60,921 nucleotides of DNA from contig JAFUVB010000109.1 of assembly GCA_017471245.1 (NCBI GenBank), positions 1-60,921 on the forward strand, read 5' to 3'. A program made the translations under genes and the position numbers. The DNA is from Prevotella sp. (GTDB taxonomy: Bacteria > Bacteroidota > Bacteroidia > Bacteroidales > Bacteroidaceae). This document shows, one piece after another, positions 1-60,921 of the stretch (positions within the stretch are counted from its first letter, which is position 1; each line of letters begins with the position of its first letter). The notes below the pieces were generated by a model, which made no database searches, was not told where the DNA came from, and saw only the letters and a list, made by a program, of their open reading frames with translations.

Positions 1-31
1 CTTGCTTCTTGCTTCTTGCTTCTTGCTTCTG
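1..31. repeat. 7-bp tandem repeat inside cbiE
   Basis: At least four copies of the unit CTTGCTT are visible and the array continues off the left edge. Three units make 21 bp, so on the coding strand it reads as a 7-residue peptide repeat (KKQEARS). Gain or loss of a single unit would shift the reading frame. Confidence 0.9.
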
Positions 32-653
32 CAATCACACAATTCGGCATATCGAAATCGCTCTCTGCCGCTTCTTGGAGCGTCAAAGTGGAAACACTTT
101 CCAACTCAGGGTTGCCCAAGCGCACACCCACGGACATCACATAATCGTCATATCCGTATTCCAGCATGCGCCGTGCAATTGCCGAAGGAGTATGTGTGCC
201 GTCGGTGAGAATGCCGATTTTCGGTATGCGACGGATGAGTGCGGCATCGAATTCATGCCACGGGCGACCCGTGAGCGATACGATGTGCATGTCGTGATAG
301 GGCATCACCAACCGGTGAGCCAGCATTTGCAGGGAGTTGAAACTGGGGTATAGCGAAATCTTGGCATCGGGCAGCTTGCGCCTGATGGTATTGGCGAAGC
401 CGAAGAACAGCGGGTCGCCCGAGGCAAACACCACGATAGTGCCTACGGTCTGCGCATATTTCTCGAACACCGCATCGAGAGGCACGGTGATGTCTATCCA
501 CGTATGCCCGTCGGGAAGATAGGGAAGCAGCAGTTCGTGGTGCCGCTTTCCACCCGAGAACAGGCGGTTTTCGCTGATCATGCGCGCCGTCTGGGCATCG
601 CGCACAGGCTCGTTGCTGTCGGGAATGCCGATGACGATAAACTCCTTACACAT
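1..653 (-). CDS. cbiE: Precorrin-6Y C5,15-methyltransferase, CbiE domain (partial)
   Basis: This is the N-terminal part of the enzyme that methylates the corrin ring at C5/C15 during cobalamin synthesis; the gene runs off the left edge. The reading frame starts at the ATG at 653-651 and gives a chain beginning MCKEFIVIGIPDSNEP. It shows the tetrapyrrole-methylase pattern VVFASGDPLFFGF near residue 80 and the GILTDGTHTPSAIA region typical of CbiE/CobL. The start overlaps the stop of cobJ by 8 bp, so the two are surely cotranscribed. After the family motif PNCVI the chain enters a run of Lys/Gln/Glu/Ala/Arg/Ser encoded by a 7-bp tandem repeat at the window edge. In many Bacteroidetes CbiE is followed by a CbiT domain; whether one follows here lies outside the window. 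Confidence 0.88.
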   Translation of the reverse strand, partial: MCKEFIVIGIPDSNEPVRDAQTARMISENRLFSGGKRHHELLLPYLPDGHTWIDITVPLDAVFEKYAQTVGTIVVFASGDPLFFGFANTIRRKLPDAKISLYPSFNSLQMLAHRLVMPYHDMHIVSLTGRPWHEFDAALIRRIPKIGILTDGTHTPSAIARRMLEYGYDDYVMSVGVRLGNPELESVSTLTLQEAAESDFDMPNCVIAEARSKKQEA

Positions 654-2205
654 CTCTTCCGGGCTTTAACTGTTCTGCATCTTCCCACGCCAGGATACTG
701 TTCACCAGCGTGGCTGCTATGTTGCTGCCGCCCTTGCGACCTTCGATGATGAGCTTGGGAACGCTGACGAAGCTCTTCACCATCCATTTCGACTCGCACA
801 CATGTACGAATCCCACGGGGGCAGCCACCACTCCGGCGGGGCAAGCCTTACCCTTGCGCATCAAGTCGCACAGCTCCATGAGGGCCGTGGGCGCGTTGCC
901 GAAGACGAAAAGGGCATCGGGGTGCTCCATGACAGCCAGTCGGATGCCCGCCTGAGAGCGGGTGATGTTCAGCTCTTTCGCCATTTCAGCCACGCGCGAG
1001 TCGTGGAGATAGCATTTCACCTCTATGCCGTAGCGCTCGCATGCCACCTTCCGGATGCCGCTGGCAGCCATCGTCACGTCGGTGATAATGGTGTTCAGCC
1101 GCCCTTCAACCATCGCCTGATGCAGCACAGGCACGGCATCCTCATCCGTATAGAGCCACTTTTCCATGTCGAAATCGGCAGTGGTGTGGATGGCATGCAG
1201 CAACGGCCACTTGCGGCTGAGAGGAATTTCGGGGTTGCGCAGCTCGCTGCTGATGGTGCGGAAACTCTCCATCATGATAGACTGACCGACGTTGCGCCCG
1301 TCTTCGGCATTCTCTCCGTCTGCAGCAGAATCGCGGTAATAGCCCCGCGGAGTGATCATCTTGTCCCGCCACGCATAGCTCTGTGAGTTGCCGATGATAA
1401 GTACGGTGAACATGTCGATGTCTTCGGGGTTGAGGTCTTGGAGGGTGGTGAGTTTGATTTCCTGCTCAGGGCGACCGGCCTGGCGCACATATCCCACGGG
1501 CGTGTCGCCCCGGCGCGCCTTGAGGAACAGTTCCTTCAGACGAGAGAGCTGCCAGTAGCGGCCGTGGCTCTTGGGGTTATACACCGCAGTCACGAAGTCT
1601 GCCTCCGCCGCGGCTATGATCCGCCGCTCGATGGTGGCCCATGGTGTCATCAGGTCGGACAGTGAGATCGCGCAGAAATCATGACCGATGGGCGCGCCCA
1701 GCAAGGTTGCCGCCTTCTGGAACGCCGAAATGCCGGGATGACATTCAATAATGACGCTCTCATCGCTCATCTCTTGCTTCTTGCCTCTTGCCTCTTGCTT
1801 CTCATTACTAATCTCTTGCCTCTTGCCTCTTGCTTCTTGCTTCTCATTAGTAGTCTCTTGCTTCTTGCTTCTTGCTTCTTGCTTCTCTCTTCCATCCTCT
1901 TTCTCCCTCGCCATTTCCCATATCAGCGGCGTCATGCCATAGACGCTGGCATCGCCGCTGCTGATCACAACCACGCTGTTTCCCTGTTCGGCATACTCGA
2001 AAGCCTGCCTTGCGCGGTCGCGCTCGCGCTTCATGCCCGTGTCAACGCACTGTGCGCCCTCCTTCAGATAGGGTTCTATGAACTGGAAATAATATTTGTA
2101 GCCCACCACCACGTCGGCCTCCTTCACGGCATTCATCACCGCGGGTGTAATATCATCCTTGCTCCCCGGTCCGATGCCCACTACGGTTATCTTTGCTTTG
2201 CTCAT
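646..2205 (-). CDS. cobJ: Bifunctional precorrin-3B C17-methyltransferase / precorrin-8X methylmutase (CobJ/CbiH-CbiC fusion)
   Basis: A 519-residue fusion for two steps of corrin-ring synthesis. Residues 1 to about 300 are a tetrapyrrole methylase of the CobJ/CbiH type (N-terminal ITVVGIGPGS, VVISSGDASVYGM, and GHDFCAISLSDLMTPW). From about residue 315 to the end is CbiC/CobH, precorrin-8X methylmutase (IHTTADFDMEKW, ITDVTMAASGI, and the C-terminal PVGFVHVCESK). Between about residues 100 and 149, inside the methylase, lies a hydrophilic insert of repeated KQEARG/KQEARS units encoded by a 7-bp repeat. I chose the start at 2205 (MSKAKI) because the methylase fold begins there; an in-frame ATG also exists at 2229. 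The stop overlaps cbiE. A promoter-like TACCTTTG lies at 2234-2227. The fusion is common in Bacteroidetes; the insert is not a family feature. Confidence 0.93.
   Translation of the reverse strand: MSKAKITVVGIGPGSKDDITPAVMNAVKEADVVVGYKYYFQFIEPYLKEGAQCVDTGMKRERDRARQAFEYAEQGNSVVVISSGDASVYGMTPLIWEMAREKEDGREKQEARSKKQETTNEKQEARGKRQEISNEKQEARGKKQEMSDESVIIECHPGISAFQKAATLLGAPIGHDFCAISLSDLMTPWATIERRIIAAAEADFVTAVYNPKSHGRYWQLSRLKELFLKARRGDTPVGYVRQAGRPEQEIKLTTLQDLNPEDIDMFTVLIIGNSQSYAWRDKMITPRGYYRDSAADGENAEDGRNVGQSIMMESFRTISSELRNPEIPLSRKWPLLHAIHTTADFDMEKWLYTDEDAVPVLHQAMVEGRLNTIITDVTMAASGIRKVACERYGIEVKCYLHDSRVAEMAKELNITRSQAGIRLAVMEHPDALFVFGNAPTALMELCDLMRKGKACPAGVVAAPVGFVHVCESKWMVKSFVSVPKLIIEGRKGGSNIAATLVNSILAWEDAEQLKPGRDV
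1771..1886. repeat. 7-bp tandem repeat cluster inside cobJ
   Basis: Runs of CTTGCTT and the variant CTTGCCT are broken into three blocks by short spacers of the form CTCATTA. On the coding strand they give a near-periodic Lys/Gln/Glu/Ala/Arg/Gly/Ser segment of about 40 residues. It is the same word as the array at the left edge in cbiE, but here it is interrupted and kept in frame. Confidence 0.9.
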
Positions 2206-2226
2206 GTCGTTGATAGATTGATGATG

Positions 2227-2234
2227 CAAAGGTA
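2227..2234 (-). promoter_or_regulatory. Candidate -7 element for the cob operon
   Basis: On the minus strand the sequence reads TACCTTTG, matching the Bacteroidetes -7 consensus TAnnTTTG, 21 nt before the ATG at 2205. I find no convincing TTTG -33 element at the right distance. Confidence 0.45.
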
Positions 2235-2342
2235 ATGAAAAATATCGAGAAACATGCTGAAATGGAACAGACTTTTTAGCCAGTGCTATGGTCGGCAGCG
2301 TTAGTGATAAGCAGCATATGATGAAAACAATATTTTTGTTTT

Positions 2343-2641
2343 AATGTCACTTTCTATCGTAACTCTCTGATAATAGGTACGTTAGGGTGAGTGACATTGA
2401 ATCGTTCAATGTCACCTTATTTCATTCACAGTAAAACAAGTTGTTTTACTTTCCCGAAAAGCATTTCTTCGGCAGTTGAAACAGTTTTCCGTGGTGGTAA
2501 AACAACTTGTTTCACTTCTTCGAGACGTGCAGGACTCATCCGAAACCAGTGCAGTGAAGACGCGGAAAGTGACATTGAACGATTCAATGTCACTCATTTA
2601 AACTCACTGGTTATCAATGGGTTACATGAAAAAGTGACATT
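2343..2641. repeat. 299-bp four-palindrome repeat element, copy A
   Basis: This fills most of the 2206-2639 gap. It is bounded by inverted ends (AATGTCACTTTC at 2343, AAAAAGTGACATT at 2629-2641). Inside are four palindromes: GTGACATTGAA-TCG-TTCAATGTCAC (2391-2415), GTAAAACAAGTTGTTTTAC (2431-2449), GTAAAACAACTTGTTTCAC (2497-2515) and GTGACATTGAA-CGA-TTCAATGTCAC (2569-2593). A second copy with the same geometry, inverted, is at 46207-46504. The stop codon of the AraC gene at 2640 lies in its right end. No protein is encoded. Confidence 0.85.
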
Positions 2642-3566
2642 AAGCGGATTTGTCGGGAGCTACGCCTTCACTGCTATTCAGGATTTTGTTGGTCGTCGTC
2701 CTGAATAGCTTGGGATTTATTCCCTTCATTCTTGTGAAGAACTTGCCAAAACTGCTTTGGTTGGCAAAGTGAAGATGCTCGGAAATGGCAGCAATGCTGA
2801 GATCGGTGGTCTGTAATAGCCAGGAGGCTTCCATCAGTAGCATCTGATTGATGTAGTCAACCACGGTCCTTCCTGTTATTTGTCGCACGATGCGCGATAG
2901 GTGGATGGTGGTGATGTGAAGCCTGTCGGCATAGAAGCCGATATCGTGATGCTCGATGAAGTGTGTGTTCAGCAGGCGCATGAAAGAGATGAACAATTCC
3001 GTGGTGCGCTCGCTCACCTGTCCGGGACCGATGTTCTGCGCCATGGCATCCATCAAATCGAGCAAAAATTGGGTGAACAAGGTGCGCAGGGATTCGTGCA
3101 GATAGCGGTGGTTGGAGTGCAGATAGCGGATGATTTCGAGCAGATGCTGCCAGAAATGGGCGGCCTGCTGCTCATCGAGGTGGATGATGGGGTGTCCGAG
3201 TTCAGCAATCGGCTGATATGCGGTATGCACCACATTGCGCACGGCAGGAATTTCGAGCACCGCCTGCTCGTCGATAATCAGGCATACAGAGTGATAGTTC
3301 TTCGAGCCGTTGATGATTTTGATCTGCACGCCGGGTGAATAGATCAGCAGGTCGCCCTTCTGGAGTGTCAGCATACGACCGTTGTAAAGCAGCTCCAACC
3401 ACCCTTCGTGCACCAGCGTATACGAATAGCAGGCAAGCGTCTCCTGCATCTGGTTGGTGAGAAACGTATGCTTCGTATCGCTCTCTGAGCAATACAACAC
3501 ATCGGAAACCACGTCATCGTGCGACATTCCGATAACAGATGTCAGGAAATCCCTCAGTTTATACAT
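2640..3566 (-). CDS. AraC family transcriptional regulator
   Basis: A 308-residue one-component regulator. The N-terminal half resembles a cupin-like sensory domain (LTLQKGDLLIYSPGVQIKI near residue 67). The last 100 residues form the AraC/XylS double helix-turn-helix (FYADRLHITTIHLSRIVRQI, then ISEHLHFANQSSFGKFF and GINPKLFR). The ligand is unknown. Its start overlaps the end of a broken DUF1016 gene by 8 bp, so its native promoter may have been lost or replaced. Its stop codon TAA is supplied by the end of the four-palindrome repeat, although the protein already ends at the usual place for the family. The nearest downstream genes are cobalamin genes, but nothing in the sequence shows that it controls them. 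Confidence 0.9.
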   Translation of the reverse strand: MYKLRDFLTSVIGMSHDDVVSDVLYCSESDTKHTFLTNQMQETLACYSYTLVHEGWLELLYNGRMLTLQKGDLLIYSPGVQIKIINGSKNYHSVCLIIDEQAVLEIPAVRNVVHTAYQPIAELGHPIIHLDEQQAAHFWQHLLEIIRYLHSNHRYLHESLRTLFTQFLLDLMDAMAQNIGPGQVSERTTELFISFMRLLNTHFIEHHDIGFYADRLHITTIHLSRIVRQITGRTVVDYINQMLLMEASWLLQTTDLSIAAISEHLHFANQSSFGKFFTRMKGINPKLFRTTTNKILNSSEGVAPDKSA

Positions 3567-4314
3567 ATCGGTGGCAATGACTATTTTGCTCTATCACCCG
3601 TTCATCGCGGTCTTTGTCACGGACAAACAAATCCTCTGTATTAATGTAGTCCAGCAGATATTCATCCTTAAACATGGTGATGGTACGATAGGCTTGCAGC
3701 TGGTCGGGGATAGTCTTCTTGAAGTTGTTGGGTAGCTGTCCCTGATGACTGTATAAATCATCTTCTATCAGCTTTTCCAAGTCTTCAACCTTTACTTTCG
3801 TGTCTGCAGCAAATTGAATATAGAACTTTCGCTTTTCCACATCTTTTACTTTACTGAGAATGGCATAGTGGTGGCTAAAGCCAATGTTCATGAATGCAGC
3901 AATGGGAAAATTCGATGCCATTGTAAAATGCACCAATGATAATTTATTCGTTTAAACGAAAGAATTGTTTCCGTCATCGGGTAATTTGTTCGTTTCAACG
4001 AACGAATCATCAGAAAGAAACCTCCACTCTTCGTAGAAAGAACGCATTTTCCGTAAGCTGGGTGCTGAAAATCCTCTGAGCCCGGGCAGTTCCTTTCGTA
4101 ATTGTTCGCTGATTCCCTCAATAACCCCCTTGCCCCAGTTCTTTGTCCGGGTATTGGCAGAGATAAACCTACCAACACCATAATACAAGGCCAACTGTTC
4201 TTGGTTCACGGCGCCCAATGCCCGTTGCTGGCTTTGCAAAATGGCATCCTTTATAACTTGCACCGCATTGGCAAGTTTATCCTTTGTAGTAATCATTTCA
4301 TTATTTGTGTCCAT
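3559..4314 (-). pseudogene. Broken DUF1016 (YhcG/PDDEXK nuclease family) gene
   Basis: Two pieces in one frame are separated by a single in-frame stop TAA at 3954-3952. The first piece (4314-3952) has the DUF1016 N-terminal domain (AILQSQQRALGAVNQEQLAL, YYGVGRFISANT, ELPGLRGFSAPSLRKMRSFY). The second (read through to 3559) continues with GFSHHYAILSKVKD, which normally leads to the nuclease core. The stop falls in a local duplication: FVETNKLP occurs just before, and the second copy reads FV-stop-TNKL, as if GAA had become TAA. The 3' part is also gone: after RVIEQN the family sequence ends and the C-terminal PD-(D/E)XK nuclease domain is missing. The gene is therefore doubly inactivated. A 120-residue N-terminal fragment could still be made. 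Confidence 0.85.
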
Positions 4315-4387
4315 ATTCGATAAACGTCTCTAATTCCTTTTTATTACGTACCTGTATCAAGAACTCCAAAAAACACTTGTCTGCTTG

Positions 4388-4395
4388 CAAAGGTA
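4388..4395 (-). promoter_or_regulatory. Candidate -7 element upstream of the DUF1016 pseudogene
   Basis: TACCTTTG on the minus strand, about 75 nt before the pseudogene start. A weak TTTT -33 lies 20 nt upstream. The 4315-4602 gap holds only this and the plus-strand site at 4567. Confidence 0.35.
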
Positions 4396-4566
4396 CAACT
4401 TTTGCTTTATAATATAAAAGAAAAATGAGGAAAAGTCTTGCTTACGAGGTGACTTCTTTCGTTATGCAATACCACATTTCTGCCATTCAGCTCACTTTTC
4501 TTCTAAAAACACATAAAATTTAGCACTTTTTTATATAAGGCGGGCGGTAAAACGACAGATTTTGAC

Positions 4567-4575
4567 TACTTTTGC
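4567..4575 (+). promoter_or_regulatory. Candidate -7 element for the mcrBC operon
   Basis: TACTTTTGC matches TAnnTTTG and lies about 28 nt before the mcrB ATG. No clear -33 TTTG is seen at 19-21 nt. Confidence 0.4.
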
Positions 4576-4602
4576 AAGTAAAGACTAAAAGCTCAAAACA
4601 GA

Positions 4603-7053
4603 ATGAAAACGATAGAAGTTCAAGAATATAACAGCATCTATTCCTGTGATATTGATGTTACTAAGGAAGAATGGTTGGAGATTTTACGGGACGAAAAGAC
4701 TCCGCAGACCTATAAGGAAACGGTGCTTCGGTTCTTTTACTATCCTGACCACAGGGGCACCTGCACTGCCATAAGCAATGCTCTGGGTGGCAACGCACAG
4801 AAATTAAGTGCTAATGTCAGAGAGTTGGGTAAGTATGTGCAGAAACTCTTGAACCGCTTTTTGGTGATACGTTCTGACGGTACTCCATGCTTCTGGATTA
4901 TTCCCATGGGCAAAGGAAAAGACATGCCGCAAGGAAACGAGGGTACCTTTGAGTGGGAATTGAGATCGGAACTGGTAGAGGCTATCAGGGAATATCTGTA
5001 TTGGTACCTTGTGGAACGGTACAAGGAGTTGCGAAAAGAGATTCCCATTGATGGCGACAAGTGGACGGAATTATACAAGTGGCAACTGATTACGGCCAGT
5101 AAGGGGAAATCAGCGATTGACATTGTTCGTAGTCATGTGGCAACTCCCAAGAAGTCGGAGCTTGGCGGTTTTGACAATCTTATTGACGCGCCTCGTGACA
5201 ATAAGCCCTTGACGTATTTGGTGAAGACTAACCCAGAAGGACTACAGGGGGCTTTAGACTCCCTCACTGACGAGGGCAAGCCTCTGAACGAACGTCTTGC
5301 AAGATATAAGTCAGCAATGGCAGATATTCTTCCTTCGTCGGGCTTCAATAGCAAGGCAAACGATGAACGGACGGCTTCAGTCATTCTGACCTGTGTTAAT
5401 CCGCAGAGATACACCATTTACAAATATGAAGTTTATGCACAACTCTGCAAATATTTTGACGAGAAGACAAGACCTGCAGGGCAATGTTATGAGCACTTCT
5501 TGGATTTGTTAAACCCGCTGAAAGAATTAGTCGCCAATGACCACTATCTTCAGCAATTAGTTTCACCTTCGCTGCAAGGACTGGAAAAAAGTGCGCTGCT
5601 GCTGGCACAGGATGTACTCTGGATGTTGTTCGTTGAGTTCCCAAGCAAGATGGGATATATACACGATGTCCTTTTTCCAAACAAGCAGCGTGTATGGCTA
5701 TGGAACGTGAATGTTTCTGAGCCTTGGCAGGATACACTAAGCATAGGCTCATCGGCAAAGACCATTAAGGACTTCAGACCTTACAAGTCGAAGAATGCCC
5801 TGCGGAAAGCCTATCAACAGGATGTTGGTAACAGTGACCTGAAAATTCCCGATGCCTATTGGTCGTTCATCAACGAAGTCCGTGTGGGCGATATTGTAGT
5901 GGGGTTTGAACCCAAGAAAGGCAATGGCAAACAATATCACATGCTGCACGGATGGGGAATCATTACATCTGATTGCACTTTGGAAGAAGATAATGACAAT
6001 CCTATGTGCAGAACGGTGCTGTGGCGCTCTATCTTAGAAATACCAAAGCAAAACGAAGAAATGAGCAACAGCATTTTCTTTCAGGGCACCACAGACAAAC
6101 AGGCGCTATACATCAAAGAATTGTTGAACATAAATACAGAAACAGGAATGAATTCAAAATACCAGAAATATATCGACCTACTCAAGGCCAACAAGAACCT
6201 AATACTGACAGGCGCGCCAGGAACAGGAAAGACGTTCATGGCGAAGGAGATTGCCAAGGCAATGGGATGCGAAGACGAAGAAATCGGCTTTGTGCAGTTC
6301 CATCCATCGTATGACTATACGGACTTTGTGGAGGGACTAAGACCCATCAAAGATGACAATGGGAATGTCGGGTTTGAACGGAAGGATGGGGTTTTTAAGG
6401 CATTTTGTATCAAAGCCAAGAATATTGAGGATAGCAATAAGTCTCAACAGAATTTAACGGAGAAAAGACCCCACAATGTCTTCATTATCGACGAAATCAA
6501 TCGTGGTGAAATCTCAAAGATATTCGGTGAATTGTTCTTCTCTATAGATCCTGGCTACAGAGGTGAGGCAGGCAAGGTGCAGACGCAGTACCAGAACATG
6601 ATTGAGGACGGGGATGTGTTCAAGGACGGTTTCTACGTTCCTGAGAACGTCTATATCATCGGGACGATGAACGACATCGACCGCAGCGTGGAGAGTATGG
6701 ACTTTGCCATGCGGCGACGTTTTGCCTGGGCAGAGGTGACTGCGGAGGAAAGTATGCAGATGCTCAACGGCATGCCTAACGAAGAAGCGTTGAAGAACCG
6801 TATGCGCAATCTGAACGAAGCCATCCTCAAAACGAATGGGCTTGGCAAAGCATATCAAATAGGGGCCGCCTACTTCAAGAAGTACGAGCAGTACAATAGC
6901 TTTGAGCTATTATGGCAGTACCACCTCGATGGCCTTCTGACGGAGTATCTTCGCGGCAGTGCTAATGCTGAGAAGGAACTTGCAGAACTGAAGAAAGCAT
7001 ACGAAGACGAGTCACCCAAGAATGTTGAAGCCGATAACCATAAAGGACAATAG
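4603..7053 (+). CDS. mcrB: McrB-type AAA GTPase subunit of a type IV restriction system
   Basis: An 816-residue protein. The C-terminal third is the McrB AAA+ motor: Walker A GAPGTGKT at 537-544, Walker B VFIIDEINRGE at 626-636, and the McrB-type sensor stretch IIGTMNDIDRS followed by FAMRRRFAW near 686-708. McrB hydrolyses GTP and drives the McrC nuclease to cut DNA carrying modified bases. The first 350 residues match no domain I recognise. A stretch at about 360-500 (VWLWNVNVSEPW ... RVGDIVVGFEPKK ... GWGIIT) looks like an EVE/PUA-like fold, which in related systems reads modified bases; that is inference. It overlaps mcrC by 32 bp. A TACTTTTG promoter element lies upstream. Confidence 0.9.
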   Translation: MKTIEVQEYNSIYSCDIDVTKEEWLEILRDEKTPQTYKETVLRFFYYPDHRGTCTAISNALGGNAQKLSANVRELGKYVQKLLNRFLVIRSDGTPCFWIIPMGKGKDMPQGNEGTFEWELRSELVEAIREYLYWYLVERYKELRKEIPIDGDKWTELYKWQLITASKGKSAIDIVRSHVATPKKSELGGFDNLIDAPRDNKPLTYLVKTNPEGLQGALDSLTDEGKPLNERLARYKSAMADILPSSGFNSKANDERTASVILTCVNPQRYTIYKYEVYAQLCKYFDEKTRPAGQCYEHFLDLLNPLKELVANDHYLQQLVSPSLQGLEKSALLLAQDVLWMLFVEFPSKMGYIHDVLFPNKQRVWLWNVNVSEPWQDTLSIGSSAKTIKDFRPYKSKNALRKAYQQDVGNSDLKIPDAYWSFINEVRVGDIVVGFEPKKGNGKQYHMLHGWGIITSDCTLEEDNDNPMCRTVLWRSILEIPKQNEEMSNSIFFQGTTDKQALYIKELLNINTETGMNSKYQKYIDLLKANKNLILTGAPGTGKTFMAKEIAKAMGCEDEEIGFVQFHPSYDYTDFVEGLRPIKDDNGNVGFERKDGVFKAFCIKAKNIEDSNKSQQNLTEKRPHNVFIIDEINRGEISKIFGELFFSIDPGYRGEAGKVQTQYQNMIEDGDVFKDGFYVPENVYIIGTMNDIDRSVESMDFAMRRRFAWAEVTAEESMQMLNGMPNEEALKNRMRNLNEAILKTNGLGKAYQIGAAYFKKYEQYNSFELLWQYHLDGLLTEYLRGSANAEKELAELKKAYEDESPKNVEADNHKGQ

Positions 7054-8341
7054 CCAGCGACCGTTGACAGAACGGGAAATGGTGCATCTCGACAATCTCA
7101 AAAAGATTGCCGGACGTTCCATCGCGCAATTGTGTTCGGACGACCATCCCAACCTGCTCGTATTCCCTCAGAGTTTGGGTGAGTACGGTGACAAGATAGG
7201 TGATGGTTATATTCTGCAAGTGGATGAGAACTGCATTTCTACAGGCAACATCATGGGCTTCATTGGCTATCGCAACACTAAGGTCAGAATCATGTCCCGC
7301 TTTGCTCAGGAGGATAGCCGCGACTATTTCCTGCACTACATACTGCAAAAAGTTTTTGCTATCAACCTCTTTGACCTGAAGTACAATGCTGACAAGGAAA
7401 GTATCTTCGACTTCTTGATATACCTTTTTCCTTCGTTTCTCAAACGAGCCTTACGGCAGGGACTATACAAAGAATATCAGACGCGGCGATACAACGATGC
7501 CAATGTCAGGGGCAGGATAGATGTCAGCAGGCATATCCGTCAGAACATCCCTTTTGCTGGCCGCGTGGCCTATTCCACCCGTGAGTATGTGTACGACAAC
7601 CATGTCAGCCAACTCATTCGTCATACCATAGAGTATGTCTTCCGCCATCCATATAGCGGAGGCATCCTGCACAGCGACGAGGCAACAACGGAAGCAGTCA
7701 CGCAGATAAAAGAGGCTACTCCCACCTACAACCGCCAAGACCTCCACCGTGTCGTCAATCAGAACCTGCGCCCTCTCAGTCATCCCTATTACTCTGAATA
7801 CCGGAACCTGCAACGACTATGCCTGCAGATTCTCCGTCATGAGGAACTAAAGTACGGACGCGATGATGACGAAATCTATGGCATTCTTTTCGACGGTGCC
7901 TGGCTCTGGGAAGAATATCTGAACACCATCTTAGAAAGTTGTGGATTCGTGCATCCTCAGAACAAGGTGTTCAAAGGGCGAATTCATCTGTTCACTGACG
8001 GGTCGTGTCCTCGCTATCCAGATTTTTATCGCAACGACTTTGTCTTGGATGCCAAGTACAAGGGATATGGCAATACAGAAATACAAAGCGTAAGTGGCGA
8101 CGACCTACATCAGGTAATAGCATATATGTACCGGCTGAAGGCCCGCCGGGGAGGCTTTGTGGTTCCGTTAAGGAAAGAAGAACAGACCACTTCCTGTAAA
8201 GAACTGGCAGGGTATGGAGGGAGCATGGGCATCTATGGACTGCATACAGAGCATACTTGCGAATCGTTTGCAGAGTTTGCACTAAAAATGAAAGAAGAGG
8301 AAGTAACCCTTAAGCAACAGATAAAAAACGACACGCTATGA
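7022..8341 (+). CDS. mcrC: McrC nuclease subunit
   Basis: A 439-residue partner of McrB that carries the PD-(D/E)XK nuclease. The catalytic pattern is visible as PRYPDFY followed by FVLDAKYKGY at about residues 327-347 (Asp and the D-x-K pair). The N-terminal region (GRIDVSRHIRQNIPFAGRVA, then the YDNHVSQLIRHTI helix) is the usual McrC body. I keep the start at 7022 because IKDNSQRPL looks like the first strand of the family, although this gives a 32-bp overlap with mcrB; a later ATG exists at 7079. The next gene starts on the ATGA of its stop, so the three genes are one transcript. Confidence 0.9.
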   Translation: MLKPITIKDNSQRPLTEREMVHLDNLKKIAGRSIAQLCSDDHPNLLVFPQSLGEYGDKIGDGYILQVDENCISTGNIMGFIGYRNTKVRIMSRFAQEDSRDYFLHYILQKVFAINLFDLKYNADKESIFDFLIYLFPSFLKRALRQGLYKEYQTRRYNDANVRGRIDVSRHIRQNIPFAGRVAYSTREYVYDNHVSQLIRHTIEYVFRHPYSGGILHSDEATTEAVTQIKEATPTYNRQDLHRVVNQNLRPLSHPYYSEYRNLQRLCLQILRHEELKYGRDDDEIYGILFDGAWLWEEYLNTILESCGFVHPQNKVFKGRIHLFTDGSCPRYPDFYRNDFVLDAKYKGYGNTEIQSVSGDDLHQVIAYMYRLKARRGGFVVPLRKEEQTTSCKELAGYGGSMGIYGLHTEHTCESFAEFALKMKEEEVTLKQQIKNDTL

Positions 8342-8706
8342 ATTATTTCAGAAACAACCAAGCTATGGTCGTCGTCAGAGAGGACGACGAGGGGAATCGT
8401 TTCATTAAACAATGGGACGAAACGATGCACCGTGTCACAAAAGAGACATTGGCCCCAACGGACAGCATAATTGCATTCGGAGCAGTAGGAATTGGCAATA
8501 AGTATCCGCTAACAGAAATCAGTCAGGGCTGGTATGACGATTTTGGTATCACATGGCGCTATGACAAAAGAAACGGTTTCCCCGTCCTTCTGTTAGACAG
8601 AAACAGTTATTCGCAGGAAATGATAGACCATAATTGTGCCTTGGATGATATCTACAATGACGGTGAACCGTTTGATGGCATCTGCGAGGTGTTGGGGGAC
8701 ATATAG
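8338..8706 (+). CDS. Small uncharacterised protein in the mcrBC operon
   Basis: A 122-residue acidic, soluble protein with no signal peptide or membrane segment. I do not recognise a family. It begins with NYFRNNQAMVVVREDD and contains a GAVGIGNKYPLTEI motif. The start codon overlaps the mcrC stop (ATGA), the tightest possible coupling, which suggests translation together with McrC and a role linked to the system, for example as an accessory, immunity or control protein. That role is inference from position only. Confidence 0.7.
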   Translation: MNYFRNNQAMVVVREDDEGNRFIKQWDETMHRVTKETLAPTDSIIAFGAVGIGNKYPLTEISQGWYDDFGITWRYDKRNGFPVLLLDRNSYSQEMIDHNCALDDIYNDGEPFDGICEVLGDI

Positions 8707-8866
8707 GGAATCATAATGCCCAGACTCAATGAAAATAAGATTTGCCTTTCTTGGCGGAACATCATCTAATAGAAAGACTCGTAGAACTGAAATCTTATAA
8801 AACACAAGGAACACCAGTCTTTATAGAACCATAATACTCGGATTAACAAACAAGCAAACAAAAACA

Positions 8867-9859
8867 ATGGAGAGCAAAATAATATTATATACCACTGATA
8901 GTGGAAGCGTAAGCGTTCAAGTGCAGTATGAGGACGGTACATTCTGGCTGACGCAGAAACGGATGGCAGAACTGTTTGGTGTGGATGTGCGCACGGTAAA
9001 CTATCATCTAAAGGAAATTTACAGAAGTAAAGAATTGACAGAAGAAGCAACTATCCGAAAAATTCGGATAGTTCAACAGGAGGGGAAAAGAAACGTTGAG
9101 CGTGAGATTGACTTCTATCACTTAAAGGCGATTCTATCCGTGGGCTATCGGGTGAACAGCAGTGAGGCAACAGCATTCAGACGATGGGCGACAAACACGC
9201 TGGAAGAGTTTGTCACGAAAGGGTATGTGCTTGACAAGGAGCGATTGAAGCAAGGCACACAATTCGGGAAGGACTACTTCAAGGATCTCTTAGAGCAAAT
9301 CCGAGAAATACGTGCAAGCGAGCGACGCTTTTATCAAAAGATAACCGACATCTACGCCCTCTCTACAGATTATGACAAGGATGCTCCACAGACACGAGAG
9401 TTCTTTGCTACAGTGCAGAACAAGCTACACTGGGCCATTTCTGGAAAAACCGCTGCTGAGATTATCTTCTACACGGCAGATGCCACCCAACCACACATGG
9501 GACTGACGACTTGGCGGCATGCACCCGATGGAAAGATTCTGAAGTCGGACGTGACTGTGGCGAAGAATTATCTCTCAGAAAAGCATATAAAGGCTCTTGA
9601 TCGCATTGTGTCAGCATATCTGGATTTGGCAGAAGACCGTGCCGAACAGGAACTTCCAACAACAATGACGCAGTGGGCACGCATCCTTGATAACTTTCTC
9701 ACGGTGGCCGAACGTCCGTTGCTGATGGATGCAGGAACTATTTCTGCCTTGGAGGCCAAGATAAAAGCGGAAGGCGAATATGAAGTATTCCGAAAGATTC
9801 AAGACCAACAGTACGTTTCGGATTTTGACAAAGAGGTGAAACGGTTGAAAGGAGAATAG
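8867..9859 (+). CDS. RhuM family protein
   Basis: A 330-residue protein of the RhuM ('virulence RhuM') family, recognised from FWLTQKRMAELFGVDVRTVN near residue 28, the DFYHLKAILSVGYRVNSSEA block, and the C-terminal KNYLSEKHIKALDRIVSAYL segment. The family is scattered through genomes beside restriction-modification and other defence genes; its biochemical role is not established. The N-terminal stretch resembles a winged helix. It follows the mcrBC operon after a 160-bp gap in which I see no promoter of the consensus type or terminator. Length is normal for the family, so it appears intact. Confidence 0.88.
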   Translation: MESKIILYTTDSGSVSVQVQYEDGTFWLTQKRMAELFGVDVRTVNYHLKEIYRSKELTEEATIRKIRIVQQEGKRNVEREIDFYHLKAILSVGYRVNSSEATAFRRWATNTLEEFVTKGYVLDKERLKQGTQFGKDYFKDLLEQIREIRASERRFYQKITDIYALSTDYDKDAPQTREFFATVQNKLHWAISGKTAAEIIFYTADATQPHMGLTTWRHAPDGKILKSDVTVAKNYLSEKHIKALDRIVSAYLDLAEDRAEQELPTTMTQWARILDNFLTVAERPLLMDAGTISALEAKIKAEGEYEVFRKIQDQQYVSDFDKEVKRLKGE

Positions 9860-9966
9860 AAAATGCATTGTGAAGAATGACTTCAGCGGGCATGAGAAAA
9901 ATCGAAGAATCTCTTCATTCAAACAATAAGAACCGTACAGGATATGGACAAGAGGAATAATAATAT

Positions 9967-10080
9967 GGCGTTTCCACAGAACTGCGTTCGGCAGTGACAG
10001 CAATCAAGCAGGCTATTTTTACAGAGCCAATATAGGGCTGCAAAAATGCTAAACCGCAAGCAGCTTTCGCCAAGTCAGTC
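9967..10080 (+). pseudogene. DUF1016 N-terminal remnant
   Basis: In the 9860-10268 gap one frame reads STELRSAVTAIKQAIF and, after a shift, LQSQYRAAKMLNRKQL. Joined, these match the start of the DUF1016 domain; compare VIKDAILQSQQRALGAVNQEQL in the broken copy at 4314. The break is one extra T in the run GCTATTTTTACAG. After the LNRKQL part the homology ends. The remnant therefore lost nearly everything but about 35 codons. The rest of the gap holds no recognisable gene. Confidence 0.6.
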
Positions 10081-10159
10081 TTTCCCCCTGTCAAAAAACG
10101 GAGTAAGTCATCAAGAGAATTGTTTCTATTTCCATAATTATGAAGAAAAAAATAATAAA

Positions 10160-10227
10160 TGTTTGTTTCGGAAGAATTTTTGTTTGTTTCGGAAAGCGAT
10201 AGTATGACGAATAATTCGTAATTTTGC
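10160..10227 (+). promoter_or_regulatory. Promoter with tandem operator-like repeat, ferritin-like gene
   Basis: The 14-mer TGTTTGTTTCGGAA occurs exactly twice, at 10160-10173 and 10181-10194, with a 21-bp period (two helical turns). A -7 element TAATTTTG follows at 10219. No TTTG lies at the usual -33 position, which suggests an activated promoter. A purine-rich AAAAGGAG precedes the ATG at 10269, a rare clear ribosome site here. Confidence 0.5.
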
Positions 10228-10268
10228 ACTCACAATCATTTAATAAGGATTTAAAAGGAGAAATAATT

Positions 10269-10730
10269 ATGACAAAAGAAGAAGCATTGAAGCAGTTTGC
10301 CGCACTTGGTGCTGCTTGGTTTGGAAACAGTAAACAACATTTTGCATTCTCGGCCTACTGCCGTCTGCAAGGCTGGAATAAGCTCGCCGACAAATGGAAG
10401 GAAGAGGCTGAAGAGGAATGGGAAGAAGCAGAAGAAGTGCTGAACCGCTTGGTAGAACTCGGTTGCAAGCCCGCTGATCTGCAGGAGGCTATGAAGACGC
10501 AGGAGTTCCCCTTCTACGATGACCCGAAGCAACAGATTGAGACCGATTACACTCCCGATGCTATCAAGATGCTGAGCGAGATGGCTGCTGCCTTCGCCGA
10601 TGACTACATCACCCAGAAACTCATCTACAAGTGGATTGAGGACGAGAAGGATCACATGGCTTGGGAGTGCCAGTACCTGAACTATATAGAGAAACTGGGC
10701 TACGAGAATTTCTTAACAGCGATGATGTAA
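10269..10730 (+). CDS. Ferritin-like protein
   Basis: A 153-residue, all-helical acidic protein. The start at 10269 is set by the AAAAGGAG site and the promoter at 10219; an upstream in-frame ATG at 10224 overlaps the -7 element. The pattern FGNSKQHFAFSAYCRLQGW followed by a Glu-rich helix (WKEEAEEEWEEAEEV) and the last helix IEDEKDHMAWEC suggests a ferritin/Dps-like four-helix bundle with Glu and His metal ligands. It would bind or oxidise iron, or protect against peroxide; the exact subfamily is uncertain. It heads a run of redox and metal genes in the same direction and is separated from them by a hairpin at 10735-10825. Confidence 0.7.
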   Translation: MTKEEALKQFAALGAAWFGNSKQHFAFSAYCRLQGWNKLADKWKEEAEEEWEEAEEVLNRLVELGCKPADLQEAMKTQEFPFYDDPKQQIETDYTPDAIKMLSEMAAAFADDYITQKLIYKWIEDEKDHMAWECQYLNYIEKLGYENFLTAMM

Positions 10731-10734
10731 TTCA

Positions 10735-10825
10735 TTGGCCGTTTGGGATATTGGTCGTTTGGTCGTTTAGGGATATTTCCAACTTACTGGCGGCGACTTT
10801 CCCAAACGACTAAACGACAAAACAA
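10735..10825. repeat. Intergenic inverted repeat
   Basis: GGTCGTTTGGTCGTTTAGGGA (starting near 10753) pairs with CCCAAACGACTAAACGAC (10800-10817) across about 25 nt. The word CGTTTGGT/CGTTTAG is repeated within each arm. It could act as a stem-loop that dampens readthrough from the ferritin-like gene, but there is no T-tract. Confidence 0.6.
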
Positions 10826-10841
10826 CTTAACAACCAAGAAA

Positions 10842-11015
10842 ATGAAAGAAAAAGTATTACAATGTATGCGCGAGGCTGGAAAGCCCGTCTCCGCAGGTGA
10901 CGTGACAAAGGCACTGGGTGCCGACCGTAAGGAAGTAGACAAGGCTTTCGCCGAGTTGAAAAAGGAGGGCGCGATCGTATCGCCCGTCCGTTGTAAGTGG
11001 GAACCAGCAAAGTGA
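10842..11015 (+). CDS. Small winged-helix protein
   Basis: A 57-residue protein consisting almost wholly of one winged-helix domain: VLQCMREAGKPVSAGDVTKA (helices 1-2), ADRKEVDKAFAELKKEGAIV (recognition helix and wing), then a short C-terminal strand. It would bind DNA, or act as a subunit of a dimer. It begins just after the hairpin, at the ATG following ACCAAGAAA. No sensory domain is present. Position inside the redox cluster suggests local regulation, which is inference. Confidence 0.7.
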   Translation: MKEKVLQCMREAGKPVSAGDVTKALGADRKEVDKAFAELKKEGAIVSPVRCKWEPAK

Positions 11016-11114
11016 GTTCATTTTTATAACACGAATTATCACAAATTGGCCACGAATTATTCATGAATATTTTATGTTTAACTCATGGTCATTTGTGTTT
11101 TATCAAAGAAGACA

Positions 11115-11513
11115 ATGGAAGCAACAAAGAAAGTATTCGATTTCTTAGAGAAAGCAGGAACGTTTTATCTCGCAACGGTAGAGGGCGACCAGCCCCGCGT
11201 ACGTCCTTATGGAGCTATGCTCTATTTCGAGGACAAAATCTATATCATGGCCTTCGGCAAGACCAATGCCACCCGTCAGATTGCCCAGAACCAGAAAGCC
11301 GAAATCTGCGCCTTTAAGGGTCAGACACTGCGCATCGAGTGCAAACTTGTAGAGGACAATCGTCCTGAGGTTGGCAAGGCATTGGTCGATAAGATGCCCG
11401 TGCTGAAGACCGCCCTCGGTGAGAATGGTGAGAACGGCGTGATGTATTATCTGAAGGATGCCAAGGCCGATTTCTTCAAGATGATGGAACTGGTAGAGAC
11501 TGTTACATTCTAA
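11115..11513 (+). CDS. Pyridoxamine 5'-phosphate oxidase-like flavoprotein
   Basis: A 132-residue split-barrel protein of the PNPOx-like family: [20 protein letters not shown] near residue 17, then the [19 protein letters not shown] strand-helix, and a C-terminal [17 protein letters not shown]. Such proteins bind FMN or related cofactors and act as small reductases; true PNPOx is longer. The start at 11115 was chosen because the family begins [15 protein letters not shown]; the longer reading from 11085 adds a non-conserved leader. It is 11 bp from the next gene. Confidence 0.85.
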
Positions 11514-11524
11514 ACCCTACGGCT

Positions 11525-12466
11525 ATGATTATCAAAGCAGTAAAATTCAGGGAGAACGGTTTTTACACTCAGCCCTTCGCCTTTGGCGGTGAGGAGGGAG
11601 CCGACAAGTTCGACCACAACATCCGCTATCGCGGCAGTCTGCAGAACTATCTGATTGACACAGGTTCAGAGGTTATCTTGGTGGATACCGGTCTGCCCGC
11701 AGGCTTCCCAGAAGAGGTTATCGACGAGAAGGCGATGGCCTATACAGGCAAAGACATCTGTAGCTATATGGATGCGCTGGCTTCACTGGGCTACAAGCCC
11801 GAACAGGTGACGAAGATTCTGCTCACCCACCGTCACGGCGATCACTCAGGCGAACTCCGCTCGTTCCCCAACGCGACGATCTATGTAGGTGCCGACGAGG
11901 CGCAGGCTGACGAGCTGAAGGGTTTGTCCAATCTGGTGCCTGTAACCTATACGGATGGACCTTATCACAACTTCCCCGAGGCACAGAAGATTTGCGACGG
12001 CGTTTGGTTTATCAAGGCCAAGGGCCATACCAACGGTAACAGTCTGGTGATTGCCGAGAGCGACGGACTCTACTATATGTTCGAAGCCGACATCACCTAT
12101 GTGGATGAGGCGCTGTATGAGAACAAACTGTCGGTGGTCTTTGACGACCTGCCAGCAGCCCGCGAAACGTTGGATCGCGTGCGCGAGTTCGTCCGCAACA
12201 ATCCTACGATTTATATGGGAACCCATACCCCACAGGGATATGAGAACTTAGAGGCCAAACGTGTGATGGATCTCGACAATCCCGTTCCGACCGTCCTTGC
12301 AGAGGTAGACTTCTCCAAGGCAGAGGCATCAGGAAAATATGTTTGTAGTATCTGCGGCTATGTCTATGATCCGGCAGAGCATGATGGTGTGGCTTTCGAG
12401 GATCTGCCTGATGACTGGCGCTGCCCACGCTGCAAACAACCTAAGGAAAAGTTCAATAAGGCATAA
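11525..12466 (+). CDS. MBL-fold metallo-hydrolase fused to rubredoxin
   Basis: A 313-residue fusion. Residues 1-265 are a metallo-beta-lactamase fold with the metal motif THRHGDHSG (101-109) and later ligands in KGHTNGN and FEADI. Residues 272-311 are a rubredoxin: CSIC at 274-277 and CPRC at 300-303, the four cysteines that hold one iron. The order hydrolase-rubredoxin without a flavodoxin domain differs from the flavodiiron proteins, which carry an FMN domain. Since a separate flavodoxin is encoded four genes on, the parts of an oxygen- or NO-detoxifying chain may be split here; this is inference. It abuts the next gene (TAA then ATG). Confidence 0.88.
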
Positions 12467-13243
12467 ATGGCATTAGCAATCGGACTACTCATCCCCTTGC
12501 TGGGAACAATGCTCGGAGCGGCATTCGTCTTTCTGATGAAGGATCAGATGTCATCCCGACTCCAGAAGTCGCTGCTCGGCTTTGCCTCAGGCGTGATGGT
12601 GGCAGCGTCAGTGTGGTCATTGCTCATTCCTGCTATAGAGATGGAGGAAGCGAAAGGCGCATGGTCGGTACTGCCTGCTGCTGCGGGTTTCCTGTTGGGT
12701 ATGGGTTTCCTTCTTCTGATTGACGAACTGACCCCACACCTGCACATAGGCACAAATCAGCCCGAAGGTCCTCGCTCTCATCTCTCCCGCACAGCGATGC
12801 TGGCTTTGGCAGTTACCATCCACAACCTGCCTGAAGGTATGGCGGTGGGCGTTGTGTTCGCAGGAGCGGAAAATGGTGCGGCAGGACTGTCGCTCGCCAG
12901 TGCGCTGGCTGTCTCCATCGGTATAGCCATCCAGAACGTACCCGAGGGAGCGATTATCTCCATGCCCATGCGGGCAGCGGGCAACAGCAAATGGCGTTCA
13001 TTCGCAATCGGCAGTCTCAGCGGTGCCGTAGAACCCATCGGTGGTCTGGCTGTGGTATTGTTGGCCGCGTTGATGACCCCAATCCTGCCTTATATGTTAG
13101 CCTTCGCTGCCGGTGCCATGTTCTACGTTGTCGTAGAAGAACTCATCCCCGAAGCCTCAGAAGGAGAACACTCAAACCTTAGCACTATCGGCTTTGCCAT
13201 CGGTTTTGTATTGATGATGGTTCTTGACGTGGTGATGGGGTGA
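12467..13243 (+). CDS. ZIP family divalent metal transporter
   Basis: A 258-residue inner-membrane protein with about eight hydrophobic segments. The transport motifs are HNLPEG (TM4) and QNVPEG (TM5), where the first histidine of the second motif is replaced by Gln. HLHIG in the loop before may bind metal. Bacterial ZIP proteins import zinc, iron or related ions. The ATG follows the stop of the preceding gene with no gap, which indicates coupled translation. In this cluster it may supply metal to the hydrolase, rubredoxin or ferritin-like proteins. Confidence 0.9.
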   Translation: MALAIGLLIPLLGTMLGAAFVFLMKDQMSSRLQKSLLGFASGVMVAASVWSLLIPAIEMEEAKGAWSVLPAAAGFLLGMGFLLLIDELTPHLHIGTNQPEGPRSHLSRTAMLALAVTIHNLPEGMAVGVVFAGAENGAAGLSLASALAVSIGIAIQNVPEGAIISMPMRAAGNSKWRSFAIGSLSGAVEPIGGLAVVLLAALMTPILPYMLAFAAGAMFYVVVEELIPEASEGEHSNLSTIGFAIGFVLMMVLDVVMG

Positions 13244-13276
13244 GAGAAGTGATAAGTTAGAAGTGAAAAGTGATAA

Positions 13277-14380
13277 ATGGAACAATCAAAACAAATAGAC
13301 TTAGCAGCCTATATGAGCGGCAGTATCAGCCGTATCATGACAAAGGCTTACAAAAACGTGCTGTCGAATCCCCGTGAGGCGAAGTTTGCATTCCGCATGC
13401 AGCAGTTGTTCGCCAAGTCGGAGAAGCGACGCAAAAAGGTGATGGAGCAGGAGGGATTTGATGTTCCTCCGTTCCTGATTAGTAGTATCTCCACAACCTG
13501 CAACTTGCATTGCAAGGGCTGCTATGCCCGCAGCAACGGCATTGCCGAAGACGAAGAGACAGAGCGCAAGGCCACCATCACACCAGAACAATGGAAACAG
13601 ATATTCACCGAAGCCGCCTCCATGGGCATCAACTTCTCGCTCTTGGCGGGTGGCGAACCGATGATGCGCAAGGACATACTGGAGGCCGTGGCCGAGGTGA
13701 AAGATATGATATTCCCTATCTTTACCAACGGCACCCTGATAGGTCCCTCCTATCTGGAGTTTCTGCGCGACCATCTGAACATGGTGCCGGTCATCAGTAT
13801 TGAGGGAACAGCTATGGGAACGGATGAGCGTCGAGGAAAGGGCGTGTTCCGCCGGGCGATGCAGTCGATGGAACTGCTCAAGCAAGAAGACCTGTTCTTC
13901 GGTACCAGCATCACCGTCACGACGGAGAACTATCGGATGGTAACTTCCTCAGAGTTTATCGACCAGTTGCGCTCCTACGGTTGCAAGATCGTTTTCTTCA
14001 TCGAATATGTGCCGACGGAAGAAGGCACGGAGCATCTCGCCTTCAACGAAGAGCACGTCGCTGAGATGGAACAGCTGTTGGAGCAGCGCCGCGAAGAATA
14101 CGCCGACATCATCTTCCTCTCCTTCCCTGGCGACGAGAAAGCCCTTGGCGGTTGTCTCGCATCCGGCCGAGGATTCTTCCACATTGGTCCCGACGGTTCG
14201 GCTGAGCCTTGTCCTTTCTCACCTTTCAGCGATAGCAATGTGGTGGAATTAGGCGTGCGAGGTGCACTCCAGTCACCCCTATTCCGCAGAATCCGTGCCG
14301 CCCGTGCTCTCGGTTGGGAGCATACCGGCGGTTGTACGCTTTTCGAACATCGCGAGGAAATAGAGACTATGATTAACTAA
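13277..14380 (+). CDS. Radical SAM protein
   Basis: A 367-residue protein. CNLHCKGCYA (Cys75, Cys79, Cys82) is the CX3CX2C ligand set of the SAM-binding iron-sulphur cluster, and LLAGGEPMMR is the SAM-contact GGE motif. The C-terminal part has further cysteines (GGCLASGRG, EPCPFSP, GGCTLFEH) that could hold an auxiliary cluster, as in SPASM-type enzymes, but the spacing is not the standard one. The substrate is unknown. No peptide precursor gene is nearby, so I do not call this a peptide-maturation system. A short AT-rich repeat (GAAGTGATAAGTTAGAAGTG) separates it from the ZIP gene. Confidence 0.88.
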   Translation: MEQSKQIDLAAYMSGSISRIMTKAYKNVLSNPREAKFAFRMQQLFAKSEKRRKKVMEQEGFDVPPFLISSISTTCNLHCKGCYARSNGIAEDEETERKATITPEQWKQIFTEAASMGINFSLLAGGEPMMRKDILEAVAEVKDMIFPIFTNGTLIGPSYLEFLRDHLNMVPVISIEGTAMGTDERRGKGVFRRAMQSMELLKQEDLFFGTSITVTTENYRMVTSSEFIDQLRSYGCKIVFFIEYVPTEEGTEHLAFNEEHVAEMEQLLEQRREEYADIIFLSFPGDEKALGGCLASGRGFFHIGPDGSAEPCPFSPFSDSNVVELGVRGALQSPLFRRIRAARALGWEHTGGCTLFEHREEIETMIN

Positions 14381-14401
14381 CATATTAAACCACTAAAGAA
14401 A

Positions 14402-14809
14402 ATGACAAAAGCAATTCGTTATTACAGCAAGTTCGGTCACACCCGTAAGATGGCCGCAATCGTTGCAGAGAAGGTTGGCGTGCCAGCTGAGACCATTGAA
14501 CAGCCTATCAATGAGTATGTCGATGTACTCTATTTCGGCTCAGCCGTCTATGCCGCCGTGGTAGACTGGCGTGTGAAGAGATTCATCAAGACCCTCTCGC
14601 CCGACAAGGTGGGACGCGTCATCTGCTTCTCGTCGGCAGCCATCATTGAGAGCAACTATCCGAAGATCAAGACCCTCTTCGAGAAGCAGGGCATCACGGT
14701 CGACGAGCGCCAGTTCACCTGTCGCGGTTCTATGGGACCAGTTCAGGCCGGACATCCCAACCAGACTGACCACGAGGCTCTGGCTAAGTTCATTGAGTCC
14801 ACACTTTGA
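14402..14809 (+). CDS. Flavodoxin family protein
   Basis: A 135-residue flavodoxin-like protein. YYSKFGHTRKMA at the N-terminus is the FMN phosphate-binding loop, LYFGSAVYAAVVDWRVK is the second flavin-contact region, and ICFSSAAIIESNYPKIK the third. It would carry electrons, plausibly to the radical SAM enzyme just upstream (22-bp gap), which needs a one-electron donor, or to the rubredoxin-type protein. It ends the cluster; structured sequence follows. Confidence 0.85.
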   Translation: MTKAIRYYSKFGHTRKMAAIVAEKVGVPAETIEQPINEYVDVLYFGSAVYAAVVDWRVKRFIKTLSPDKVGRVICFSSAAIIESNYPKIKTLFEKQGITVDERQFTCRGSMGPVQAGHPNQTDHEALAKFIESTL

Positions 14810-14817
14810 CAACAGAT

Positions 14818-15040
14818 TAATAGACCAGACGTACACCGCCGAGACTCTTGCTGTGGAGACTCGGCGGCGGATATTATTGTGGCAAGCGCCCTTAGGAATC
14901 AAGCGGTTCCTTTGCCGCAAACGCTGTGCGTTAGAGGAAAAATCCCCCCGAGCCTGTGCCCGTCCCGCAGCAATGAAACGGCGGGCCAATCGTGAAAGCC
15001 CAAAGATGCCGCAGCGGCACCGCTGTCGGGGGGAGTATCG
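14818..15040. other. Highly structured intergenic region of unknown identity
   Basis: Between two converging genes lies a chain of strong stem-loops: CCGCCGAG-A-CTC / GAG-A-CTCGGCGG at about 14838-14869; AGGAA/TTCCT within GGCAA/TTGCC near 14880-14920; AACGC-TGT-GCGTT near 14920-14935; and a long multi-branched domain closed by TCCCCCCGA (14942-14950) and TCGGGGGGA, with GCCGC and CCCG inner stems. Read on the minus strand, the long domain ends in TTTTT, so it could terminate the 15043 gene. The complexity exceeds a simple terminator; a repeat or small RNA is possible. No coding sense is seen. Confidence 0.45.
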
Positions 15041-15042
15041 GT

Positions 15043-16338
15043 TTACTTAGCCAGTTCAATCAAACTGCTCCACGCGTCGTTGCGAATCATTCCGCCCTGG
15101 TACTTGCCGCCGCTGTAGTCCTGGTGGATGTCCACGCCGTGGATGACCTTGTAGCCCAAGTGCTCACAGAGGATTTCGGCGCCGCAGTAGCGATACTGGA
15201 TGTTGCCCAGTTTGTCGCGAACTACGAACCACTTTTCGGGACACGACACGCGCACCACCTTGCCCCATTCGGGATACGTCTTCTCAACGTAATTCTTGAC
15301 GTACTGCTCCGTCTGCGAGCCCTTTGAGGCAGGCATGACCTTGTAGTTGCCCTTGGCCTTAGCCTCCTTGTACATATTCTCCAGATACTTGAGGCGATAC
15401 TCGGCGTCGGCCTTGGCATGGGCCTCCTGTCCGGCCTGCCTGATGCCCACGGCGTCGGCTTTGCGCTCCAGTGCCTGCTTCTTGATGGCGTCGTACGAAA
15501 TATCGTCGGCATAGTACTTACGCGCCCAGTCAGGCAGCAGCTTGTAACCAGCCTTCATCTGGTCGAACAGCGTCTGGAAAGTGCCCTCCGTACCCTTAAT
15601 CTTGTTCGTGATGATGGCAAACTCCAGCTTGTTGTAGGCGATGTTGAACGCCTCAATCTTATCCATCACGCTACTTTGCGCTTCGATTTCTTCAACAGCC
15701 TTTCGCCACTCCTTGTACACCTGGTTGACGTCGGCATAGATACCGTATCCGTCGGGAATGTAGGCCGCAGCAAACCGACCGTGCGCATCGCTCAGTTCCG
15801 ACATCCAGTCGTCTATCAGCTTCTTCTGCACTGGGTCCGACACAGCGTCGCTCAGCGTCGACCGGCCCGCCACGTGGCCCAGACTGCTGATGCCATCCAG
15901 CCTCGCCTTCAGCACCTCGTTGTAGGCCGGGTAGTGGCGCATCACGTTCAGATAGTTCTCCAGTTTATAGATGTTCTTCAGATTCCAGGCCAGGTCGGCG
16001 CAGATGTCGTTGATGTCGCTCTCCACCGTCCACTCCGTCTGTCGCGCTATCGAGTAGTCCACGCGGTCGTTGTTCTCCGGGTGCTTGTTTTCCCATTCCC
16101 ACGCGCCCGTCACGTTCGTCGCCGTAGCGCTCACCGTCGTCTCAGCCTGCTGCTGCACGGTCGTCGTGGCGTCCTTCTTCGCATCGTTCACCGCCTCCTT
16201 GGCCTTATCCTGTACTGCCTTCTTCGCCTTGTTGGCCAGCCCTTTCAGGCTTCCGAATTGCGCCGAGGCCGTCATCTCCACTCCGAACGCGATGACCACG
16301 GCCATCACTATTCGCATGATAAACTGTTTCTTGTTCAT
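15043..16338 (-). CDS. Exported protein of unknown function
   Basis: A 431-residue protein with a signal peptide ending near ASAQ (residue 27). After it comes an Ala/Lys-rich amphipathic stretch (LANKAKKAVQDKAKEAVNDA), probably a coiled coil, then a mostly helical body (KLENYLNVMRHYPAYNEVLK). The C-terminal 100 residues (KVMPASKGSQTEQYVKNYVE, VRVSCPEKWFVVRDKLGNIQ) look like a small mixed domain. I do not recognise a family. It is monocistronic on the minus strand and faces the flavodoxin cluster. Confidence 0.8.
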   Translation of the reverse strand: MNKKQFIMRIVMAVVIAFGVEMTASAQFGSLKGLANKAKKAVQDKAKEAVNDAKKDATTTVQQQAETTVSATATNVTGAWEWENKHPENNDRVDYSIARQTEWTVESDINDICADLAWNLKNIYKLENYLNVMRHYPAYNEVLKARLDGISSLGHVAGRSTLSDAVSDPVQKKLIDDWMSELSDAHGRFAAAYIPDGYGIYADVNQVYKEWRKAVEEIEAQSSVMDKIEAFNIAYNKLEFAIITNKIKGTEGTFQTLFDQMKAGYKLLPDWARKYYADDISYDAIKKQALERKADAVGIRQAGQEAHAKADAEYRLKYLENMYKEAKAKGNYKVMPASKGSQTEQYVKNYVEKTYPEWGKVVRVSCPEKWFVVRDKLGNIQYRYCGAEILCEHLGYKVIHGVDIHQDYSGGKYQGGMIRNDAWSSLIELAK

Positions 16339-16404
16339 TGTTCAATTGTTTTTAAAAGGTTTATATAATTCTGTTGACTGTTTCCCGAACGGGGATAAAA
16401 AACA

Positions 16405-16439
16405 CGTCGGCTTCCCTTGGATTTCTCCAAGGAAAGCCG
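16405..16439 (-). terminator. Intrinsic terminator on the minus strand
   Basis: Stem CGGCTTTCCTTGG / CCAAGGGAAGCCG followed, on the minus strand, by GTGTTTTTT. It ends the short gene at 16597-16797. The remainder of 16339-16596 holds no recognisable gene. Confidence 0.75.
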
Positions 16440-16596
16440 TATATTTACGCGCGTTTGCGCGGGTACTAATAATGTGATTTACGCCAGTTGCGCTAATTGT
16501 GTGTGTGTGTTTATAGGAATATCTGACACTGCCAAATAATCCGCGTTAAATAATCCTATCGTCTCAAACACTTTCTGCATAGGGATGGGGAAGAAG

Positions 16597-16797
16597 TTAT
16601 CGTTTTTTTCCTTTACCGAAGATGTCGGCGTGGGTACCCGTACGGTAAAGGGATATGATGCGGATTTCGGTGTCCTTCTCGTAGAGGCGGGCCTTGGGCT
16701 TGGCTTCTGCCACTTCGTAGGTCCAGCCCATCTCGGTCATCAACTTCTTGAAGAAGCTGACCTTGCGGTCGGGGATATTAATCGTAATTGCCGTCAT
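16597..16797 (-). CDS. Probable fused remnant of a toxin-antitoxin pair
   Basis: A 66-residue protein with two unlike halves. Residues 1-27 (MTAITINIPDRKVSFFKKLM) resemble the ribbon-helix N-terminus of Bacteroidetes type II antitoxins. Residues 37-66 (ARLYEKDTEIRIISLYRTG followed by THADIFG) resemble the last strands of YafQ/RelE toxins, which end in a TGSHSDLF-like motif. A deletion joining the antitoxin start to the toxin end would give this chain. It has its own terminator at 16439. It is unlikely to be toxic because the toxin core is absent. Confidence 0.55.
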   Translation of the reverse strand: MTAITINIPDRKVSFFKKLMTEMGWTYEVAEAKPKARLYEKDTEIRIISLYRTGTHADIFGKGKKR

Positions 16798-16948
16798 AAC
16801 GTCAAGTATTTATGATATTCGGTGCAAATATACGAAATTTCCGCGAAACTTGTATCGCATTGGTCGTTAAAAGTGCGAAATGCAGACGAGTATGCGCTGT
16901 TATGCTATTTTCGCCTGCTGACAATGGCTGTTGTTTCAGAAAAAACCG

Positions 16949-16956
16949 TACCTTTG
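16949..16956 (+). promoter_or_regulatory. -7 element directly upstream of the GH115 start codon
   Basis: TACCTTTG ends only 5 nt before the ATG at 16962, so the transcript would start at or next to the start codon (leaderless). No good TTTG -33 is seen. Confidence 0.5.
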
Positions 16957-16961
16957 CACCT

Positions 16962-19793
16962 ATGAAAAGAATAACGTTGCTCCTTAGTGGACTAATGACA
17001 GTTTTAACGATTTGCGCCCAGGTTTTCCACCAAGTATCAGAGAAAGCCGTGGCTGGTGGCTTCCCGATGGTGACTGCGGAGAACGTGGCCACAATCTGCA
17101 CTGACGAGCGTGACTATCCTGTGGTGGACATTACGGCTCAGATGCTTGCTGATGATATAGAGCGGGTGACAAGACAACGACCTGTTGTCGGTCATGGGCA
17201 GCCGAAAGGTACAGCCGTGGTTGCTGGAACCTTGGGCAAAAGTAGGCTGATGGATCAGTTGGTGAAGAGTCTGAAGATCAATGTCAGTGGCATCAGGGGC
17301 AAGTGGGAGTCGTTTATCATCCAAACCGCTAAGCACCCAAAGACCCATGCCCCGCTGCTTCTCATCATTGGCAGCGACCGTCGAGGTACGGCCTTCGGGC
17401 TGACCACGCTCAGCGAAGCCATTGGAGTGTCGCCTTGGTATTGGTGGGCTGATGTCACGCCTGCTCACAAATCGGCATTGTATGTGACGCCAGGAATGTT
17501 TCTGCAAGAAGAGCCATCTGTACAGTATCGAGGCATCTTTATCAACGACGAGCGGTTCGGCGGCTGGGCTCGTTGGGCAGAAAAACGGCATGGTAAGGTT
17601 GGACCTGATACCTACAAACGAGTGTTTGAACTATTACTGCGCCTGAAAGCGAACTACCTATGGCCTGCCATGCATCCCGGCACACAGGCTTTCAATGCCG
17701 ACCCCGAAAATGCCCGTTTGGCCGACCGCTATGCCATTGTGATGGGCTCGTCGCACTGCGAACAGATGTTGCGCAATAACGAGGGTGAGTGGAAAGCTGT
17801 GAATGAAAGAGCGAAAGCTAAAGGAGAAAATGGCCTGGGCGACTTCAACTACATCACCAACCGCAAGACGATGCAGGACTACTGGGAGACGCGCGTAAAG
17901 ACCAACGGAATGTATGAAAATACATACACTCTCGGTCTGCGCGGCATTCACGACTATCCCATGGAAGGTGCCAACAGCACAGAGGAACGCGTGAAACTGA
18001 TGCAGCAGGCGATTGACGATCAGCGCGACATGCTGCATCGCAATATCAAAAAACCTATTGAGGAGATGCCCCAGGTGCTCTGCACATACGAGGAAGTGCT
18101 CGATGCCTATCATCATGGTCTGCAAGTACCCGATGATGTCACCCTGCTCTGGAGTGACGACAAACATGGCTATTGCCGAAACCTGTCGAATCCGCAGGAG
18201 CAGCAACGAAAAGGTGGGGCAGGTATCTATTACCATCTGTCGTATCATGGTGACCCTGCCAGTTGGATATGGCTCAGTCCGCTGTCTCCTTCATTCATTT
18301 CTACAGAACTGACGAAGGCTTATACCTACGGTGCACGGAAAATCTGGGTGTTCAATGTGGGTGACATCAAACCCGCTGAGAAAGAGATATCATTTGCCAT
18401 GGACATGGCGTGGAACATCAAGCGATGGCAGCCCACCGAGGCTCACAATTACATCAGATACTGGGCAGAAAAGACTTTCGGATTCTCGTTGTCCCAAGAG
18501 GTAGCTGATTTGCAAGCACGCTACTATCGTTTACAAGCAGGAGGCAAAGATGCGCATGTTAGTTTTATCAACTATACCGAACAGGAATTGATGGCACGAG
18601 TCAGGGAAGCACGGGAATTAGACTCTCTGACCATGGCATTGATGACACGAGTTCCCGAAAGACTCAAAGATGCTTTCTTTGAGCTTGTAGCCTATCCTGT
18701 TCGTGGTGCTGCGCTCCTGAATGAGTACCAGCTGTTGGCGAAGCGTAGCATGATACGTGCCACTCGCGGTGATAGCGTAGGAGCCATGACAGATGCCAAT
18801 AGGGTAAAAGCTGTGTTTGGAATGCTGAATGAATGGACGCGCCACTACAATGAGGAAATCGGTGATGCCAAATGGAGTGAGTTCTTCAACTGGCAACCAT
18901 ATCATTGGTTCCGCTCCGACAAAATCGAAATCCCCATCGCTAATCCCGAACTCATAGCGAAGGCTCATCAATCGCCTCATCCCCGTTTCCTTAGTGTGGA
19001 CGATGCTCTTTCCAGCAGTGGCGTCACCATTGATAGCGATGAAGAGGCGGAAGTGCCGCTATGGATAAGGGCTCTGTCACCCATCCGTAATTTTTCCAAG
19101 GCTCCTGAAGACAATATCTTCTGTCATGTGGCGACAGATGAAGAATCCTTTGAAGCCTCCGCCACACCTATTAATAATGTGTGGCATGCAAAGCATGTCG
19201 GTCCTATGTGGAATCAGGTAGGGATGCTGCATCTGAAGAAAGGAGCTAACCACCTTTCTATTACCAATCTGGCACCAGATGCGCGGATAGATGAATTGTT
19301 TATCGGACTATGGCCGCCATTCCCTTCAGACCCCCGACTGCGTATAAGTGCCGCCAACTATCGGTCGGTGCATCATGATGAAAAAGCAGGAGCCGGACAT
19401 GTTGTGGCGGTGGAAGGGCTTGGCTATACTGATGGCGTACTTGTCATACCCTTTGATACTCCCTCATACGAACTGTCCGACCTTGCGGCAGCTCCCAGCG
19501 TTGACTATCTGATTGACATACAGCCTGGGGACAAGGAAATCGTGATTCGCACCTTACCCACGCTGCATGTATATGAGGGACGTGAGGCACGATATGCTAT
19601 ACAGTTAGGTGACACCCGTCCACAGGTTTTCTCCATTCACACAGACGACTTCTCGGCAGAATGGCGTAAGAATGTGCTACAAGGTTTTGCTGCGCGAAGC
19701 GTTCAGATTCCAGCATCCTTGTCGGGGCAACAGCTCTTAAGGGTCTATTTTATGGATCCCGGCATCGTGCTACAGGATATTTCAGTATATTAA
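16962..19793 (+). CDS. GH115 glycosyl hydrolase (xylan alpha-1,2-glucuronidase)
   Basis: A 943-residue exported enzyme of family GH115, which removes (4-O-methyl)glucuronic acid from xylan. Signal peptide: MKRITLLLSGLMTVLTICAQ. Family marks are IIGSDRRGTAFGLTTLSEAI, GVSPWYWWADVTP, QYRGIFINDE and YLWPAMHPGTQAF in the first 260 residues, then YTLGLRGIHDYPMEGA and LLWSDDKHGYCRNL. The C-terminal 250 residues form the dimer-forming beta domain. The longer reading from 16812 was rejected because the signal peptide and a -7 element place the start at 16962. No other xylanase is adjacent, so it is an orphan in this window. A large inverted repeat follows it. Confidence 0.9.
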   Translation: MKRITLLLSGLMTVLTICAQVFHQVSEKAVAGGFPMVTAENVATICTDERDYPVVDITAQMLADDIERVTRQRPVVGHGQPKGTAVVAGTLGKSRLMDQLVKSLKINVSGIRGKWESFIIQTAKHPKTHAPLLLIIGSDRRGTAFGLTTLSEAIGVSPWYWWADVTPAHKSALYVTPGMFLQEEPSVQYRGIFINDERFGGWARWAEKRHGKVGPDTYKRVFELLLRLKANYLWPAMHPGTQAFNADPENARLADRYAIVMGSSHCEQMLRNNEGEWKAVNERAKAKGENGLGDFNYITNRKTMQDYWETRVKTNGMYENTYTLGLRGIHDYPMEGANSTEERVKLMQQAIDDQRDMLHRNIKKPIEEMPQVLCTYEEVLDAYHHGLQVPDDVTLLWSDDKHGYCRNLSNPQEQQRKGGAGIYYHLSYHGDPASWIWLSPLSPSFISTELTKAYTYGARKIWVFNVGDIKPAEKEISFAMDMAWNIKRWQPTEAHNYIRYWAEKTFGFSLSQEVADLQARYYRLQAGGKDAHVSFINYTEQELMARVREARELDSLTMALMTRVPERLKDAFFELVAYPVRGAALLNEYQLLAKRSMIRATRGDSVGAMTDANRVKAVFGMLNEWTRHYNEEIGDAKWSEFFNWQPYHWFRSDKIEIPIANPELIAKAHQSPHPRFLSVDDALSSSGVTIDSDEEAEVPLWIRALSPIRNFSKAPEDNIFCHVATDEESFEASATPINNVWHAKHVGPMWNQVGMLHLKKGANHLSITNLAPDARIDELFIGLWPPFPSDPRLRISAANYRSVHHDEKAGAGHVVAVEGLGYTDGVLVIPFDTPSYELSDLAAAPSVDYLIDIQPGDKEIVIRTLPTLHVYEGREARYAIQLGDTRPQVFSIHTDDFSAEWRKNVLQGFAARSVQIPASLSGQQLLRVYFMDPGIVLQDISVY

Positions 19794-19952
19794 TTAGAGG
19801 TGTTTTTTTAGAATTTTGGGGGTGAGAGGTGAGAAGATTAGAGATATGCGCTGAGATACAGAGCGCTATACTCATGCCTATATCATGATTCTATTCTCTC
19901 ACCTCTAATCTTCTCACCTCTCACCTCTAAAATTCTAAAAAACACCTCTAAG
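19794..19952. repeat. Large inverted repeat between GH115 and the ECF sigma gene
   Basis: The left arm (about 19794-19843, TTAGAGGTGTTTTTTTAGAA then a GTGAGAGGTGAGAAG block) is nearly perfectly complementary to the right arm (about 19905-19952, with TTCTCACCTCTCACCTC and AAAAAACACCTCTAA). The loop is about 60 nt. The word GTGAGAGGTGAGA is itself a short repeat. It ends about 20 nt before the -33 box of the sigma gene. Confidence 0.85.
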
Positions 19953-19972
19953 TTCAAAAAACTCTACATTTT

Positions 19973-20004
19973 TTTGTGTCTTTGCTCGTTTATTCATAAC
20001 TTTG
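19973..20004 (+). promoter_or_regulatory. Consensus promoter of the ECF sigma gene
   Basis: TTTG at 19973-19976, spacer of 20 nt, TAACTTTG at 19997-20004: a full Bacteroidetes housekeeping promoter. The ATG at 20025 follows 21 nt later. Confidence 0.75.
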
Positions 20005-20024
20005 CAGTCGATATACATAGCAAC

Positions 20025-20552
20025 ATGACATCACCTGCCACCATAGAAAGAGAGAGAATCAAGATGATGGAACTTCTTTACGACAAGTTCCACAGCAAAT
20101 TGTTTCTCTATGCGCTCACCTATCTGAACGACGAAGAGGATGCACGCGACATGGTGGGCGAACTTTTTGTGCAACTGTGGGACAGATGGAAGCAAGAGAA
20201 TCAGGTGAAGGAGCCGCCGGCATCTTATTTGTATTCCATGTTGCGCAGCCGGTGCATCGACAAGATGCGCCACGAGCAGGTGAGGCTAAAGTATCTGGAA
20301 CAGTTGGAAGCCGACAAATTCGATACTGAAGCCGATGTGCAGGAATATGAAAACACCGTATCGGCACTGGCAAAGGCAATCAGCGAACTGCCCGAACCGG
20401 GGAAAACCATCCTCCACTACTGCTATTTTGAGCGGATGACCTATCAGCAGACAGCCGACCGCATGAGCCTTTCGCTGCCAATGGTGAAAAAACACATGGC
20501 AAAGATGTTCCAAAAGCTGCGTGAAAAGTTAAAAAACGAAAAAAGCAGGTAG
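20025..20552 (+). CDS. ECF-type RNA polymerase sigma-70 factor
   Basis: A 175-residue sigma factor. Region 2 is seen in LFLYALTYLNDEEDARDMVG and LFVQLWDRW; region 4 in LPEPGKTILHYCYFERMTYQ and the helix-turn-helix SLPMVKKHMAKMFQKLREKL. The start at 20025 was chosen because of the promoter at 19973-20004. It is followed by a FecR anti-sigma gene and a TonB receptor with an STN domain, the standard set in which substrate binding at the outer membrane is signalled through FecR to the sigma factor, which then turns on the susCD genes. Confidence 0.93.
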   Translation: MTSPATIERERIKMMELLYDKFHSKLFLYALTYLNDEEDARDMVGELFVQLWDRWKQENQVKEPPASYLYSMLRSRCIDKMRHEQVRLKYLEQLEADKFDTEADVQEYENTVSALAKAISELPEPGKTILHYCYFERMTYQQTADRMSLSLPMVKKHMAKMFQKLREKLKNEKSR

Positions 20553-20584
20553 ACATTCGATACCTTGCACGTAAATCTTATAAG

Positions 20585-21676
20585 ATGAGTATGCAATTGA
20601 ACGATATCAACCAGAAACCGATTGGCGAGCCGGAAGAAATGGCTACACCCCGGGAAGAACTGCTGGTAAGGCGCGCCTTACTGGAAGGGCATTCCGTGCC
20701 GGATGCAAAAGAGGAATTCCTGAAGTTCAAGAAAATGGTTGTAGAGAAAGAGCATCCGTCGGTTTCTCGTCGTCTTCCCTCAGCCCTCATCAAATCCCTT
20801 CTCGCTGCCGCAGCCTGCCTGCTCGTAGTCTTCTTATTATTTAATAAGGAGAAAAAAGCGGTTGATATGCCGGATGAACATCGTATCTACATCGCAAAAG
20901 AAGCCGCAGCCGACGATATTACCATCGAAAGCGGAAAAATGCAAATCGCCTGCCGTGTCAAGCCAACCGATAGCCCGGTGGTGAGCGAGGTAACATACGA
21001 GCAGATTGATTTGGATGACTATGTAGACCAATCCACCACGCTGAGCGTTCCACAGGGGAAGGTGGTGCGCATATCGCTGTCAGATGGCTCCCAAGTATGG
21101 CTGAATGCCTCTTCCCGGTTGGTTTATCCAGAGCGTTTTCCTGTCAACGGACCGCGCATGGTGAAGCTCGAAGGCGAAGCCTATTTCCATGTAGCCAAGG
21201 ATGCAGCCCATCCGTTTATCGTTGATTGCGGTCATGTAAAGACGCGCGTTTTGGGAACACAGTTCAACGTAAAGGGTTTTTCTGGTGAATCTACGGATGT
21301 AACACTGGTAGAGGGCAGCGTTGAGGTTACCACCAAAGAAGGGAATGTCGGTAAGCAAGAAACGCGCATCCTGCATCCTGGTCAGCAACTGTCGTTCTCA
21401 GGCAAACATCTGTCTTTAAGAGAAGTAGATACCGACACCTTCACCGCATGGCACGAAGGTATGTTCTATTTCGACAACCAGACCCTCCGCGAAGTAATGA
21501 CTGAAATTGGCAGGTGGTATAACATGAATGTGATATTCGAAGATGTGAAATATCTTGGTGACACGCTGCACTTCAGTTGCGACCGCAGTTGGAGCGTGCA
21601 GCAGGTGCTCACGGAGCTTCAGTATATCACTGAATGCAGGCTTCGAAAGGATGAAAACAGCCTAATTGTATATTAA
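20585..21676 (+). CDS. FecR family anti-sigma factor
   Basis: A 363-residue inner-membrane protein. A cytoplasmic N-terminus of about 60 residues precedes a single membrane segment (LLAAAACLLVVFLLF near 64-79). The periplasmic FecR domain shows VRISLSDGSQVWLNASSRLV, GEAYFHVAKDAAHPFIV and VLGTQFNVKGFSG, then the C-terminal domain with LREVMTEIGRWYNMNVIFED that meets the STN domain of the receptor. It holds the upstream sigma factor until the receptor signals. It lies 32 bp after the sigma gene. Confidence 0.93.
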   Translation: MSMQLNDINQKPIGEPEEMATPREELLVRRALLEGHSVPDAKEEFLKFKKMVVEKEHPSVSRRLPSALIKSLLAAAACLLVVFLLFNKEKKAVDMPDEHRIYIAKEAAADDITIESGKMQIACRVKPTDSPVVSEVTYEQIDLDDYVDQSTTLSVPQGKVVRISLSDGSQVWLNASSRLVYPERFPVNGPRMVKLEGEAYFHVAKDAAHPFIVDCGHVKTRVLGTQFNVKGFSGESTDVTLVEGSVEVTTKEGNVGKQETRILHPGQQLSFSGKHLSLREVDTDTFTAWHEGMFYFDNQTLREVMTEIGRWYNMNVIFEDVKYLGDTLHFSCDRSWSVQQVLTELQYITECRLRKDENSLIVY

Positions 21677-21764
21677 CCTTCGTTGTTTAACATAAATTAA
21701 GGGTAGAATATCCATACTCTGTTCGTAAATTGGATAGATGTTTAACAATTTAAGAGAACAGATT

Positions 21765-24700
21765 ATGGTAAAATCTAAACAATTCCTTTTGTTGCTGATT
21801 CTTCTCTTTGGTTTCTCGCTCAACACATTGGCTCAAGGCAAGCCTGTGACCGTTGATTTCAAAAACACGGATGCGCCCAAAGCCTTACGACAAGTTGAGA
21901 AACAGTCGGGATTGAAGATTCAGTTCAACTACAAAGACGTGAACTTCCAAGTGACCTATGCAGCAAAAAATGCCAGCGCCATGAAGGTGGTGAACGCCAT
22001 CATCAGCGGTCATGGGCTGACCGCGTCGCAAAACGGCAACTACATCCGCATCAGCCGCAAGGCGGAACAAGAGAACCTTAGCGGGCGCAAGCGCAAAGTC
22101 TCTGGCTTTGTGCGCGATGAGAACGGCGACGAGCTGATAGGTGTTCCCGTATGTATCGGTGAGGGGCGCGTGTGCACTGTCACCGATGAAAACGGATTCT
22201 ACACGTTTGAAATTCCCGTGGAGCAAACCACTTTGAAGTACAGCTATGTAGGACTTGGAGTGGAATACGTACAGATAGCTCCAGGCAATGGCGACGTGAA
22301 GCGAGATGTGGTGATGCACTCCGACAACGAACTGGGCGAAGTGGTGGTTACGGGTATCTTTCGTAAGGCAAAGGAAAGCTATACCGGATCAGTGTCTTCC
22401 ATTGACAAGGAGCAACTGGAGCAGTTCCGCGGACAGAACATGCTGCAGACGCTGAAGAACGTGGATGCCAGCATCAACTTCTCCATAGACAACCTGAACG
22501 GTTCAAACCCCAACAACCTCCCCAATATTAATATTCGTGGTAGTTCTTCTCTGCCCATGAGCGTGGAGGAATTCAATGCCGGCGAGGCGAACAATCCCAA
22601 TACGCCGCTCATCATCATGGATGGTTTCGAGATTTCACTTCAGAAACTGATGGACTATAACGATGAGGAGATAGAAAGCATCAACATATTGAAGGATGCT
22701 GCCGCCACCGCCATCTATGGTAGTCGCGGTGCTAATGGTGTGATTGTGGTGGTGTCGAAACAGCCGGAGCCAGGAAAACTGAAGGTGAACATAGAGGCTG
22801 GTGTACAGGTGGAGGTTCCCGATTTGTCTTCATATCATCTTCTTAACGCGGCTCAGAAGTTGGAGCTGGAAAGGAAAGCAGGCTTATACGACTATACCCC
22901 GAGTCTGAACAATGATTATGGCTTGTCCTTCCAGACATCTTACAACGATCGTTTGAGAGACGTACTCAATGGCGTTGATACCGACTGGCTGGCAAAACCG
23001 CTTCGCACGGGAGTTGGTCAGAAATACAATCTCCGTGTTGAGGGAGGAAGCACTGAGTTCCGCTGGGCTGCGCAAGGACAGTATAATGATATTGAAGGTG
23101 CGATGAAAGGAAGTGCGCGCCGCACATTCAACGGTTCTGTCACCTTATTGTATAAACTGAAAAACCTTACATTCCGTAATTACACTTCTGTAGGAATCAA
23201 CCGCTCAACAGAGAGCCCTTATGGAGCGTTCAGTAATTATGTGACAATGCAGCCATATAACGCACCTTATGATGCTGACGGCAATCTGGTGATGTATTTT
23301 CCTAAATTCCGTGCAGGACAGGCACAGATAGAGAATCCTCTTTACAACGCTTCTTTAGGGTCGTTCAATAAAAGCGGCTATCAGGAACTGACTAACAATT
23401 TCTCTGTAGACTGGAATATCTTGCCGGAACTGAATCTGCGCGGACAGCTGGGCATTTCTACGACGGACACCAGCACGGATGTATTCCGTTCTCCCCAAGA
23501 TACTTACTATTCAAACAGTACAACCGGAACGCAATACCAGACAGGCGACGGGTTCTTCCGCCGTGGTATGTATCGCTACGGAGACGGAAAGCGCACCTCA
23601 TATAATGCCGACCTCACCTTGTCATACAATAAGATTTTCAATGAGGTACATTCCTTCTACGCAGGTTTGAACTGGTCACTGCTTTCTGTCAATGCAGACT
23701 ACATGTATCTCACGATGGAAGGATTCTCAAGCGATGACCTGGCTAAAGTTCCCAATGCCCGCGGATATTCACAGACAGAGTTGCCCAGTGGCTACAACAC
23801 CAAGCAGATGCAAATCGGCTTGACTGCCAATGTCAACTATACCTACAATAGCAAGTATTATATTGATTTCTCTTACCGTGTTGACGGCAACTCCACCTAT
23901 GGCAGTGAAAAGAAATTCGCACCTTTCTGGAGTGCGGGCATCGGTTGGAACATACACAATGAGAAATTCATGAAAGGCAACAAGGTGATTAATATGCTGA
24001 GGCTGAAGGCATCTTATGGTGAGACTGGTGCTGCCTCTGGTGCTTCAGAAACAGATGCATATACCTATTACCGATATGTAACCAACAACCGTTATATGTC
24101 ATGGACAGGTGCCATGCTGGGCGGTTTCGGTAACCCGAACTTGTCATGGCAGTCCACTTCTGAGTTCAATGTGGGAACGGAATTTGGACTGTGGGACAAC
24201 CGCATAAAGGGGTCGTTTGAGGTGTACACAAAGAAAACCAACAACCTCTTGTCTTCGATGGACATGCCGTTGTCAACAGGGTTCCCTTCTTTCACGGCAA
24301 ACATCGGAGAAGTGAAGAACAACGGATGGGAAGCAGCCCTTCAGACTTATGTCATCCGCGATGCAAGGCATCAGATAAACTGGATGATAGGTGCACAGCT
24401 TGTCTATAATAAGAACAAGATAACGAAACTGTCACAGGCCATCAAGGATCAGACGGCAGCTTTCATGAAGCAAGGAGTCGACAGCAATACGTCAAGCGGC
24501 ATACAGAGCCTTTTCTTTGAAGGTGATCCGCAGAACTCCATTTATGCAGTGCGTTCCTTGGGAATCGACCCGTCGACAGGTAAGGAAATCTTCCTTGACA
24601 AGAATGGCAACAAAACAGATGTATGGGATGCATCGGCAAAAGTGCTGTGCGGTTCTGCCGATCCCTTGTACCGTGGTAACCTGAACACGATGTTGCAATG

Positions 24701-25121
24701 GGGTAATTTCACATTGAATGCATCTCTCGGCTACTATTGGGGCGGCAAGCGCTACAACTCAACCCTTCGCGACCGTGTGGAGGTGACTCTTTCCACTATT
24801 ATGAGCAGCAATGTAGACGAGCGAGTCCTTTCCGACCGTTGGTATCAGGCTGGCGACGTAACGTTCTTCAAGGCTCTGTCTGATGAAACCACAAAAGCTT
24901 CCTCACGCTATGTGATGGACGACAACGTACTTGAACTCCAGACCGTAAGTTTGCAATATAAGTTGAAGAACGAATGGCTGCAGAAGAACTTCATGCTGAA
25001 TACAATGATAATATCGTTGAACATGAATGACCTGCTTCACTGGGGTACTATCAAGATGGAACGCGGTACAAGCTATCCTTACGCACGCAACATTCAGGCA
25101 AGCCTGAAGCTGATGTTCTAA
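21765..25121 (+). CDS. SusC/RagA-family TonB-dependent transporter with STN signalling domain
   Basis: An outer-membrane transporter of about 1118 residues. In order: a signal peptide ending NTLAQG; an STN domain (VTVDFKNTDAPKALRQVEKQ ... YIRISRKAEQ), which contacts FecR; a carboxypeptidase-regulatory-like domain (VSGFVRDENGDELIGVPVCI); the plug with INIRGSSSL and SINILKDAAATAIYGSRGAN; and a 22-strand barrel ending in LKLMF. It forms the pore under the SusD lid encoded next. The start at 21765 is favoured since an AAGAGAACAG run precedes it; an ATG at 21738 would add nine residues. Confidence 0.93.
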   Translation: MVKSKQFLLLLILLFGFSLNTLAQGKPVTVDFKNTDAPKALRQVEKQSGLKIQFNYKDVNFQVTYAAKNASAMKVVNAIISGHGLTASQNGNYIRISRKAEQENLSGRKRKVSGFVRDENGDELIGVPVCIGEGRVCTVTDENGFYTFEIPVEQTTLKYSYVGLGVEYVQIAPGNGDVKRDVVMHSDNELGEVVVTGIFRKAKESYTGSVSSIDKEQLEQFRGQNMLQTLKNVDASINFSIDNLNGSNPNNLPNINIRGSSSLPMSVEEFNAGEANNPNTPLIIMDGFEISLQKLMDYNDEEIESINILKDAAATAIYGSRGANGVIVVVSKQPEPGKLKVNIEAGVQVEVPDLSSYHLLNAAQKLELERKAGLYDYTPSLNNDYGLSFQTSYNDRLRDVLNGVDTDWLAKPLRTGVGQKYNLRVEGGSTEFRWAAQGQYNDIEGAMKGSARRTFNGSVTLLYKLKNLTFRNYTSVGINRSTESPYGAFSNYVTMQPYNAPYDADGNLVMYFPKFRAGQAQIENPLYNASLGSFNKSGYQELTNNFSVDWNILPELNLRGQLGISTTDTSTDVFRSPQDTYYSNSTTGTQYQTGDGFFRRGMYRYGDGKRTSYNADLTLSYNKIFNEVHSFYAGLNWSLLSVNADYMYLTMEGFSSDDLAKVPNARGYSQTELPSGYNTKQMQIGLTANVNYTYNSKYYIDFSYRVDGNSTYGSEKKFAPFWSAGIGWNIHNEKFMKGNKVINMLRLKASYGETGAASGASETDAYTYYRYVTNNRYMSWTGAMLGGFGNPNLSWQSTSEFNVGTEFGLWDNRIKGSFEVYTKKTNNLLSSMDMPLSTGFPSFTANIGEVKNNGWEAALQTYVIRDARHQINWMIGAQLVYNKNKITKLSQAIKDQTAAFMKQGVDSNTSSGIQSLFFEGDPQNSIYAVRSLGIDPSTGKEIFLDKNGNKTDVWDASAKVLCGSADPLYRGNLNTMLQWGNFTLNASLGYYWGGKRYNSTLRDRVEVTLSTIMSSNVDERVLSDRWYQAGDVTFFKALSDETTKASSRYVMDDNVLELQTVSLQYKLKNEWLQKNFMLNTMIISLNMNDLLHWGTIKMERGTSYPYARNIQASLKLMF

Positions 25122-25156
25122 AAAAGAGTTAATGGAAATTTAAATAAACAGACATT

Positions 25157-26698
25157 ATGATTAAAATGAGATATAAGGATTTGGCGGCAGGTGCCCTATC
25201 TATATTCCTTGCTTTTTCTTCTCTTGCATTCACTTCTTGTGATGATATGCTTGACATCAGAGGTGAGAACATTCAGAAAGAGCAGGACCAGTTTGAAACC
25301 TATAAGGGTTTCCGCGATGCGCTCACAGGTTGCTACATGCAGATGGGAAGCACTGACATCTATGGTATGAATCTTACCATGACCAATATTGAGAACATGG
25401 CTTGCCTGTGGTACACCAGAACGGAGTATCGGTCCACTACAGGTGTGCAGGAACGCTATTACCTGACACATCATGACTATGCGAATGACTATGCGAAGAC
25501 GGCTATACAGTCTACGTACAAGGCACTGTTCACAACCATTTCTTCAGCCAATCTGATCCTGAAGAATATCCAGGAAAAGGGAAGCAATATAGCTGATGCC
25601 AAGATGCGCGCGGTGATAGAAGGCGAAGCTTATGCCATCAGAGCCTATTGCCAGTTTGACGTGTTGCGCATTTTCGGGCAGCTGCCGCAGGGAGGAACAC
25701 GCAATGTCTCTCTTCCATATTCCGACATGACCAGCATCGATGCTTATCCCTCATATTTTGGTTTCTCCGAATATGTGGCGCGGCTGATGAGTGATATACA
25801 GAATGCCGAGAACCTGTTGAGGGACAACGACCCCATTTTCAGCAGCACTTTTGAAGATCTGAACAATCCCTACCTTGTGATGGATGATTTCGGATACTAT
25901 CGCCAGTCACGCCTTAACTATTGGGCTGTAAGAGCCTTGCATGCACGCATCGACCTCTACCTGGGCAACACTTCCGAGGCTCATCAGATTGCCATGGAGA
26001 TCATCAATGCCAAGGGTAGCGACGGTAATCCTTTGGTAGAGCTCAGCGGCACCTCCGACCTCCAGAACGGATACAACGGCCTTCCCAATGAGTGCTTGTT
26101 CTATCTGAGTAAGTATGACCTGAATGATTACGCCAACGTTACCATGGTGGGAGGCCGCAGTGATTCCCGCGCTTATGCCGGAGCAAGGATGTGCTACCTG
26201 TCGGCCGATATGTTTAACGAGTTGTATGCCTCATTGCCAGGTGCCACCGCTTCACACAATCGTTACCTCAACTGGTGGAACAGAACGATTCGTGACTCTT
26301 TCGGTGCCGTTGCGCCAACGCTGAAAAAATATTGGTATGACGAAGACCATGCCAACAGCGACGACTTGCTCACCAAGCATCAGATCATACCGATGATCCG
26401 CCTTTCCGAATTGTATCTGATGGCTATTGAGACAAGCTCATCAGTTGAAGAGGCAAACAGCCTGTATGCCACTTACATGAAGTCGTGCGACTTTTCTCTC
26501 TTTACTCCTTTCACTTCTCTTGAAGAGGCACGTGCGGAAATGATGAACGAAATACGCCGTGAGTTTATTGGTGAAGGACACATGTTCTATACCTACAAGC
26601 GCACAAATGCTTCCTCGATGATGTGGAGCGAAGATGAAATTACAGAGGACAACTATATTGTTCCTCTTCCCTCTACAGAATATGATTCTAACAAATAA
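25157..26698 (+). CDS. RagB/SusD family substrate-binding lipoprotein
   Basis: A 513-residue surface lipoprotein; the lipobox is FTSC followed by DD, a surface-export type signal. The SusD fold is seen in the helical TPR-like parts (KTAIQSTYKALFTTISSANL, AVIEGEAYAIRAYCQFDVLR, LNYWAVRALHARIDLYLGNT) and in the C-terminal RRE-FIGEGHMFYTYKR block. It binds the substrate at the cell surface and forms the lid of the SusC pore. It lies 35 bp after susC. ATGs at 25157 and 25166 are both possible. Confidence 0.93.
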   Translation: MIKMRYKDLAAGALSIFLAFSSLAFTSCDDMLDIRGENIQKEQDQFETYKGFRDALTGCYMQMGSTDIYGMNLTMTNIENMACLWYTRTEYRSTTGVQERYYLTHHDYANDYAKTAIQSTYKALFTTISSANLILKNIQEKGSNIADAKMRAVIEGEAYAIRAYCQFDVLRIFGQLPQGGTRNVSLPYSDMTSIDAYPSYFGFSEYVARLMSDIQNAENLLRDNDPIFSSTFEDLNNPYLVMDDFGYYRQSRLNYWAVRALHARIDLYLGNTSEAHQIAMEIINAKGSDGNPLVELSGTSDLQNGYNGLPNECLFYLSKYDLNDYANVTMVGGRSDSRAYAGARMCYLSADMFNELYASLPGATASHNRYLNWWNRTIRDSFGAVAPTLKKYWYDEDHANSDDLLTKHQIIPMIRLSELYLMAIETSSSVEEANSLYATYMKSCDFSLFTPFTSLEEARAEMMNEIRREFIGEGHMFYTYKRTNASSMMWSEDEITEDNYIVPLPSTEYDSNK

Positions 26699-26709
26699 AG
26701 TACGTTATC

Positions 26710-27516
26710 ATGAAAAAGATATATAGTTTAATCGTTTTTGCCGGTTGCTTGTTCGGGTTCGTTGCCTGTGAGCAAGACCTGCCGGTATATGATACGCCAG
26801 AATGTCACCTGAACTTCTTCTACAGCGGAGTGCGTACAACTAAGGATACCGACTCGATACACGCCCTCAGCAGCTATTCTTTTATCTACGGACCCGACGA
26901 TGTGAAGAGTGATACCATCTGGTTTGACGTGGAGACAATGGGTTTCGTCAGCGATGTCGATCGCCCCATACAGCTCGTACAATTGGATACTGTCAACAAT
27001 GCCACACCCGATGTGCATTATGTGTCGTTCAACAATCCTTCTATCGTCGGCAAATATGTGATGCCTGCAGGTAAGGCTCGCACGAGGATTCCTATTGTCG
27101 TGCTTCGCGACCCGTCATTGAAGCAGGGCGACGTAAATCTGCGTTTTACATTTGGCGACAACGGCTATTTCTCTCCAGGCTATCCGGTGCTCGCTGTACG
27201 CAACCTGATTATTTCCGACCTTCTTTCACGTCCCTCTTTGTGGGATTATGCAAATTACACAACCATGAATGGTGTTGAGAGGTATTATGGCGAATACGGT
27301 CGCCGTCTGCATCAATTCTTGATTGACGAGACAGGCGAGAAATGGGATGACGAGTATATCAAGAAGATAGTCGATGGCGACAACGGCTATTTCACCTACC
27401 TGTTTATGAAGCTGGGACAACGTCTCAAAGAGGTGAATGCGGAGCGTCAGGCCCAGGGGCTCGACGTGCTGAGGGAAGAAGATGGCACCCCCGTATTCAT
27501 CTATACCTATTATTAA
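26710..27516 (+). CDS. DUF4843 domain lipoprotein
   Basis: A 268-residue lipoprotein (lipobox FVAC followed by EQD) of the DUF4843 family, which occurs directly after SusD in many sigma/FecR-type loci. The N-terminal part has beta-rich sequence (KSDTIWFDVETMGFVSDVDR, KARTRIPIVVLRD), the C-terminal part is helical (KIVDGDNGYFTYLFMKLGQR). Its molecular role is unknown; position suggests a surface accessory of the transporter. It lies 11 bp after susD. Confidence 0.88.
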   Translation: MKKIYSLIVFAGCLFGFVACEQDLPVYDTPECHLNFFYSGVRTTKDTDSIHALSSYSFIYGPDDVKSDTIWFDVETMGFVSDVDRPIQLVQLDTVNNATPDVHYVSFNNPSIVGKYVMPAGKARTRIPIVVLRDPSLKQGDVNLRFTFGDNGYFSPGYPVLAVRNLIISDLLSRPSLWDYANYTTMNGVERYYGEYGRRLHQFLIDETGEKWDDEYIKKIVDGDNGYFTYLFMKLGQRLKEVNAERQAQGLDVLREEDGTPVFIYTYY

Positions 27517-27562
27517 TAATGTGAGTTGAATCAACAAATTTGGAATTAATCAATAAGAGAAC

Positions 27563-29203
27563 ATGAATAATAAAGATTATAGGAAACAGATAAAGAGGGC
27601 TCTTTTTCGTGGTCATGCCATGGCACCTTCTTTCCTCGTCGTGTTTTTCTTTTCTCTGACGTGCGTTATGACATCTTGCTTCAGCGATGACAGTGAGATA
27701 GGCAGTGAACTGGTTGGAGAGATCAGCGTTGACGGAATTGAGGAATCTTATGTGAAGACAGCCTTTATTGGTGATGTTTTGGAAATCAATCCGATAGTCA
27801 ATACTACCACGAAAGACTTGGAATACGAGTGGCTGTTGATTGACAAGAACACAGGTAAGAAACAGTCTGACGGTACAACGATTGAGCCAACGGTGGTAGG
27901 TACCGACAAGAACCTGAGCTTGAAAATTGATTTGACACCTGGAAGCTATCAGCTCTACTTCAAGGTAAAAGATGCCGCCGATGACTATGGCGTGATCAAG
28001 ACCACCTCATTGTCGGTGCTCACGGAGTTTACCACCGGTTTCTATATCATGAAGGAAACAGCCGACGGCAACACCGACCTTGACATGCTGTCGCTCAACG
28101 ACAACGCCATGAACGATTTGATAACAAAGACTCAAGGGCAGGCGATGAAAGGCAAGCCTTACTCTATGTGGACAAACTACGGGTCATACTACATCAACCC
28201 GGAAGACGACCAGATTGCTTCGCAGAATGCCATCGCATTGTTGACAGAAGACGGTAACGTGAACATCTTGCGTACCACCGACCTCGGCGTCATCTTCGAC
28301 AGGAAGAGCCTCTTCTTCGATGAGAAAGCCGCATCTGAGAAACCAAGGGCATTCCTGATTCACCTGATGTACGGACTGGTGCTGCTCACCAATGAGGGTG
28401 CTTACTATACCGCTAATCCATACGCACAGTTCCCGTCGGCAGCAGGCAGCGGAAAGTTCGGCATGCCTATGAGCAAGTTCTGCAGCTCTAAGTATTATAC
28501 CCGTTGCATGAGAGGCTATTCTTCTTTCTATGTGTGGGATGATGTAAGTCATAGTATCAAATCCGTGAACTATAACTTCACCGCATCGCCTCTCACATTC
28601 ACAGACCATACGGGAGAGGACGTTACCCAGAATCTTGCAGGCTATGAGTGCCTGTCGTGTGGAACCAACTTCATCAGCAACCAGCAAACCGATGAGTTTA
28701 TCCTTGAGAACACCGCAACGGGTGACCGCTATCTGTATCTGATGAATCCACGAATGATGTTTGCTTACCTGAACCGTTATGTGAAGCTGGATCCGAACAG
28801 TCATTTGGGCAAAGCCAGCGTCATGTGCATGAACGGTCTGTCAGGGCGTTATATCTATTGTGTAGACAACAACCAGCTGTATGGTTGCAACTTCGTTGAG
28901 GACGATTTGCCAGAGACACCCATGAACCTGGAAGGTATCGGAAGCGGTGAGACCATCACCTACCTTTCCAACCAGTATTTTAGCCAGGACACCGACGATG
29001 ATTTTGACTATCTCATCGTGGGAACTCAGAGTGGCGGCAACTATCATCTCTATATGTACAAAATGGTGGGAGGTGCTCCCGAAGGCGCTCCGGTGCGCAA
29101 GATGTCAGGCACAGGAACGGTGAAGAGCGTGCGCTTTATGTCTGCAAGCCTTTCCAATGGGCAATTCGGCCGCATGCGTCAGGTGTTCCCAGTTAATGAC
29201 TAA
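27563..29203 (+). CDS. PKD-like family lipoprotein
   Basis: A 546-residue lipoprotein; the signal peptide ends in MTSC followed by FSDD. An N-terminal PKD-like beta-sandwich (TTTKDLEYEWLLIDKNTGK, LTPGSYQLYFKVKDAADDYG) is followed by a repeat-rich part that looks like a beta-propeller (FYIMKETADGNTDLDMLSLN, DDDFDYLIVGTQSGGNYHLY). It belongs with the DUF4843 and SusD proteins as a surface partner; whether it binds peptide or glycan is not shown. Spacing to the next gene is 6 bp. Confidence 0.87.
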   Translation: MNNKDYRKQIKRALFRGHAMAPSFLVVFFFSLTCVMTSCFSDDSEIGSELVGEISVDGIEESYVKTAFIGDVLEINPIVNTTTKDLEYEWLLIDKNTGKKQSDGTTIEPTVVGTDKNLSLKIDLTPGSYQLYFKVKDAADDYGVIKTTSLSVLTEFTTGFYIMKETADGNTDLDMLSLNDNAMNDLITKTQGQAMKGKPYSMWTNYGSYYINPEDDQIASQNAIALLTEDGNVNILRTTDLGVIFDRKSLFFDEKAASEKPRAFLIHLMYGLVLLTNEGAYYTANPYAQFPSAAGSGKFGMPMSKFCSSKYYTRCMRGYSSFYVWDDVSHSIKSVNYNFTASPLTFTDHTGEDVTQNLAGYECLSCGTNFISNQQTDEFILENTATGDRYLYLMNPRMMFAYLNRYVKLDPNSHLGKASVMCMNGLSGRYIYCVDNNQLYGCNFVEDDLPETPMNLEGIGSGETITYLSNQYFSQDTDDDFDYLIVGTQSGGNYHLYMYKMVGGAPEGAPVRKMSGTGTVKSVRFMSASLSNGQFGRMRQVFPVND

Positions 29204-29209
29204 TCCCCG

Positions 29210-30334
29210 ATGATTATGAAGAGCTATATGAAGAAACTGATGATATCAACAGCAATGGCAGCCATTTGTTCGGTGGCTGCCGTTGCACAGACCAACTTCC
29301 GCGCGATAAGTTACGCCGATGCCATTCAGGCAGCCAAGGCGGAGGGAAAGATGGTGTTCGTAGATTTCTACACCGACTGGTGTGGTCCGTGCAAGATGAT
29401 GGCGCGCGACGTGTTCCCTCAGAAGAAGCTGGGTGATTACATGAACAGTCATTTCGTGAGCATCAAGGTGAATGCGGAAAAGGGTGAAGGCACGTCGCTT
29501 GCCAAACGTTTCGACATTCATGCTTATCCCACATTCGTCATTGTCAACAGCGAAGACAAAGAGGTGAACCGGACATCCGGATCGCGGGAGGCAGAGAGCT
29601 TCATCAGCGAGTTGGAACGAATGGTGAATCCCGAAAAGTCGCCTTTAGCCATCCGTGAGCGCTATCAGGCTGGCGACCGCAGCGCCCAGACGGTGAAAGA
29701 CTATGCCGCCCTTCTGAAGGATGAGGCTATGCGCGACCGCAAGAATGGCGAAGCCAAGCTGAATGACGTGGCGAGACTGGTTCGTGAGTATTTTGACTCG
29801 CTCAGTGAGGGGCAGAAACTCTCGGATGACAATCTCTTCATCTACACAGAATATACCCAGATGCCCGACGAGCCGGCTGCCTTGTTCATGAAGAAGAACC
29901 TGAAGCATTTCGGTGAAGCGGCTCGTCAGGAAATCGAGCAAGCCATTGCCAAGACGTGCGAATATGCCCTCTTCTCTTATTTCACAGGCTATAAACCAGT
30001 GGATGCCGCCGCGTTCAAATTGCTTGGCAACGACATAAAGACGTTCAAGCTGAATGCCGACGGTAAGTATGATGCCGTGCTGTCGTTCATCAATTCCTAT
30101 ATCAAGGATGACAAGGATCAGTATGTCGACTTTTGCCGCAATCATTTCAATGAGCTGAAAGAGGAGCACCGCACCTACATCATGAGCACCTACTCGCGCC
30201 TTTTCGCCGATGCCGGCCAAGATGTCAAGTTGAAGGCTGCACGCTTTGTGCGCGACAATCTCTCAGAACTGCCTTTCAATGCAATCTATGCAGCCGCTCT
30301 GGAAATAGGCAGGTTGGAAGGAAAAGCAAAATAA
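29210..30334 (+). CDS. Exported thioredoxin family protein
   Basis: A 374-residue periplasmic protein. After a signal peptide (about residues 7-27, ending AVAQ) it has a thioredoxin fold with the active site WCGPC (Cys58 and Cys61) and the cis-proline motif AYPTFVIV. The C-terminal 230 residues are helical and of unknown role. It would reduce or rearrange disulfide bonds in the periplasm. The start may be 29210, 29216 or 29228. It is inside the susCD transcript, so its target is likely the imported substrate or one of the surface lipoproteins. Confidence 0.87.
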   Translation: MIMKSYMKKLMISTAMAAICSVAAVAQTNFRAISYADAIQAAKAEGKMVFVDFYTDWCGPCKMMARDVFPQKKLGDYMNSHFVSIKVNAEKGEGTSLAKRFDIHAYPTFVIVNSEDKEVNRTSGSREAESFISELERMVNPEKSPLAIRERYQAGDRSAQTVKDYAALLKDEAMRDRKNGEAKLNDVARLVREYFDSLSEGQKLSDDNLFIYTEYTQMPDEPAALFMKKNLKHFGEAARQEIEQAIAKTCEYALFSYFTGYKPVDAAAFKLLGNDIKTFKLNADGKYDAVLSFINSYIKDDKDQYVDFCRNHFNELKEEHRTYIMSTYSRLFADAGQDVKLKAARFVRDNLSELPFNAIYAAALEIGRLEGKAK

Positions 30335-30367
30335 TCATGAATATTGAGATTTAAATCAACGTTGAAA

Positions 30368-31393
30368 ATGAAAAAAACGATTTCTGTCATAGCATTGTTG
30401 CTGTGCGCTGTCTTTGGCTATGCTCAAGACAATCATTACAGGATATCAGGAACCATCGAAGGACTTGCCGACGGCGAAGTGGTTGAGATTACTCCGTTGA
30501 GCGTCATCACGCAGCCCAGCATTGCTCGGGCAACGGTCACCAACGGGCAGTTCTGCATGGAGGGCAGCGTGGATGAACCCACTGCCGTGCTCCTGCTTAT
30601 CAAAGGCACTTATGCCAGCGCGGGATTCATGATCAACCCCGGCTGCGACATCCGTTTCACGGCAGGTCTGAAAGAAGAAAATAACATCAAGCTGGGAACC
30701 ATCAAGGTGTTCAAGGATGAGAAAGTGGAAAACTCTCCGCTCACCGACCAGCTCAAGGCGTTCATAGCCGAAGCCGGTGGGCGCGGCCATCGCACGCAGG
30801 AGATGTGCGACAGCATGGTGCTGGCTCACAAGGACACTTTCTGGGGTGCTGTGTTGATGGTGTCTCTCTCTCCCGTGCCAATGAGCATCACCAAGGATCA
30901 GTTCAACGTGCTGTCTGAAACTGCCAAGAACTCTGTTCAGGGCAGGGCGATCCACGATTTCCTCTATCCTAAGGAATGGCAGGTGGGCGACACCATCAAG
31001 CCTTTCGAGCTGAAGGATGAAGAGGGGAAGGTGAGCAATATCTTCGACCTGATCAAAGACCATAAATACACGCTGATTGATTTCTGGGCATCGTGGTGCA
31101 TACCATGCCGCAAGGAAATGCAGAACATCAAGAAATACTATGCAGCCTACAAAGACAAAGGATTCAACGTGATCAGCATTTCTGTGGACCGCGACCGCAA
31201 GGCATGGGAGAAAGCAAACGGCGAGGAGCAGGTGCCTTGGCTCAGCTGTCTCGACACGATGGGTGCAGCCGAGATCTATCAGATCTTGTTTGTTCCGGCT
31301 CTTTATATCGTTGATGCGCAGGGGTGCTTGGTTGCCCCGTTGAATCTGCACACGGATAAACTGCGTCAGCACATAGAGCAACTGATGGAGTAG
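30368..31393 (+). CDS. TlpA-like disulfide reductase with DUF4369 domain
   Basis: A 341-residue exported protein. A signal peptide ends at YAQD. A DUF4369 beta domain follows (YRISGTIEGLADGEVVEITP), then a TlpA/AhpC-type thioredoxin domain with FWASWCIPCRKEM (Cys244 and Cys247) and the cis-proline region LFVPALYIVDAQG. This domain pair is common in Bacteroidetes. It is the second thioredoxin-fold product of the operon and the last gene before a palindromic region at 31481-31659. I chose MKKTISV at 30368 because it starts the signal peptide. Confidence 0.9.
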   Translation: MKKTISVIALLLCAVFGYAQDNHYRISGTIEGLADGEVVEITPLSVITQPSIARATVTNGQFCMEGSVDEPTAVLLLIKGTYASAGFMINPGCDIRFTAGLKEENNIKLGTIKVFKDEKVENSPLTDQLKAFIAEAGGRGHRTQEMCDSMVLAHKDTFWGAVLMVSLSPVPMSITKDQFNVLSETAKNSVQGRAIHDFLYPKEWQVGDTIKPFELKDEEGKVSNIFDLIKDHKYTLIDFWASWCIPCRKEMQNIKKYYAAYKDKGFNVISISVDRDRKAWEKANGEEQVPWLSCLDTMGAAEIYQILFVPALYIVDAQGCLVAPLNLHTDKLRQHIEQLME

Positions 31394-31480
31394 TCTCAGT
31401 CGGTGTAGAATGCTGCGCTTGCACTTCGTCTAAAGCGATGGTTTCCTCGCCTGAAAGCGTTGATTTCCTCGTCCGAAGGC

Positions 31481-31659
31481 GGCACTTTTTGAAGGCGAAG
31501 ACAGCACTTCCCGAAAGTAAATCAAATTAATTTGCGCGGTAAATTAATTTGATTTACTTTTCAATTTAACTTGATTTACTCAGCAAATTAAATTGATTTG
31601 CTGAAGCAATGCTGCATTTCGAAATCTCCAAACCGTTGTTTTCGAACATGAAAAGTGCC
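31481..31659. repeat. Palindromic region between converging genes
   Basis: In the 31394-31737 gap, outer inverted arms GGCACTTTTTGAAGGCGAA (31481-31499) and TTCGAACATGAAAAGTGCC (31641-31659) enclose a perfect 18-bp inverted repeat, AGTAAATCAAATTAATTT (31516-31533) and AAATTAATTTGATTTACT (31541-31558), and a second palindrome with arms CAGCAAAT/ATTTGCTG (31581-31603). The layout recalls the four-palindrome elements at 2343 and 46207, but the words differ. It may also end transcription from both sides. Confidence 0.75.
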
Positions 31660-31737
31660 GTTTTCGTGCCTGTAAAGCGTCGATATGGAGCGACAACGGC
31701 ATTGGTTTTAAAATTGAACGGAGGCGACAGGGATAGC

Positions 31738-32628
31738 TTATCCCTGCGTGTTTCCCTTGCGATAGGCGAGGGGAGAGGCTCCCGATTTCTGCTTGAAGAA
31801 GTTGGTGAGTGCCGACTGGTCGCTGAAGTTCAGGCGGTCGGAGATTTCAGCCATGGTCATGTCGGTGGTCTTGAGCAGCATGCATATCTCGTTGTAGAGG
31901 AAGTTGGAGATGTAGCCGTAGACGGTGTTGCCCGACAGTTCCCTCACCACGCGCGAGAGGTAGGTGGGGGAGATGTTCAGCTGGTCGGCGTAGAATTTCA
32001 CCTGCCGCTCCTTGCGGAAGTTGCGGGCTGCGAGGTGGATGAATATCTTGAAGATGTTCTCCTTGTGCTTCAGGTCGTGCGTGGCAACGCTGTCGCCGTA
32101 TACCTGTTCGGCAATGAAGAGCTGGCAGATGTGGATGAGGTGGCGTATCATCTCGTCTTTGTAGACGTGGGGCTGCATGATGGCCTTGTGTATCTGGCGG
32201 AACAGGTCGAGGAATTCTGCCGCCTTGGTTTCGCCGAGGTGGAACACGGGCAGCGAGGAGAACATGTCGAAGGGCAGTGAGCTGCGCAGCCGCTCGTCGA
32301 GGCTGAGCGTGGTGTTGAAGTAGTTGCTGTCGATGAGCAGGTGGAGCGAGGTCACCTCCTGCGAACACTCTTCGAACAGGAGTGTCTGGTGGGGCAGGGT
32401 GACCAGCAGGTCGTGCATGTCGAGGGCAACGCGGTTGCCGCTGACGGTGTATTCTTGCTTGCCGTCGATGACGAGTATGACGGAGAAGAAGCTCAGCATG
32501 AAGGGCTGCTTCCACACGTCGTTCATCACGTTTCGGTCGGTGATGACGCACGCCACCGACGAGCCGTATGTGGCGGGAATGTGTTTTAATTTTGAAAATT
32601 CGGCCAGGTTGTATAGTTGTTGCTGCAT
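31738..32628 (-). CDS. AraC family transcriptional regulator
   Basis: A 296-residue regulator with an N-terminal cupin-like sensory half (VILVIDGKQEYTVSGNRVAL, HDLLVTLPHQTLLFEE) and a C-terminal AraC helix-turn-helix pair (FYADQLNISPTYLSRVVREL, then ISDRLNFSDQSALTNFFKQK). It resembles the AraC protein at 2640-3566 in plan. The start at 32628 (MQQQLYN) fits the promoter at 32664-32695; a longer reading to 32694 would overlap that promoter. It is divergent from the aspartate/asparagine operon and is the natural candidate regulator of it. Confidence 0.9.
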   Translation of the reverse strand: MQQQLYNLAEFSKLKHIPATYGSSVACVITDRNVMNDVWKQPFMLSFFSVILVIDGKQEYTVSGNRVALDMHDLLVTLPHQTLLFEECSQEVTSLHLLIDSNYFNTTLSLDERLRSSLPFDMFSSLPVFHLGETKAAEFLDLFRQIHKAIMQPHVYKDEMIRHLIHICQLFIAEQVYGDSVATHDLKHKENIFKIFIHLAARNFRKERQVKFYADQLNISPTYLSRVVRELSGNTVYGYISNFLYNEICMLLKTTDMTMAEISDRLNFSDQSALTNFFKQKSGASPLAYRKGNTQG

Positions 32629-32663
32629 TTTGTCTCTTAAATATGGTATTTTTGCCGTTTTTG

Positions 32664-32695
32664 CAAAATTACAAATTAGTTTCGTAATTTGCAAA
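32664..32695 (-). promoter_or_regulatory. Consensus promoter of the AraC gene
   Basis: On the minus strand: TTTG (32695-32692), 20-nt spacer, TAATTTTG (32671-32664). It exactly matches the Bacteroidetes consensus. Confidence 0.72.
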
Positions 32696-32737
32696 TAATG
32701 GTCTGTTTTTTATAAAGAGAGTTTGAAAATAATGCCA

Positions 32738-32745
32738 TAATTTTG
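32738..32745 (+). promoter_or_regulatory. Candidate -7 element of the dcu operon
   Basis: TAATTTTG, 32 nt before the ATG at 32778. The -33 position lacks TTTG, which fits a promoter that needs an activator such as the divergent AraC protein. Confidence 0.5.
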
Positions 32746-32777
32746 CAGCCGAAAACAATCTGTAACTGAAAATTCTT

Positions 32778-34124
32778 ATGGCAACAACAATCGTACTTAT
32801 TCAATTGGCCATTGTTCTGGCTTTGATATTCATTGGTGCGCGCGTGGGCGGCATCGGTCTGGGTATCTATGGCATGGTGGGCGTTTTCATCCTTGTGTTC
32901 CTGTTTGGGATGCATCCTGGAAAGATACCTGTCGACGTGATGCTCATCATCGTTTCCGTGATAACGGCTACGGCAGCCCTGCAGGCAGCAGGCGGTCTTG
33001 ACTATTTGGTGGGGCTGGCAGCAAAGTTCCTTCGCAAGCATCCGGATCGCATCACCTATTACGGTCCGCTGACCACGTGGCTGTTCTGTTTGGTGGCAGG
33101 AACGGCTCACACTTCCTATTCGCTATTGCCCATTATCTCGGAGATAGCCAAGAACAGCAAGATTCGCCCGGAGCGCCCGATGACGGTTGCCACGATTGCC
33201 GCCTCATTGGGAATCACCGGCAGCCCCATGTCGGCGGCTACGGCGGCAGTGATCAGCACCGACCTGCTTGGCGGCAAGGGCATTGAGCTGAAGGATATCC
33301 TGCTTGTATGTATCCCGGCATCGCTCATTGCCATTCTCGTTTCCTCGTTTGTACAGAATTTCGTGGGTAAGGAACTGGAGGACGATCCTGAATATCAGCG
33401 TCGGGTGAAGGCGGGGATCATCAATCCCGAAGCCGATGCGAAGGCAATGGAGCAGATGGAGTCGAATCCGAACAAGTATGCCAAGTATTCTGTCTTTGCC
33501 TTCCTCTTAGGAGTGGTGATGGTGGTGGTGTTCGGTTCCGTTCCCTCGCTTCGTCCCTCTTTCGAAGTGAATGGTGTTCGGGAGCAGCTCTCAATGCCTG
33601 AGACGATAGAGATCATCATGATGTCGATAGCAGCCCTTATCCTGATTATTGGTCGTGCCGACGTGAAGAAGGCAGTGAGCGGCAGCATCTTCGGTGCCGG
33701 TATGAATGCCATGGTGAGCATCTTCGGTATTGCATGGATGGGCGACACCTTCTTTAACGGCAACATCGACTTCTTCAAGGAGCACATCGCCGACGTGGTG
33801 ACACAGTATCCGTTCCTCTTCTCTGTAGCCCTGTTCATTATGAGCATCATGCTCTTCTCGCAGGCTGCCACCGTGCGCACGCTCTATCCGCTGGGCATTG
33901 GCTTAGGCATCAGTCCGTTGGCGCTGGTTGCCATGTTCCCTGCCGTGAACGGCTATTTCTTCATCCCTAACTATCCCACGGAGGTGGCTGCCATCAACTT
34001 CGACCGCACGGGAACCACCCGTATCGGCAAGTATGTGCTCAACCATTCTTTCCAGCTGTCGGGGTTCATCACTACGTTTGTGAGCATCGGCGTGGGGTAT
34101 CTGATCATTACGTTCTTGTATTGA
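32778..34124 (+). CDS. dcuB: Anaerobic C4-dicarboxylate transporter (Dcu family)
   Basis: A 448-residue inner-membrane protein with about ten to twelve hydrophobic segments, of the DcuA/DcuB family. Family motifs are VGGIGLGIYGMVGVFILVF at the N-terminus, AGTAHTSYSLLPIISEIA, and ATIAASLGITGSPMSAATAA. It exchanges aspartate or fumarate for succinate during fumarate respiration. Its neighbours (asparaginase, aspartase) argue for aspartate uptake against succinate. The DcuA/DcuB distinction is not secure from sequence alone. Promoter-like TAATTTTG lies at 32738. Confidence 0.9.
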   Translation: MATTIVLIQLAIVLALIFIGARVGGIGLGIYGMVGVFILVFLFGMHPGKIPVDVMLIIVSVITATAALQAAGGLDYLVGLAAKFLRKHPDRITYYGPLTTWLFCLVAGTAHTSYSLLPIISEIAKNSKIRPERPMTVATIAASLGITGSPMSAATAAVISTDLLGGKGIELKDILLVCIPASLIAILVSSFVQNFVGKELEDDPEYQRRVKAGIINPEADAKAMEQMESNPNKYAKYSVFAFLLGVVMVVVFGSVPSLRPSFEVNGVREQLSMPETIEIIMMSIAALILIIGRADVKKAVSGSIFGAGMNAMVSIFGIAWMGDTFFNGNIDFFKEHIADVVTQYPFLFSVALFIMSIMLFSQAATVRTLYPLGIGLGISPLALVAMFPAVNGYFFIPNYPTEVAAINFDRTGTTRIGKYVLNHSFQLSGFITTFVSIGVGYLIITFLY

Positions 34125-34128
34125 TTTA

Positions 34129-34290
34129 GTTGACGAGTTGACAAGTTGACGAGTTGATAGAAAATGGAATATTTAGTGTGAATAATAAACATAGTTATTA
34201 ACCTTGACGAGAGCAAGACTTTGAAATGATTGACAAGCAACTGCCACAACTGGCAGCAACTTGTTAACTTGTCAACTTGTTTACTCGTCA
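34129..34290. repeat. Intergenic inverted repeat before ansB
   Basis: GTTGACGAGTTGACAAGTTG (from 34129) pairs with CAACTTGTTAACTTGTCAAC and following bases near 34257-34290. The word GTTGACAA/GTTGACGA is repeated. It fills most of the dcuB-ansB gap and could form a long stem. Confidence 0.7.
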
Positions 34291-34308
34291 TTTAAAAACA
34301 AAAAAATT

Positions 34309-35358
34309 ATGAAAACTTTGCGTAACATTGTAGTGCTCATGGCACTGTTGGTTTCTGTTAACATCGTGGCAAAGCCCAAAATCCGCATTATTGCCACAGG
34401 TGGTACTATCGCCGGTGTAAGTGCATCGGCTACATCTTCTGCCTATAGCGCAGGACAGGTGGGTGTGCAGACGTTGATCGACGCTGTTCCACAAATGCTT
34501 TACCTTGCCGACATCAGTGGTGAGCAGTTGGTGAACATCGGCTCTCAGGACATGAACGATGAGGTGTGGCTCAAGCTTGCCAAGCGCATCAACGAGCTTC
34601 TTAACAGCGAGGGTTACGACGGCGTGGTGGTTACTCACGGAACTGACACGATGGAAGAGACAGCCTACTTCCTGAGTCTTACGGTGAAGAGCGACAAGCC
34701 AGTGGTGCTCGTGGGATCCATGCGCCCGTCAACAGGCATCAGTGCCGACGGTCCCGGTAACCTCTATGCCGGTGTTGCTGCCGCTGCAAGTCCTGCCTCC
34801 AAAGGTCGTGGCGTGCTCGTTTGCATGAACAACCTGCTGCTCGATGCCAAGGATGTGATAAAGATGCACACTACCGACGTGGCAACATTCCAGAGTGCAA
34901 ACTATGGAAAGGTGGGCTATGTATACAACGGTGAGGCTATCTATAACCGCAGCATTGATAACCTGCACACCACTCGCAGCGAGTTCGACGTAACTGGCCT
35001 GAGCCGTCTGCCCCAGGTGGGTATCGTCTACGGCTATGCCAACTGTTCTCCTCTGCCCATGCAGGCTTTCGTTGATGCCAACTTCGACGGTATCGTGCTT
35101 GCCGGTGTAGGCGACGGCAACTTCTACAAGGACGTGTTCGATGTGGCACTGAAGGCTCGCGAGAAGGGTATTAACATTGTCCGCTCAAGCCGCTGCCCAA
35201 CAGGTCCTACTTGTCTGAACGGTGAGGTGGACGACGAAAAGTATCATTTTGTTGCAGCTCTCACCTTGAATCCTCAGAAGGCCCGCGTGCTGCTGATGCT
35301 TGCCTTGACAAAGACTAACGACTGGCAGCAGATTCAGGAGTACTTCAAGAAATATTGA
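34309..35358 (+). CDS. ansB: L-asparaginase, type II (exported)
   Basis: A 349-residue asparaginase with a signal peptide (MKTLRNIVVLMALLVSVNIV, cleaved before KPK). The two catalytic threonine motifs are ATGGTIAG near residues 29-36 and VVTHGTDTMEETAYFL near residue 106; VGSMRPSTGISADGPGNLY follows. It hydrolyses asparagine to aspartate and ammonia in the periplasm, so the transporter encoded just before can take up the aspartate. The start at 34309 excludes a leader made from the intergenic repeat. Confidence 0.95.
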   Translation: MKTLRNIVVLMALLVSVNIVAKPKIRIIATGGTIAGVSASATSSAYSAGQVGVQTLIDAVPQMLYLADISGEQLVNIGSQDMNDEVWLKLAKRINELLNSEGYDGVVVTHGTDTMEETAYFLSLTVKSDKPVVLVGSMRPSTGISADGPGNLYAGVAAAASPASKGRGVLVCMNNLLLDAKDVIKMHTTDVATFQSANYGKVGYVYNGEAIYNRSIDNLHTTRSEFDVTGLSRLPQVGIVYGYANCSPLPMQAFVDANFDGIVLAGVGDGNFYKDVFDVALKAREKGINIVRSSRCPTGPTCLNGEVDDEKYHFVAALTLNPQKARVLLMLALTKTNDWQQIQEYFKKY

Positions 35359-35400
35359 TTTAGTTCACAGTTCATATTTTATAGTTCATAGTTCACAGTT

Positions 35401-36570
35401 ATGAAGAAAGGTATATTATTCGGAATGATGCTGTGTATGACACTCGGTGCCAATGCCCAGCAAGACAAGGATGCCTCGGCTGGCGAGGAAACCCTTTTCG
35501 AGAAAGTTACGAAGATAGAGAAGAAACAGGACAATTTCCATTTCCTGCTCAATATGAACAACAGCTTTGACGTGAACCAGGCAGATGGCGATTTCCAGAA
35601 TGCCAAGTTCAATATGCGGCAGCTCCGCATTGAGGCAAAGGGAAACATCAATGACACCTTCTCCTTCCGTTGGCGCCAGCGCCTGAACCGAAACAACACT
35701 CCCGCTGCCGACGGTATCGACAACATGCCTTCATCGTCAATCGACGTGGCCGGTATTGGCGTAAAGGTCAACGACAAGTTCTCCATGTTTCTTGGTAAGC
35801 AGTGCGCTGCCTATGGTGGTATAGAATTCGACCTCAACCCCATTGAGATATATGAATACTCCGACATGGTGGACTATATGAGCAACTTCCTTACCGGAGC
35901 CAACTTCCAGTTTCAGGTTGCACCCGACCATCAGCTGCAGTTGCAGGTGCTCGACAGCCGTAGTGCCAGCATGAGCGACATGTATGGAGAGGGCTACCAG
36001 CAGTCGAAAGTGCCTCTGGTTTACACCGTCAACTGGAATGGTAATTTCGGTGACGTGTTCAAGACGCGCTGGAGCTACTCACTGATGAGTCAGGCTCGCG
36101 GCAACCAGAGCCATTACGTTGCCTTGGGTAATGAGGTCACCGTTGATAATTTCGATGCTTTCTTCGATGTGATGTACATGCGTGAGGGCATCGACCGCGA
36201 AGGTATTGTCTCAAGCATCGTGGGCAACAATACCTTTGGTGGACATCAGAATGACGCAGAGTATCTTTCATTAGTGATGAAGGCACAGTACCGCTTCTCC
36301 CCGAAATGGAACTTCTTCGTCAAGGGAATGCTTGAGAATGAAGGTTTCTCCAAAGCCAACGGTGCAATTGAAAAAGGTAATTATCGCACGGCCTTAGGTT
36401 ATTTCGCAGGAATAGAGTATTATCCGTTGAAGAACAGCAACCTGCACTTCTTCCTCACCTATGTGGGCCGCCACTATAATTATACCGACCGGGCAAAGGC
36501 TTATGGCGTTAATGACTATAGCACCAACCGCATCTCATTAGGATATATCTGGCAACTGCCAATGTTTTAA
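35401..36570 (+). CDS. Outer-membrane porin (OprO/OprP-like)
   Basis: A 389-residue protein with a signal peptide ending ANAQ, then a beta-barrel with alternating strands (FNMRQLRIEAKGNINDTFSF, FSFRWRQRLNRNN, KYRF-type strands near 300) and a C-terminal aromatic residue (WQLPMF), typical of outer-membrane barrels. It resembles phosphate-selective porins O and P. In this operon it may let asparagine or dicarboxylates in. Substrate is inference. A short direct-repeat tract (AGTTCATAGTTCACAGTT) just precedes it. Confidence 0.82.
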   Translation: MKKGILFGMMLCMTLGANAQQDKDASAGEETLFEKVTKIEKKQDNFHFLLNMNNSFDVNQADGDFQNAKFNMRQLRIEAKGNINDTFSFRWRQRLNRNNTPAADGIDNMPSSSIDVAGIGVKVNDKFSMFLGKQCAAYGGIEFDLNPIEIYEYSDMVDYMSNFLTGANFQFQVAPDHQLQLQVLDSRSASMSDMYGEGYQQSKVPLVYTVNWNGNFGDVFKTRWSYSLMSQARGNQSHYVALGNEVTVDNFDAFFDVMYMREGIDREGIVSSIVGNNTFGGHQNDAEYLSLVMKAQYRFSPKWNFFVKGMLENEGFSKANGAIEKGNYRTALGYFAGIEYYPLKNSNLHFFLTYVGRHYNYTDRAKAYGVNDYSTNRISLGYIWQLPMF

Positions 36571-36607
36571 ATAAAATAACAACAAACGTATTATCAATCA
36601 AACAACT

Positions 36608-38023
36608 ATGTCAACAGAAAAATTCAGAGTGGAGTCTGACCTCTTAGGCGAACTCAAAGTTCCAGCTGACGCACTTTATGGCGTGCAGACTCAGCGCGGT
36701 ATCAACAACTATCACATCTCTCGCAAGAAGATGCGCGACTATCCCGACTACGTGATTGCCATTGCATACGTGAAGCTGGCAGCAGCGCAGACAAACCATA
36801 CGCTCGGCGTGATCAACGACGAGGTGGCGGGTGCCATGTCGCAGGCATGCCGCGAGATTATCGACGGCAAGTGGCACGAGAACTTCCCCATCGACATGAT
36901 GCAGGGTGGTGCCGGCACTTCTGTGAATATGAATGCCAATGAGGTTATCGCCAACCGTGCCCTTGAAATCATGGGTCATGAGAAGGGTGATTATCAGTAC
37001 TGTCTGCCCAACGACCATTGCAACTGCGGCCAGTCGACAAACGATGTTTATCCAACAACCATCCGTTTGGCGCTGATCCGTATGAACAAGAGCTTGGTGG
37101 CAAGTCTTACAGGACTGATCAGTGCGCTCCGCTACAAAGGTGAGGAGTTCAAGGACGTGATCAAGATGGGTCGCACACAGTTGCAGGATGCCGTACCCAT
37201 GACAAGCGGCCAGGAGTTCAATGCATACGCAAATAACCTTGAGGAAGAGATTCTCAACCTGGAGCGCAATGTTAAACTGCTCCACGAGATCAATATGGGT
37301 GGAACGGCCATTGGAACAGGTTTGAATGCCGTTCCCGGCTTTGCAAAGCTTTGTGCTGCTAATCTGAGCAAACTCACCGGCGAGCCTTTCGTCAGTGCTG
37401 CCGACCTCGTTGAGGCAACTCCCGACACTGGTGCTTACGTGAGCTACTCTTCTGCTTTGAAGCGTCTGGCTGTGAAGCTCTCCAAGATTTGCAACGACCT
37501 CCGCTTGATGGCTTCAGGTCCACGCTGCGGTCTGAATGAGATCAACCTTCCTCCGAAGGCTCCCGGATCTTCCATCATGCCGGGTAAGGTGAACCCCGTT
37601 ATTCCCGAAGTGGTAAATCAGGTTTGCTTCAAGGTGATCGGTAACGACACAACCGTTAGCTTCGCTGCCGAGGCTGGTCAGCTGCAGCTGAACGTGATGG
37701 AGCCGGTGATCACAGAGGCCTTGATTGAGAGTCTTACATGGATGAAGAATGCCATCGACACCCTCACAGAGGAATGCATACTCGGTATTACCGTCAACAA
37801 GGAGCGTTGCTATGAGATGGTGAAGAACTCTATCGGTATTGTGACAGCCTTGAATCCGTATATCGGCTACAAGACTTGTACGAAGGTTGCCAAGGAGGCT
37901 TTGGAAACCAACCGTTCTGTTTATGACATCGTATTAGAGAAAGGGCTGATGACGCAGGAGAAACTGGACGAGGCTCTTGACCCGAAGAACATGCTTGCTT
38001 CCCACAAATTTGTGGTTAAGTAG
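36608..38023 (+). CDS. aspA: Aspartate ammonia-lyase (aspartase)
   Basis: A 471-residue member of the fumarase/aspartase superfamily. It carries the signature GSSIMPGKVNPVIPE (Gly320 on), the N-terminal ESDLLGELKVPADALYGVQT, and NDVYPT in the substrate site. It splits aspartate into fumarate and ammonia in the cytoplasm. With AnsB and DcuB it makes a path from external asparagine to fumarate, which anaerobic Prevotella reduces to succinate. A clear terminator follows at 38045. Confidence 0.95.
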   Translation: MSTEKFRVESDLLGELKVPADALYGVQTQRGINNYHISRKKMRDYPDYVIAIAYVKLAAAQTNHTLGVINDEVAGAMSQACREIIDGKWHENFPIDMMQGGAGTSVNMNANEVIANRALEIMGHEKGDYQYCLPNDHCNCGQSTNDVYPTTIRLALIRMNKSLVASLTGLISALRYKGEEFKDVIKMGRTQLQDAVPMTSGQEFNAYANNLEEEILNLERNVKLLHEINMGGTAIGTGLNAVPGFAKLCAANLSKLTGEPFVSAADLVEATPDTGAYVSYSSALKRLAVKLSKICNDLRLMASGPRCGLNEINLPPKAPGSSIMPGKVNPVIPEVVNQVCFKVIGNDTTVSFAAEAGQLQLNVMEPVITEALIESLTWMKNAIDTLTEECILGITVNKERCYEMVKNSIGIVTALNPYIGYKTCTKVAKEALETNRSVYDIVLEKGLMTQEKLDEALDPKNMLASHKFVVK

Positions 38024-38044
38024 TATATTCCTTCTGAAAAGCAG

Positions 38045-38086
38045 AATGGCATTTTCGGATATTCGCACCGAAAATGCCATTTCTTT
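38045..38086 (+). terminator. Intrinsic terminator of aspA
   Basis: Perfect 14-bp stem AATGGCATTTTCGG (38045-38058) / CCGAAAATGCCATT (38068-38081) followed by TCTTTT. Confidence 0.85.
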
Positions 38087-38110
38087 TATCTGCAATTTTT
38101 CTTACAAAAA

Positions 38111-38383
38111 TTAGTTCAGAGCCTTTGTCAGCTCAGCACCAGCCTTGAACTTAGCCACCTTCTTAGCAGCAATCTTAATCTTCTCACCGCTTGCGGGGTT
38201 GATGCCCTCACGAGCCGGGCGCTCGTTAACGCTAAATGTTCCAAAACCAACAAGAGCAATCTTGTCACCGGCAACGAGTGCATCCTTTACAGCTGCTACA
38301 GTTGCGTCGAGAGCTTTCTTGGCATCAGCCTTTGTCAGACCAGCACCTGCTGCAATCTTCTCAATTAATTCTGTTTTGTTCAT
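38111..38383 (-). CDS. hup: HU family DNA-binding protein
   Basis: A 90-residue histone-like protein. It begins [20 protein letters not shown] and has the DNA-arm region [20 protein letters not shown]. It binds DNA without strong sequence preference and shapes the nucleoid. Length is normal. A perfect promoter is present at 38437-38467. It converges with aspA. Confidence 0.96.
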
Positions 38384-38436
38384 GATGTTTAAAAATTTAT
38401 AAGTGATAAAAATGTGTATATAGCCGAATTTCTTCG

Positions 38437-38467
38437 CAAATATAATTGAATCCTTTCAGAAAACAAA
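38437..38467 (-). promoter_or_regulatory. Consensus promoter of the HU gene
   Basis: On the minus strand: TTTG (38467-38464), 19-nt spacer, TATATTTG (38444-38437). Confidence 0.75.
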
Positions 38468-38549
38468 CAAAAAAGTAAAAAAAGTGAAGAAATTGATGAA
38501 AAAAAGTCGTATTAACCCCCTTTTTGTGCCTTATAACGGATATTTTTCG

Positions 38550-38557
38550 TAATTTTG
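38550..38557 (+). promoter_or_regulatory. Candidate -7 element of the rhomboid gene
   Basis: TAATTTTG 26 nt before the ATG at 38584. A TTTG lies 23 nt upstream (38523-38526), slightly farther than usual. Confidence 0.5.
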
Positions 38558-38583
38558 TCACGGTTTTTACAAAATAGAGTATT

Positions 38584-39513
38584 ATGCGAACTATTCCAAC
38601 AATTACGAAAAATCTGCTCATCATCAATGTGTTGGTATTTATTGCCACCTTTGTGTTTGAGCGCATCGGTGTAAGTCTCGACAATATGTTCGGTCTCCAT
38701 TTCTTCTTGGCGTCTGACTTCAGGATATATCAGTTGTTCACCTATATGTTCATGCATGCCAACATCGAGCACATATTCTTTAATATGTTCGCTTTGTGGA
38801 TGTTCGGATGCGTGGTGGAGAATGTGTGGGGACCGAAGAAGTTCCTTTTTTATTACATTTCCTGCGGTGTAGGTGCAGGTATCATACAGGAGATTGCGCA
38901 GTTGGGTTCGTTCTACATGCTCGCCACGCAGCAGATTCCCGGAGTGGGGTTCGGTGATCTGGCGGCAGTGGCAGCCAATTCGCAGGCATTGCTCAACCAG
39001 TGGACCACCGTTGGAGCCTCTGGAGCCATCTATGCCATACTGCTTGCCTTCGGTATGATCTTCCCCGAAGAGCGCATCTTCATCTTCCCCCTGCCTGTCC
39101 CCATCAAGGCAAAGTGGTTCGTCTGCGGCTATGCTGCCATTGAACTGTTCTCTGCCCTTGCAACCACTAACGACAGCGTGGCTCACTTCGCCCATCTCGG
39201 TGGTATGCTCTTTGGCTTCCTGATGATCAGGTATTGGCAGAAGAATCCCAATGGTGGCGGTTACGGACAGTCGAAGGGACAGCAGTTCTTCGACAAGCTG
39301 AGGAACAACTGGGAAAAGCGCAGCAACAAGAGCTCCGACCGTTTCAACGACCGAAGCACCCCGGATGACCGGCGCTCCGACTGGGAGTATAATGCACGCA
39401 AGAAGGCTGAGCAAGATGAAATAGACCAGATTCTCGACAAGATACGCCGTAGCGGATACGACAGTCTGACTGCCGAGGAGAAGCGCAAACTGTTTGAGAA
39501 TGACAAGAAATAA
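38584..39513 (+). CDS. Rhomboid family intramembrane serine protease
   Basis: A 309-residue membrane protein with six or seven hydrophobic segments. The catalytic pair is Ser146 in GASGAIY (144-150) and His201 in DSVAHFAHLGG; the HANIEHIFFNMFAL segment is the family's conserved TM2 region. It cuts membrane proteins within the bilayer. The C-terminal 85 residues are hydrophilic and basic/acidic (NNWEKRSNKSSDRFNDRS, EQDEIDQILDKIRRSGYDSL), a cytoplasmic tail with a DUF6576-like motif common in Bacteroidetes rhomboids. Three bases separate it from the next gene. Confidence 0.93.
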   Translation: MRTIPTITKNLLIINVLVFIATFVFERIGVSLDNMFGLHFFLASDFRIYQLFTYMFMHANIEHIFFNMFALWMFGCVVENVWGPKKFLFYYISCGVGAGIIQEIAQLGSFYMLATQQIPGVGFGDLAAVAANSQALLNQWTTVGASGAIYAILLAFGMIFPEERIFIFPLPVPIKAKWFVCGYAAIELFSALATTNDSVAHFAHLGGMLFGFLMIRYWQKNPNGGGYGQSKGQQFFDKLRNNWEKRSNKSSDRFNDRSTPDDRRSDWEYNARKKAEQDEIDQILDKIRRSGYDSLTAEEKRKLFENDKK

Positions 39514-39516
39514 GCC

Positions 39517-40590
39517 ATGTTGTTTTTCAGTCATCTCAAGAAACTGACCCTTCATGTCGTCATCGGTGCCAATGTGGCGTCTATATTGGTGATGCTGTTG
39601 GTGGGCTACAGCGACCGTTTGAATCCTTGTGAGCATCCGGTGCTGTCAGGTTTAGGGCTGGTGTTTCCTTTCTTATTGATTGTCAACATTGCCTTTCTGC
39701 TGTTTTGGCTGCTGGTAAAGCCCAAGCTGGCATTGATTCCCGTGCTGGGAATGATAATAAATTATGTACCCGTGCGCACGTATTGCCCGATTCACTTCCC
39801 GAAAGAAGTTCCCGGCGATGCCATCAAAGTGTTGTCGTACAACGTGAAGATATTCGAGGAACCGGATATGGTAGAGGGCATGCATGCCACGTTGCACTAT
39901 GTGCTCAACAGCCAAGCAGACATTGTGTGTCTGCAGGAAACGAAGAGGCACACGAAGTGGAGCAAGGAACTGTGCGACGCATACCCTTATCGCGAAGAAC
40001 TGGTCTACGGCGGGATGAGCCATGTCATCTTGAGTCATTATCCCATTGTGGAGAAAGAACGCATTCCATACGAGTCGCGGGGCAACGGCACCGCCGCCTT
40101 CTATCTTGATATTGACGGCGAGCGGGTGCTGGTGATCAGCAACCATTTCGAGACAAATGGTCTTTCGCTTGACGATAAGCAAGAGATTCAGGAGCTGGTG
40201 AAAGGAAAGACCGACAGGGATACACTGCGCCAAGAGTCTCACCGGCTAATACTGAAATTGGGCGGGGCAGCCCGCAAGCGGGCGCCCCAGGCAGATGCCG
40301 TCGCCCGTTATATCCGTGATCATCAGGACATGCCCATCATCCTCTGCGGTGATTTCAACGACAGTCCGATATCCTATGCCCACTATCGTGTTGCACGCGA
40401 GCTCACCGACTGCTATGTGGAGAGTGGCAACGGACCAGGCTGGTCGTACAATCACGGAAGCATGAAGGTGAGAATCGACAACATTATGTGCAACGACTAC
40501 TTTGTTCCATATCAGTGTAAAGTTGACGGAAAAATAGCCGCAAGTGACCATTATCCCATCGCTTGTTGGCTAAAAATGCAGCATAAATGA
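39517..40590 (+). CDS. Endonuclease/exonuclease/phosphatase family protein
   Basis: A 357-residue protein with two or three N-terminal membrane segments (residues about 10-85) and a C-terminal EEP domain: VLSYNVKIFEEPDM, VCLQETKRHTKW, HVILSHYPI, ILCGDFNDSPISYAH and the final ASDHYPI. These are the Asn, Glu, Asp and His metal and catalytic positions. It would hydrolyse phosphodiesters, at the membrane. The gene is coupled to the rhomboid gene. Confidence 0.92.
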   Translation: MLFFSHLKKLTLHVVIGANVASILVMLLVGYSDRLNPCEHPVLSGLGLVFPFLLIVNIAFLLFWLLVKPKLALIPVLGMIINYVPVRTYCPIHFPKEVPGDAIKVLSYNVKIFEEPDMVEGMHATLHYVLNSQADIVCLQETKRHTKWSKELCDAYPYREELVYGGMSHVILSHYPIVEKERIPYESRGNGTAAFYLDIDGERVLVISNHFETNGLSLDDKQEIQELVKGKTDRDTLRQESHRLILKLGGAARKRAPQADAVARYIRDHQDMPIILCGDFNDSPISYAHYRVARELTDCYVESGNGPGWSYNHGSMKVRIDNIMCNDYFVPYQCKVDGKIAASDHYPIACWLKMQHK

Positions 40591-40642
40591 CAAAAAATAC
40601 ATAATAAACGCCTTGAAATTTTTCAAAATGTGAAAAAATATG

Positions 40643-40650
40643 TATCTTTG
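40643..40650 (+). promoter_or_regulatory. Candidate -7 element of secDF
   Basis: TATCTTTG about 92 nt before the secDF ATG, giving an untranslated leader of around 85 nt. No consensus -33. Confidence 0.5.
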
Positions 40651-40741
40651 CACGCTATTTTGCCGTTATGCGTCAAGCTTAATGGCAAATAGCCTATCGT
40701 AGACAGCGAAGCAATAACAATTAAATATTATATCAACAACA

Positions 40742-43729
40742 ATGCAAAACAAAGGTATCGTAATTTGTACAGCCGTCCTTCTGACGCTTGCAAGCATCTT
40801 CTACCTGTCGTTCTCTGTAGCAACCAGCTACTTCGATCGTCAGGCAGCCAAGATTCAGGATCCCATTGCGCAGCAGGACTATAAGGACTCTGTGAAGTAC
40901 ATGGGAGTTTATTCTTATCAGAAGTGTCTTGAGACTCAGATTGGTCTCGGTCTTGACCTTAAGGGCGGTATGAACGTAATCCTCGAAATCAGTGTTCCCG
41001 ATGTAGTCGAGACATTGGCCGACCACAAGCGCGACCAGGCTTTCGTGAAGTCTATGGAGCAGGCAAAGAAGGAAGAGGAGACAAGTCAGAGTGATTTCAT
41101 CTCGCTGTTTATCAACGCGTATCACAAGAATGCACCGGGTCATCGCCTGGCAGAGATCTTCGCCACACAGCAGCTCAAGGGCAAGGTGTCCACACAGAGC
41201 AGCGACTCAGAGGTGGAGAAGGCATTGCGTTCAGAAGTGCAGGCAGCCATTGACAACTCATTCAACGTAGTGCGCAACCGTATCGACAAATTCGGTGTTG
41301 TTCAGCCGAACATCCAGAAACTCGAAGGCCAGCAGGGACGCTTGATGGTTGAAATGCCTGGTATCCGTGAACCCGAGCGTATCCGTAAGTTGCTTCAGGG
41401 TTCTGCCAACCTTGAGTTCTGGGAGACATTCAACAGTCAGGATGTGACTCCTTATCTCTCACAGCTCGACCAGCGCCTCGCCAACGAGTCTGCAGGTATC
41501 ACCGATACCACAGCCGTTGCTGCCGATACAGCAAAGGTAGAGGCTCCGAAGACAGAGGAGAAACCCAAGTTCGAGATTAAGAAGGACAATCAGGAGGTGG
41601 CTGCCGGTAACGTCAGCGATGCACAGATGGCAGCTGCCAAGAAGCAGCACCCGCTGCTTTCCATGCTGCAGCTCGTTCCCAACGGCTCGAAGAGCATCGT
41701 GGGTTACGCCAACGTGCGCGATACTGCCGAAATCAACAAGGCTATCTATTCCGACTTGGCTCGCCAGGTATTGCCCTCCGACGTGAAACTGCTCTGGAGT
41801 GCAAAGGCATCCGACATGATGAACAACAAGAACATCTATGAACTCCACGCCCTGAAGGTGACCAATGCCAACGGTCGTGCTCCGCTTGAAGGTGATGTGA
41901 TCGTGGATGCCAAGGACGAATTCGAGCAGCAGTTCGGAAAACCCATCGTAACCATGCAGATGAACAACGATGGTGCACGCCGCTGGGCAGCCCTCACCAA
42001 GGCTAACGTGGGCAAGGCTGTTGCCATCGTGCTCGACGGTGTTGTATACAGTGCACCAAACGTGATGACAGAGATCACTGGTGGTAACTCTCAGATTTCC
42101 GGTAACTTCACCATCGAAGATACCAAGGACCTTGCCAACACATTGAAGTCTGGTCGAATGCCGGCACCTGCCCGCATCGTTCAGGAAGAAGTGGTTGGTC
42201 CTACTCTGGGAGCACAGTCTATCCAGCAGGGTATCATGTCGTTCATCGTTGCCTTCGTGCTCCTGATGATCTACATGATCATGATGTACGGATTCATTCC
42301 AGGTATGATGGCCAACTGCGCGCTGATCGTCAACTTGTTCTTCACGCTCGGTATTTTGACATCGTTCCAGGCAGCGCTCACCATGTCCGGTCTCGCCGGT
42401 ATCGTGCTTACGCTGGGTACGGCTGTGGATGCCAACGTGCTTATCTATGAGCGTATCAAGGAAGAGATGCGTTCAGGCAAGGGTATCAAGGATGCATTGA
42501 AAGCTGGTTACAGCAATGCTTTCTCTGCCATCTTCGACTCTAACCTCACATCAATCATCACCGGTGTCATCCTGCTCTACTTCGGTACAGGTCCTGTAAA
42601 GGGATTTGCCACCACATGGATCATCGGTATCTTCTGCTCATTCTTCACAGCAGTGTTCCTCACACGTCTCGTTTATGAGAACCGCTTCAAGAAAGACAAG
42701 TGGCTCAACCTGAAGTTCTACACCAACATCTCCAAGAACTTGATGCAGAACCTTCACATTCCGTTCATGAGCTTCTATAAGAAGACATTTGCCCTCGTGG
42801 TTGCCGCCGTAGTGGTATTCTGCATCAGCTTTGCCGTGCGCGGTCTTTCCAAGAGTATCGACTTCACCGGTGGACGTAACTATGTGGTTACCTTCGAGAA
42901 GTCAGTACAGCCGGAGGAAATCCGTGGCATCCTGGCACAGGCATTCCCAGGCTGCAACACTGGTGCCATCTCTATCGGTACCGACAACAAGACTATCCGT
43001 ATCTCTACCAACTATAAGATTGAGAGCAACAGCCCGACAGCCGATGACGAGGCAGAGACCATCCTCTATAATGCACTGAAGAAGGCAGGTCTCGTTTCAC
43101 AGGCTAACGTGGAGGCATTCAAGAATCCGGATGTGCGCGAGGGCGGTTCCATCATCAGCAGTACGAAGGTAGGTCCGTCGGTGGCTAAGGATATCACCTA
43201 CGGCGCTATCATCAGCGTGTTGATTGCTCTGGTTGCCATCTTCCTCTACATCCTGCTCCGTTTCCGCAACGTTGCCTTCTCTGTAGGCTCTATCGTTGCC
43301 CTGGCTGTGGATACATTGGTTGTGCTCGGTCTCTACTCACTCCTCTGGGGTATTGTGCCTTGGTCGCTTGAGATTGACCAGACGTTCATCGGTGCTATCT
43401 TGACAGTGATTGGTTACTCTATCAACGACAAGGTGGTGGTGTTCGACCGTATCCGTGAGAACCTCGGCCTGCATCCCAAGCAGGACAAGCAAAGCCTGTT
43501 CAATGAAAGTATCAACCAGACTCTGGCTCGTACCGTGAACACCTCTATCTCCACGTTGCTCGTGTTGCTGTGTATCTTCATCCTTGGTGGTGCAAGCATC
43601 CGCAGCTTCGCCTTCGCCATGATTCTTGGTGTTATCTTCGGTACACTGTCTTCCATCTTCATTGCATCTCCCGTTGCTTATCTGGTGCTGGGTCGCAAGA
43701 TCAAGGAAGTGCCCGCAGAAAAGGCTTAA
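40742..43729 (+). CDS. secDF: Protein translocase subunit SecDF (fused)
   Basis: A 995-residue fusion of SecD and SecF, which uses the proton gradient to pull exported proteins across the inner membrane. SecD: LGLDLKGGMNVILEI near residue 77, the periplasmic loop with an inserted Ala/Glu/Lys-rich stretch (about 255-300), and TM motifs GLAGIVLTLGTAVDANVLIY. SecF: SIDFTGGRNYVVTFEK, then VIGYSINDKVVVFDRIREN. Fusion is usual in Bacteroidetes. A strong terminator follows. Confidence 0.96.
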   Translation: MQNKGIVICTAVLLTLASIFYLSFSVATSYFDRQAAKIQDPIAQQDYKDSVKYMGVYSYQKCLETQIGLGLDLKGGMNVILEISVPDVVETLADHKRDQAFVKSMEQAKKEEETSQSDFISLFINAYHKNAPGHRLAEIFATQQLKGKVSTQSSDSEVEKALRSEVQAAIDNSFNVVRNRIDKFGVVQPNIQKLEGQQGRLMVEMPGIREPERIRKLLQGSANLEFWETFNSQDVTPYLSQLDQRLANESAGITDTTAVAADTAKVEAPKTEEKPKFEIKKDNQEVAAGNVSDAQMAAAKKQHPLLSMLQLVPNGSKSIVGYANVRDTAEINKAIYSDLARQVLPSDVKLLWSAKASDMMNNKNIYELHALKVTNANGRAPLEGDVIVDAKDEFEQQFGKPIVTMQMNNDGARRWAALTKANVGKAVAIVLDGVVYSAPNVMTEITGGNSQISGNFTIEDTKDLANTLKSGRMPAPARIVQEEVVGPTLGAQSIQQGIMSFIVAFVLLMIYMIMMYGFIPGMMANCALIVNLFFTLGILTSFQAALTMSGLAGIVLTLGTAVDANVLIYERIKEEMRSGKGIKDALKAGYSNAFSAIFDSNLTSIITGVILLYFGTGPVKGFATTWIIGIFCSFFTAVFLTRLVYENRFKKDKWLNLKFYTNISKNLMQNLHIPFMSFYKKTFALVVAAVVVFCISFAVRGLSKSIDFTGGRNYVVTFEKSVQPEEIRGILAQAFPGCNTGAISIGTDNKTIRISTNYKIESNSPTADDEAETILYNALKKAGLVSQANVEAFKNPDVREGGSIISSTKVGPSVAKDITYGAIISVLIALVAIFLYILLRFRNVAFSVGSIVALAVDTLVVLGLYSLLWGIVPWSLEIDQTFIGAILTVIGYSINDKVVVFDRIRENLGLHPKQDKQSLFNESINQTLARTVNTSISTLLVLLCIFILGGASIRSFAFAMILGVIFGTLSSIFIASPVAYLVLGRKIKEVPAEKA

Positions 43730-43757
43730 TAACGCTTTCATACAATAACCAATAAGG

Positions 43758-43792
43758 AATCCGCACGGCTATCATGTCGTGCGGATTTTTTC
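43758..43792 (+). terminator. Intrinsic terminator of secDF
   Basis: Stem AATCCGCACG / CGTGCGGATT with loop GCTATCATGT, followed by TTTTTC. Confidence 0.88.
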
Positions 43793-43812
43793 ATAATCAG
43801 TGCGCACGAAGC

Positions 43813-43843
43813 TTTGCCGTTTGCAGGAAAAACATTATCTTTG
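43813..43843 (+). promoter_or_regulatory. Consensus promoter giving a leaderless transcript
   Basis: TTTG (43813-43816), 19-nt spacer, TATCTTTG (43836-43843). The ATG at 43848 lies only 4 nt after the -7 element, so transcription should begin at or next to the start codon. Confidence 0.7.
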
Positions 43844-43847
43844 CACC

Positions 43848-44801
43848 ATGAAGCATTCTGCCTCCATTTCAGTTTTATTCTTTGCATTGCTGCTGCTCAT
43901 CATCAGCTGCAGCCGCAAGGACATGCCGCAAGAGAGCATCTCTCCTGTGGGCAATCATTATGAGCAGGCAATGCAGCTATGCGAGGAGAACCGCTATGCC
44001 GAGGCTGAACTCATCCTGAAGGAAGGAGAGCTGGTTGCCAAGGCGAGAGACAATCAACTTGAGCTGCAGAAATGTCAGGGTACTCGCTATTTAGTGGCAC
44101 GCATTCTGAGTGCTACCACCCAGCGACGCAACTACGAACTGCTTCACGACCACGAGCGAGCCGCAAACATGGCACAGCTCGTCACGTTGGCTAAAGAACT
44201 GATCCACCATTCTTATGAGCAGGAAAAGATTGCCGAACTGCAGCATCAATACGAGCAGCAGACCTCCGACCGCCGCCATTACCAATTGCTCGCTTATCTC
44301 TTCGGGCTCCTTCTGTTAGTCATCCTCTTGGTTCTCGCCATTCTCTATTTCAACCGGAAGCGCATTGAGCAATACAACAGCATCCTCGATTATAATGCGA
44401 AGAAAATAGAGCGGGCTCAGCGGCGCATCGAAGTGTTGTCGACCGAGAGCGAAGCACACGACAAGGAAATCAGTCGCCTGAACGACAAGATTACCTCCGC
44501 GCGCCGTTACACCAACGAGCGCTTAGGGCGTGGCAAGGAAGTGCTCGACCTTATTCTCGCAGGTGGCAAGCTTCCTCCGTCGGCTGATGATGAGAACTGT
44601 CTCATCGATTACTATTCCGTAAGCCATTACGCCGTCTTCCATGAATGGGCCACTGGCTATACCCATCTCACCGCCCGCCTCTATACCTATCTTATATTGC
44701 AGGACATGGGCAAGCAAGACGATGACATTGCCCGAATACTCTGTGTCAGTCCTTCTGCCGTCCGCTCCATCAAATCGAGAGTGAAGGCTCGAAAGAAGTG
44801 A
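43848..44801 (+). CDS. Membrane-tethered regulator: lipoprotein-type signal, membrane helix, coiled coil, C-terminal helix-turn-helix
   Basis: A 317-residue protein. Residues 1-20 form a signal with a cysteine (LLIISCSRKD). Then a TPR-like periplasmic part (NHYEQAMQLCEENRYAEAEL), a membrane helix (LLAYLFGLLLLVILLVLAIL), a coiled coil (RRIEVLSTESEAHDKEISRL), and a C-terminal helix-turn-helix (QDDDIARILCVSPSAVRSIK). The plan is that of Bacteroidetes membrane-bound one-component regulators, with sensing outside and DNA contact inside. The last part resembles LuxR-type domains. The partner genes are unknown. The start at 43848 follows from the promoter. Confidence 0.75.
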   Translation: MKHSASISVLFFALLLLIISCSRKDMPQESISPVGNHYEQAMQLCEENRYAEAELILKEGELVAKARDNQLELQKCQGTRYLVARILSATTQRRNYELLHDHERAANMAQLVTLAKELIHHSYEQEKIAELQHQYEQQTSDRRHYQLLAYLFGLLLLVILLVLAILYFNRKRIEQYNSILDYNAKKIERAQRRIEVLSTESEAHDKEISRLNDKITSARRYTNERLGRGKEVLDLILAGGKLPPSADDENCLIDYYSVSHYAVFHEWATGYTHLTARLYTYLILQDMGKQDDDIARILCVSPSAVRSIKSRVKARKK

Positions 44802-44918
44802 TGGTTTGTTGCAATTTCATGTTTTGATTTTGTCTCATAATCCAACTAACTTGCTTGTTTACATAAACTTGCAAAGAAACTAACTTTGCAACACGCGCCG
44901 AAAATAATTCCTCAAAAA

Positions 44919-44950
44919 CTTGCAGTCTTTCTTTTTGCTTTCTAATTTTG
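44919..44950 (+). promoter_or_regulatory. Candidate promoter of tonB
   Basis: CTTG (44919-44922), 20-nt spacer, TAATTTTG (44943-44950), a near-consensus arrangement, 48 nt before the ATG at 44998. Confidence 0.55.
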
Positions 44951-44997
44951 CCATTGAGAAATTCAGTTTTTTACGAACAATTAAAAAAAGAACGACT

Positions 44998-45828
44998 ATG
45001 GCAAAGTTAGATTTAGTATCACTGGAATGGACCGATATGGTGTTTGAAGGACGCAACCAGGCATACGGAGCCTACCAGATTCGCACGGAAACCTCCAAGC
45101 GAAACATTTTGGCAAATATCTTTGTAGCCCTTGTGGCTGTACTTCTCTATCTCGGACTCACGTTCAAAAACATGGCTGAGAGCAACCGCGCCGCGAGATA
45201 TGTTCAGGCTCACGAGCTCATCATGATTGACAAAGACAAGAAAGATGTCAAGGTTGAAAGGCAAGAACCCGTCAAGGTGGAGCCTGAGAGGACGTTGGAA
45301 AAGGTGAAGTCGTCCATCAAATTCACCGCTCCCGTCATCAAAAAAGACAATCTGGTGAACGAGGACGAGGAAATAAATCTCGATGAAATCGAGAAAAGCA
45401 ACAAGGCGATAGGCGCCTTGACCGTAGAAGGCAACGATGAGGTTGGCGGCGATGTGCTCAGGATACGGGACGAGATTGCCACTCCCGAGCCTCCGAAGGC
45501 AGTGGAAGACAACCAGATTTTCGAAATTGTGGAGCAGCGACCCACGTTCCCCGGGGGCGACGCAGCGCTGATGGCATGGCTCAGTCAGAACATCAAATAC
45601 CCCGTGATTGCCGCGGAAAACGGTGTTCAGGGACGTGTAATCGTTCAGTTTGTGGTTGAAAAGGACGGCTCTATCACCGACGTGAAAGTAGCCAAGAGCG
45701 TGGATCCCTCTCTCGACAAGGAAGCTTCGCGTGTCATCAAGAGCATGCCCCAATGGATTGCCGGTCGCCAGAACGGCTCTCCCGTGCGCGTCAGGTTCAC
45801 CGTCCCAGTAACCTTCAAGCTGCAATAG
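44998..45828 (+). CDS. tonB: Energy transducer TonB
   Basis: A 276-residue TonB protein. A short cytoplasmic start (LDLVSLEWTDMVFEGRNQAY) precedes a membrane helix (FVALVAVLLYLGLTF), a charged periplasmic linker rich in Lys/Glu/Val/Pro (about 65-165), and the C-terminal TonB domain (FPGGDAALMAWLSQNIKYPV, GRVIVQFVVEKDGSITDVKV, PVRVRFTVPVTFKL). It carries energy from ExbBD to outer-membrane receptors. No exbB/exbD is adjacent. The start at 44998 was preferred over 44920 since the family begins with this motif and the -7 box lies between the two. Confidence 0.93.
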   Translation: MAKLDLVSLEWTDMVFEGRNQAYGAYQIRTETSKRNILANIFVALVAVLLYLGLTFKNMAESNRAARYVQAHELIMIDKDKKDVKVERQEPVKVEPERTLEKVKSSIKFTAPVIKKDNLVNEDEEINLDEIEKSNKAIGALTVEGNDEVGGDVLRIRDEIATPEPPKAVEDNQIFEIVEQRPTFPGGDAALMAWLSQNIKYPVIAAENGVQGRVIVQFVVEKDGSITDVKVAKSVDPSLDKEASRVIKSMPQWIAGRQNGSPVRVRFTVPVTFKLQ

Positions 45829-45850
45829 CCCCGAGTATTTCACCGAATCA

Positions 45851-45882
45851 TTTGATTCCTTGCAGGATTTTCCTTATCTTTG
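45851..45882 (+). promoter_or_regulatory. Consensus promoter of the 45909 gene
   Basis: TTTG (45851-45854), 20-nt spacer, TATCTTTG (45875-45882). Confidence 0.72.
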
Positions 45883-45908
45883 CATACATTTAAAATCTTA
45901 TCATACGT

Positions 45909-46133
45909 ATGAAAAATTGGATGATAACCGGAATGCTGACGCTCCTTGTGGGTGCAATGGCCGCCAGTGCACAAGCAATGGACGAAAAGAAAGCTGCTAA
46001 AATGGACAGCATGGCAGTGGCTCTCTTCAGGGGCGGTAACTTCAAGACGAGCATCGAACTGATGAACAAATGGCTTTCCCACAGGCTTAAGGCAAAAGTA
46101 GAGCAAGATTCTCTCTACATCTCGCGGACATAA
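45909..46133 (+). CDS. Short exported protein, possibly truncated
   Basis: A 74-residue product: a signal peptide (MKNWMITGMLTLLVGAMAAS, ending AQA) followed by about 50 residues with one helix-turn-helix that looks like a single TPR unit (MAVALFRGGNFKTSIELMNK). A perfect promoter at 45851-45882 shows it is expressed or was. The mature chain is too short for a TPR protein, and 70 bp after its stop the four-palindrome element begins, so it may be the 5' end of a longer gene whose remainder was lost. I do not know a full-length homologue. Confidence 0.6.
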   Translation: MKNWMITGMLTLLVGAMAASAQAMDEKKAAKMDSMAVALFRGGNFKTSIELMNKWLSHRLKAKVEQDSLYISRT

Positions 46134-46206
46134 GCCGTGCGGAGTTTTTGTTTCTGCTGATCACTCTGAAATGGCTCTCGGATTTTTAAAGTGAAAAAAT
46201 CGGCTC

Positions 46207-46504
46207 AATGTCACTTTTTGCCATATCCGTCTGATTACAAATAAGTTACATGAGGTGACATTGAAATTTTCAATGTCACCTCCACATCACTATATTGTAC
46301 ATTGCCGTCTTCAAGAAACATATTCTTCAGAAGTAAAACAACTTGTTTTACCCTCCTAAAACTATGCTTTGACGTTCAACTGATGTCTTTCTGTCAAGTA
46401 AAACAATTTGTTTCACTTTCATAAAAACAGGGTGACATTGAATCATTCAATGTCACTCCATCTATCATACTGTATATCAGTAACTTGGAATAAAAAGTGA
46501 CATT
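46207..46504. repeat. 298-bp four-palindrome repeat element, copy B (inverted relative to copy A)
   Basis: Ends AATGTCACTTTTTG (46207-46220) and AAAAAGTGACATT (46492-46504). Palindromes: GTGACATTGAA-ATT-TTCAATGTCAC (46255-46279), GTAAAACAACTTGTTTTAC (46333-46351), GTAAAACAATTTGTTTCAC (46398-46416) and GTGACATTGAA-TCA-TTCAATGTCAC (46432-46456). Offsets 48, 126, 191 and 225 match the reverse complement of copy A (48, 126, 192, 226). Spacers are related but diverged. It occupies the first half of the 46134-46764 gap. Confidence 0.85.
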
Positions 46505-46686
46505 ATATGCAAAATTGCTAATAAAGAAATGAAATCACCGAGTTCAAAGAATACATAAGCAACTATAAGAACGGTCCCCATCAATATTTGGAACATTCCG
46601 CAGCCTCTGATGCTCGAACTTTGCAAAAATGGAATGGTTAGAGAAGTAGGAGTTGAAGAAACCTTTTTTGTGACTTCAATGGTCAA
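46477..46686 (-). CDS. Doubtful 69-codon ORF with a membrane segment
   Basis: It reads MTIEVTKKVSSTPTSLTIPF then a hydrophobic stretch (FQILMGTVLIVAYVFFELGD, FISLLAILHIM). The last ten codons and the stop lie in the end of the four-palindrome element. No promoter is seen; upstream is short-period repeat. It may be the tail of a membrane protein cut by the element, or chance. I give it low weight. Confidence 0.22.
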   Translation of the reverse strand: MTIEVTKKVSSTPTSLTIPFLQSSSIRGCGMFQILMGTVLIVAYVFFELGDFISLLAILHIMSLFIPSY

Positions 46687-46757
46687 CGCTCAATGATCAA
46701 TAGTCAATGTTCAACGGTCAATGTTCAACGGTCAATGTTCAATGCTCAATGTTCAAT
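46677..46757. repeat. Short-period repeat tract
   Basis: About nine imperfect copies of a TCAATGTTCAA / TCAATGGTCAA type word in direct order, ending at the stop of the DUF2149 gene. Non-coding. Confidence 0.8.
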
Positions 46758-46764
46758 GGCCATG

Positions 46765-47091
46765 TCATTCCGGCACATAGATAATCTCGCCGCTTTCCAG
46801 CTGGTAGGCGATGCCCACCTTTCTGCCCCGCTTGCCCGAAGCCTGTTGCTTGTCGCTGGGCGTGTATTGCTTGATTTGCTGACCTTGCTTGGTGATAATC
46901 TCCATATTGTCTTTTCCAGGATTCTTAATCATGGTGAAATCCTCCTTACTGAAGATTTCCGACATGTTGAAATGAGCTACGAGAGCCACCATGAGTGCCA
47001 CGGCAAACACCATTGCCACGTCGAAGAGATTGGCAACGGTCTGCATGGGGTCGTCGTCGCCCTGTGTCAGGAGTCGATTGTTATTTCTCAT
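46765..47091 (-). CDS. DUF2149 domain protein (HmuV-like)
   Basis: A 108-residue protein with one membrane helix near its N-terminus. RNNNRLLTQGDDDPMQTVAN is the family start, then LFDVAMVFAVALMVALVAHF. The C-terminal part is a small extracytoplasmic domain ending GIAYQLESGEIIYVPE. The topology resembles ExbD. Its start overlaps the channel gene stop by 11 bp, and the order chelatase-membrane protein-channel-DUF2149 is that of Hmu-type tetrapyrrole operons (established from Porphyromonas hmuSTUV). It probably pairs with the channel protein as an energising unit. Confidence 0.85.
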   Translation of the reverse strand: MRNNNRLLTQGDDDPMQTVANLFDVAMVFAVALMVALVAHFNMSEIFSKEDFTMIKNPGKDNMEIITKQGQQIKQYTPSDKQQASGKRGRKVGIAYQLESGEIIYVPE

Positions 47092-47713
47092 CGTCTTTGG
47101 GTTTGCGTTCAGGGTTAACGTGGGTAAGCAGCTGGCGCACATACTCCAGGTTGTTCAGTTCGCGGGCATACCATCGCTGGCGCACCTGCAAGGTTGCCAC
47201 GCCGATGGCTGCTATCACCATTCCCACCACAGTGGTGGCAAATGCCACCTGCATGTTGTATGCCATGGATGAGATGTCGCCTGTGGCAAGTCCGACAAGA
47301 GCCGGTCCCATAGGAATAAGTGTTCCCATCAGTCCGAGCATCGGTCCGAGCTTCACCAGAATGCGTGATCCTGACAGTTCTTTAGCGGCATCCACCTCAT
47401 AATTAGCCACCACGCGCTCGCAGAAAGGAGCATTCGTGCTGTTGGAGCCCAGTGCGTTGAGAGCCTTCATATATGAGGAGCCGACAGTGGATGATGACGA
47501 AGCAGAAAGGTTGTTCACCCCATTGACCACCTCTTCAGCATCAGCCGACTCGATGAAAGCAGTCTGCGACAGGATGGTTTTGCGACGATGGAACTCGCCG
47601 AAGAATCCTGCGGCGAGGAGGAGCGCCCTGCCGAGGAACAGCAGTAGCAGTACGATGACTGGCACCAACAATCCGTTGGATATCCAGAATAGAATGTTTG
47701 ATATAGTTTCCAT
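47081..47713 (-). CDS. MotA/TolQ/ExbB family proton channel protein (HmuU-like)
   Basis: A 210-residue protein with three membrane segments (VPVIVLLLLFLGRALLLAA near 16-34; LGPMLGLMGTLIPMGPALVG near 128-147; VAFATTVVGMVIAAIGVATL near 160-180). The second and third make the TolQ/ExbB channel pair. It overlaps the DUF2149 gene. It would use the proton gradient to drive the membrane-anchored chelatase or an associated transporter. Confidence 0.88.
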   Translation of the reverse strand: METISNILFWISNGLLVPVIVLLLLFLGRALLLAAGFFGEFHRRKTILSQTAFIESADAEEVVNGVNNLSASSSSTVGSSYMKALNALGSNSTNAPFCERVVANYEVDAAKELSGSRILVKLGPMLGLMGTLIPMGPALVGLATGDISSMAYNMQVAFATTVVGMVIAAIGVATLQVRQRWYARELNNLEYVRQLLTHVNPERKPKDDEK

Positions 47714-47720
47714 AATGTTA

Positions 47721-48251
47721 TTAATAACCAGTTATTGCCACACAAAGAATCAGGATCAGCAGGTTGATGATGAATAGCATCTCCTGCCGTGCGGGGCGGT
47801 TGCCTAATGCCCGGCGCAGAAGTGTGCTTCCCCCGACAACGAACAGCAGTGCGGCGAGGGCAGAGATCCATCTCAGGAGTTCAAAACCCACACCGGGCAT
47901 CAGAAAGAGCAGCTGCGCCAGAAAGTAACAGATGGCAGCAGCAAAGAGCATGCCGGGATAGCAGCACAGCAACAGGCGCATCCAGCGCGTGCGGGGCGTT
48001 GCGAAGCAGAACGCAATCATCACCACGGCTTCGAGAACCACGCAAACGGCAAGGTTGAGCAGTGTGTTCCTGTTGGTGCACATCTCAATGAATGCGTCAT
48101 GCGGCAGTTCTGTCATGCGCGGAACCACCCATGCGGTGAAGGCTGCAGAGATAAATGCCACCGCCACGAGCCCTTTCATGGGGAAGAATCCCACCTTCAG
48201 GAGGAAGCTTACCGCCACGAGACATGCCATGATCGCTATCAGGATTTCCAT
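47721..48251 (-). CDS. Membrane protein of a CobN-linked operon (HmuT-like)
   Basis: A 176-residue protein with about five membrane helices (AIMACLVAVSFLLKVGFFPM, LVAVAFISAAFTAWVV, LLNLAVCVVLEAVVMIAFCF, LLLCCYPGMLFAAAICYFLA, MLFIINLLILILCVAITGY). No catalytic motif is seen. Placement between the CobN-like chelatase (5-bp gap) and the channel gene matches the third gene of Hmu-type operons. Function unknown. Confidence 0.75.
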   Translation of the reverse strand: MEILIAIMACLVAVSFLLKVGFFPMKGLVAVAFISAAFTAWVVPRMTELPHDAFIEMCTNRNTLLNLAVCVVLEAVVMIAFCFATPRTRWMRLLLCCYPGMLFAAAICYFLAQLLFLMPGVGFELLRWISALAALLFVVGGSTLLRRALGNRPARQEMLFIINLLILILCVAITGY

Positions 48252-48256
48252 TTATC

Positions 48257-51200
48257 TTATTTTCTTCGTCTCAGATACGCTATCAGAATCAGCAGCACCG
48301 CCACCACAGCGCCGCCCACAAGCATTCCGTTCACCACGTGGGGCTGGTTCATGAGCGACGGCTTGCTGTTTTTCTCTTTCAGCACCATCTCTTTCTGTCC
48401 CGACTGTCCCAGCTTTGCGGCATCCATGCTGCGCTGATAGTCGCTGCGTGCCTTACCCTGAAGCTGCGATGAGATGTAGCTCTGCAGCTTTTCGTTGTTG
48501 CATACGAAATCTGTGCAGGCAGCGCCGCTCTCGTTGGTGATCTCTGCATGCAGCTGTGCAAGTGACTTCAGCTGTGCGGCTGTAGGCTTCCAGAATCCTT
48601 TGCGAGCACTTTCCAGCATCACTGAAGTCATGGCTTGATAGGCAGCGGGGTTCACTTTCTGGAAGTATTTGCGCACGCCCAACTGCTGCTCATCGGTGAC
48701 ATACAGGCGGAAGAGGTCGTTATAAAGCTCCTTGTCGAGTGCATCGGGACGCGTGGCGCTCCATCCGAAGATGTTGCGGAACATTTCTCCGAACATCTGG
48801 GCTGTCCCCTCGTCACCCTTCATGTGCTCTTTGATATACACAGGGTTGAGCAGTGATGTGCGCACTTCCACGGCAATGGCCTCCTTGGCATCCTGCATGC
48901 GTCGGTTGGAACGGTTTCGATAATCGGCAAGATAGGCATCGGGCTGCTTTCCGGTGAGGGTTTTCACGGTGAGCGACAGCCCGCCCGTGAATTCATATAC
49001 ATGGTCGAGCGAAACAGGTCCCCATGTATTGCTTTGCCGTGGCTGCACCACCACGTCGGTTTCTTGCAGTGCCGACGCGAAGAGGTTGGGCTGGTAGCCG
49101 CCCCAGTGCTGCTCATCGCCATAGGAGGCACCCATGTTGTTCAGGTAGCCGTCAGCCAGTTCCGATGGCTTATCCCATGTTCCGCTGCGCTCGATATAGT
49201 TCATCATGCCTGTGCTGTAGCCGTTGTTCACTGGACCAAACACACGCATGGTGGAGAGTTCGCGTGCCTGTTTCGGCGATACACCCTTCTCCATGAGCTG
49301 CTTTTCCTGCAACAGGGTGCCTTCATAAACGAAGTTGCTGTCTTCTTTCTCGGTCGATGCCAGCTTCACGGCATCGGTAATCAGTTTTAGGCGTGAGCCG
49401 GCGATGTCGCGCAACTGCCCGCTCACCTGCACCACCACATTGATTCTCGGTCGGCGCAGTTCCTTTCGCGGTATCAGGCGGAAGTCGTTGATGCGCCCTT
49501 CCTTGTCGCGTATCGGTTCCACACCGAGCATCCACAGTGCCTGAGCAATGGTGGCACCCTGCGTGTTGATGAATTCTCCAGCCCAGAAAGTATAGCTCAC
49601 CTTGCGCGGCCATTCTCCGTTGTGCTGCTTGCGGTAGCGTTCCAGGGTGTTTTCTGCCAGCCGCTTGCCGTCTTCCCATGCCTGTGGGTCGGGCGTGTTC
49701 TCGGGGTTGATGCTGAACATGTTCCTGCCTGTGGGCAGCACATTGGGGTTCAGCACGGGATCTCCACCCGGAGCAGGTGCCACCGTGCCGCCATTCAGCG
49801 CGCGCACCATGTTGGAGAATTCGTCGTGGGTGGATTGGAGAAGGAGTGAGGCATAGTTCTTTGCATTCGGGTCCTCACCATTCAGGATTGCTCGTCTTGC
49901 GCGAGGCAGATAATGATGGGCCACGAAAGCATAGTCTTGCAGCTGTTTTGTGGTGATTCGTCCTGCATCGCGGTCTTTCCTTGCCATGTCGTATGCCAGC
50001 GGATCGGCACAGATGGCGATGGTGGTGTTCTGCAAGTCGCGCCCGGAATAGGGCTGTCCCATGGTGTAATAGGCGCCTTGCATCTTCTCGTTGGATAGTT
50101 CTTCCAGATGGGCATCTAATCGCTCCAGCTCTTCTGTTGTATAGGGTTTCGATAGGTTATCGTCGAGATTCAGTTCCCGATGCAGGCCTTGCTTTGTGAT
50201 TTCTTTCTTGATGGAGAGGATGAGTGGAACGTTCTGTCCGCCACTTTCCACCGCTTTGTGAATGTTGTTGAGCAGTGTTGCATACTTTTCTTGCATGCCG
50301 CTTGGCACGTATGGCGCCGTGAGATAAGTGAGCAGCACGGCATGGCTGCGGCGCTTGGCTATGATACTCTCACCCACGTTGCCAGTAGTGTAGTAGTAGA
50401 AATGCGGAATACTGCCGATGAGCGCTGCGCTCCAGTCTTCATGGCGCATGCCCGCATCGCGTCCCGGCGTGAACTCCAGGTTGCCATGAGTGCCGAAATG
50501 GATGAGTGCATCTGCTTGAAATCCCTTTTGCATGTAGAGATAAGGAGCCAGATAACTGTGGGGCGGCGGTACCTCAACACCGTGCACCAGCTTGAAATCG
50601 TCGTCGCCCAAGGCCGGACGGGGCTGTGGAAAGAGCAGGATGTTGCCGTAGCGAATGCATGCCACGGCCAGTGAGTCGCCTTTCGAGAGCAGGCTGCCTG
50701 GTGCTTCGCCGTAGTGTTCCACCACTTCTCCATATTTTTGCGGTGCCAACACTTCCTTCGCCCATCTCTCGTATTGCTCCTTAGTGAGCCAGAGGGGATG
50801 CCCTTCGCGCATGTATTTCTCTTGCACGCCCTTGGCATACGATCCCATCACCATGCCTTCAGTCTTGATTTGTCGGGCAAAAGCACCAAGCGTGGTGGGC
50901 AGTCCGCTCACATTGTATCCTTCAGCGCGGAGCTGTTTTAGGAAATTATACATCGACGGTATCACCTCCATGCCGCTTGCCAAGAGTGCATCCTTGCCCG
51001 GTCGTTTGAAATAGCCGATGGCAATGCGCTTGTCTGCGTTGTTCTTGGTGCGCAGTGCAAGATATTTCTCCACTGTTTCAGCGAAAGCCGTGCATCGCTC
51101 CACTTCTGCCGTGTGCTTGTAGAAGCCTTTCTTGTCTTTGTTTTGCGTGCCGATGCAGAATGGGGTGATGCCGCCGTCGATCTCGGGAATCACGATGCGT

Positions 51201-52129
51201 GAGTTCTTCGAACCGGCCGTCATGGGACGGTTTGCATCCATCCATTCCTCATGGGTTGCTGAAAGAGGGAAGGGATTGAACAGCAAGATGTTCTTTTCTT
51301 GTAGCCATGAGATAAGGGTATCGTTGCCCAAGCGTCCCATCGACATATACACGATGGCATCGGGCATCAGTTCCTTGATCATCTTTTCGCGCTTCTTACC
51401 CGTGCATGTCATGGGATAAACGTTCATGCCGCGCCGGGTCAGCATGGTGATAAGCGTGTCTACATGCTCACGGTTGCCCTCCATGGGGAACTGAATACCC
51501 GATATGAGCGCAACGGTGTTACCACCTTCGTGATACATTCCTTCTTTTTTCAGATAGGCAGTCAGCTCTGCGGCATTCTTGAAATAACGACCGTAGGCAC
51601 GGTGGTAGTACATGTTCTTCAGTATTTCCACGGGTGCCTCCACCTCTTGGTCGCCCCAACGGTGAGGCGTAGCGATATGGCGCAGGTAGCGAAGTCCGTT
51701 GCGATAGTTCTCGCGGTTCTCGTTTTCGAAATATTGCTGCAGCTGGTCGATCTGCTCCTTGCTGAGATTCTTGTTGATGACAAAGTTGGTACTCTTCAGT
51801 GCCTTCGTGAATACGGGAACGCCCTTCTTGCTAACGCGCTCAATCTCTGCCAGTTGCTCATCGTTGAGATAGATTCTTCGGGCATAGATCACCACGGCAT
51901 CGTAACCGTTGAGGCTTCCCATCTGGTCGCCTTCCACGCATTCCACTTCGATGTGCCTGCTGTCGTTGCTGAGAATGAAGTCGGCTTCTTGTGCTCTGAG
52001 GGTGTTTACAATCAGAATGCGCGTAGGCGCCATCCAGTGTCGATAGCCAAAATAGCCCAAGAAGCCTGCCAGCATTGCTGCACAGGCTCCGTAGAGTATG
52101 GTTCTCTTGACTGTTGATATCTTTGTCAT
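48257..52129 (-). CDS. cobN: CobN-like chelatase, membrane-anchored (HmuS/BtuS type)
   Basis: A 1290-residue protein of the CobN/magnesium-chelatase H family. The N-terminal helix (ILYGACAAMLAGFLGYFGY, about 11-29) and the C-terminal helix (GMLVGGAVVAVLLILIAYL) anchor it at both ends; the body between would lie outside the cytoplasm. Family motifs are HFGTHGNLEFTPGRD (about 540-555) and GSIPHFYYYTTGNVGES. Cytosolic CobN has no such anchors and works with CobS/CobT, which are absent here. Relatives (HmuS, BtuS) are linked to metal release or exchange in heme and corrinoids. It is the third gene after the receptor in a cobalamin-riboswitch operon. Confidence 0.87.
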   Translation of the reverse strand: MTKISTVKRTILYGACAAMLAGFLGYFGYRHWMAPTRILIVNTLRAQEADFILSNDSRHIEVECVEGDQMGSLNGYDAVVIYARRIYLNDEQLAEIERVSKKGVPVFTKALKSTNFVINKNLSKEQIDQLQQYFENENRENYRNGLRYLRHIATPHRWGDQEVEAPVEILKNMYYHRAYGRYFKNAAELTAYLKKEGMYHEGGNTVALISGIQFPMEGNREHVDTLITMLTRRGMNVYPMTCTGKKREKMIKELMPDAIVYMSMGRLGNDTLISWLQEKNILLFNPFPLSATHEEWMDANRPMTAGSKNSRIVIPEIDGGITPFCIGTQNKDKKGFYKHTAEVERCTAFAETVEKYLALRTKNNADKRIAIGYFKRPGKDALLASGMEVIPSMYNFLKQLRAEGYNVSGLPTTLGAFARQIKTEGMVMGSYAKGVQEKYMREGHPLWLTKEQYERWAKEVLAPQKYGEVVEHYGEAPGSLLSKGDSLAVACIRYGNILLFPQPRPALGDDDFKLVHGVEVPPPHSYLAPYLYMQKGFQADALIHFGTHGNLEFTPGRDAGMRHEDWSAALIGSIPHFYYYTTGNVGESIIAKRRSHAVLLTYLTAPYVPSGMQEKYATLLNNIHKAVESGGQNVPLILSIKKEITKQGLHRELNLDDNLSKPYTTEELERLDAHLEELSNEKMQGAYYTMGQPYSGRDLQNTTIAICADPLAYDMARKDRDAGRITTKQLQDYAFVAHHYLPRARRAILNGEDPNAKNYASLLLQSTHDEFSNMVRALNGGTVAPAPGGDPVLNPNVLPTGRNMFSINPENTPDPQAWEDGKRLAENTLERYRKQHNGEWPRKVSYTFWAGEFINTQGATIAQALWMLGVEPIRDKEGRINDFRLIPRKELRRPRINVVVQVSGQLRDIAGSRLKLITDAVKLASTEKEDSNFVYEGTLLQEKQLMEKGVSPKQARELSTMRVFGPVNNGYSTGMMNYIERSGTWDKPSELADGYLNNMGASYGDEQHWGGYQPNLFASALQETDVVVQPRQSNTWGPVSLDHVYEFTGGLSLTVKTLTGKQPDAYLADYRNRSNRRMQDAKEAIAVEVRTSLLNPVYIKEHMKGDEGTAQMFGEMFRNIFGWSATRPDALDKELYNDLFRLYVTDEQQLGVRKYFQKVNPAAYQAMTSVMLESARKGFWKPTAAQLKSLAQLHAEITNESGAACTDFVCNNEKLQSYISSQLQGKARSDYQRSMDAAKLGQSGQKEMVLKEKNSKPSLMNQPHVVNGMLVGGAVVAVLLILIAYLRRRK

Positions 52130-52174
52130 CGTTCTTTTTTATAATTAAAACCTCGTCATCAAATAATGGAATGA

Positions 52175-53101
52175 TTAGTCTTTCTGTGTGGAGTAGGCGG
52201 CTTTCTTCTCCATGATGCCGCGCACACGGTGGTTCATCAGGAACTGGATGTGCTGCATGAAGATGTCTTGAATCTCGGGAATCTCACCCAGTCCTTCGAT
52301 GTGCAGTTCCACTAAGAAACCTTCTTTCTCTAAGTTTTCTTTCCAATCTTGTGAGATATCGTTCTTGGCATGGTCGCCAGCGACGAACATCAGCGGTGCC
52401 AATATCAACGTCTTTGCCTTGGCTGCTTTCAGCATCTGCACGGCATTGTCGAAGGTTGGGTAGCCTTCGATGGTTCCCACGTGGTAGTTGGGATGTCCCT
52501 CTGCCTTGAGCATGTAGTCAATCTCACTGTAGATGGCGGTGGCAGGTGTTTCCGTGCCGTGTCCCACGAAGAGCACGTGTTCGCGTTTCTTCGCGTTTGT
52601 GGGAATACGCTTGGTGAGAATGTCAACCACTCGCAGTGCATCGTCGGTGCTATACATCAGCGGATTGCCCACGCGAATCTCCTTGAAGAAGGGCTTCACG
52701 CTCTCCACGTCGTTTCGCAGCGACTCCATCTCCACGCCGTCGATGATGTTCGTGCTCTGAATGATGAGGTGAGTGTAGCCTTCGGCACGCAGGCGGAGCA
52801 TGGCTTCTAATGGTGACTCCTTGCTGATGCCGCGCGCTTTCAGACGGCGCATGATGATTCTTGAGGTGTAGCTCTCGCGCACATCAAGTTTCGGGAACAT
52901 TGCCTTTGCCTTTTGGTTGATGGCATCGATGGTCTTGGTGCGTGTGTCGTCGTGGGTGGTTCCGAAGTGCACCATCAGCAGTGCCGCCTTGTCGTCCTTC
53001 TGCAAGGAAGTCAGCAAATTACTTTCCACGAAAGACGACAGTTCCTGTGCATGAATACTCACGCACAGGAACATCAGAAGGATTGAGAATGTCTTTCTCA
53101 T
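52175..53101 (-). CDS. cbiK: Secreted CbiK-type sirohydrochlorin cobaltochelatase
   Basis: A 308-residue protein with a signal peptide (MRKTFSILLMFLCVSIHAQ). The CbiK fold is shown by LMVHFGTTHDDTRTKTIDAI, HLIIQSTNIIDGVEME, VLFVGHGTETPATAIYSEID (catalytic His) and LAPLMFVAGDHAKNDISQDW (second metal-binding His). Cytosolic CbiK inserts cobalt into sirohydrochlorin; exported forms are known in Desulfovibrio. Here the export signal and the operon with a membrane chelatase suggest a periplasmic step. A second, lipoprotein form is at 57035. Confidence 0.9.
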   Translation of the reverse strand: MRKTFSILLMFLCVSIHAQELSSFVESNLLTSLQKDDKAALLMVHFGTTHDDTRTKTIDAINQKAKAMFPKLDVRESYTSRIIMRRLKARGISKESPLEAMLRLRAEGYTHLIIQSTNIIDGVEMESLRNDVESVKPFFKEIRVGNPLMYSTDDALRVVDILTKRIPTNAKKREHVLFVGHGTETPATAIYSEIDYMLKAEGHPNYHVGTIEGYPTFDNAVQMLKAAKAKTLILAPLMFVAGDHAKNDISQDWKENLEKEGFLVELHIEGLGEIPEIQDIFMQHIQFLMNHRVRGIMEKKAAYSTQKD

Positions 53102-53116
53102 ACACTTGCAAAAAAA

Positions 53117-54427
53117 TTATTTCTTATCAGTGCTCTTCTCGTCTTGAACCAGGCGAATCTGGTCGAAGTAATAGCCCGGAGCGATGCTCAGACCCTTTGT
53201 AACAGCACCTGTAGCCACATCATAGACATAGACAGTCTCGCCCTCGTCATTGCTGACACCGAAGTAGGCTTTGTTCTCCTTGGCATTATAGACAGCACGC
53301 TGCGAGAAACTGCCGGCGCTATAAGGCAGGTCCACACCATTGTATTTAATGCGGGTAGCCGTCTTGGCATTCAAGTCAACAATGGAGTAATAGTAAGCCA
53401 CGTCCTGAATACCTGTGCCAATACTTGCATCACCTGAATAAGCCAGTGCCTTACCATTGCCGATATACAGCACAGACACGATTTTACCTAAAGCATCGGG
53501 GAAGGCATTGTAACCAGCCTCGAAGTCGTACTCGCCCTTCTTGATGCGCAGCAGTTTGCCGATGTTCTTCTTGTTGACACTGCTGAATGCAGACAGATAG
53601 AGGTTTTCCTGATCATCGAAGAACATGAAGTTCTGCATCAGTTCTCCGTAAGCAGAGCCCTGCATCTCGGAAGCCTCCTTATTGACAATCTCGCGCTCCA
53701 CAGCCATCGTCTCAGGATTGATGATAGCAATGTGGAAGAACGACTCTTTACTTGCCGTACGTCCAGAACCTTTCTTGCTGTAGTAGAAATAAAACAATTT
53801 GTTGTCGCTCTTACGATAGGTGAGCAGACCGCTGGTGGTAAATGTTTCGAAACCCTCGGCTACTGTTAGTGGCAGTGTACCCTCATTGATGATGGTCATA
53901 TCATCCGTGTTCAGTTTGGTCCATACAATCTTGTCAGCAGTACCATTAGCAGCCATGACAACCAGCGTGTTCTCATTAAGCCATGCATGGGTGTACTTAC
54001 GTGCAGCATAGGTGTTGGTGCCGAACGGACGCTCGCGGATAACGTTCAGTTCTTGCTTGTCCTTGTTCTGTTTCTGTATAATCTGTAACTTGGCGAAGCG
54101 GTCTTCGGTAGTAGGAACCTGATACATGTACTTGCCGTCATAGATACTCTCAATGGTGTAGTCAGTTATTTCAACACCCTTACCGTTGAAATCAATAGTT
54201 GTATTAGGATCTGACAGGGAGGGAACGCTCATGGTCAGGTGAGTCTCTTGCGAGGCCATACCGCCGTGCTTGCCTATAGTCACCGTCAGGTCGTAATGGT
54301 AAGTCTCCTCAGGCTGTTCCGGCTCGGCCGGATTGTCAGAATTGTCATCGTCACTTGAGCAAGATGTCATTGCAAAGGCGAACATCAGAGCCACCATTGC
54401 AGAATGGAAATAACTCAGTTTTCTCAT
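53117..54427 (-). CDS. DUF4374 domain surface lipoprotein
   Basis: A 436-residue lipoprotein; the lipobox is MTSC followed by SSDDD, a surface-export type. The DUF4374 body is beta-rich with propeller-like repeats (ENTLVVMAANGTADKIVWTK, NKLFYFYYSKKGSG, KAYFGVSNDEGETVYVYDVA). Such proteins sit beside TonB receptors for iron or corrinoid uptake. By analogy with BtuG it may cap the receptor encoded just before and bind its substrate, but the two families are not the same; this is inference. Confidence 0.85.
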   Translation of the reverse strand: MRKLSYFHSAMVALMFAFAMTSCSSDDDNSDNPAEPEQPEETYHYDLTVTIGKHGGMASQETHLTMSVPSLSDPNTTIDFNGKGVEITDYTIESIYDGKYMYQVPTTEDRFAKLQIIQKQNKDKQELNVIRERPFGTNTYAARKYTHAWLNENTLVVMAANGTADKIVWTKLNTDDMTIINEGTLPLTVAEGFETFTTSGLLTYRKSDNKLFYFYYSKKGSGRTASKESFFHIAIINPETMAVEREIVNKEASEMQGSAYGELMQNFMFFDDQENLYLSAFSSVNKKNIGKLLRIKKGEYDFEAGYNAFPDALGKIVSVLYIGNGKALAYSGDASIGTGIQDVAYYYSIVDLNAKTATRIKYNGVDLPYSAGSFSQRAVYNAKENKAYFGVSNDEGETVYVYDVATGAVTKGLSIAPGYYFDQIRLVQDEKSTDKK

Positions 54428-54453
54428 TTTAAATTGAATTATTGTTATACATA

Positions 54454-56613
54454 TTAGTTAAATAAAACTCTAAATTTGAGGAACAGGGAGCGTCCCGGCT
54501 TTTGCAGTTTGTAATTGTCGTAAACGGTCTGATCCAGGATGTCCTGACAATTCAGCGACACGCCATAGCGGTTGTTGTGCCATGTGTATGTGGCATAGGC
54601 TCCTATCAGGTTCTTTTCAGGAATCCGTGCCTTGGTTTCTGGCAGTCCGTAGGCCTCCCAAGAGAGATAGAACCAGTGAACCCACTGATAGTCCATGCCC
54701 AAAGTGAGTTTGTCGGTCTTCGTCAACAAGTCGTGGAAAGAATAGCGTGCTTCTGCCGATGCAAAGAGCCATGGGCGGTTGGGTACGTGGTTCTTGTAGG
54801 TCACCGACGGTTTGCCGTCATCCTTGTATCGATTGTTGTCACGGGCATCTTGCCAACTCATGTTTGCCACCACCTGCAGTCGCTTGTCCCAGTCGTAGCG
54901 CAGTTCACCCTCCAAGCCTTTGATGCTCACGGCGGGTTCGTTGACATACTGCAGATAGCCCTCGTCGTCGGATATTTGCGGCTGGATGTAATTGTCTACA
55001 AAGCGCATGAACCCGTTCACCTCATAGTACAAGCTGTGCAGACCTTTCTGGAACGTGCCGAAAAGACCGAGGTTTATGTTGTTGCTCTCTTCCGGCTTCA
55101 GTGCTGTATTGGCATAGATGGTGGTTCCGTTGCCCAGCAGCTCGCGTGCGAGCGGCAGGCGTACACTGTGCTCATAGCTCGCCTTCACTGCTAACGAAGG
55201 ATTGATTTCAAATCGTGAACCTACACCTCCCCCGATGCTGTTCTGTGTATTCGACCCTGCCATGTTTTGTGACCCTGTAATGAAATACAGGTCGGTCTGC
55301 TTTATCTTCAGCTGGTTTATATAGTCTTTCAGGAAGAAGGTGTTATACATGTGTCCTTTTAGCAGCGACTGGTTATATGCCAATCCGATGATATGCTTTG
55401 CAAAAATGTCGTTGGCTGCTTCAAAGGTTTCATCCACTTCGTCCCAACGGTTGTTCTCCGTGCGGTTCAGTGCGTAACTGAGGTTGAGCAGATGCTGATC
55501 TGTGAATCTATAGTTCAGGTCTGAGTTAAACACGGTGAGCGGACGCTTTACGTGCCGTTGCGAGAAGGCTCTTCCGTTGATTTCGTTGCGCGCACTCCTG
55601 ATCCACTCTCCGTTCCAGTCGTATTTGCGGTGGGCAGTGTCAGTTACAATAGAGTGATCCCATGTGTGAGACAGTGAGAAATTGGCACTTAATTTCTTTA
55701 TCAGGAAATCGTTTTTCTTGTATCTCGCCCCGATGCTCCAAGCTTGGTTCTGGCGTTCTGCCATGCCGATGACGTGGTTCTGAACCTGATTCGTCTGGAG
55801 TTCTTTGTTCACCTTGTTATACGATAAGGTAATAAAGCAGTCATCGGTCCACCATTTATCGCTGAAACCTACTTCCAATTGTCCTAACAGTGAGAAGTAT
55901 CCATCGTGAAAGCGTCGGCGCTTGTTGGGAAGATAGCGGCCGGCATTCTCGTCCCACACCTCCACGTCTTTCATCATGTAGTCGTTCTTGGAATAGTTGA
56001 TGCCAAAAGTAGGTCGGATGGTGAGTCCGTTTTTCAGGATATACTGACTGTTGATGTCAGCTTTGTGAGTATGGAATGAGCCGATTCCGTATGATGCATC
56101 TAAATAGTTGCTCTTCTTGCGGTTGGTGACAATGTTGACGGCACCACCCAATGCATCACTGCTCAGCCATGTTGGCACCACACCCTTGTAGATTTCGATG
56201 TGGTCAATCAGGTTGACGGGCAGGTTGGCGAGTGTCACGCCAGATCCTTTGGTATCGAGAGGCAGCCCGTCGAGGAAGTAGCGCACGGCATTGCCCGACA
56301 TTCCGTTGATGCTCAAGTCAAAGTCGGATCCAACGCCACCTTCTTCCCTTACTTTCACACCTGCAGTGCGGTCGATGATGCTGTTCAGGTTTGACAGGGC
56401 GTTCACCATTGATTTCACGTCGATGGCATTCACGGTGTAGGCACCTTCGCGCAGTTGCTGTGTTTTGCTCTTGCCCACCACAACCACGTTGTCGAGCATC
56501 ACAGAGTCTTTCATCTGGCTCCGCGACTTCCTATTCTGCTGAGCATCAACAGGCATACTGCTCAGTAGCATCACGATAGTCCATGCAACGGCAATGGAAA
56601 AGTATTTTCTCAT
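54454..56613 (-). CDS. TonB-dependent receptor of the CobN operon
   Basis: A 719-residue outer-membrane receptor. The signal peptide ends PVDAQQ. TonB box region: MLDNVVVVGKSKTQQL; plug: VRYFLDGLPLDTKGSG, VEIYKGVVPTWLSSDALGGA-like segment and VNIVTNRKK; barrel ending in FRVLFN. No CarboxypepD domain, so it is of the metal-chelate type, not SusC. The cobalamin riboswitch upstream (56846-56687) argues that the substrate is a corrinoid or a related tetrapyrrole or cobalt compound. I chose the ATG at 56613 (MRKYFSIAV); 56646 adds a leader without function. Confidence 0.9.
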   Translation of the reverse strand: MRKYFSIAVAWTIVMLLSSMPVDAQQNRKSRSQMKDSVMLDNVVVVGKSKTQQLREGAYTVNAIDVKSMVNALSNLNSIIDRTAGVKVREEGGVGSDFDLSINGMSGNAVRYFLDGLPLDTKGSGVTLANLPVNLIDHIEIYKGVVPTWLSSDALGGAVNIVTNRKKSNYLDASYGIGSFHTHKADINSQYILKNGLTIRPTFGINYSKNDYMMKDVEVWDENAGRYLPNKRRRFHDGYFSLLGQLEVGFSDKWWTDDCFITLSYNKVNKELQTNQVQNHVIGMAERQNQAWSIGARYKKNDFLIKKLSANFSLSHTWDHSIVTDTAHRKYDWNGEWIRSARNEINGRAFSQRHVKRPLTVFNSDLNYRFTDQHLLNLSYALNRTENNRWDEVDETFEAANDIFAKHIIGLAYNQSLLKGHMYNTFFLKDYINQLKIKQTDLYFITGSQNMAGSNTQNSIGGGVGSRFEINPSLAVKASYEHSVRLPLARELLGNGTTIYANTALKPEESNNINLGLFGTFQKGLHSLYYEVNGFMRFVDNYIQPQISDDEGYLQYVNEPAVSIKGLEGELRYDWDKRLQVVANMSWQDARDNNRYKDDGKPSVTYKNHVPNRPWLFASAEARYSFHDLLTKTDKLTLGMDYQWVHWFYLSWEAYGLPETKARIPEKNLIGAYATYTWHNNRYGVSLNCQDILDQTVYDNYKLQKPGRSLFLKFRVLFN

Positions 56614-56686
56614 AAAAACGGTTTGTTGTTCATCCCTCAGCGGCATCTTGTTCCCGAAACGCCAACGTTGGTAATAGCATGAATAT

Positions 56687-56846
56687 GGCAGGTTTCCTGG
56701 CTCTCTCCGAAAAGTCTGCCTTCCCGATAGCTCAGTGGCATTTGCTTTTTTTCTGACTTTTCATAATGGAGATTACAGTAGCGGGTACTGCTCAGGTCTT
56801 TCACCTGATTCCCTTTTATGTCATGGCGGAACGCCACGGCATCACC
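56687..56846 (-). promoter_or_regulatory. Cobalamin riboswitch
   Basis: Minus-strand aptamer with the B12-box elements in order: GGTGATGCCG, GGGAATCAGGTGAAAGACC, ACCCGCTACTGTAATCTCC, GCCACTGAGCTATCGGGAAG and GAGCCAGGAAACCTGCC. It precedes the TonB receptor by 74 nt. The 3' leader holds TTTCGGGAACAAGATGCCGC, also found (one base different) after the second riboswitch, probably part of the loop that pairs with the aptamer to block translation. Confidence 0.95.
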
Positions 56847-56856
56847 AATTCGGCTG

Positions 56857-56864
56857 CAAAATTA
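56857..56864 (-). promoter_or_regulatory. Promoter -7 element of the receptor-cobN operon
   Basis: TAATTTTG on the minus strand just before the riboswitch, with ATTG 19 nt upstream as a weak -33. Confidence 0.55.
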
Positions 56865-56960
56865 CACATATTTTCGCAAACGGCAATCGTTTTCTGGGAT
56901 TTTATTTCTTGCAGCAAGCCTTTTTCATCCTCTTTAACCAAGTGAGAGGATGAATCAGGG

Positions 56961-57005
56961 ACAAAAAGAGAGGGGAACGAGCGAAATCACTTCGCCACAT
57001 TCCCC
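56961..57005 (-). terminator. Intrinsic terminator of the btuB-cbiK operon
   Basis: On the minus strand: GGGGAATGTGGCGAAG paired with TTTCGCTCGTTCCCC, followed by TCTCTTTTTG. A second hairpin, TCATCCTCT/AGAGGATGA at 56925-56953, lies downstream without a T-tract. Confidence 0.75.
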
Positions 57006-57034
57006 GTTGATTAGTTATGATAAAGAGAGAGAGT

Positions 57035-58132
57035 TTACTCTTCCGGATACTTTGAGTGATAGTAGTCGAGAGGCTCGCCGTTGATGGCGTCGCGGGTGTG
57101 GTCCATCCATACCTGGCGGATGGTGGGCAGTTCGAGCAGACCTTTCTCGATCATTGTTGAGTTGTCGCAGGTGTAGCCCATGTGCTGGAAATACATCTTC
57201 CATGATGTGTCTTCCACTTCGCCCTCTTCGTTCTCCTCAAAACCGTTGTTCCAGGCATCGTCGTCGCCAGCCATGTCGTTGTGACCATGGTCGCCGTCGA
57301 TAGACATCAGCGGGTGGCAGAACACCTTGCCCGATGTGATGCCGTTGGCGCGCATACGAGCAAGCACATGTGTCTTGAAGTTGTCCATCATGTCGACCGT
57401 TCCCACGTAGTAGTTCTTGCTGATCTTCTGCAAAGCTTCTTCCAGCTGAGTATAGCGCACGTTGGCTTTGTAGGTGTCGTAAGAGTCGGGATTACCGTGT
57501 CCCATGAAGGCAACCACGCCCTGTGCGGCATTTGAGGCATAGAGCTTGTTGAGTTCGGTTGCCACCTTGTTCACGTCTTTCTCTGCATCCTGCAGCAGGG
57601 GAACGCCCAGTTTCAGCGTTACGTTGGCAAGATACTGGTCGTCGATGTCGCCGTTGCTGTTGTTGGCAAAGTCCTTGATGTAGTTGATCACGCGGGTATA
57701 CTCCTCACCGGGAATTACCTGGAGCGACTGAACCACGATCTCGCTGTATTTCACACCGTCCTGAGCAAAGGCTGTGAGCCAGAAAGGAGGAGCGTAGAAG
57801 TTGCGTGATGCCACGTTCTCACCCTCGGCGGCGCGGTTGATACAGATGGCAGAAGAGAACGACAGGAACACATCGTAGCCCGGGAAGGCGCTCTTGTAGG
57901 CAGCCACTGTTGCGTCGAAGGCGTCGTATGCCTGCTGCCAGGTTGAACCGAATGCCACCAACAGAATGGCCTTGTTGTTCTTTTTCTGTGATTTCACCGT
58001 CTCGTTCACGGCTTTCTGATAGACCGTGTAGTTGTTAGCGGTGTTGTCATCATCGTCGTCACCACAAGCCGTGAGGCTCATGCTACCGATAATTGCCATC
58101 ATGGCAATCATCAAAACATTAATTTTCTTCAT
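57035..58132 (-). CDS. cbiK: CbiK-type cobaltochelatase lipoprotein
   Basis: A 365-residue lipoprotein (signal ending LTAC then GDDDDD). The CbiK fold is seen in ILLVAFGSTWQQAYDAFDAT, IVVQSLQVIPGEEYTRV, VAFMGHGNPDSYDTYKANVR (catalytic His) and CHPLMSIDGDHGHNDMAGDD. The latter carries more His and Asp than the paralogue at 52175, which could widen metal binding. Start overlaps the btuB stop by 14 bp. The lipid anchor and Asp-rich start predict the outer membrane, possibly the cell surface. A cobaltochelatase beside a corrinoid receptor suggests cobalt or tetrapyrrole capture. Confidence 0.9.
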   Translation of the reverse strand: MKKINVLMIAMMAIIGSMSLTACGDDDDDNTANNYTVYQKAVNETVKSQKKNNKAILLVAFGSTWQQAYDAFDATVAAYKSAFPGYDVFLSFSSAICINRAAEGENVASRNFYAPPFWLTAFAQDGVKYSEIVVQSLQVIPGEEYTRVINYIKDFANNSNGDIDDQYLANVTLKLGVPLLQDAEKDVNKVATELNKLYASNAAQGVVAFMGHGNPDSYDTYKANVRYTQLEEALQKISKNYYVGTVDMMDNFKTHVLARMRANGITSGKVFCHPLMSIDGDHGHNDMAGDDDAWNNGFEENEEGEVEDTSWKMYFQHMGYTCDNSTMIEKGLLELPTIRQVWMDHTRDAINGEPLDYYHSKYPEE

Positions 58133-60284
58133 AATTACTTTGGTTTAAATTGGTATTGAATTTGTTACTGGTTTTCTTTCCTTTGGCAAAGCGGATGGAG
58201 AACGAGGCATAGAGCGTCGTTCCGGGCGTGGTGGTGCCTAAGTGCAGGCCGTGGGGCGTGCGGTCGCAGTAGTTGAATATGTTGTCGATGCCTGCCTCCA
58301 CGCGATAGGTCATTCCTGCCTTGCTGCTCTTTTTGGGAGCGAAATCGTGCGTCGTGGCAAGTCGCCATATCTGGTAGCCCTTGCCGTTGCCGTTGATCTG
58401 GTAGTAGCGCTTGGTCGACATCTTGCCGTAAACACCCACGCCCATGCGGTAGCCGCTCAGGAATGAATGGTTCCAAGTGGCGAAAACATTCCCTTTGTGG
58501 TGCGCCATGCCGTCGATGATCACCTGATGCATGCGGTCGTGGTTGGTGTCGTAGGTATTGGCTTCGGTGTCTAAATAGCTGTATCCCAATCCCATCGCCC
58601 ATTCTTTCCATGCATATCTCACGTTCACGTCGGCTCCGTAGGTCTTTGCATCTTCGATATTCTGATACTGGCGCGTTTTCACCGGGTCGTATTGCACGAT
58701 GTATTCCGCCGGTGCATCATAGTTGGGTATGGTTACTAAGGCAATCATGTCGTTCACCTTATTATAATATCCTGTTACCGTCACCGACAGGCCGTTCCAT
58801 GTATATTCGCCGCCGATGGAATAATAGTTGCTCTTTTGAGGTGTGAGGTCAAGGTTTCCTAAATAGAGGTAGGTGCCGCTCATCTGGCGCACATAGCGGT
58901 AATAGAGTTCCTTGGTGGTGGGAGTCTTGAATCCTTGGCTCCATGTGGCGCGCAGTCGCAATGGATTGCCGATGCGATACATGACAGACACTTTCGGCGT
59001 GAGTCGGAATCCGAACTCGTCGTTGTGGTTCAGTCGCAGTCCGGCAGTGATGTTCGTGTTGGGTATCAGGTTGAACTCATCCTGCACGTAGGCAGCTTCG
59101 TTGTTGTCGTGAACGGTTCCGCCCACCACGCGCGTTGGTGATTCGAGCCAGTCGTAGCGGTATTCCAGTCCTGCACTCAGCTGGTTTTCGTATGGCAGTG
59201 TGAACACTCCTTTCAGGTTCACCATCGTGCGCTGCTGGTCGCTCTGCAGTTCTGTCTGGTCGGGCAGGTAGGGGAAGTAGGGGTAGTAGATGGTTCCCTT
59301 GCTCTTTTCATAGTCTTCCACCAGCGTGTTTGCAGTGAAATAGTAGTAGTAGGCGTGGCGGTTCCAGTCCACATCCAGTGTTATCACGTCTGTCTTGTTG
59401 AGCTTCCACTTGCCGCCCACGGCAGCCGATGCGTTTCGGTATTGCAGGTCGTAGGTGTATACGTCATAGTGGGGATACTTGCCGCTCACTCTGTAGATGC
59501 GCTTCCAGTAGGTGCTTCCCTCGGCATACAGCTCAATGTCTTTCGCGGGAGTGTAGGTGATGCGCTCTGCCACCTGCCAGTTGGTGTGGCGGTTGGTGGT
59601 TTTGTTGCGCGAGTCGTTGATGGGAGTCTCCGATCCCTGCGTATATTCCGTGGCGGTGTTCTGCCATCCGTCGGAATGCTGCAGCTGGAAATTGGTGTAG
59701 CTGCTCCATCTGCCTATGCTCAGTCCGAAGCCGTTGTGCTGCCTGATATCGCCGAAACTGCCAATGCGCGAGGTGTTCTCCACGAGGATACCTTCCTGCT
59801 GGTGCTTCTTCGTGATGATGTTCACCACGCCCGCAATGGCATCGCTGCCGTAGAGTGCGCTCGAAGCGCCCTTCACTATCTCTATCTTCTCGATGTTCTG
59901 AGGGTCGATCAGTCCCAGGTCGTTCTGCCCGCCCACGTCGCCGTGGATGCGCTTGCCGTCAATCAGAACCAGGATATAGTCATTGCCAAGGCCGTTCATC
60001 TGCATCTGGCTTCCCATGTCGTCCTCATTGAAGTCGAACGACGAGGTGAGCATGCCCAGCAGTTCCTGAATGTTCTTGCCGGCGTAGTTCTTCAGCATCT
60101 TACCGCTGATCACCTCCGTCTGCACAGGTGCGTTCTTCAGAAGGTGCTCCGTGCCGGTGCCGGTAACCACCACTTCCTCAAGCTGAACGTTCTTGTTGAC
60201 GACCGACTGTGACAGAGCTGGCTGCCATCCCATCACGGACAGCAGTACAGCTATAACATAACATTTATTAAAAGAGATTTTCAT
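58119..60284 (-). CDS. btuB: BtuB-like TonB-dependent receptor
   Basis: A 721-residue outer-membrane receptor. The signal peptide ends PALSQS; TonB-box region VQLEEVVVTGTGTEHLL; plug with VLIDGKRIHGDVGGQNDLGL and IVKGASSALYGSDAIAGVVN; barrel ending in YASFSIRFAKG with a tail. The BtuB assignment rests on the cobalamin riboswitch directly upstream and on its neighbour, a CbiK-type protein; FecA-like siderophore receptors look similar in sequence. It is the first gene of its operon. Confidence 0.88.
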   Translation of the reverse strand: MKISFNKCYVIAVLLSVMGWQPALSQSVVNKNVQLEEVVVTGTGTEHLLKNAPVQTEVISGKMLKNYAGKNIQELLGMLTSSFDFNEDDMGSQMQMNGLGNDYILVLIDGKRIHGDVGGQNDLGLIDPQNIEKIEIVKGASSALYGSDAIAGVVNIITKKHQQEGILVENTSRIGSFGDIRQHNGFGLSIGRWSSYTNFQLQHSDGWQNTATEYTQGSETPINDSRNKTTNRHTNWQVAERITYTPAKDIELYAEGSTYWKRIYRVSGKYPHYDVYTYDLQYRNASAAVGGKWKLNKTDVITLDVDWNRHAYYYYFTANTLVEDYEKSKGTIYYPYFPYLPDQTELQSDQQRTMVNLKGVFTLPYENQLSAGLEYRYDWLESPTRVVGGTVHDNNEAAYVQDEFNLIPNTNITAGLRLNHNDEFGFRLTPKVSVMYRIGNPLRLRATWSQGFKTPTTKELYYRYVRQMSGTYLYLGNLDLTPQKSNYYSIGGEYTWNGLSVTVTGYYNKVNDMIALVTIPNYDAPAEYIVQYDPVKTRQYQNIEDAKTYGADVNVRYAWKEWAMGLGYSYLDTEANTYDTNHDRMHQVIIDGMAHHKGNVFATWNHSFLSGYRMGVGVYGKMSTKRYYQINGNGKGYQIWRLATTHDFAPKKSSKAGMTYRVEAGIDNIFNYCDRTPHGLHLGTTTPGTTLYASFSIRFAKGKKTSNKFNTNLNQSNYEEN

Positions 60285-60448
60285 TTCCTCGATTTAATAA
60301 TAATGCACATTGTGAAAATGCGTGGCATGATGCATGCCAGAGCATTCTATTCTGTTCACCAAGTCACCTTTTGATGACCCTTATATTCCGTAAGGCTTGT
60401 TGTCGCCGCGGCATCTTGATCCCGAAATATCCGCTTTGATGCATGAAA

Positions 60449-60602
60449 TGGCAGGTTTCCTGGCTCTCTCCGAAAAGTCTGCCTTCCCGATTGCTCAGTG
60501 GCTTCGCCGTAGACTTTTCATAATGGAGATTACAGTAGCGGGCACTGCTCAGGTCTTTCACCTGATTCCCTTTCTGCTCCGGCGGATCGCCGGTGCATCA
60601 CC
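60449..60602 (-). promoter_or_regulatory. Cobalamin riboswitch
   Basis: Minus-strand aptamer with the same ordered boxes: GGTGATGCACCGGCGATCC, GGGAATCAGGTGAAAGACC, GCCCGCTACTGTAATCTCC, GCCACTGAGCAATCGGGAAG and GAGCCAGGAAACCTGCC. The leader to the btuB ATG is about 165 nt, longer than that of the other copy. The block TTTCGGGATCAAGATGCCGC follows it. Confidence 0.95.
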
Positions 60603-60612
60603 AAATTCGGCG

Positions 60613-60620
60613 CAAAGGTA
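60613..60620 (-). promoter_or_regulatory. Promoter -7 element of btuB
   Basis: TACCTTTG on the minus strand, about 10 nt before the aptamer; TTGG stands 18 nt upstream as a weak -33. From 60621 to 60835 I see no gene. Confidence 0.55.
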
Positions 60621-60835
60621 CAATAATTTTCTGAATCGCCAACACGATTGCAGTTTTTTTTCATCTAACCGGCTAAACATTGCAGTTTTTTAGGCGAATA
60701 AAGCGCAAAAGCGCAGGTTTCACCATCAAGACATACCCTTTCATTCATCAAAAGATAAGCTTTCGCACTGCAAACAATATTTCAAGTTCCGCAAGTTCAA
60801 AATAAGGTGATATGATGGTGTAAAAAAGAGCACAG

Positions 60836-60870
60836 GGATTTCCGTATGTCACGGAAATTTAGTAACTTTG
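60836..60870 (+). promoter_or_regulatory. Palindrome and promoter at the right edge
   Basis: ATTTCCGT-ATGTC-ACGGAAAT is a perfect 8-bp inverted repeat at about 60838-60858, followed by a -7 box TAACTTTG (60863-60870). An ATG at 60901 opens a frame reading MPSHKGT to the edge. The combination could be the left end of an insertion sequence with its transposase start, or an operator before an ordinary gene; too little is visible to decide. Confidence 0.4.
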
Positions 60871-60921
60871 AGGTGTCAAACAAAAAGATACTAAGCCCTA
60901 TGCCCAGCCACAAAGGTACAA

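Follow-up and report, generated by a model that had tools for sequence, protein, structure and literature searches.

Our results suggest that this bacterium and others of its family probably scavenge a sirohydrochlorin-type precursor, load it with cobalt outside the cytoplasm and complete B12 inside. The combination of a truncated B12 pathway with exported chelatases under B12 control suggests precursor pick-up with cobalt loading on the way in. The host is a Prevotella-like bacterium whose genome is 94% complete, and all locus coordinates are positions in the window, by which we mean the whole 60,921-nucleotide stretch of DNA that was analysed. Hmu-like operons with a riboswitch, and the name BtuS, are already published; a link of such operons to extracytoplasmic cobalt insertion was not found in the open-licence PubMed Central papers searched.

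The original prediction described two riboswitch operons with two TonB receptors, a lipoprotein, two exported CbiK chelatases, a CobN-like chelatase and an ExbB-like, polytopic and DUF2149 trio, and all of these parts were recovered where they had been placed, all on the minus strand, by Rfam, Pfam, hydropathy and an export rule. The first cobalamin riboswitch (60433–60620, 82.5 bits to RF00174) is followed by the TonB-dependent receptor TBDT_B (58119–60284), assigned by PF00593, PF07715 and context, and by the chelatase lipoprotein CbiK_B (57035–58132; PF06180, E 2e-42), which is homologous to 9b86, 2xvx and 1qgo. The second riboswitch (56670–56864) scores 81.4 bits; with a gathering score of 31.5 for RF00174, the predicted B12 control is borne out at both sites. 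Behind it lie the XusA-like receptor TBDT_A (54454–56646), a 436-residue lipoprotein (53117–54427), the Sec-exported chelatase CbiK_A (52175–53101; PF06180, E 9e-78; 1qgo alignment, E 1.2e-44) and BtuS (48257–52129), a membrane-anchored CobN-like class I chelatase (PF02514, CobN-Mg_chel, E 3e-283) placed by an alignment to 9d26, its residues, topology and a tree. There follow a 176-residue HmuT-like polytopic membrane protein recognised by hydropathy (47721–48251), an HmuU-like ExbB/MotA-type channel (47081–47713; PF01618, E 4.8e-10) and an HmuV-like DUF2149 protein with one transmembrane stretch by hydropathy (46765–47142; PF09919, E 2e-34). The HmuT-like protein has no Pfam family over cut-off and a further search also left it without a family; tblastn placed relatives of it after BtuS in 11 of 21 related loci. 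Some gene labels, such as that of a PepSY-like protein, were assigned by eye.

Both receptors have matches to BtuB. Relatives of TBDT_B, at 41–67% identity, directly precede a CbiK lipoprotein in the corrin operons of other genomes. TBDT_A carries the Pfam TonB receptor family and is matched by phmmer to 9gbc (E 1.2e-106), which has been described as the XusAB complex (PMC13142918). The adjoining 436-residue lipoprotein gave no Pfam family over cut-off and nothing in a single-sequence search; a profile of 14 homologues matched XusB (9hqe, E 8.1e-8) over only about 155 residues. XusB is a seven-bladed propeller that forms a lid on its receptor, and the two window neighbours resemble XusA and XusB by sequence, the lipoprotein only over part of its length.

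The placement of the chelatases outside the cytoplasm, as originally proposed, agrees with the export signals found on both CbiK proteins by a home-made rule, not SignalP. CbiK_A has a Sec type I signal and CbiK_B a lipobox, with a CGDDDDD acidic run after the lipobox cysteine that suggests display on the cell surface. The same rule detects export signals in 65 of 66 CbiK sequences and in 2 of 94 cytoplasmic Cbi controls; the one missed (L017) begins with a hydrophobic stretch but has no basic residue there. Salmonella CbiK (1qgo) and the Desulfovibrio protein 2xvx, which we take to be an exported CbiK, are of the same sequence family with the same Glu/His/His triad, but here nearly all members bear export signals and no cytoplasmic copy was found beside them. 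The triad is kept in 53 of the 66 proteins, both window copies included; these two fall short of the 400-bit NCBIfam equivalog cut-off, belong to the CbiK family and are predicted sirohydrochlorin cobaltochelatases. Two riboswitch-linked copies have a changed triad (T/R/H in L023, D/H/H in L010). Searching the window genome for CbiK returned the two exported copies and no cytoplasmic one. A cytoplasmic CbiX in place of CbiK was also considered: the CbiX search of 30 corrin genomes matched CbiK itself, the remaining matches being three weak ones (22–23 bits) to frames of 332–397 residues in G017, G089 and G096, and in the window genome CbiK_A was the sole match. Sirohydrochlorin has been reported to take up cobalt enzyme-free in vitro (PMC7689651), a point against our preferred reading.

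The window genome contains the corrin-ring enzymes CbiE, CbiHC, CbiT, CbiGF and CbiL. CbiE (3–653, minus strand, at the contig end; TIGR02467, 155 bits against a cut-off of 92.9) and the CbiH-CbiC fusion (646–2229, minus strand; TIGR01466, 305 bits against 246; PF02570) lie in the window itself. Of the later ring enzymes, the search covered these. HemC was not found in this 94% complete genome, and since its six tetrapyrrole-methylase matches are all accounted for by these corrin enzymes and one rRNA methyltransferase, there is no sign of SUMT either. The cell therefore seems, from its gene content, unable to make uroporphyrinogen III or precorrin-2. A corrin marker, the CbiGF fusion, was present in 30 of 101 genomes of the family, and in 29 of these, the window genome among them, our searches gave no HemC; SUMT was over cut-off in one of the 30 and reached about 160 bits, under the 185-bit cut-off, in four more, the Bacteroides-type genomes G017, G089, G093 and G096.

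CbiK follows this marker across the family, being found in 29 of the 30 corrin genomes and 3 of the other 71 (Fisher p 8e-21, with related genomes treated as independent). Because the rows are related, some of them near-copies, our Fisher values overstate independence. Of the three outliers, G079 has a fragment of 60 residues, G087 a protein that lacks the two catalytic histidines and G002 one in which Met replaces Glu; two matches, G010:C22 and G079, were left out of sequence retrieval. Among 44 CbiK genes of corrin genomes, 34 have a cobalamin riboswitch no more than 7.5 kb upstream. They come from 27 of 29 genomes, and the distance is mostly about 2.4 kb, which is room for one receptor. CbiK and CbiHC are on one strand within 20 kb in 25 genomes, in 22 of which a receptor gene immediately precedes CbiK. 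Published work on Xylanibacter ruminicola KHP1 counts six genes behind one cobalamin riboswitch among the seven most changed by cobalamin; four of the six bear cobalamin-biosynthesis annotations and the other two are annotated as TonB transporters (PMC11575231). Two genomes fit poorly: G020 has HemC and SUMT and still exports its CbiK, and G032 has corrin genes and no CbiK that we could find. In the four Bacteroides-type genomes, the SUMT-like protein of about 160 bits adjoins a receptor in both loci inspected, in one of them (L104) together with an ABC transporter, so some of these bacteria may take up a precursor from an earlier step and convert it to precorrin-2 in the cytoplasm, where an exported chelatase could not reach it. 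This counts against our preferred reading.

BtuS, a name said to go back to Rodionov et al. 2003, has HmuS (9d26) as its best solved relative. The original prediction had it anchored in the membrane at both ends. At the C-terminus there is indeed a clear transmembrane stretch (residues 1263–1289) with RRRK after it; the window protein's N-terminal segment falls below the Kyte-Doolittle cut-off of 1.6, although 21 of 25 BtuS rows exceed it, a count that includes two headless fragments (L099 and L107) excluded from the residue counts and the tree. The same C-terminal anchor and basic tail rule out CobN of the aerobic pathway, whose large subunit is soluble and cytoplasmic. As predicted, no CobS/CobT is encoded in the locus: none of its nine proteins matches an ATPase family in Pfam, ChlI/ChlD AAA+ partners included, and none matches HmuY. 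In 14 of 21 relatives the gene immediately before the CobN-like one encodes CbiK, more than expected by chance; in the other seven it does not. The corrin marker for these 21 named genomes was CbiC, not the CbiGF score of the 101-genome survey, and two of the 21, L006 and L008, are near-copies (95% identical over 13.6 kb), neither of them within the 14.

The strongest resemblance of the locus is to the Hmu haem system, which raises the question of whether BtuS removes haem iron as HmuS does and the CbiK proteins act like IhtB, B12 control being incidental. The hmuYRSTUV operons of Bacteroides thetaiotaomicron and Porphyromonas gingivalis share the order of chelatase, polytopic protein, ExbB-like protein and DUF2149 and a membrane-anchored class I chelatase, and the body histidines His-538 and His-1209, which are catalytic, are kept in 23 of 23 BtuS proteins. 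The CbiK relative FetB (9b86) is moreover named a haem-binding protein. However, the haem ligands Met-79 and His-254 are kept in all 24 HmuS proteins and in none of 23 BtuS, the window protein having Arg and Met at these positions; Gln-299 is likewise kept in 0 of 23. The Met-rich insert of domain IV, 83–261 residues with 4–27 Met in the 24 HmuS, is reduced to 0–33 residues with at most one Met in the 23 BtuS, which form a separate clade in the tree. These residues and the insert exclude HmuS orthology, and the original description of the system as Hmu-like yet not Hmu holds. A general rise in positive charge was rejected, as seven conserved basic positions are gained in BtuS and six lost relative to HmuS, and we therefore claim only local arginines at the BtuS head/neck site. 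A cobalamin riboswitch precedes 13 of the 14 loci with CbiK next to BtuS, in contrast to 0 of the 22 HmuS loci scanned (L098 and L100 were left out), and the corrin marker occurs in 22 of 23 BtuS genomes, which were chosen by likeness to the window protein, compared with 6 of 24 HmuS genomes (Fisher p 6e-7). The published genetics of Bacteroides fragilis cuts both ways (PMC6460266): with haem iron, a btuS1 btuS2 double mutant is reported to grow less well than each of the single mutants, a sign that BtuS1 has some part in haem use, whereas the btuS1 single mutant had no haem defect, nor, in unpublished data cited there, did a mutant in cbiK of the btuS1 operon. IhtB itself is described as being outside Fur control (PMC10913741). 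A haem-iron function thus appears unlikely.

Two other explanations keep the connection to B12. Imported cobalamin or cobinamide might have its cobalt exchanged or removed by the chelatases; riboswitch control and the BtuB matches would agree with this, and cobalamin metabolism has been suggested for such operons (PMC10100974). But CbiK tracks the genes of corrin-ring synthesis, which a mere importer would not need. Cobalt is, moreover, held very firmly in corrins, and known CbiK enzymes act on sirohydrochlorin, so we regard corrinoid remodelling as quite improbable. Extracytoplasmic chelatases, as originally proposed, are in keeping with our data; feeding a scavenged tetrapyrrole to B12 synthesis fits better than demetallating finished corrinoids, because our searches gave neither HemC nor a cytoplasmic CbiK and CbiK is linked to corrin genes and receptors. 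Alternatively, exported CbiK could capture cobalt by loading it on any available tetrapyrrole as a carrier, with the ring for B12 supplied otherwise, a proposal that differs from ours mainly in what is limiting. None of the 101 genomes has a CbiM over cut-off. This fits entry of cobalt in chelated form, though CbiM is equally absent where there is no corrin pathway, in 71 of the genomes, and an older survey reported other predicted cobalt transporters in 6 of 30 Bacteroidetes (PMC2667541). For most genomes we see nothing else that could supply the ring, HemC being present in only one of the 30 with corrin genes, and we give cobalt capture little credence.

On the reading that we favour, the locus would provide the opening steps of an anaerobic B12 pathway that runs on salvage. 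Under B12 shortage the riboswitches would permit expression of the operons and the TonB receptors would import a scavenged sirohydrochlorin-type tetrapyrrole. CbiK_B, probably at the surface, and CbiK_A, in the periplasm, would insert cobalt before cytoplasmic entry; the cobalt-loaded ring would then cross the inner membrane, and cytoplasmic CbiL, CbiH/C, CbiG/F, CbiT and CbiE would build the corrin ring. In this clade the second operon would add a XusA/XusB-like receptor and lid and a BtuS/T/U/V module, in which BtuS may free a metallated precursor, siroheme for instance, of its unwanted metal and let CbiK substitute cobalt. We infer both which way the BtuS reaction runs and what the ExbB-like/DUF2149 pair does, and powering of the machine by the proton gradient, as first proposed, is conceivable. 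Of the 30 corrin genomes in the survey, only two yielded a BtuS, which is therefore not needed for the basic scheme. More tentatively, one might imagine an extracytoplasmic metal swap in which BtuS removes iron or another metal from siroheme, or a similar octacarboxylate ring, that the cell has scavenged, and exported CbiK adds cobalt. A cofactor on which sulphite and nitrite reductases of other microbes depend would so be turned into starting material for B12, while the simpler receptor and surface CbiK of the wider family would make cobalt-sirohydrochlorin at the cell surface. We found no report of sirohydrochlorin or siroheme uptake by such bacteria in the passages of open-licence PubMed Central papers that we consulted, which counts against this reading.

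Several described systems share parts of this arrangement. The CobN-like BtuS1 of B. fragilis, a putative ortholog, was proposed as a third kind, with cbiK in its operon (PMC6460266); earlier readings of BtuS were metalloporphyrin salvage or haem iron, whereas we tie it to a truncated corrin pathway. IhtAB of P. gingivalis likewise pairs a receptor with a CbiK-like lipoprotein (PMC10913741), but was studied as haem uptake. XusAB and BtuBG combine a receptor with a surface lipoprotein lid for siderophore or B12 uptake and, in the accounts consulted, are described without a chelatase. A corrin pathway without the early tetrapyrrole steps is also the situation of the precursor salvagers (Shelton et al. 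2018) and of the P. gingivalis corrin enigma (Roper et al. 2000); the passages of the salvager literature that we consulted propose no uptake route or place of cobalt insertion.

If our interpretation is right, cobalt can be inserted outside the cytoplasm, and IhtB and other CbiK-like lipoproteins that have been examined as haem proteins may have their place in B12 metabolism. Why a corrin pathway persists in Bacteroidota that cannot produce uroporphyrinogen III is the enigma reportedly raised by Roper et al. (2000), and our proposal is a testable answer to it. Some gut Bacteroidota classed as B12 non-producers could then make B12 from shared tetrapyrroles.

The riboswitches, receptors, lipoprotein, chelatases, and CobN-like, ExbB-like and DUF2149 proteins that the original prediction placed at this locus were all confirmed, on the minus strand, and their linkage is directly visible in the DNA. 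The window makes up contig C80 of a genome of 3.73 Mb and 94% completeness. One cobalamin riboswitch, RS1, is followed by the TonB receptor TBDT_B and the CbiK lipoprotein CbiK_B. The other, RS2, is followed by the receptor TBDT_A, a lipoprotein and the exported chelatase CbiK_A; then come the CobN-like chelatase BtuS, a polytopic protein resembling HmuT, an ExbB-like protein and DUF2149. The RS2-operon lipoprotein belongs to no Pfam family, but 14 homologues combined in a profile gave a match to XusB (E 8.1e-8) that spans about 155 residues. Since the adjacent TBDT_A matches XusA (9gbc, E 1.2e-106), the two resemble a receptor and its lid. Elsewhere in the genome, a third cobalamin riboswitch precedes a TonB-type receptor and an apparent PepSY membrane protein, both labelled by eye (stretch L110:13099-16856, contig C71), and a fourth (L003/L111, C30:42589-42775) has no open frame of at least 130 residues in the first 1.4 kb downstream.

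CbiE and CbiH-CbiC are encoded at the left end of the window, and CbiT, CbiG-CbiF and CbiL on further contigs. A tetrapyrrole methylase search of this genome found no SUMT, porphobilinogen deaminase (HemC) was likewise not found in it, and no CbiK gene turned up besides the two exported copies. As far as we searched, this combination points to a corrin pathway that starts from sirohydrochlorin or its cobalt form, with its only CbiK-family chelatases predicted to sit outside the cytoplasm. The CbiHC-CbiE stretch (window 1-2229) and a CbiT-CbiGF stretch (L108, contig C64) each lie at the end of a contig, and these ends are probably adjacent in the genome. Near the corrin genes, a McrB-like AAA protein, McrC and a RhuM-family protein (window 4603-9859) form a likely restriction island.

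The same arrangement recurred when the window's genome was surveyed together with 100 family genomes of at least 95% completeness. The CbiGF fusion, our marker of the corrin pathway, was present in 30 of the 101, and CbiK in 29 of these 30 versus 3 of the 71 others; in the corrin genome G032 no CbiK was found. HemC was found in four of the 101 genomes, one being a corrin genome. No separate CbiX was found in the 30 corrin genomes, bar three weak matches, and CbiM was above the cut-off in none of the 101, whether the corrin pathway was present or not. Of 66 CbiK frames taken from the window and the fetched loci, all but one (65) have a Sec or lipoprotein signal, as do 2 of 94 controls (CbiGF, CbiL, CbiHC and CbiE). 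Acidic residues after the lipobox cysteine are the surface-display type of signal in Bacteroidota lipoproteins, and 20 CbiK have at least three of them directly after it. The Glu/His/His triad is kept in 53 of the 66. Both histidines are lost in eight (L048, L051, L053, L059 and L071-L074); seven of these copies, all but L071, come from genomes that the riboswitch search took in, and none of the seven is riboswitch-linked. These exported paralogues may bind tetrapyrroles rather than metallate them. Two CbiK behind a riboswitch have altered triads, T/R/H (L023) and D/H/H (L010).

Of the 44 CbiK genes in corrin genomes, 34 have a cobalamin riboswitch upstream, and these fall in 27 of the 29 genomes having CbiK. 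In 25 genomes CbiK is encoded on the strand of CbiHC and no more than 20 kb from it; a receptor directly precedes CbiK in 22 of the 25, the usual order being riboswitch, receptor, CbiK, often a second receptor, CbiHC, CbiE, CbiT and CbiGF. An independent study of Xylanibacter ruminicola KHP1 (PMC11575231) counted the six genes of one operon among the seven that changed most when cobalamin was added; this operon follows a cobalamin riboswitch and comprises four genes for cobalamin biosynthesis and two for TonB transporters. That strain made propionate only when cobalamin was added, and the authors of the study suggested partial synthesis from precursors. The operon may be the one seen here.

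Some genomes suggest other routes. G017, G089, G093 and G096, in which no HemC was found, encode a SUMT-like protein that scores about 160 bits. Because its gene lies beside a TonB receptor in G093 (L101) and G096 (L104), in the latter also adjoining a BtuC/FecC-type permease and ATPase of an ABC transporter, some of these genomes may import an earlier, perhaps uroporphyrin-type, precursor, which does not fit an exported chelatase. In G020, HemC and SUMT are present and CbiK is still exported. Among solved structures, that of the haem de-chelatase HmuS (9d26) is closest to BtuS. In PMC12583661 the hallmarks of the HmuS family are an insertion rich in Met, the residues Met-79 and His-254, and motifs in the body. 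His-538 is essential for HmuS turnover. In our comparison of 23 BtuS and 24 HmuS proteins, the Met-79 column is Arg in all BtuS and Met in all HmuS; His-254 and Gln-299 are present in every HmuS and no BtuS; the position following Gln-299, which is Ser or Thr in HmuS, is Arg in all BtuS; and the Met-rich insertion is absent from BtuS. These differences, with a quickly computed tree that separates the two groups with full support, rule out that the window's protein is HmuS itself. His-538 and His-1209 are conserved in all 23 BtuS, which argues that the reaction centre was kept while the haem-holding site was remade with arginines. Judged from sequence, these arginines would suit a many-carboxylate ring such as siroheme; conserved basic positions overall show almost equal gains and losses between BtuS and HmuS. 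In B. fragilis, a btuS1 btuS2 double mutant was reported to grow more poorly on haem iron than btuS2 alone (PMC6460266), which leaves room for a haem role of BtuS1 there.

CbiC is present in 20 of 21 genomes with a close BtuS relative, and counting the window's genome and G016, 22 of 23 BtuS genomes have a corrin marker versus 6 of 24 HmuS genomes (Fisher p 6e-7, related genomes being treated as independent). Only L018 departs from this: on the BtuS side of the tree its end branch is the longest, and its BtuS gene adjoins a receptor but neither CbiK nor ExbB/DUF2149. The nearest relatives of the window's BtuS are in Prevotella-type genomes, several linked to rumen or other forestomach samples. 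CbiK directly precedes BtuS at 14 of 21 loci, 13 with a riboswitch upstream. BtuS has no adjoining receptor or CbiK at L012, L016, L020 and L025; at the near-copies L006 and L008, receptor and CbiK lie 3.6 kb from BtuS with opposite-strand genes between. These two loci belong to genomes of different names and share 95% identity across their first 13.6 kb, which takes in the upstream genes and most of BtuS; beyond BtuS they differ. No cobalamin riboswitch was found at the 22 HmuS loci scanned or in the stretch of the G016 BtuS locus, L089. BtuS at L089 has no adjoining CbiK or ExbB/DUF2149 relatives, and G016 also encodes HmuS. Of the 30 corrin genomes surveyed, only 2 were found to have BtuS, which is thus an addition to the salvage pathway.

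That exported CbiK inserts the cobalt in the corrin pathway of Bacteroidota is a proposal that we did not meet in the passages of open-licence literature searched. We infer the substrate and flow through the system as follows. Under B12 shortage, receptors and chelatases would be made; CbiK_B, probably surface-located beside TBDT_B, would meet metal-free sirohydrochlorin and insert cobalt. A metallated ring may enter through TBDT_A and its XusB-like lid; BtuS would strip the metal from this ring in the periplasm, and CbiK_A would then insert cobalt. The HmuT/ExbB/DUF2149-like set may power BtuS or inner-membrane passage. A scavenged sirohydrochlorin-type precursor would thus receive its cobalt outside the cytoplasm, and B12 would be completed inside.
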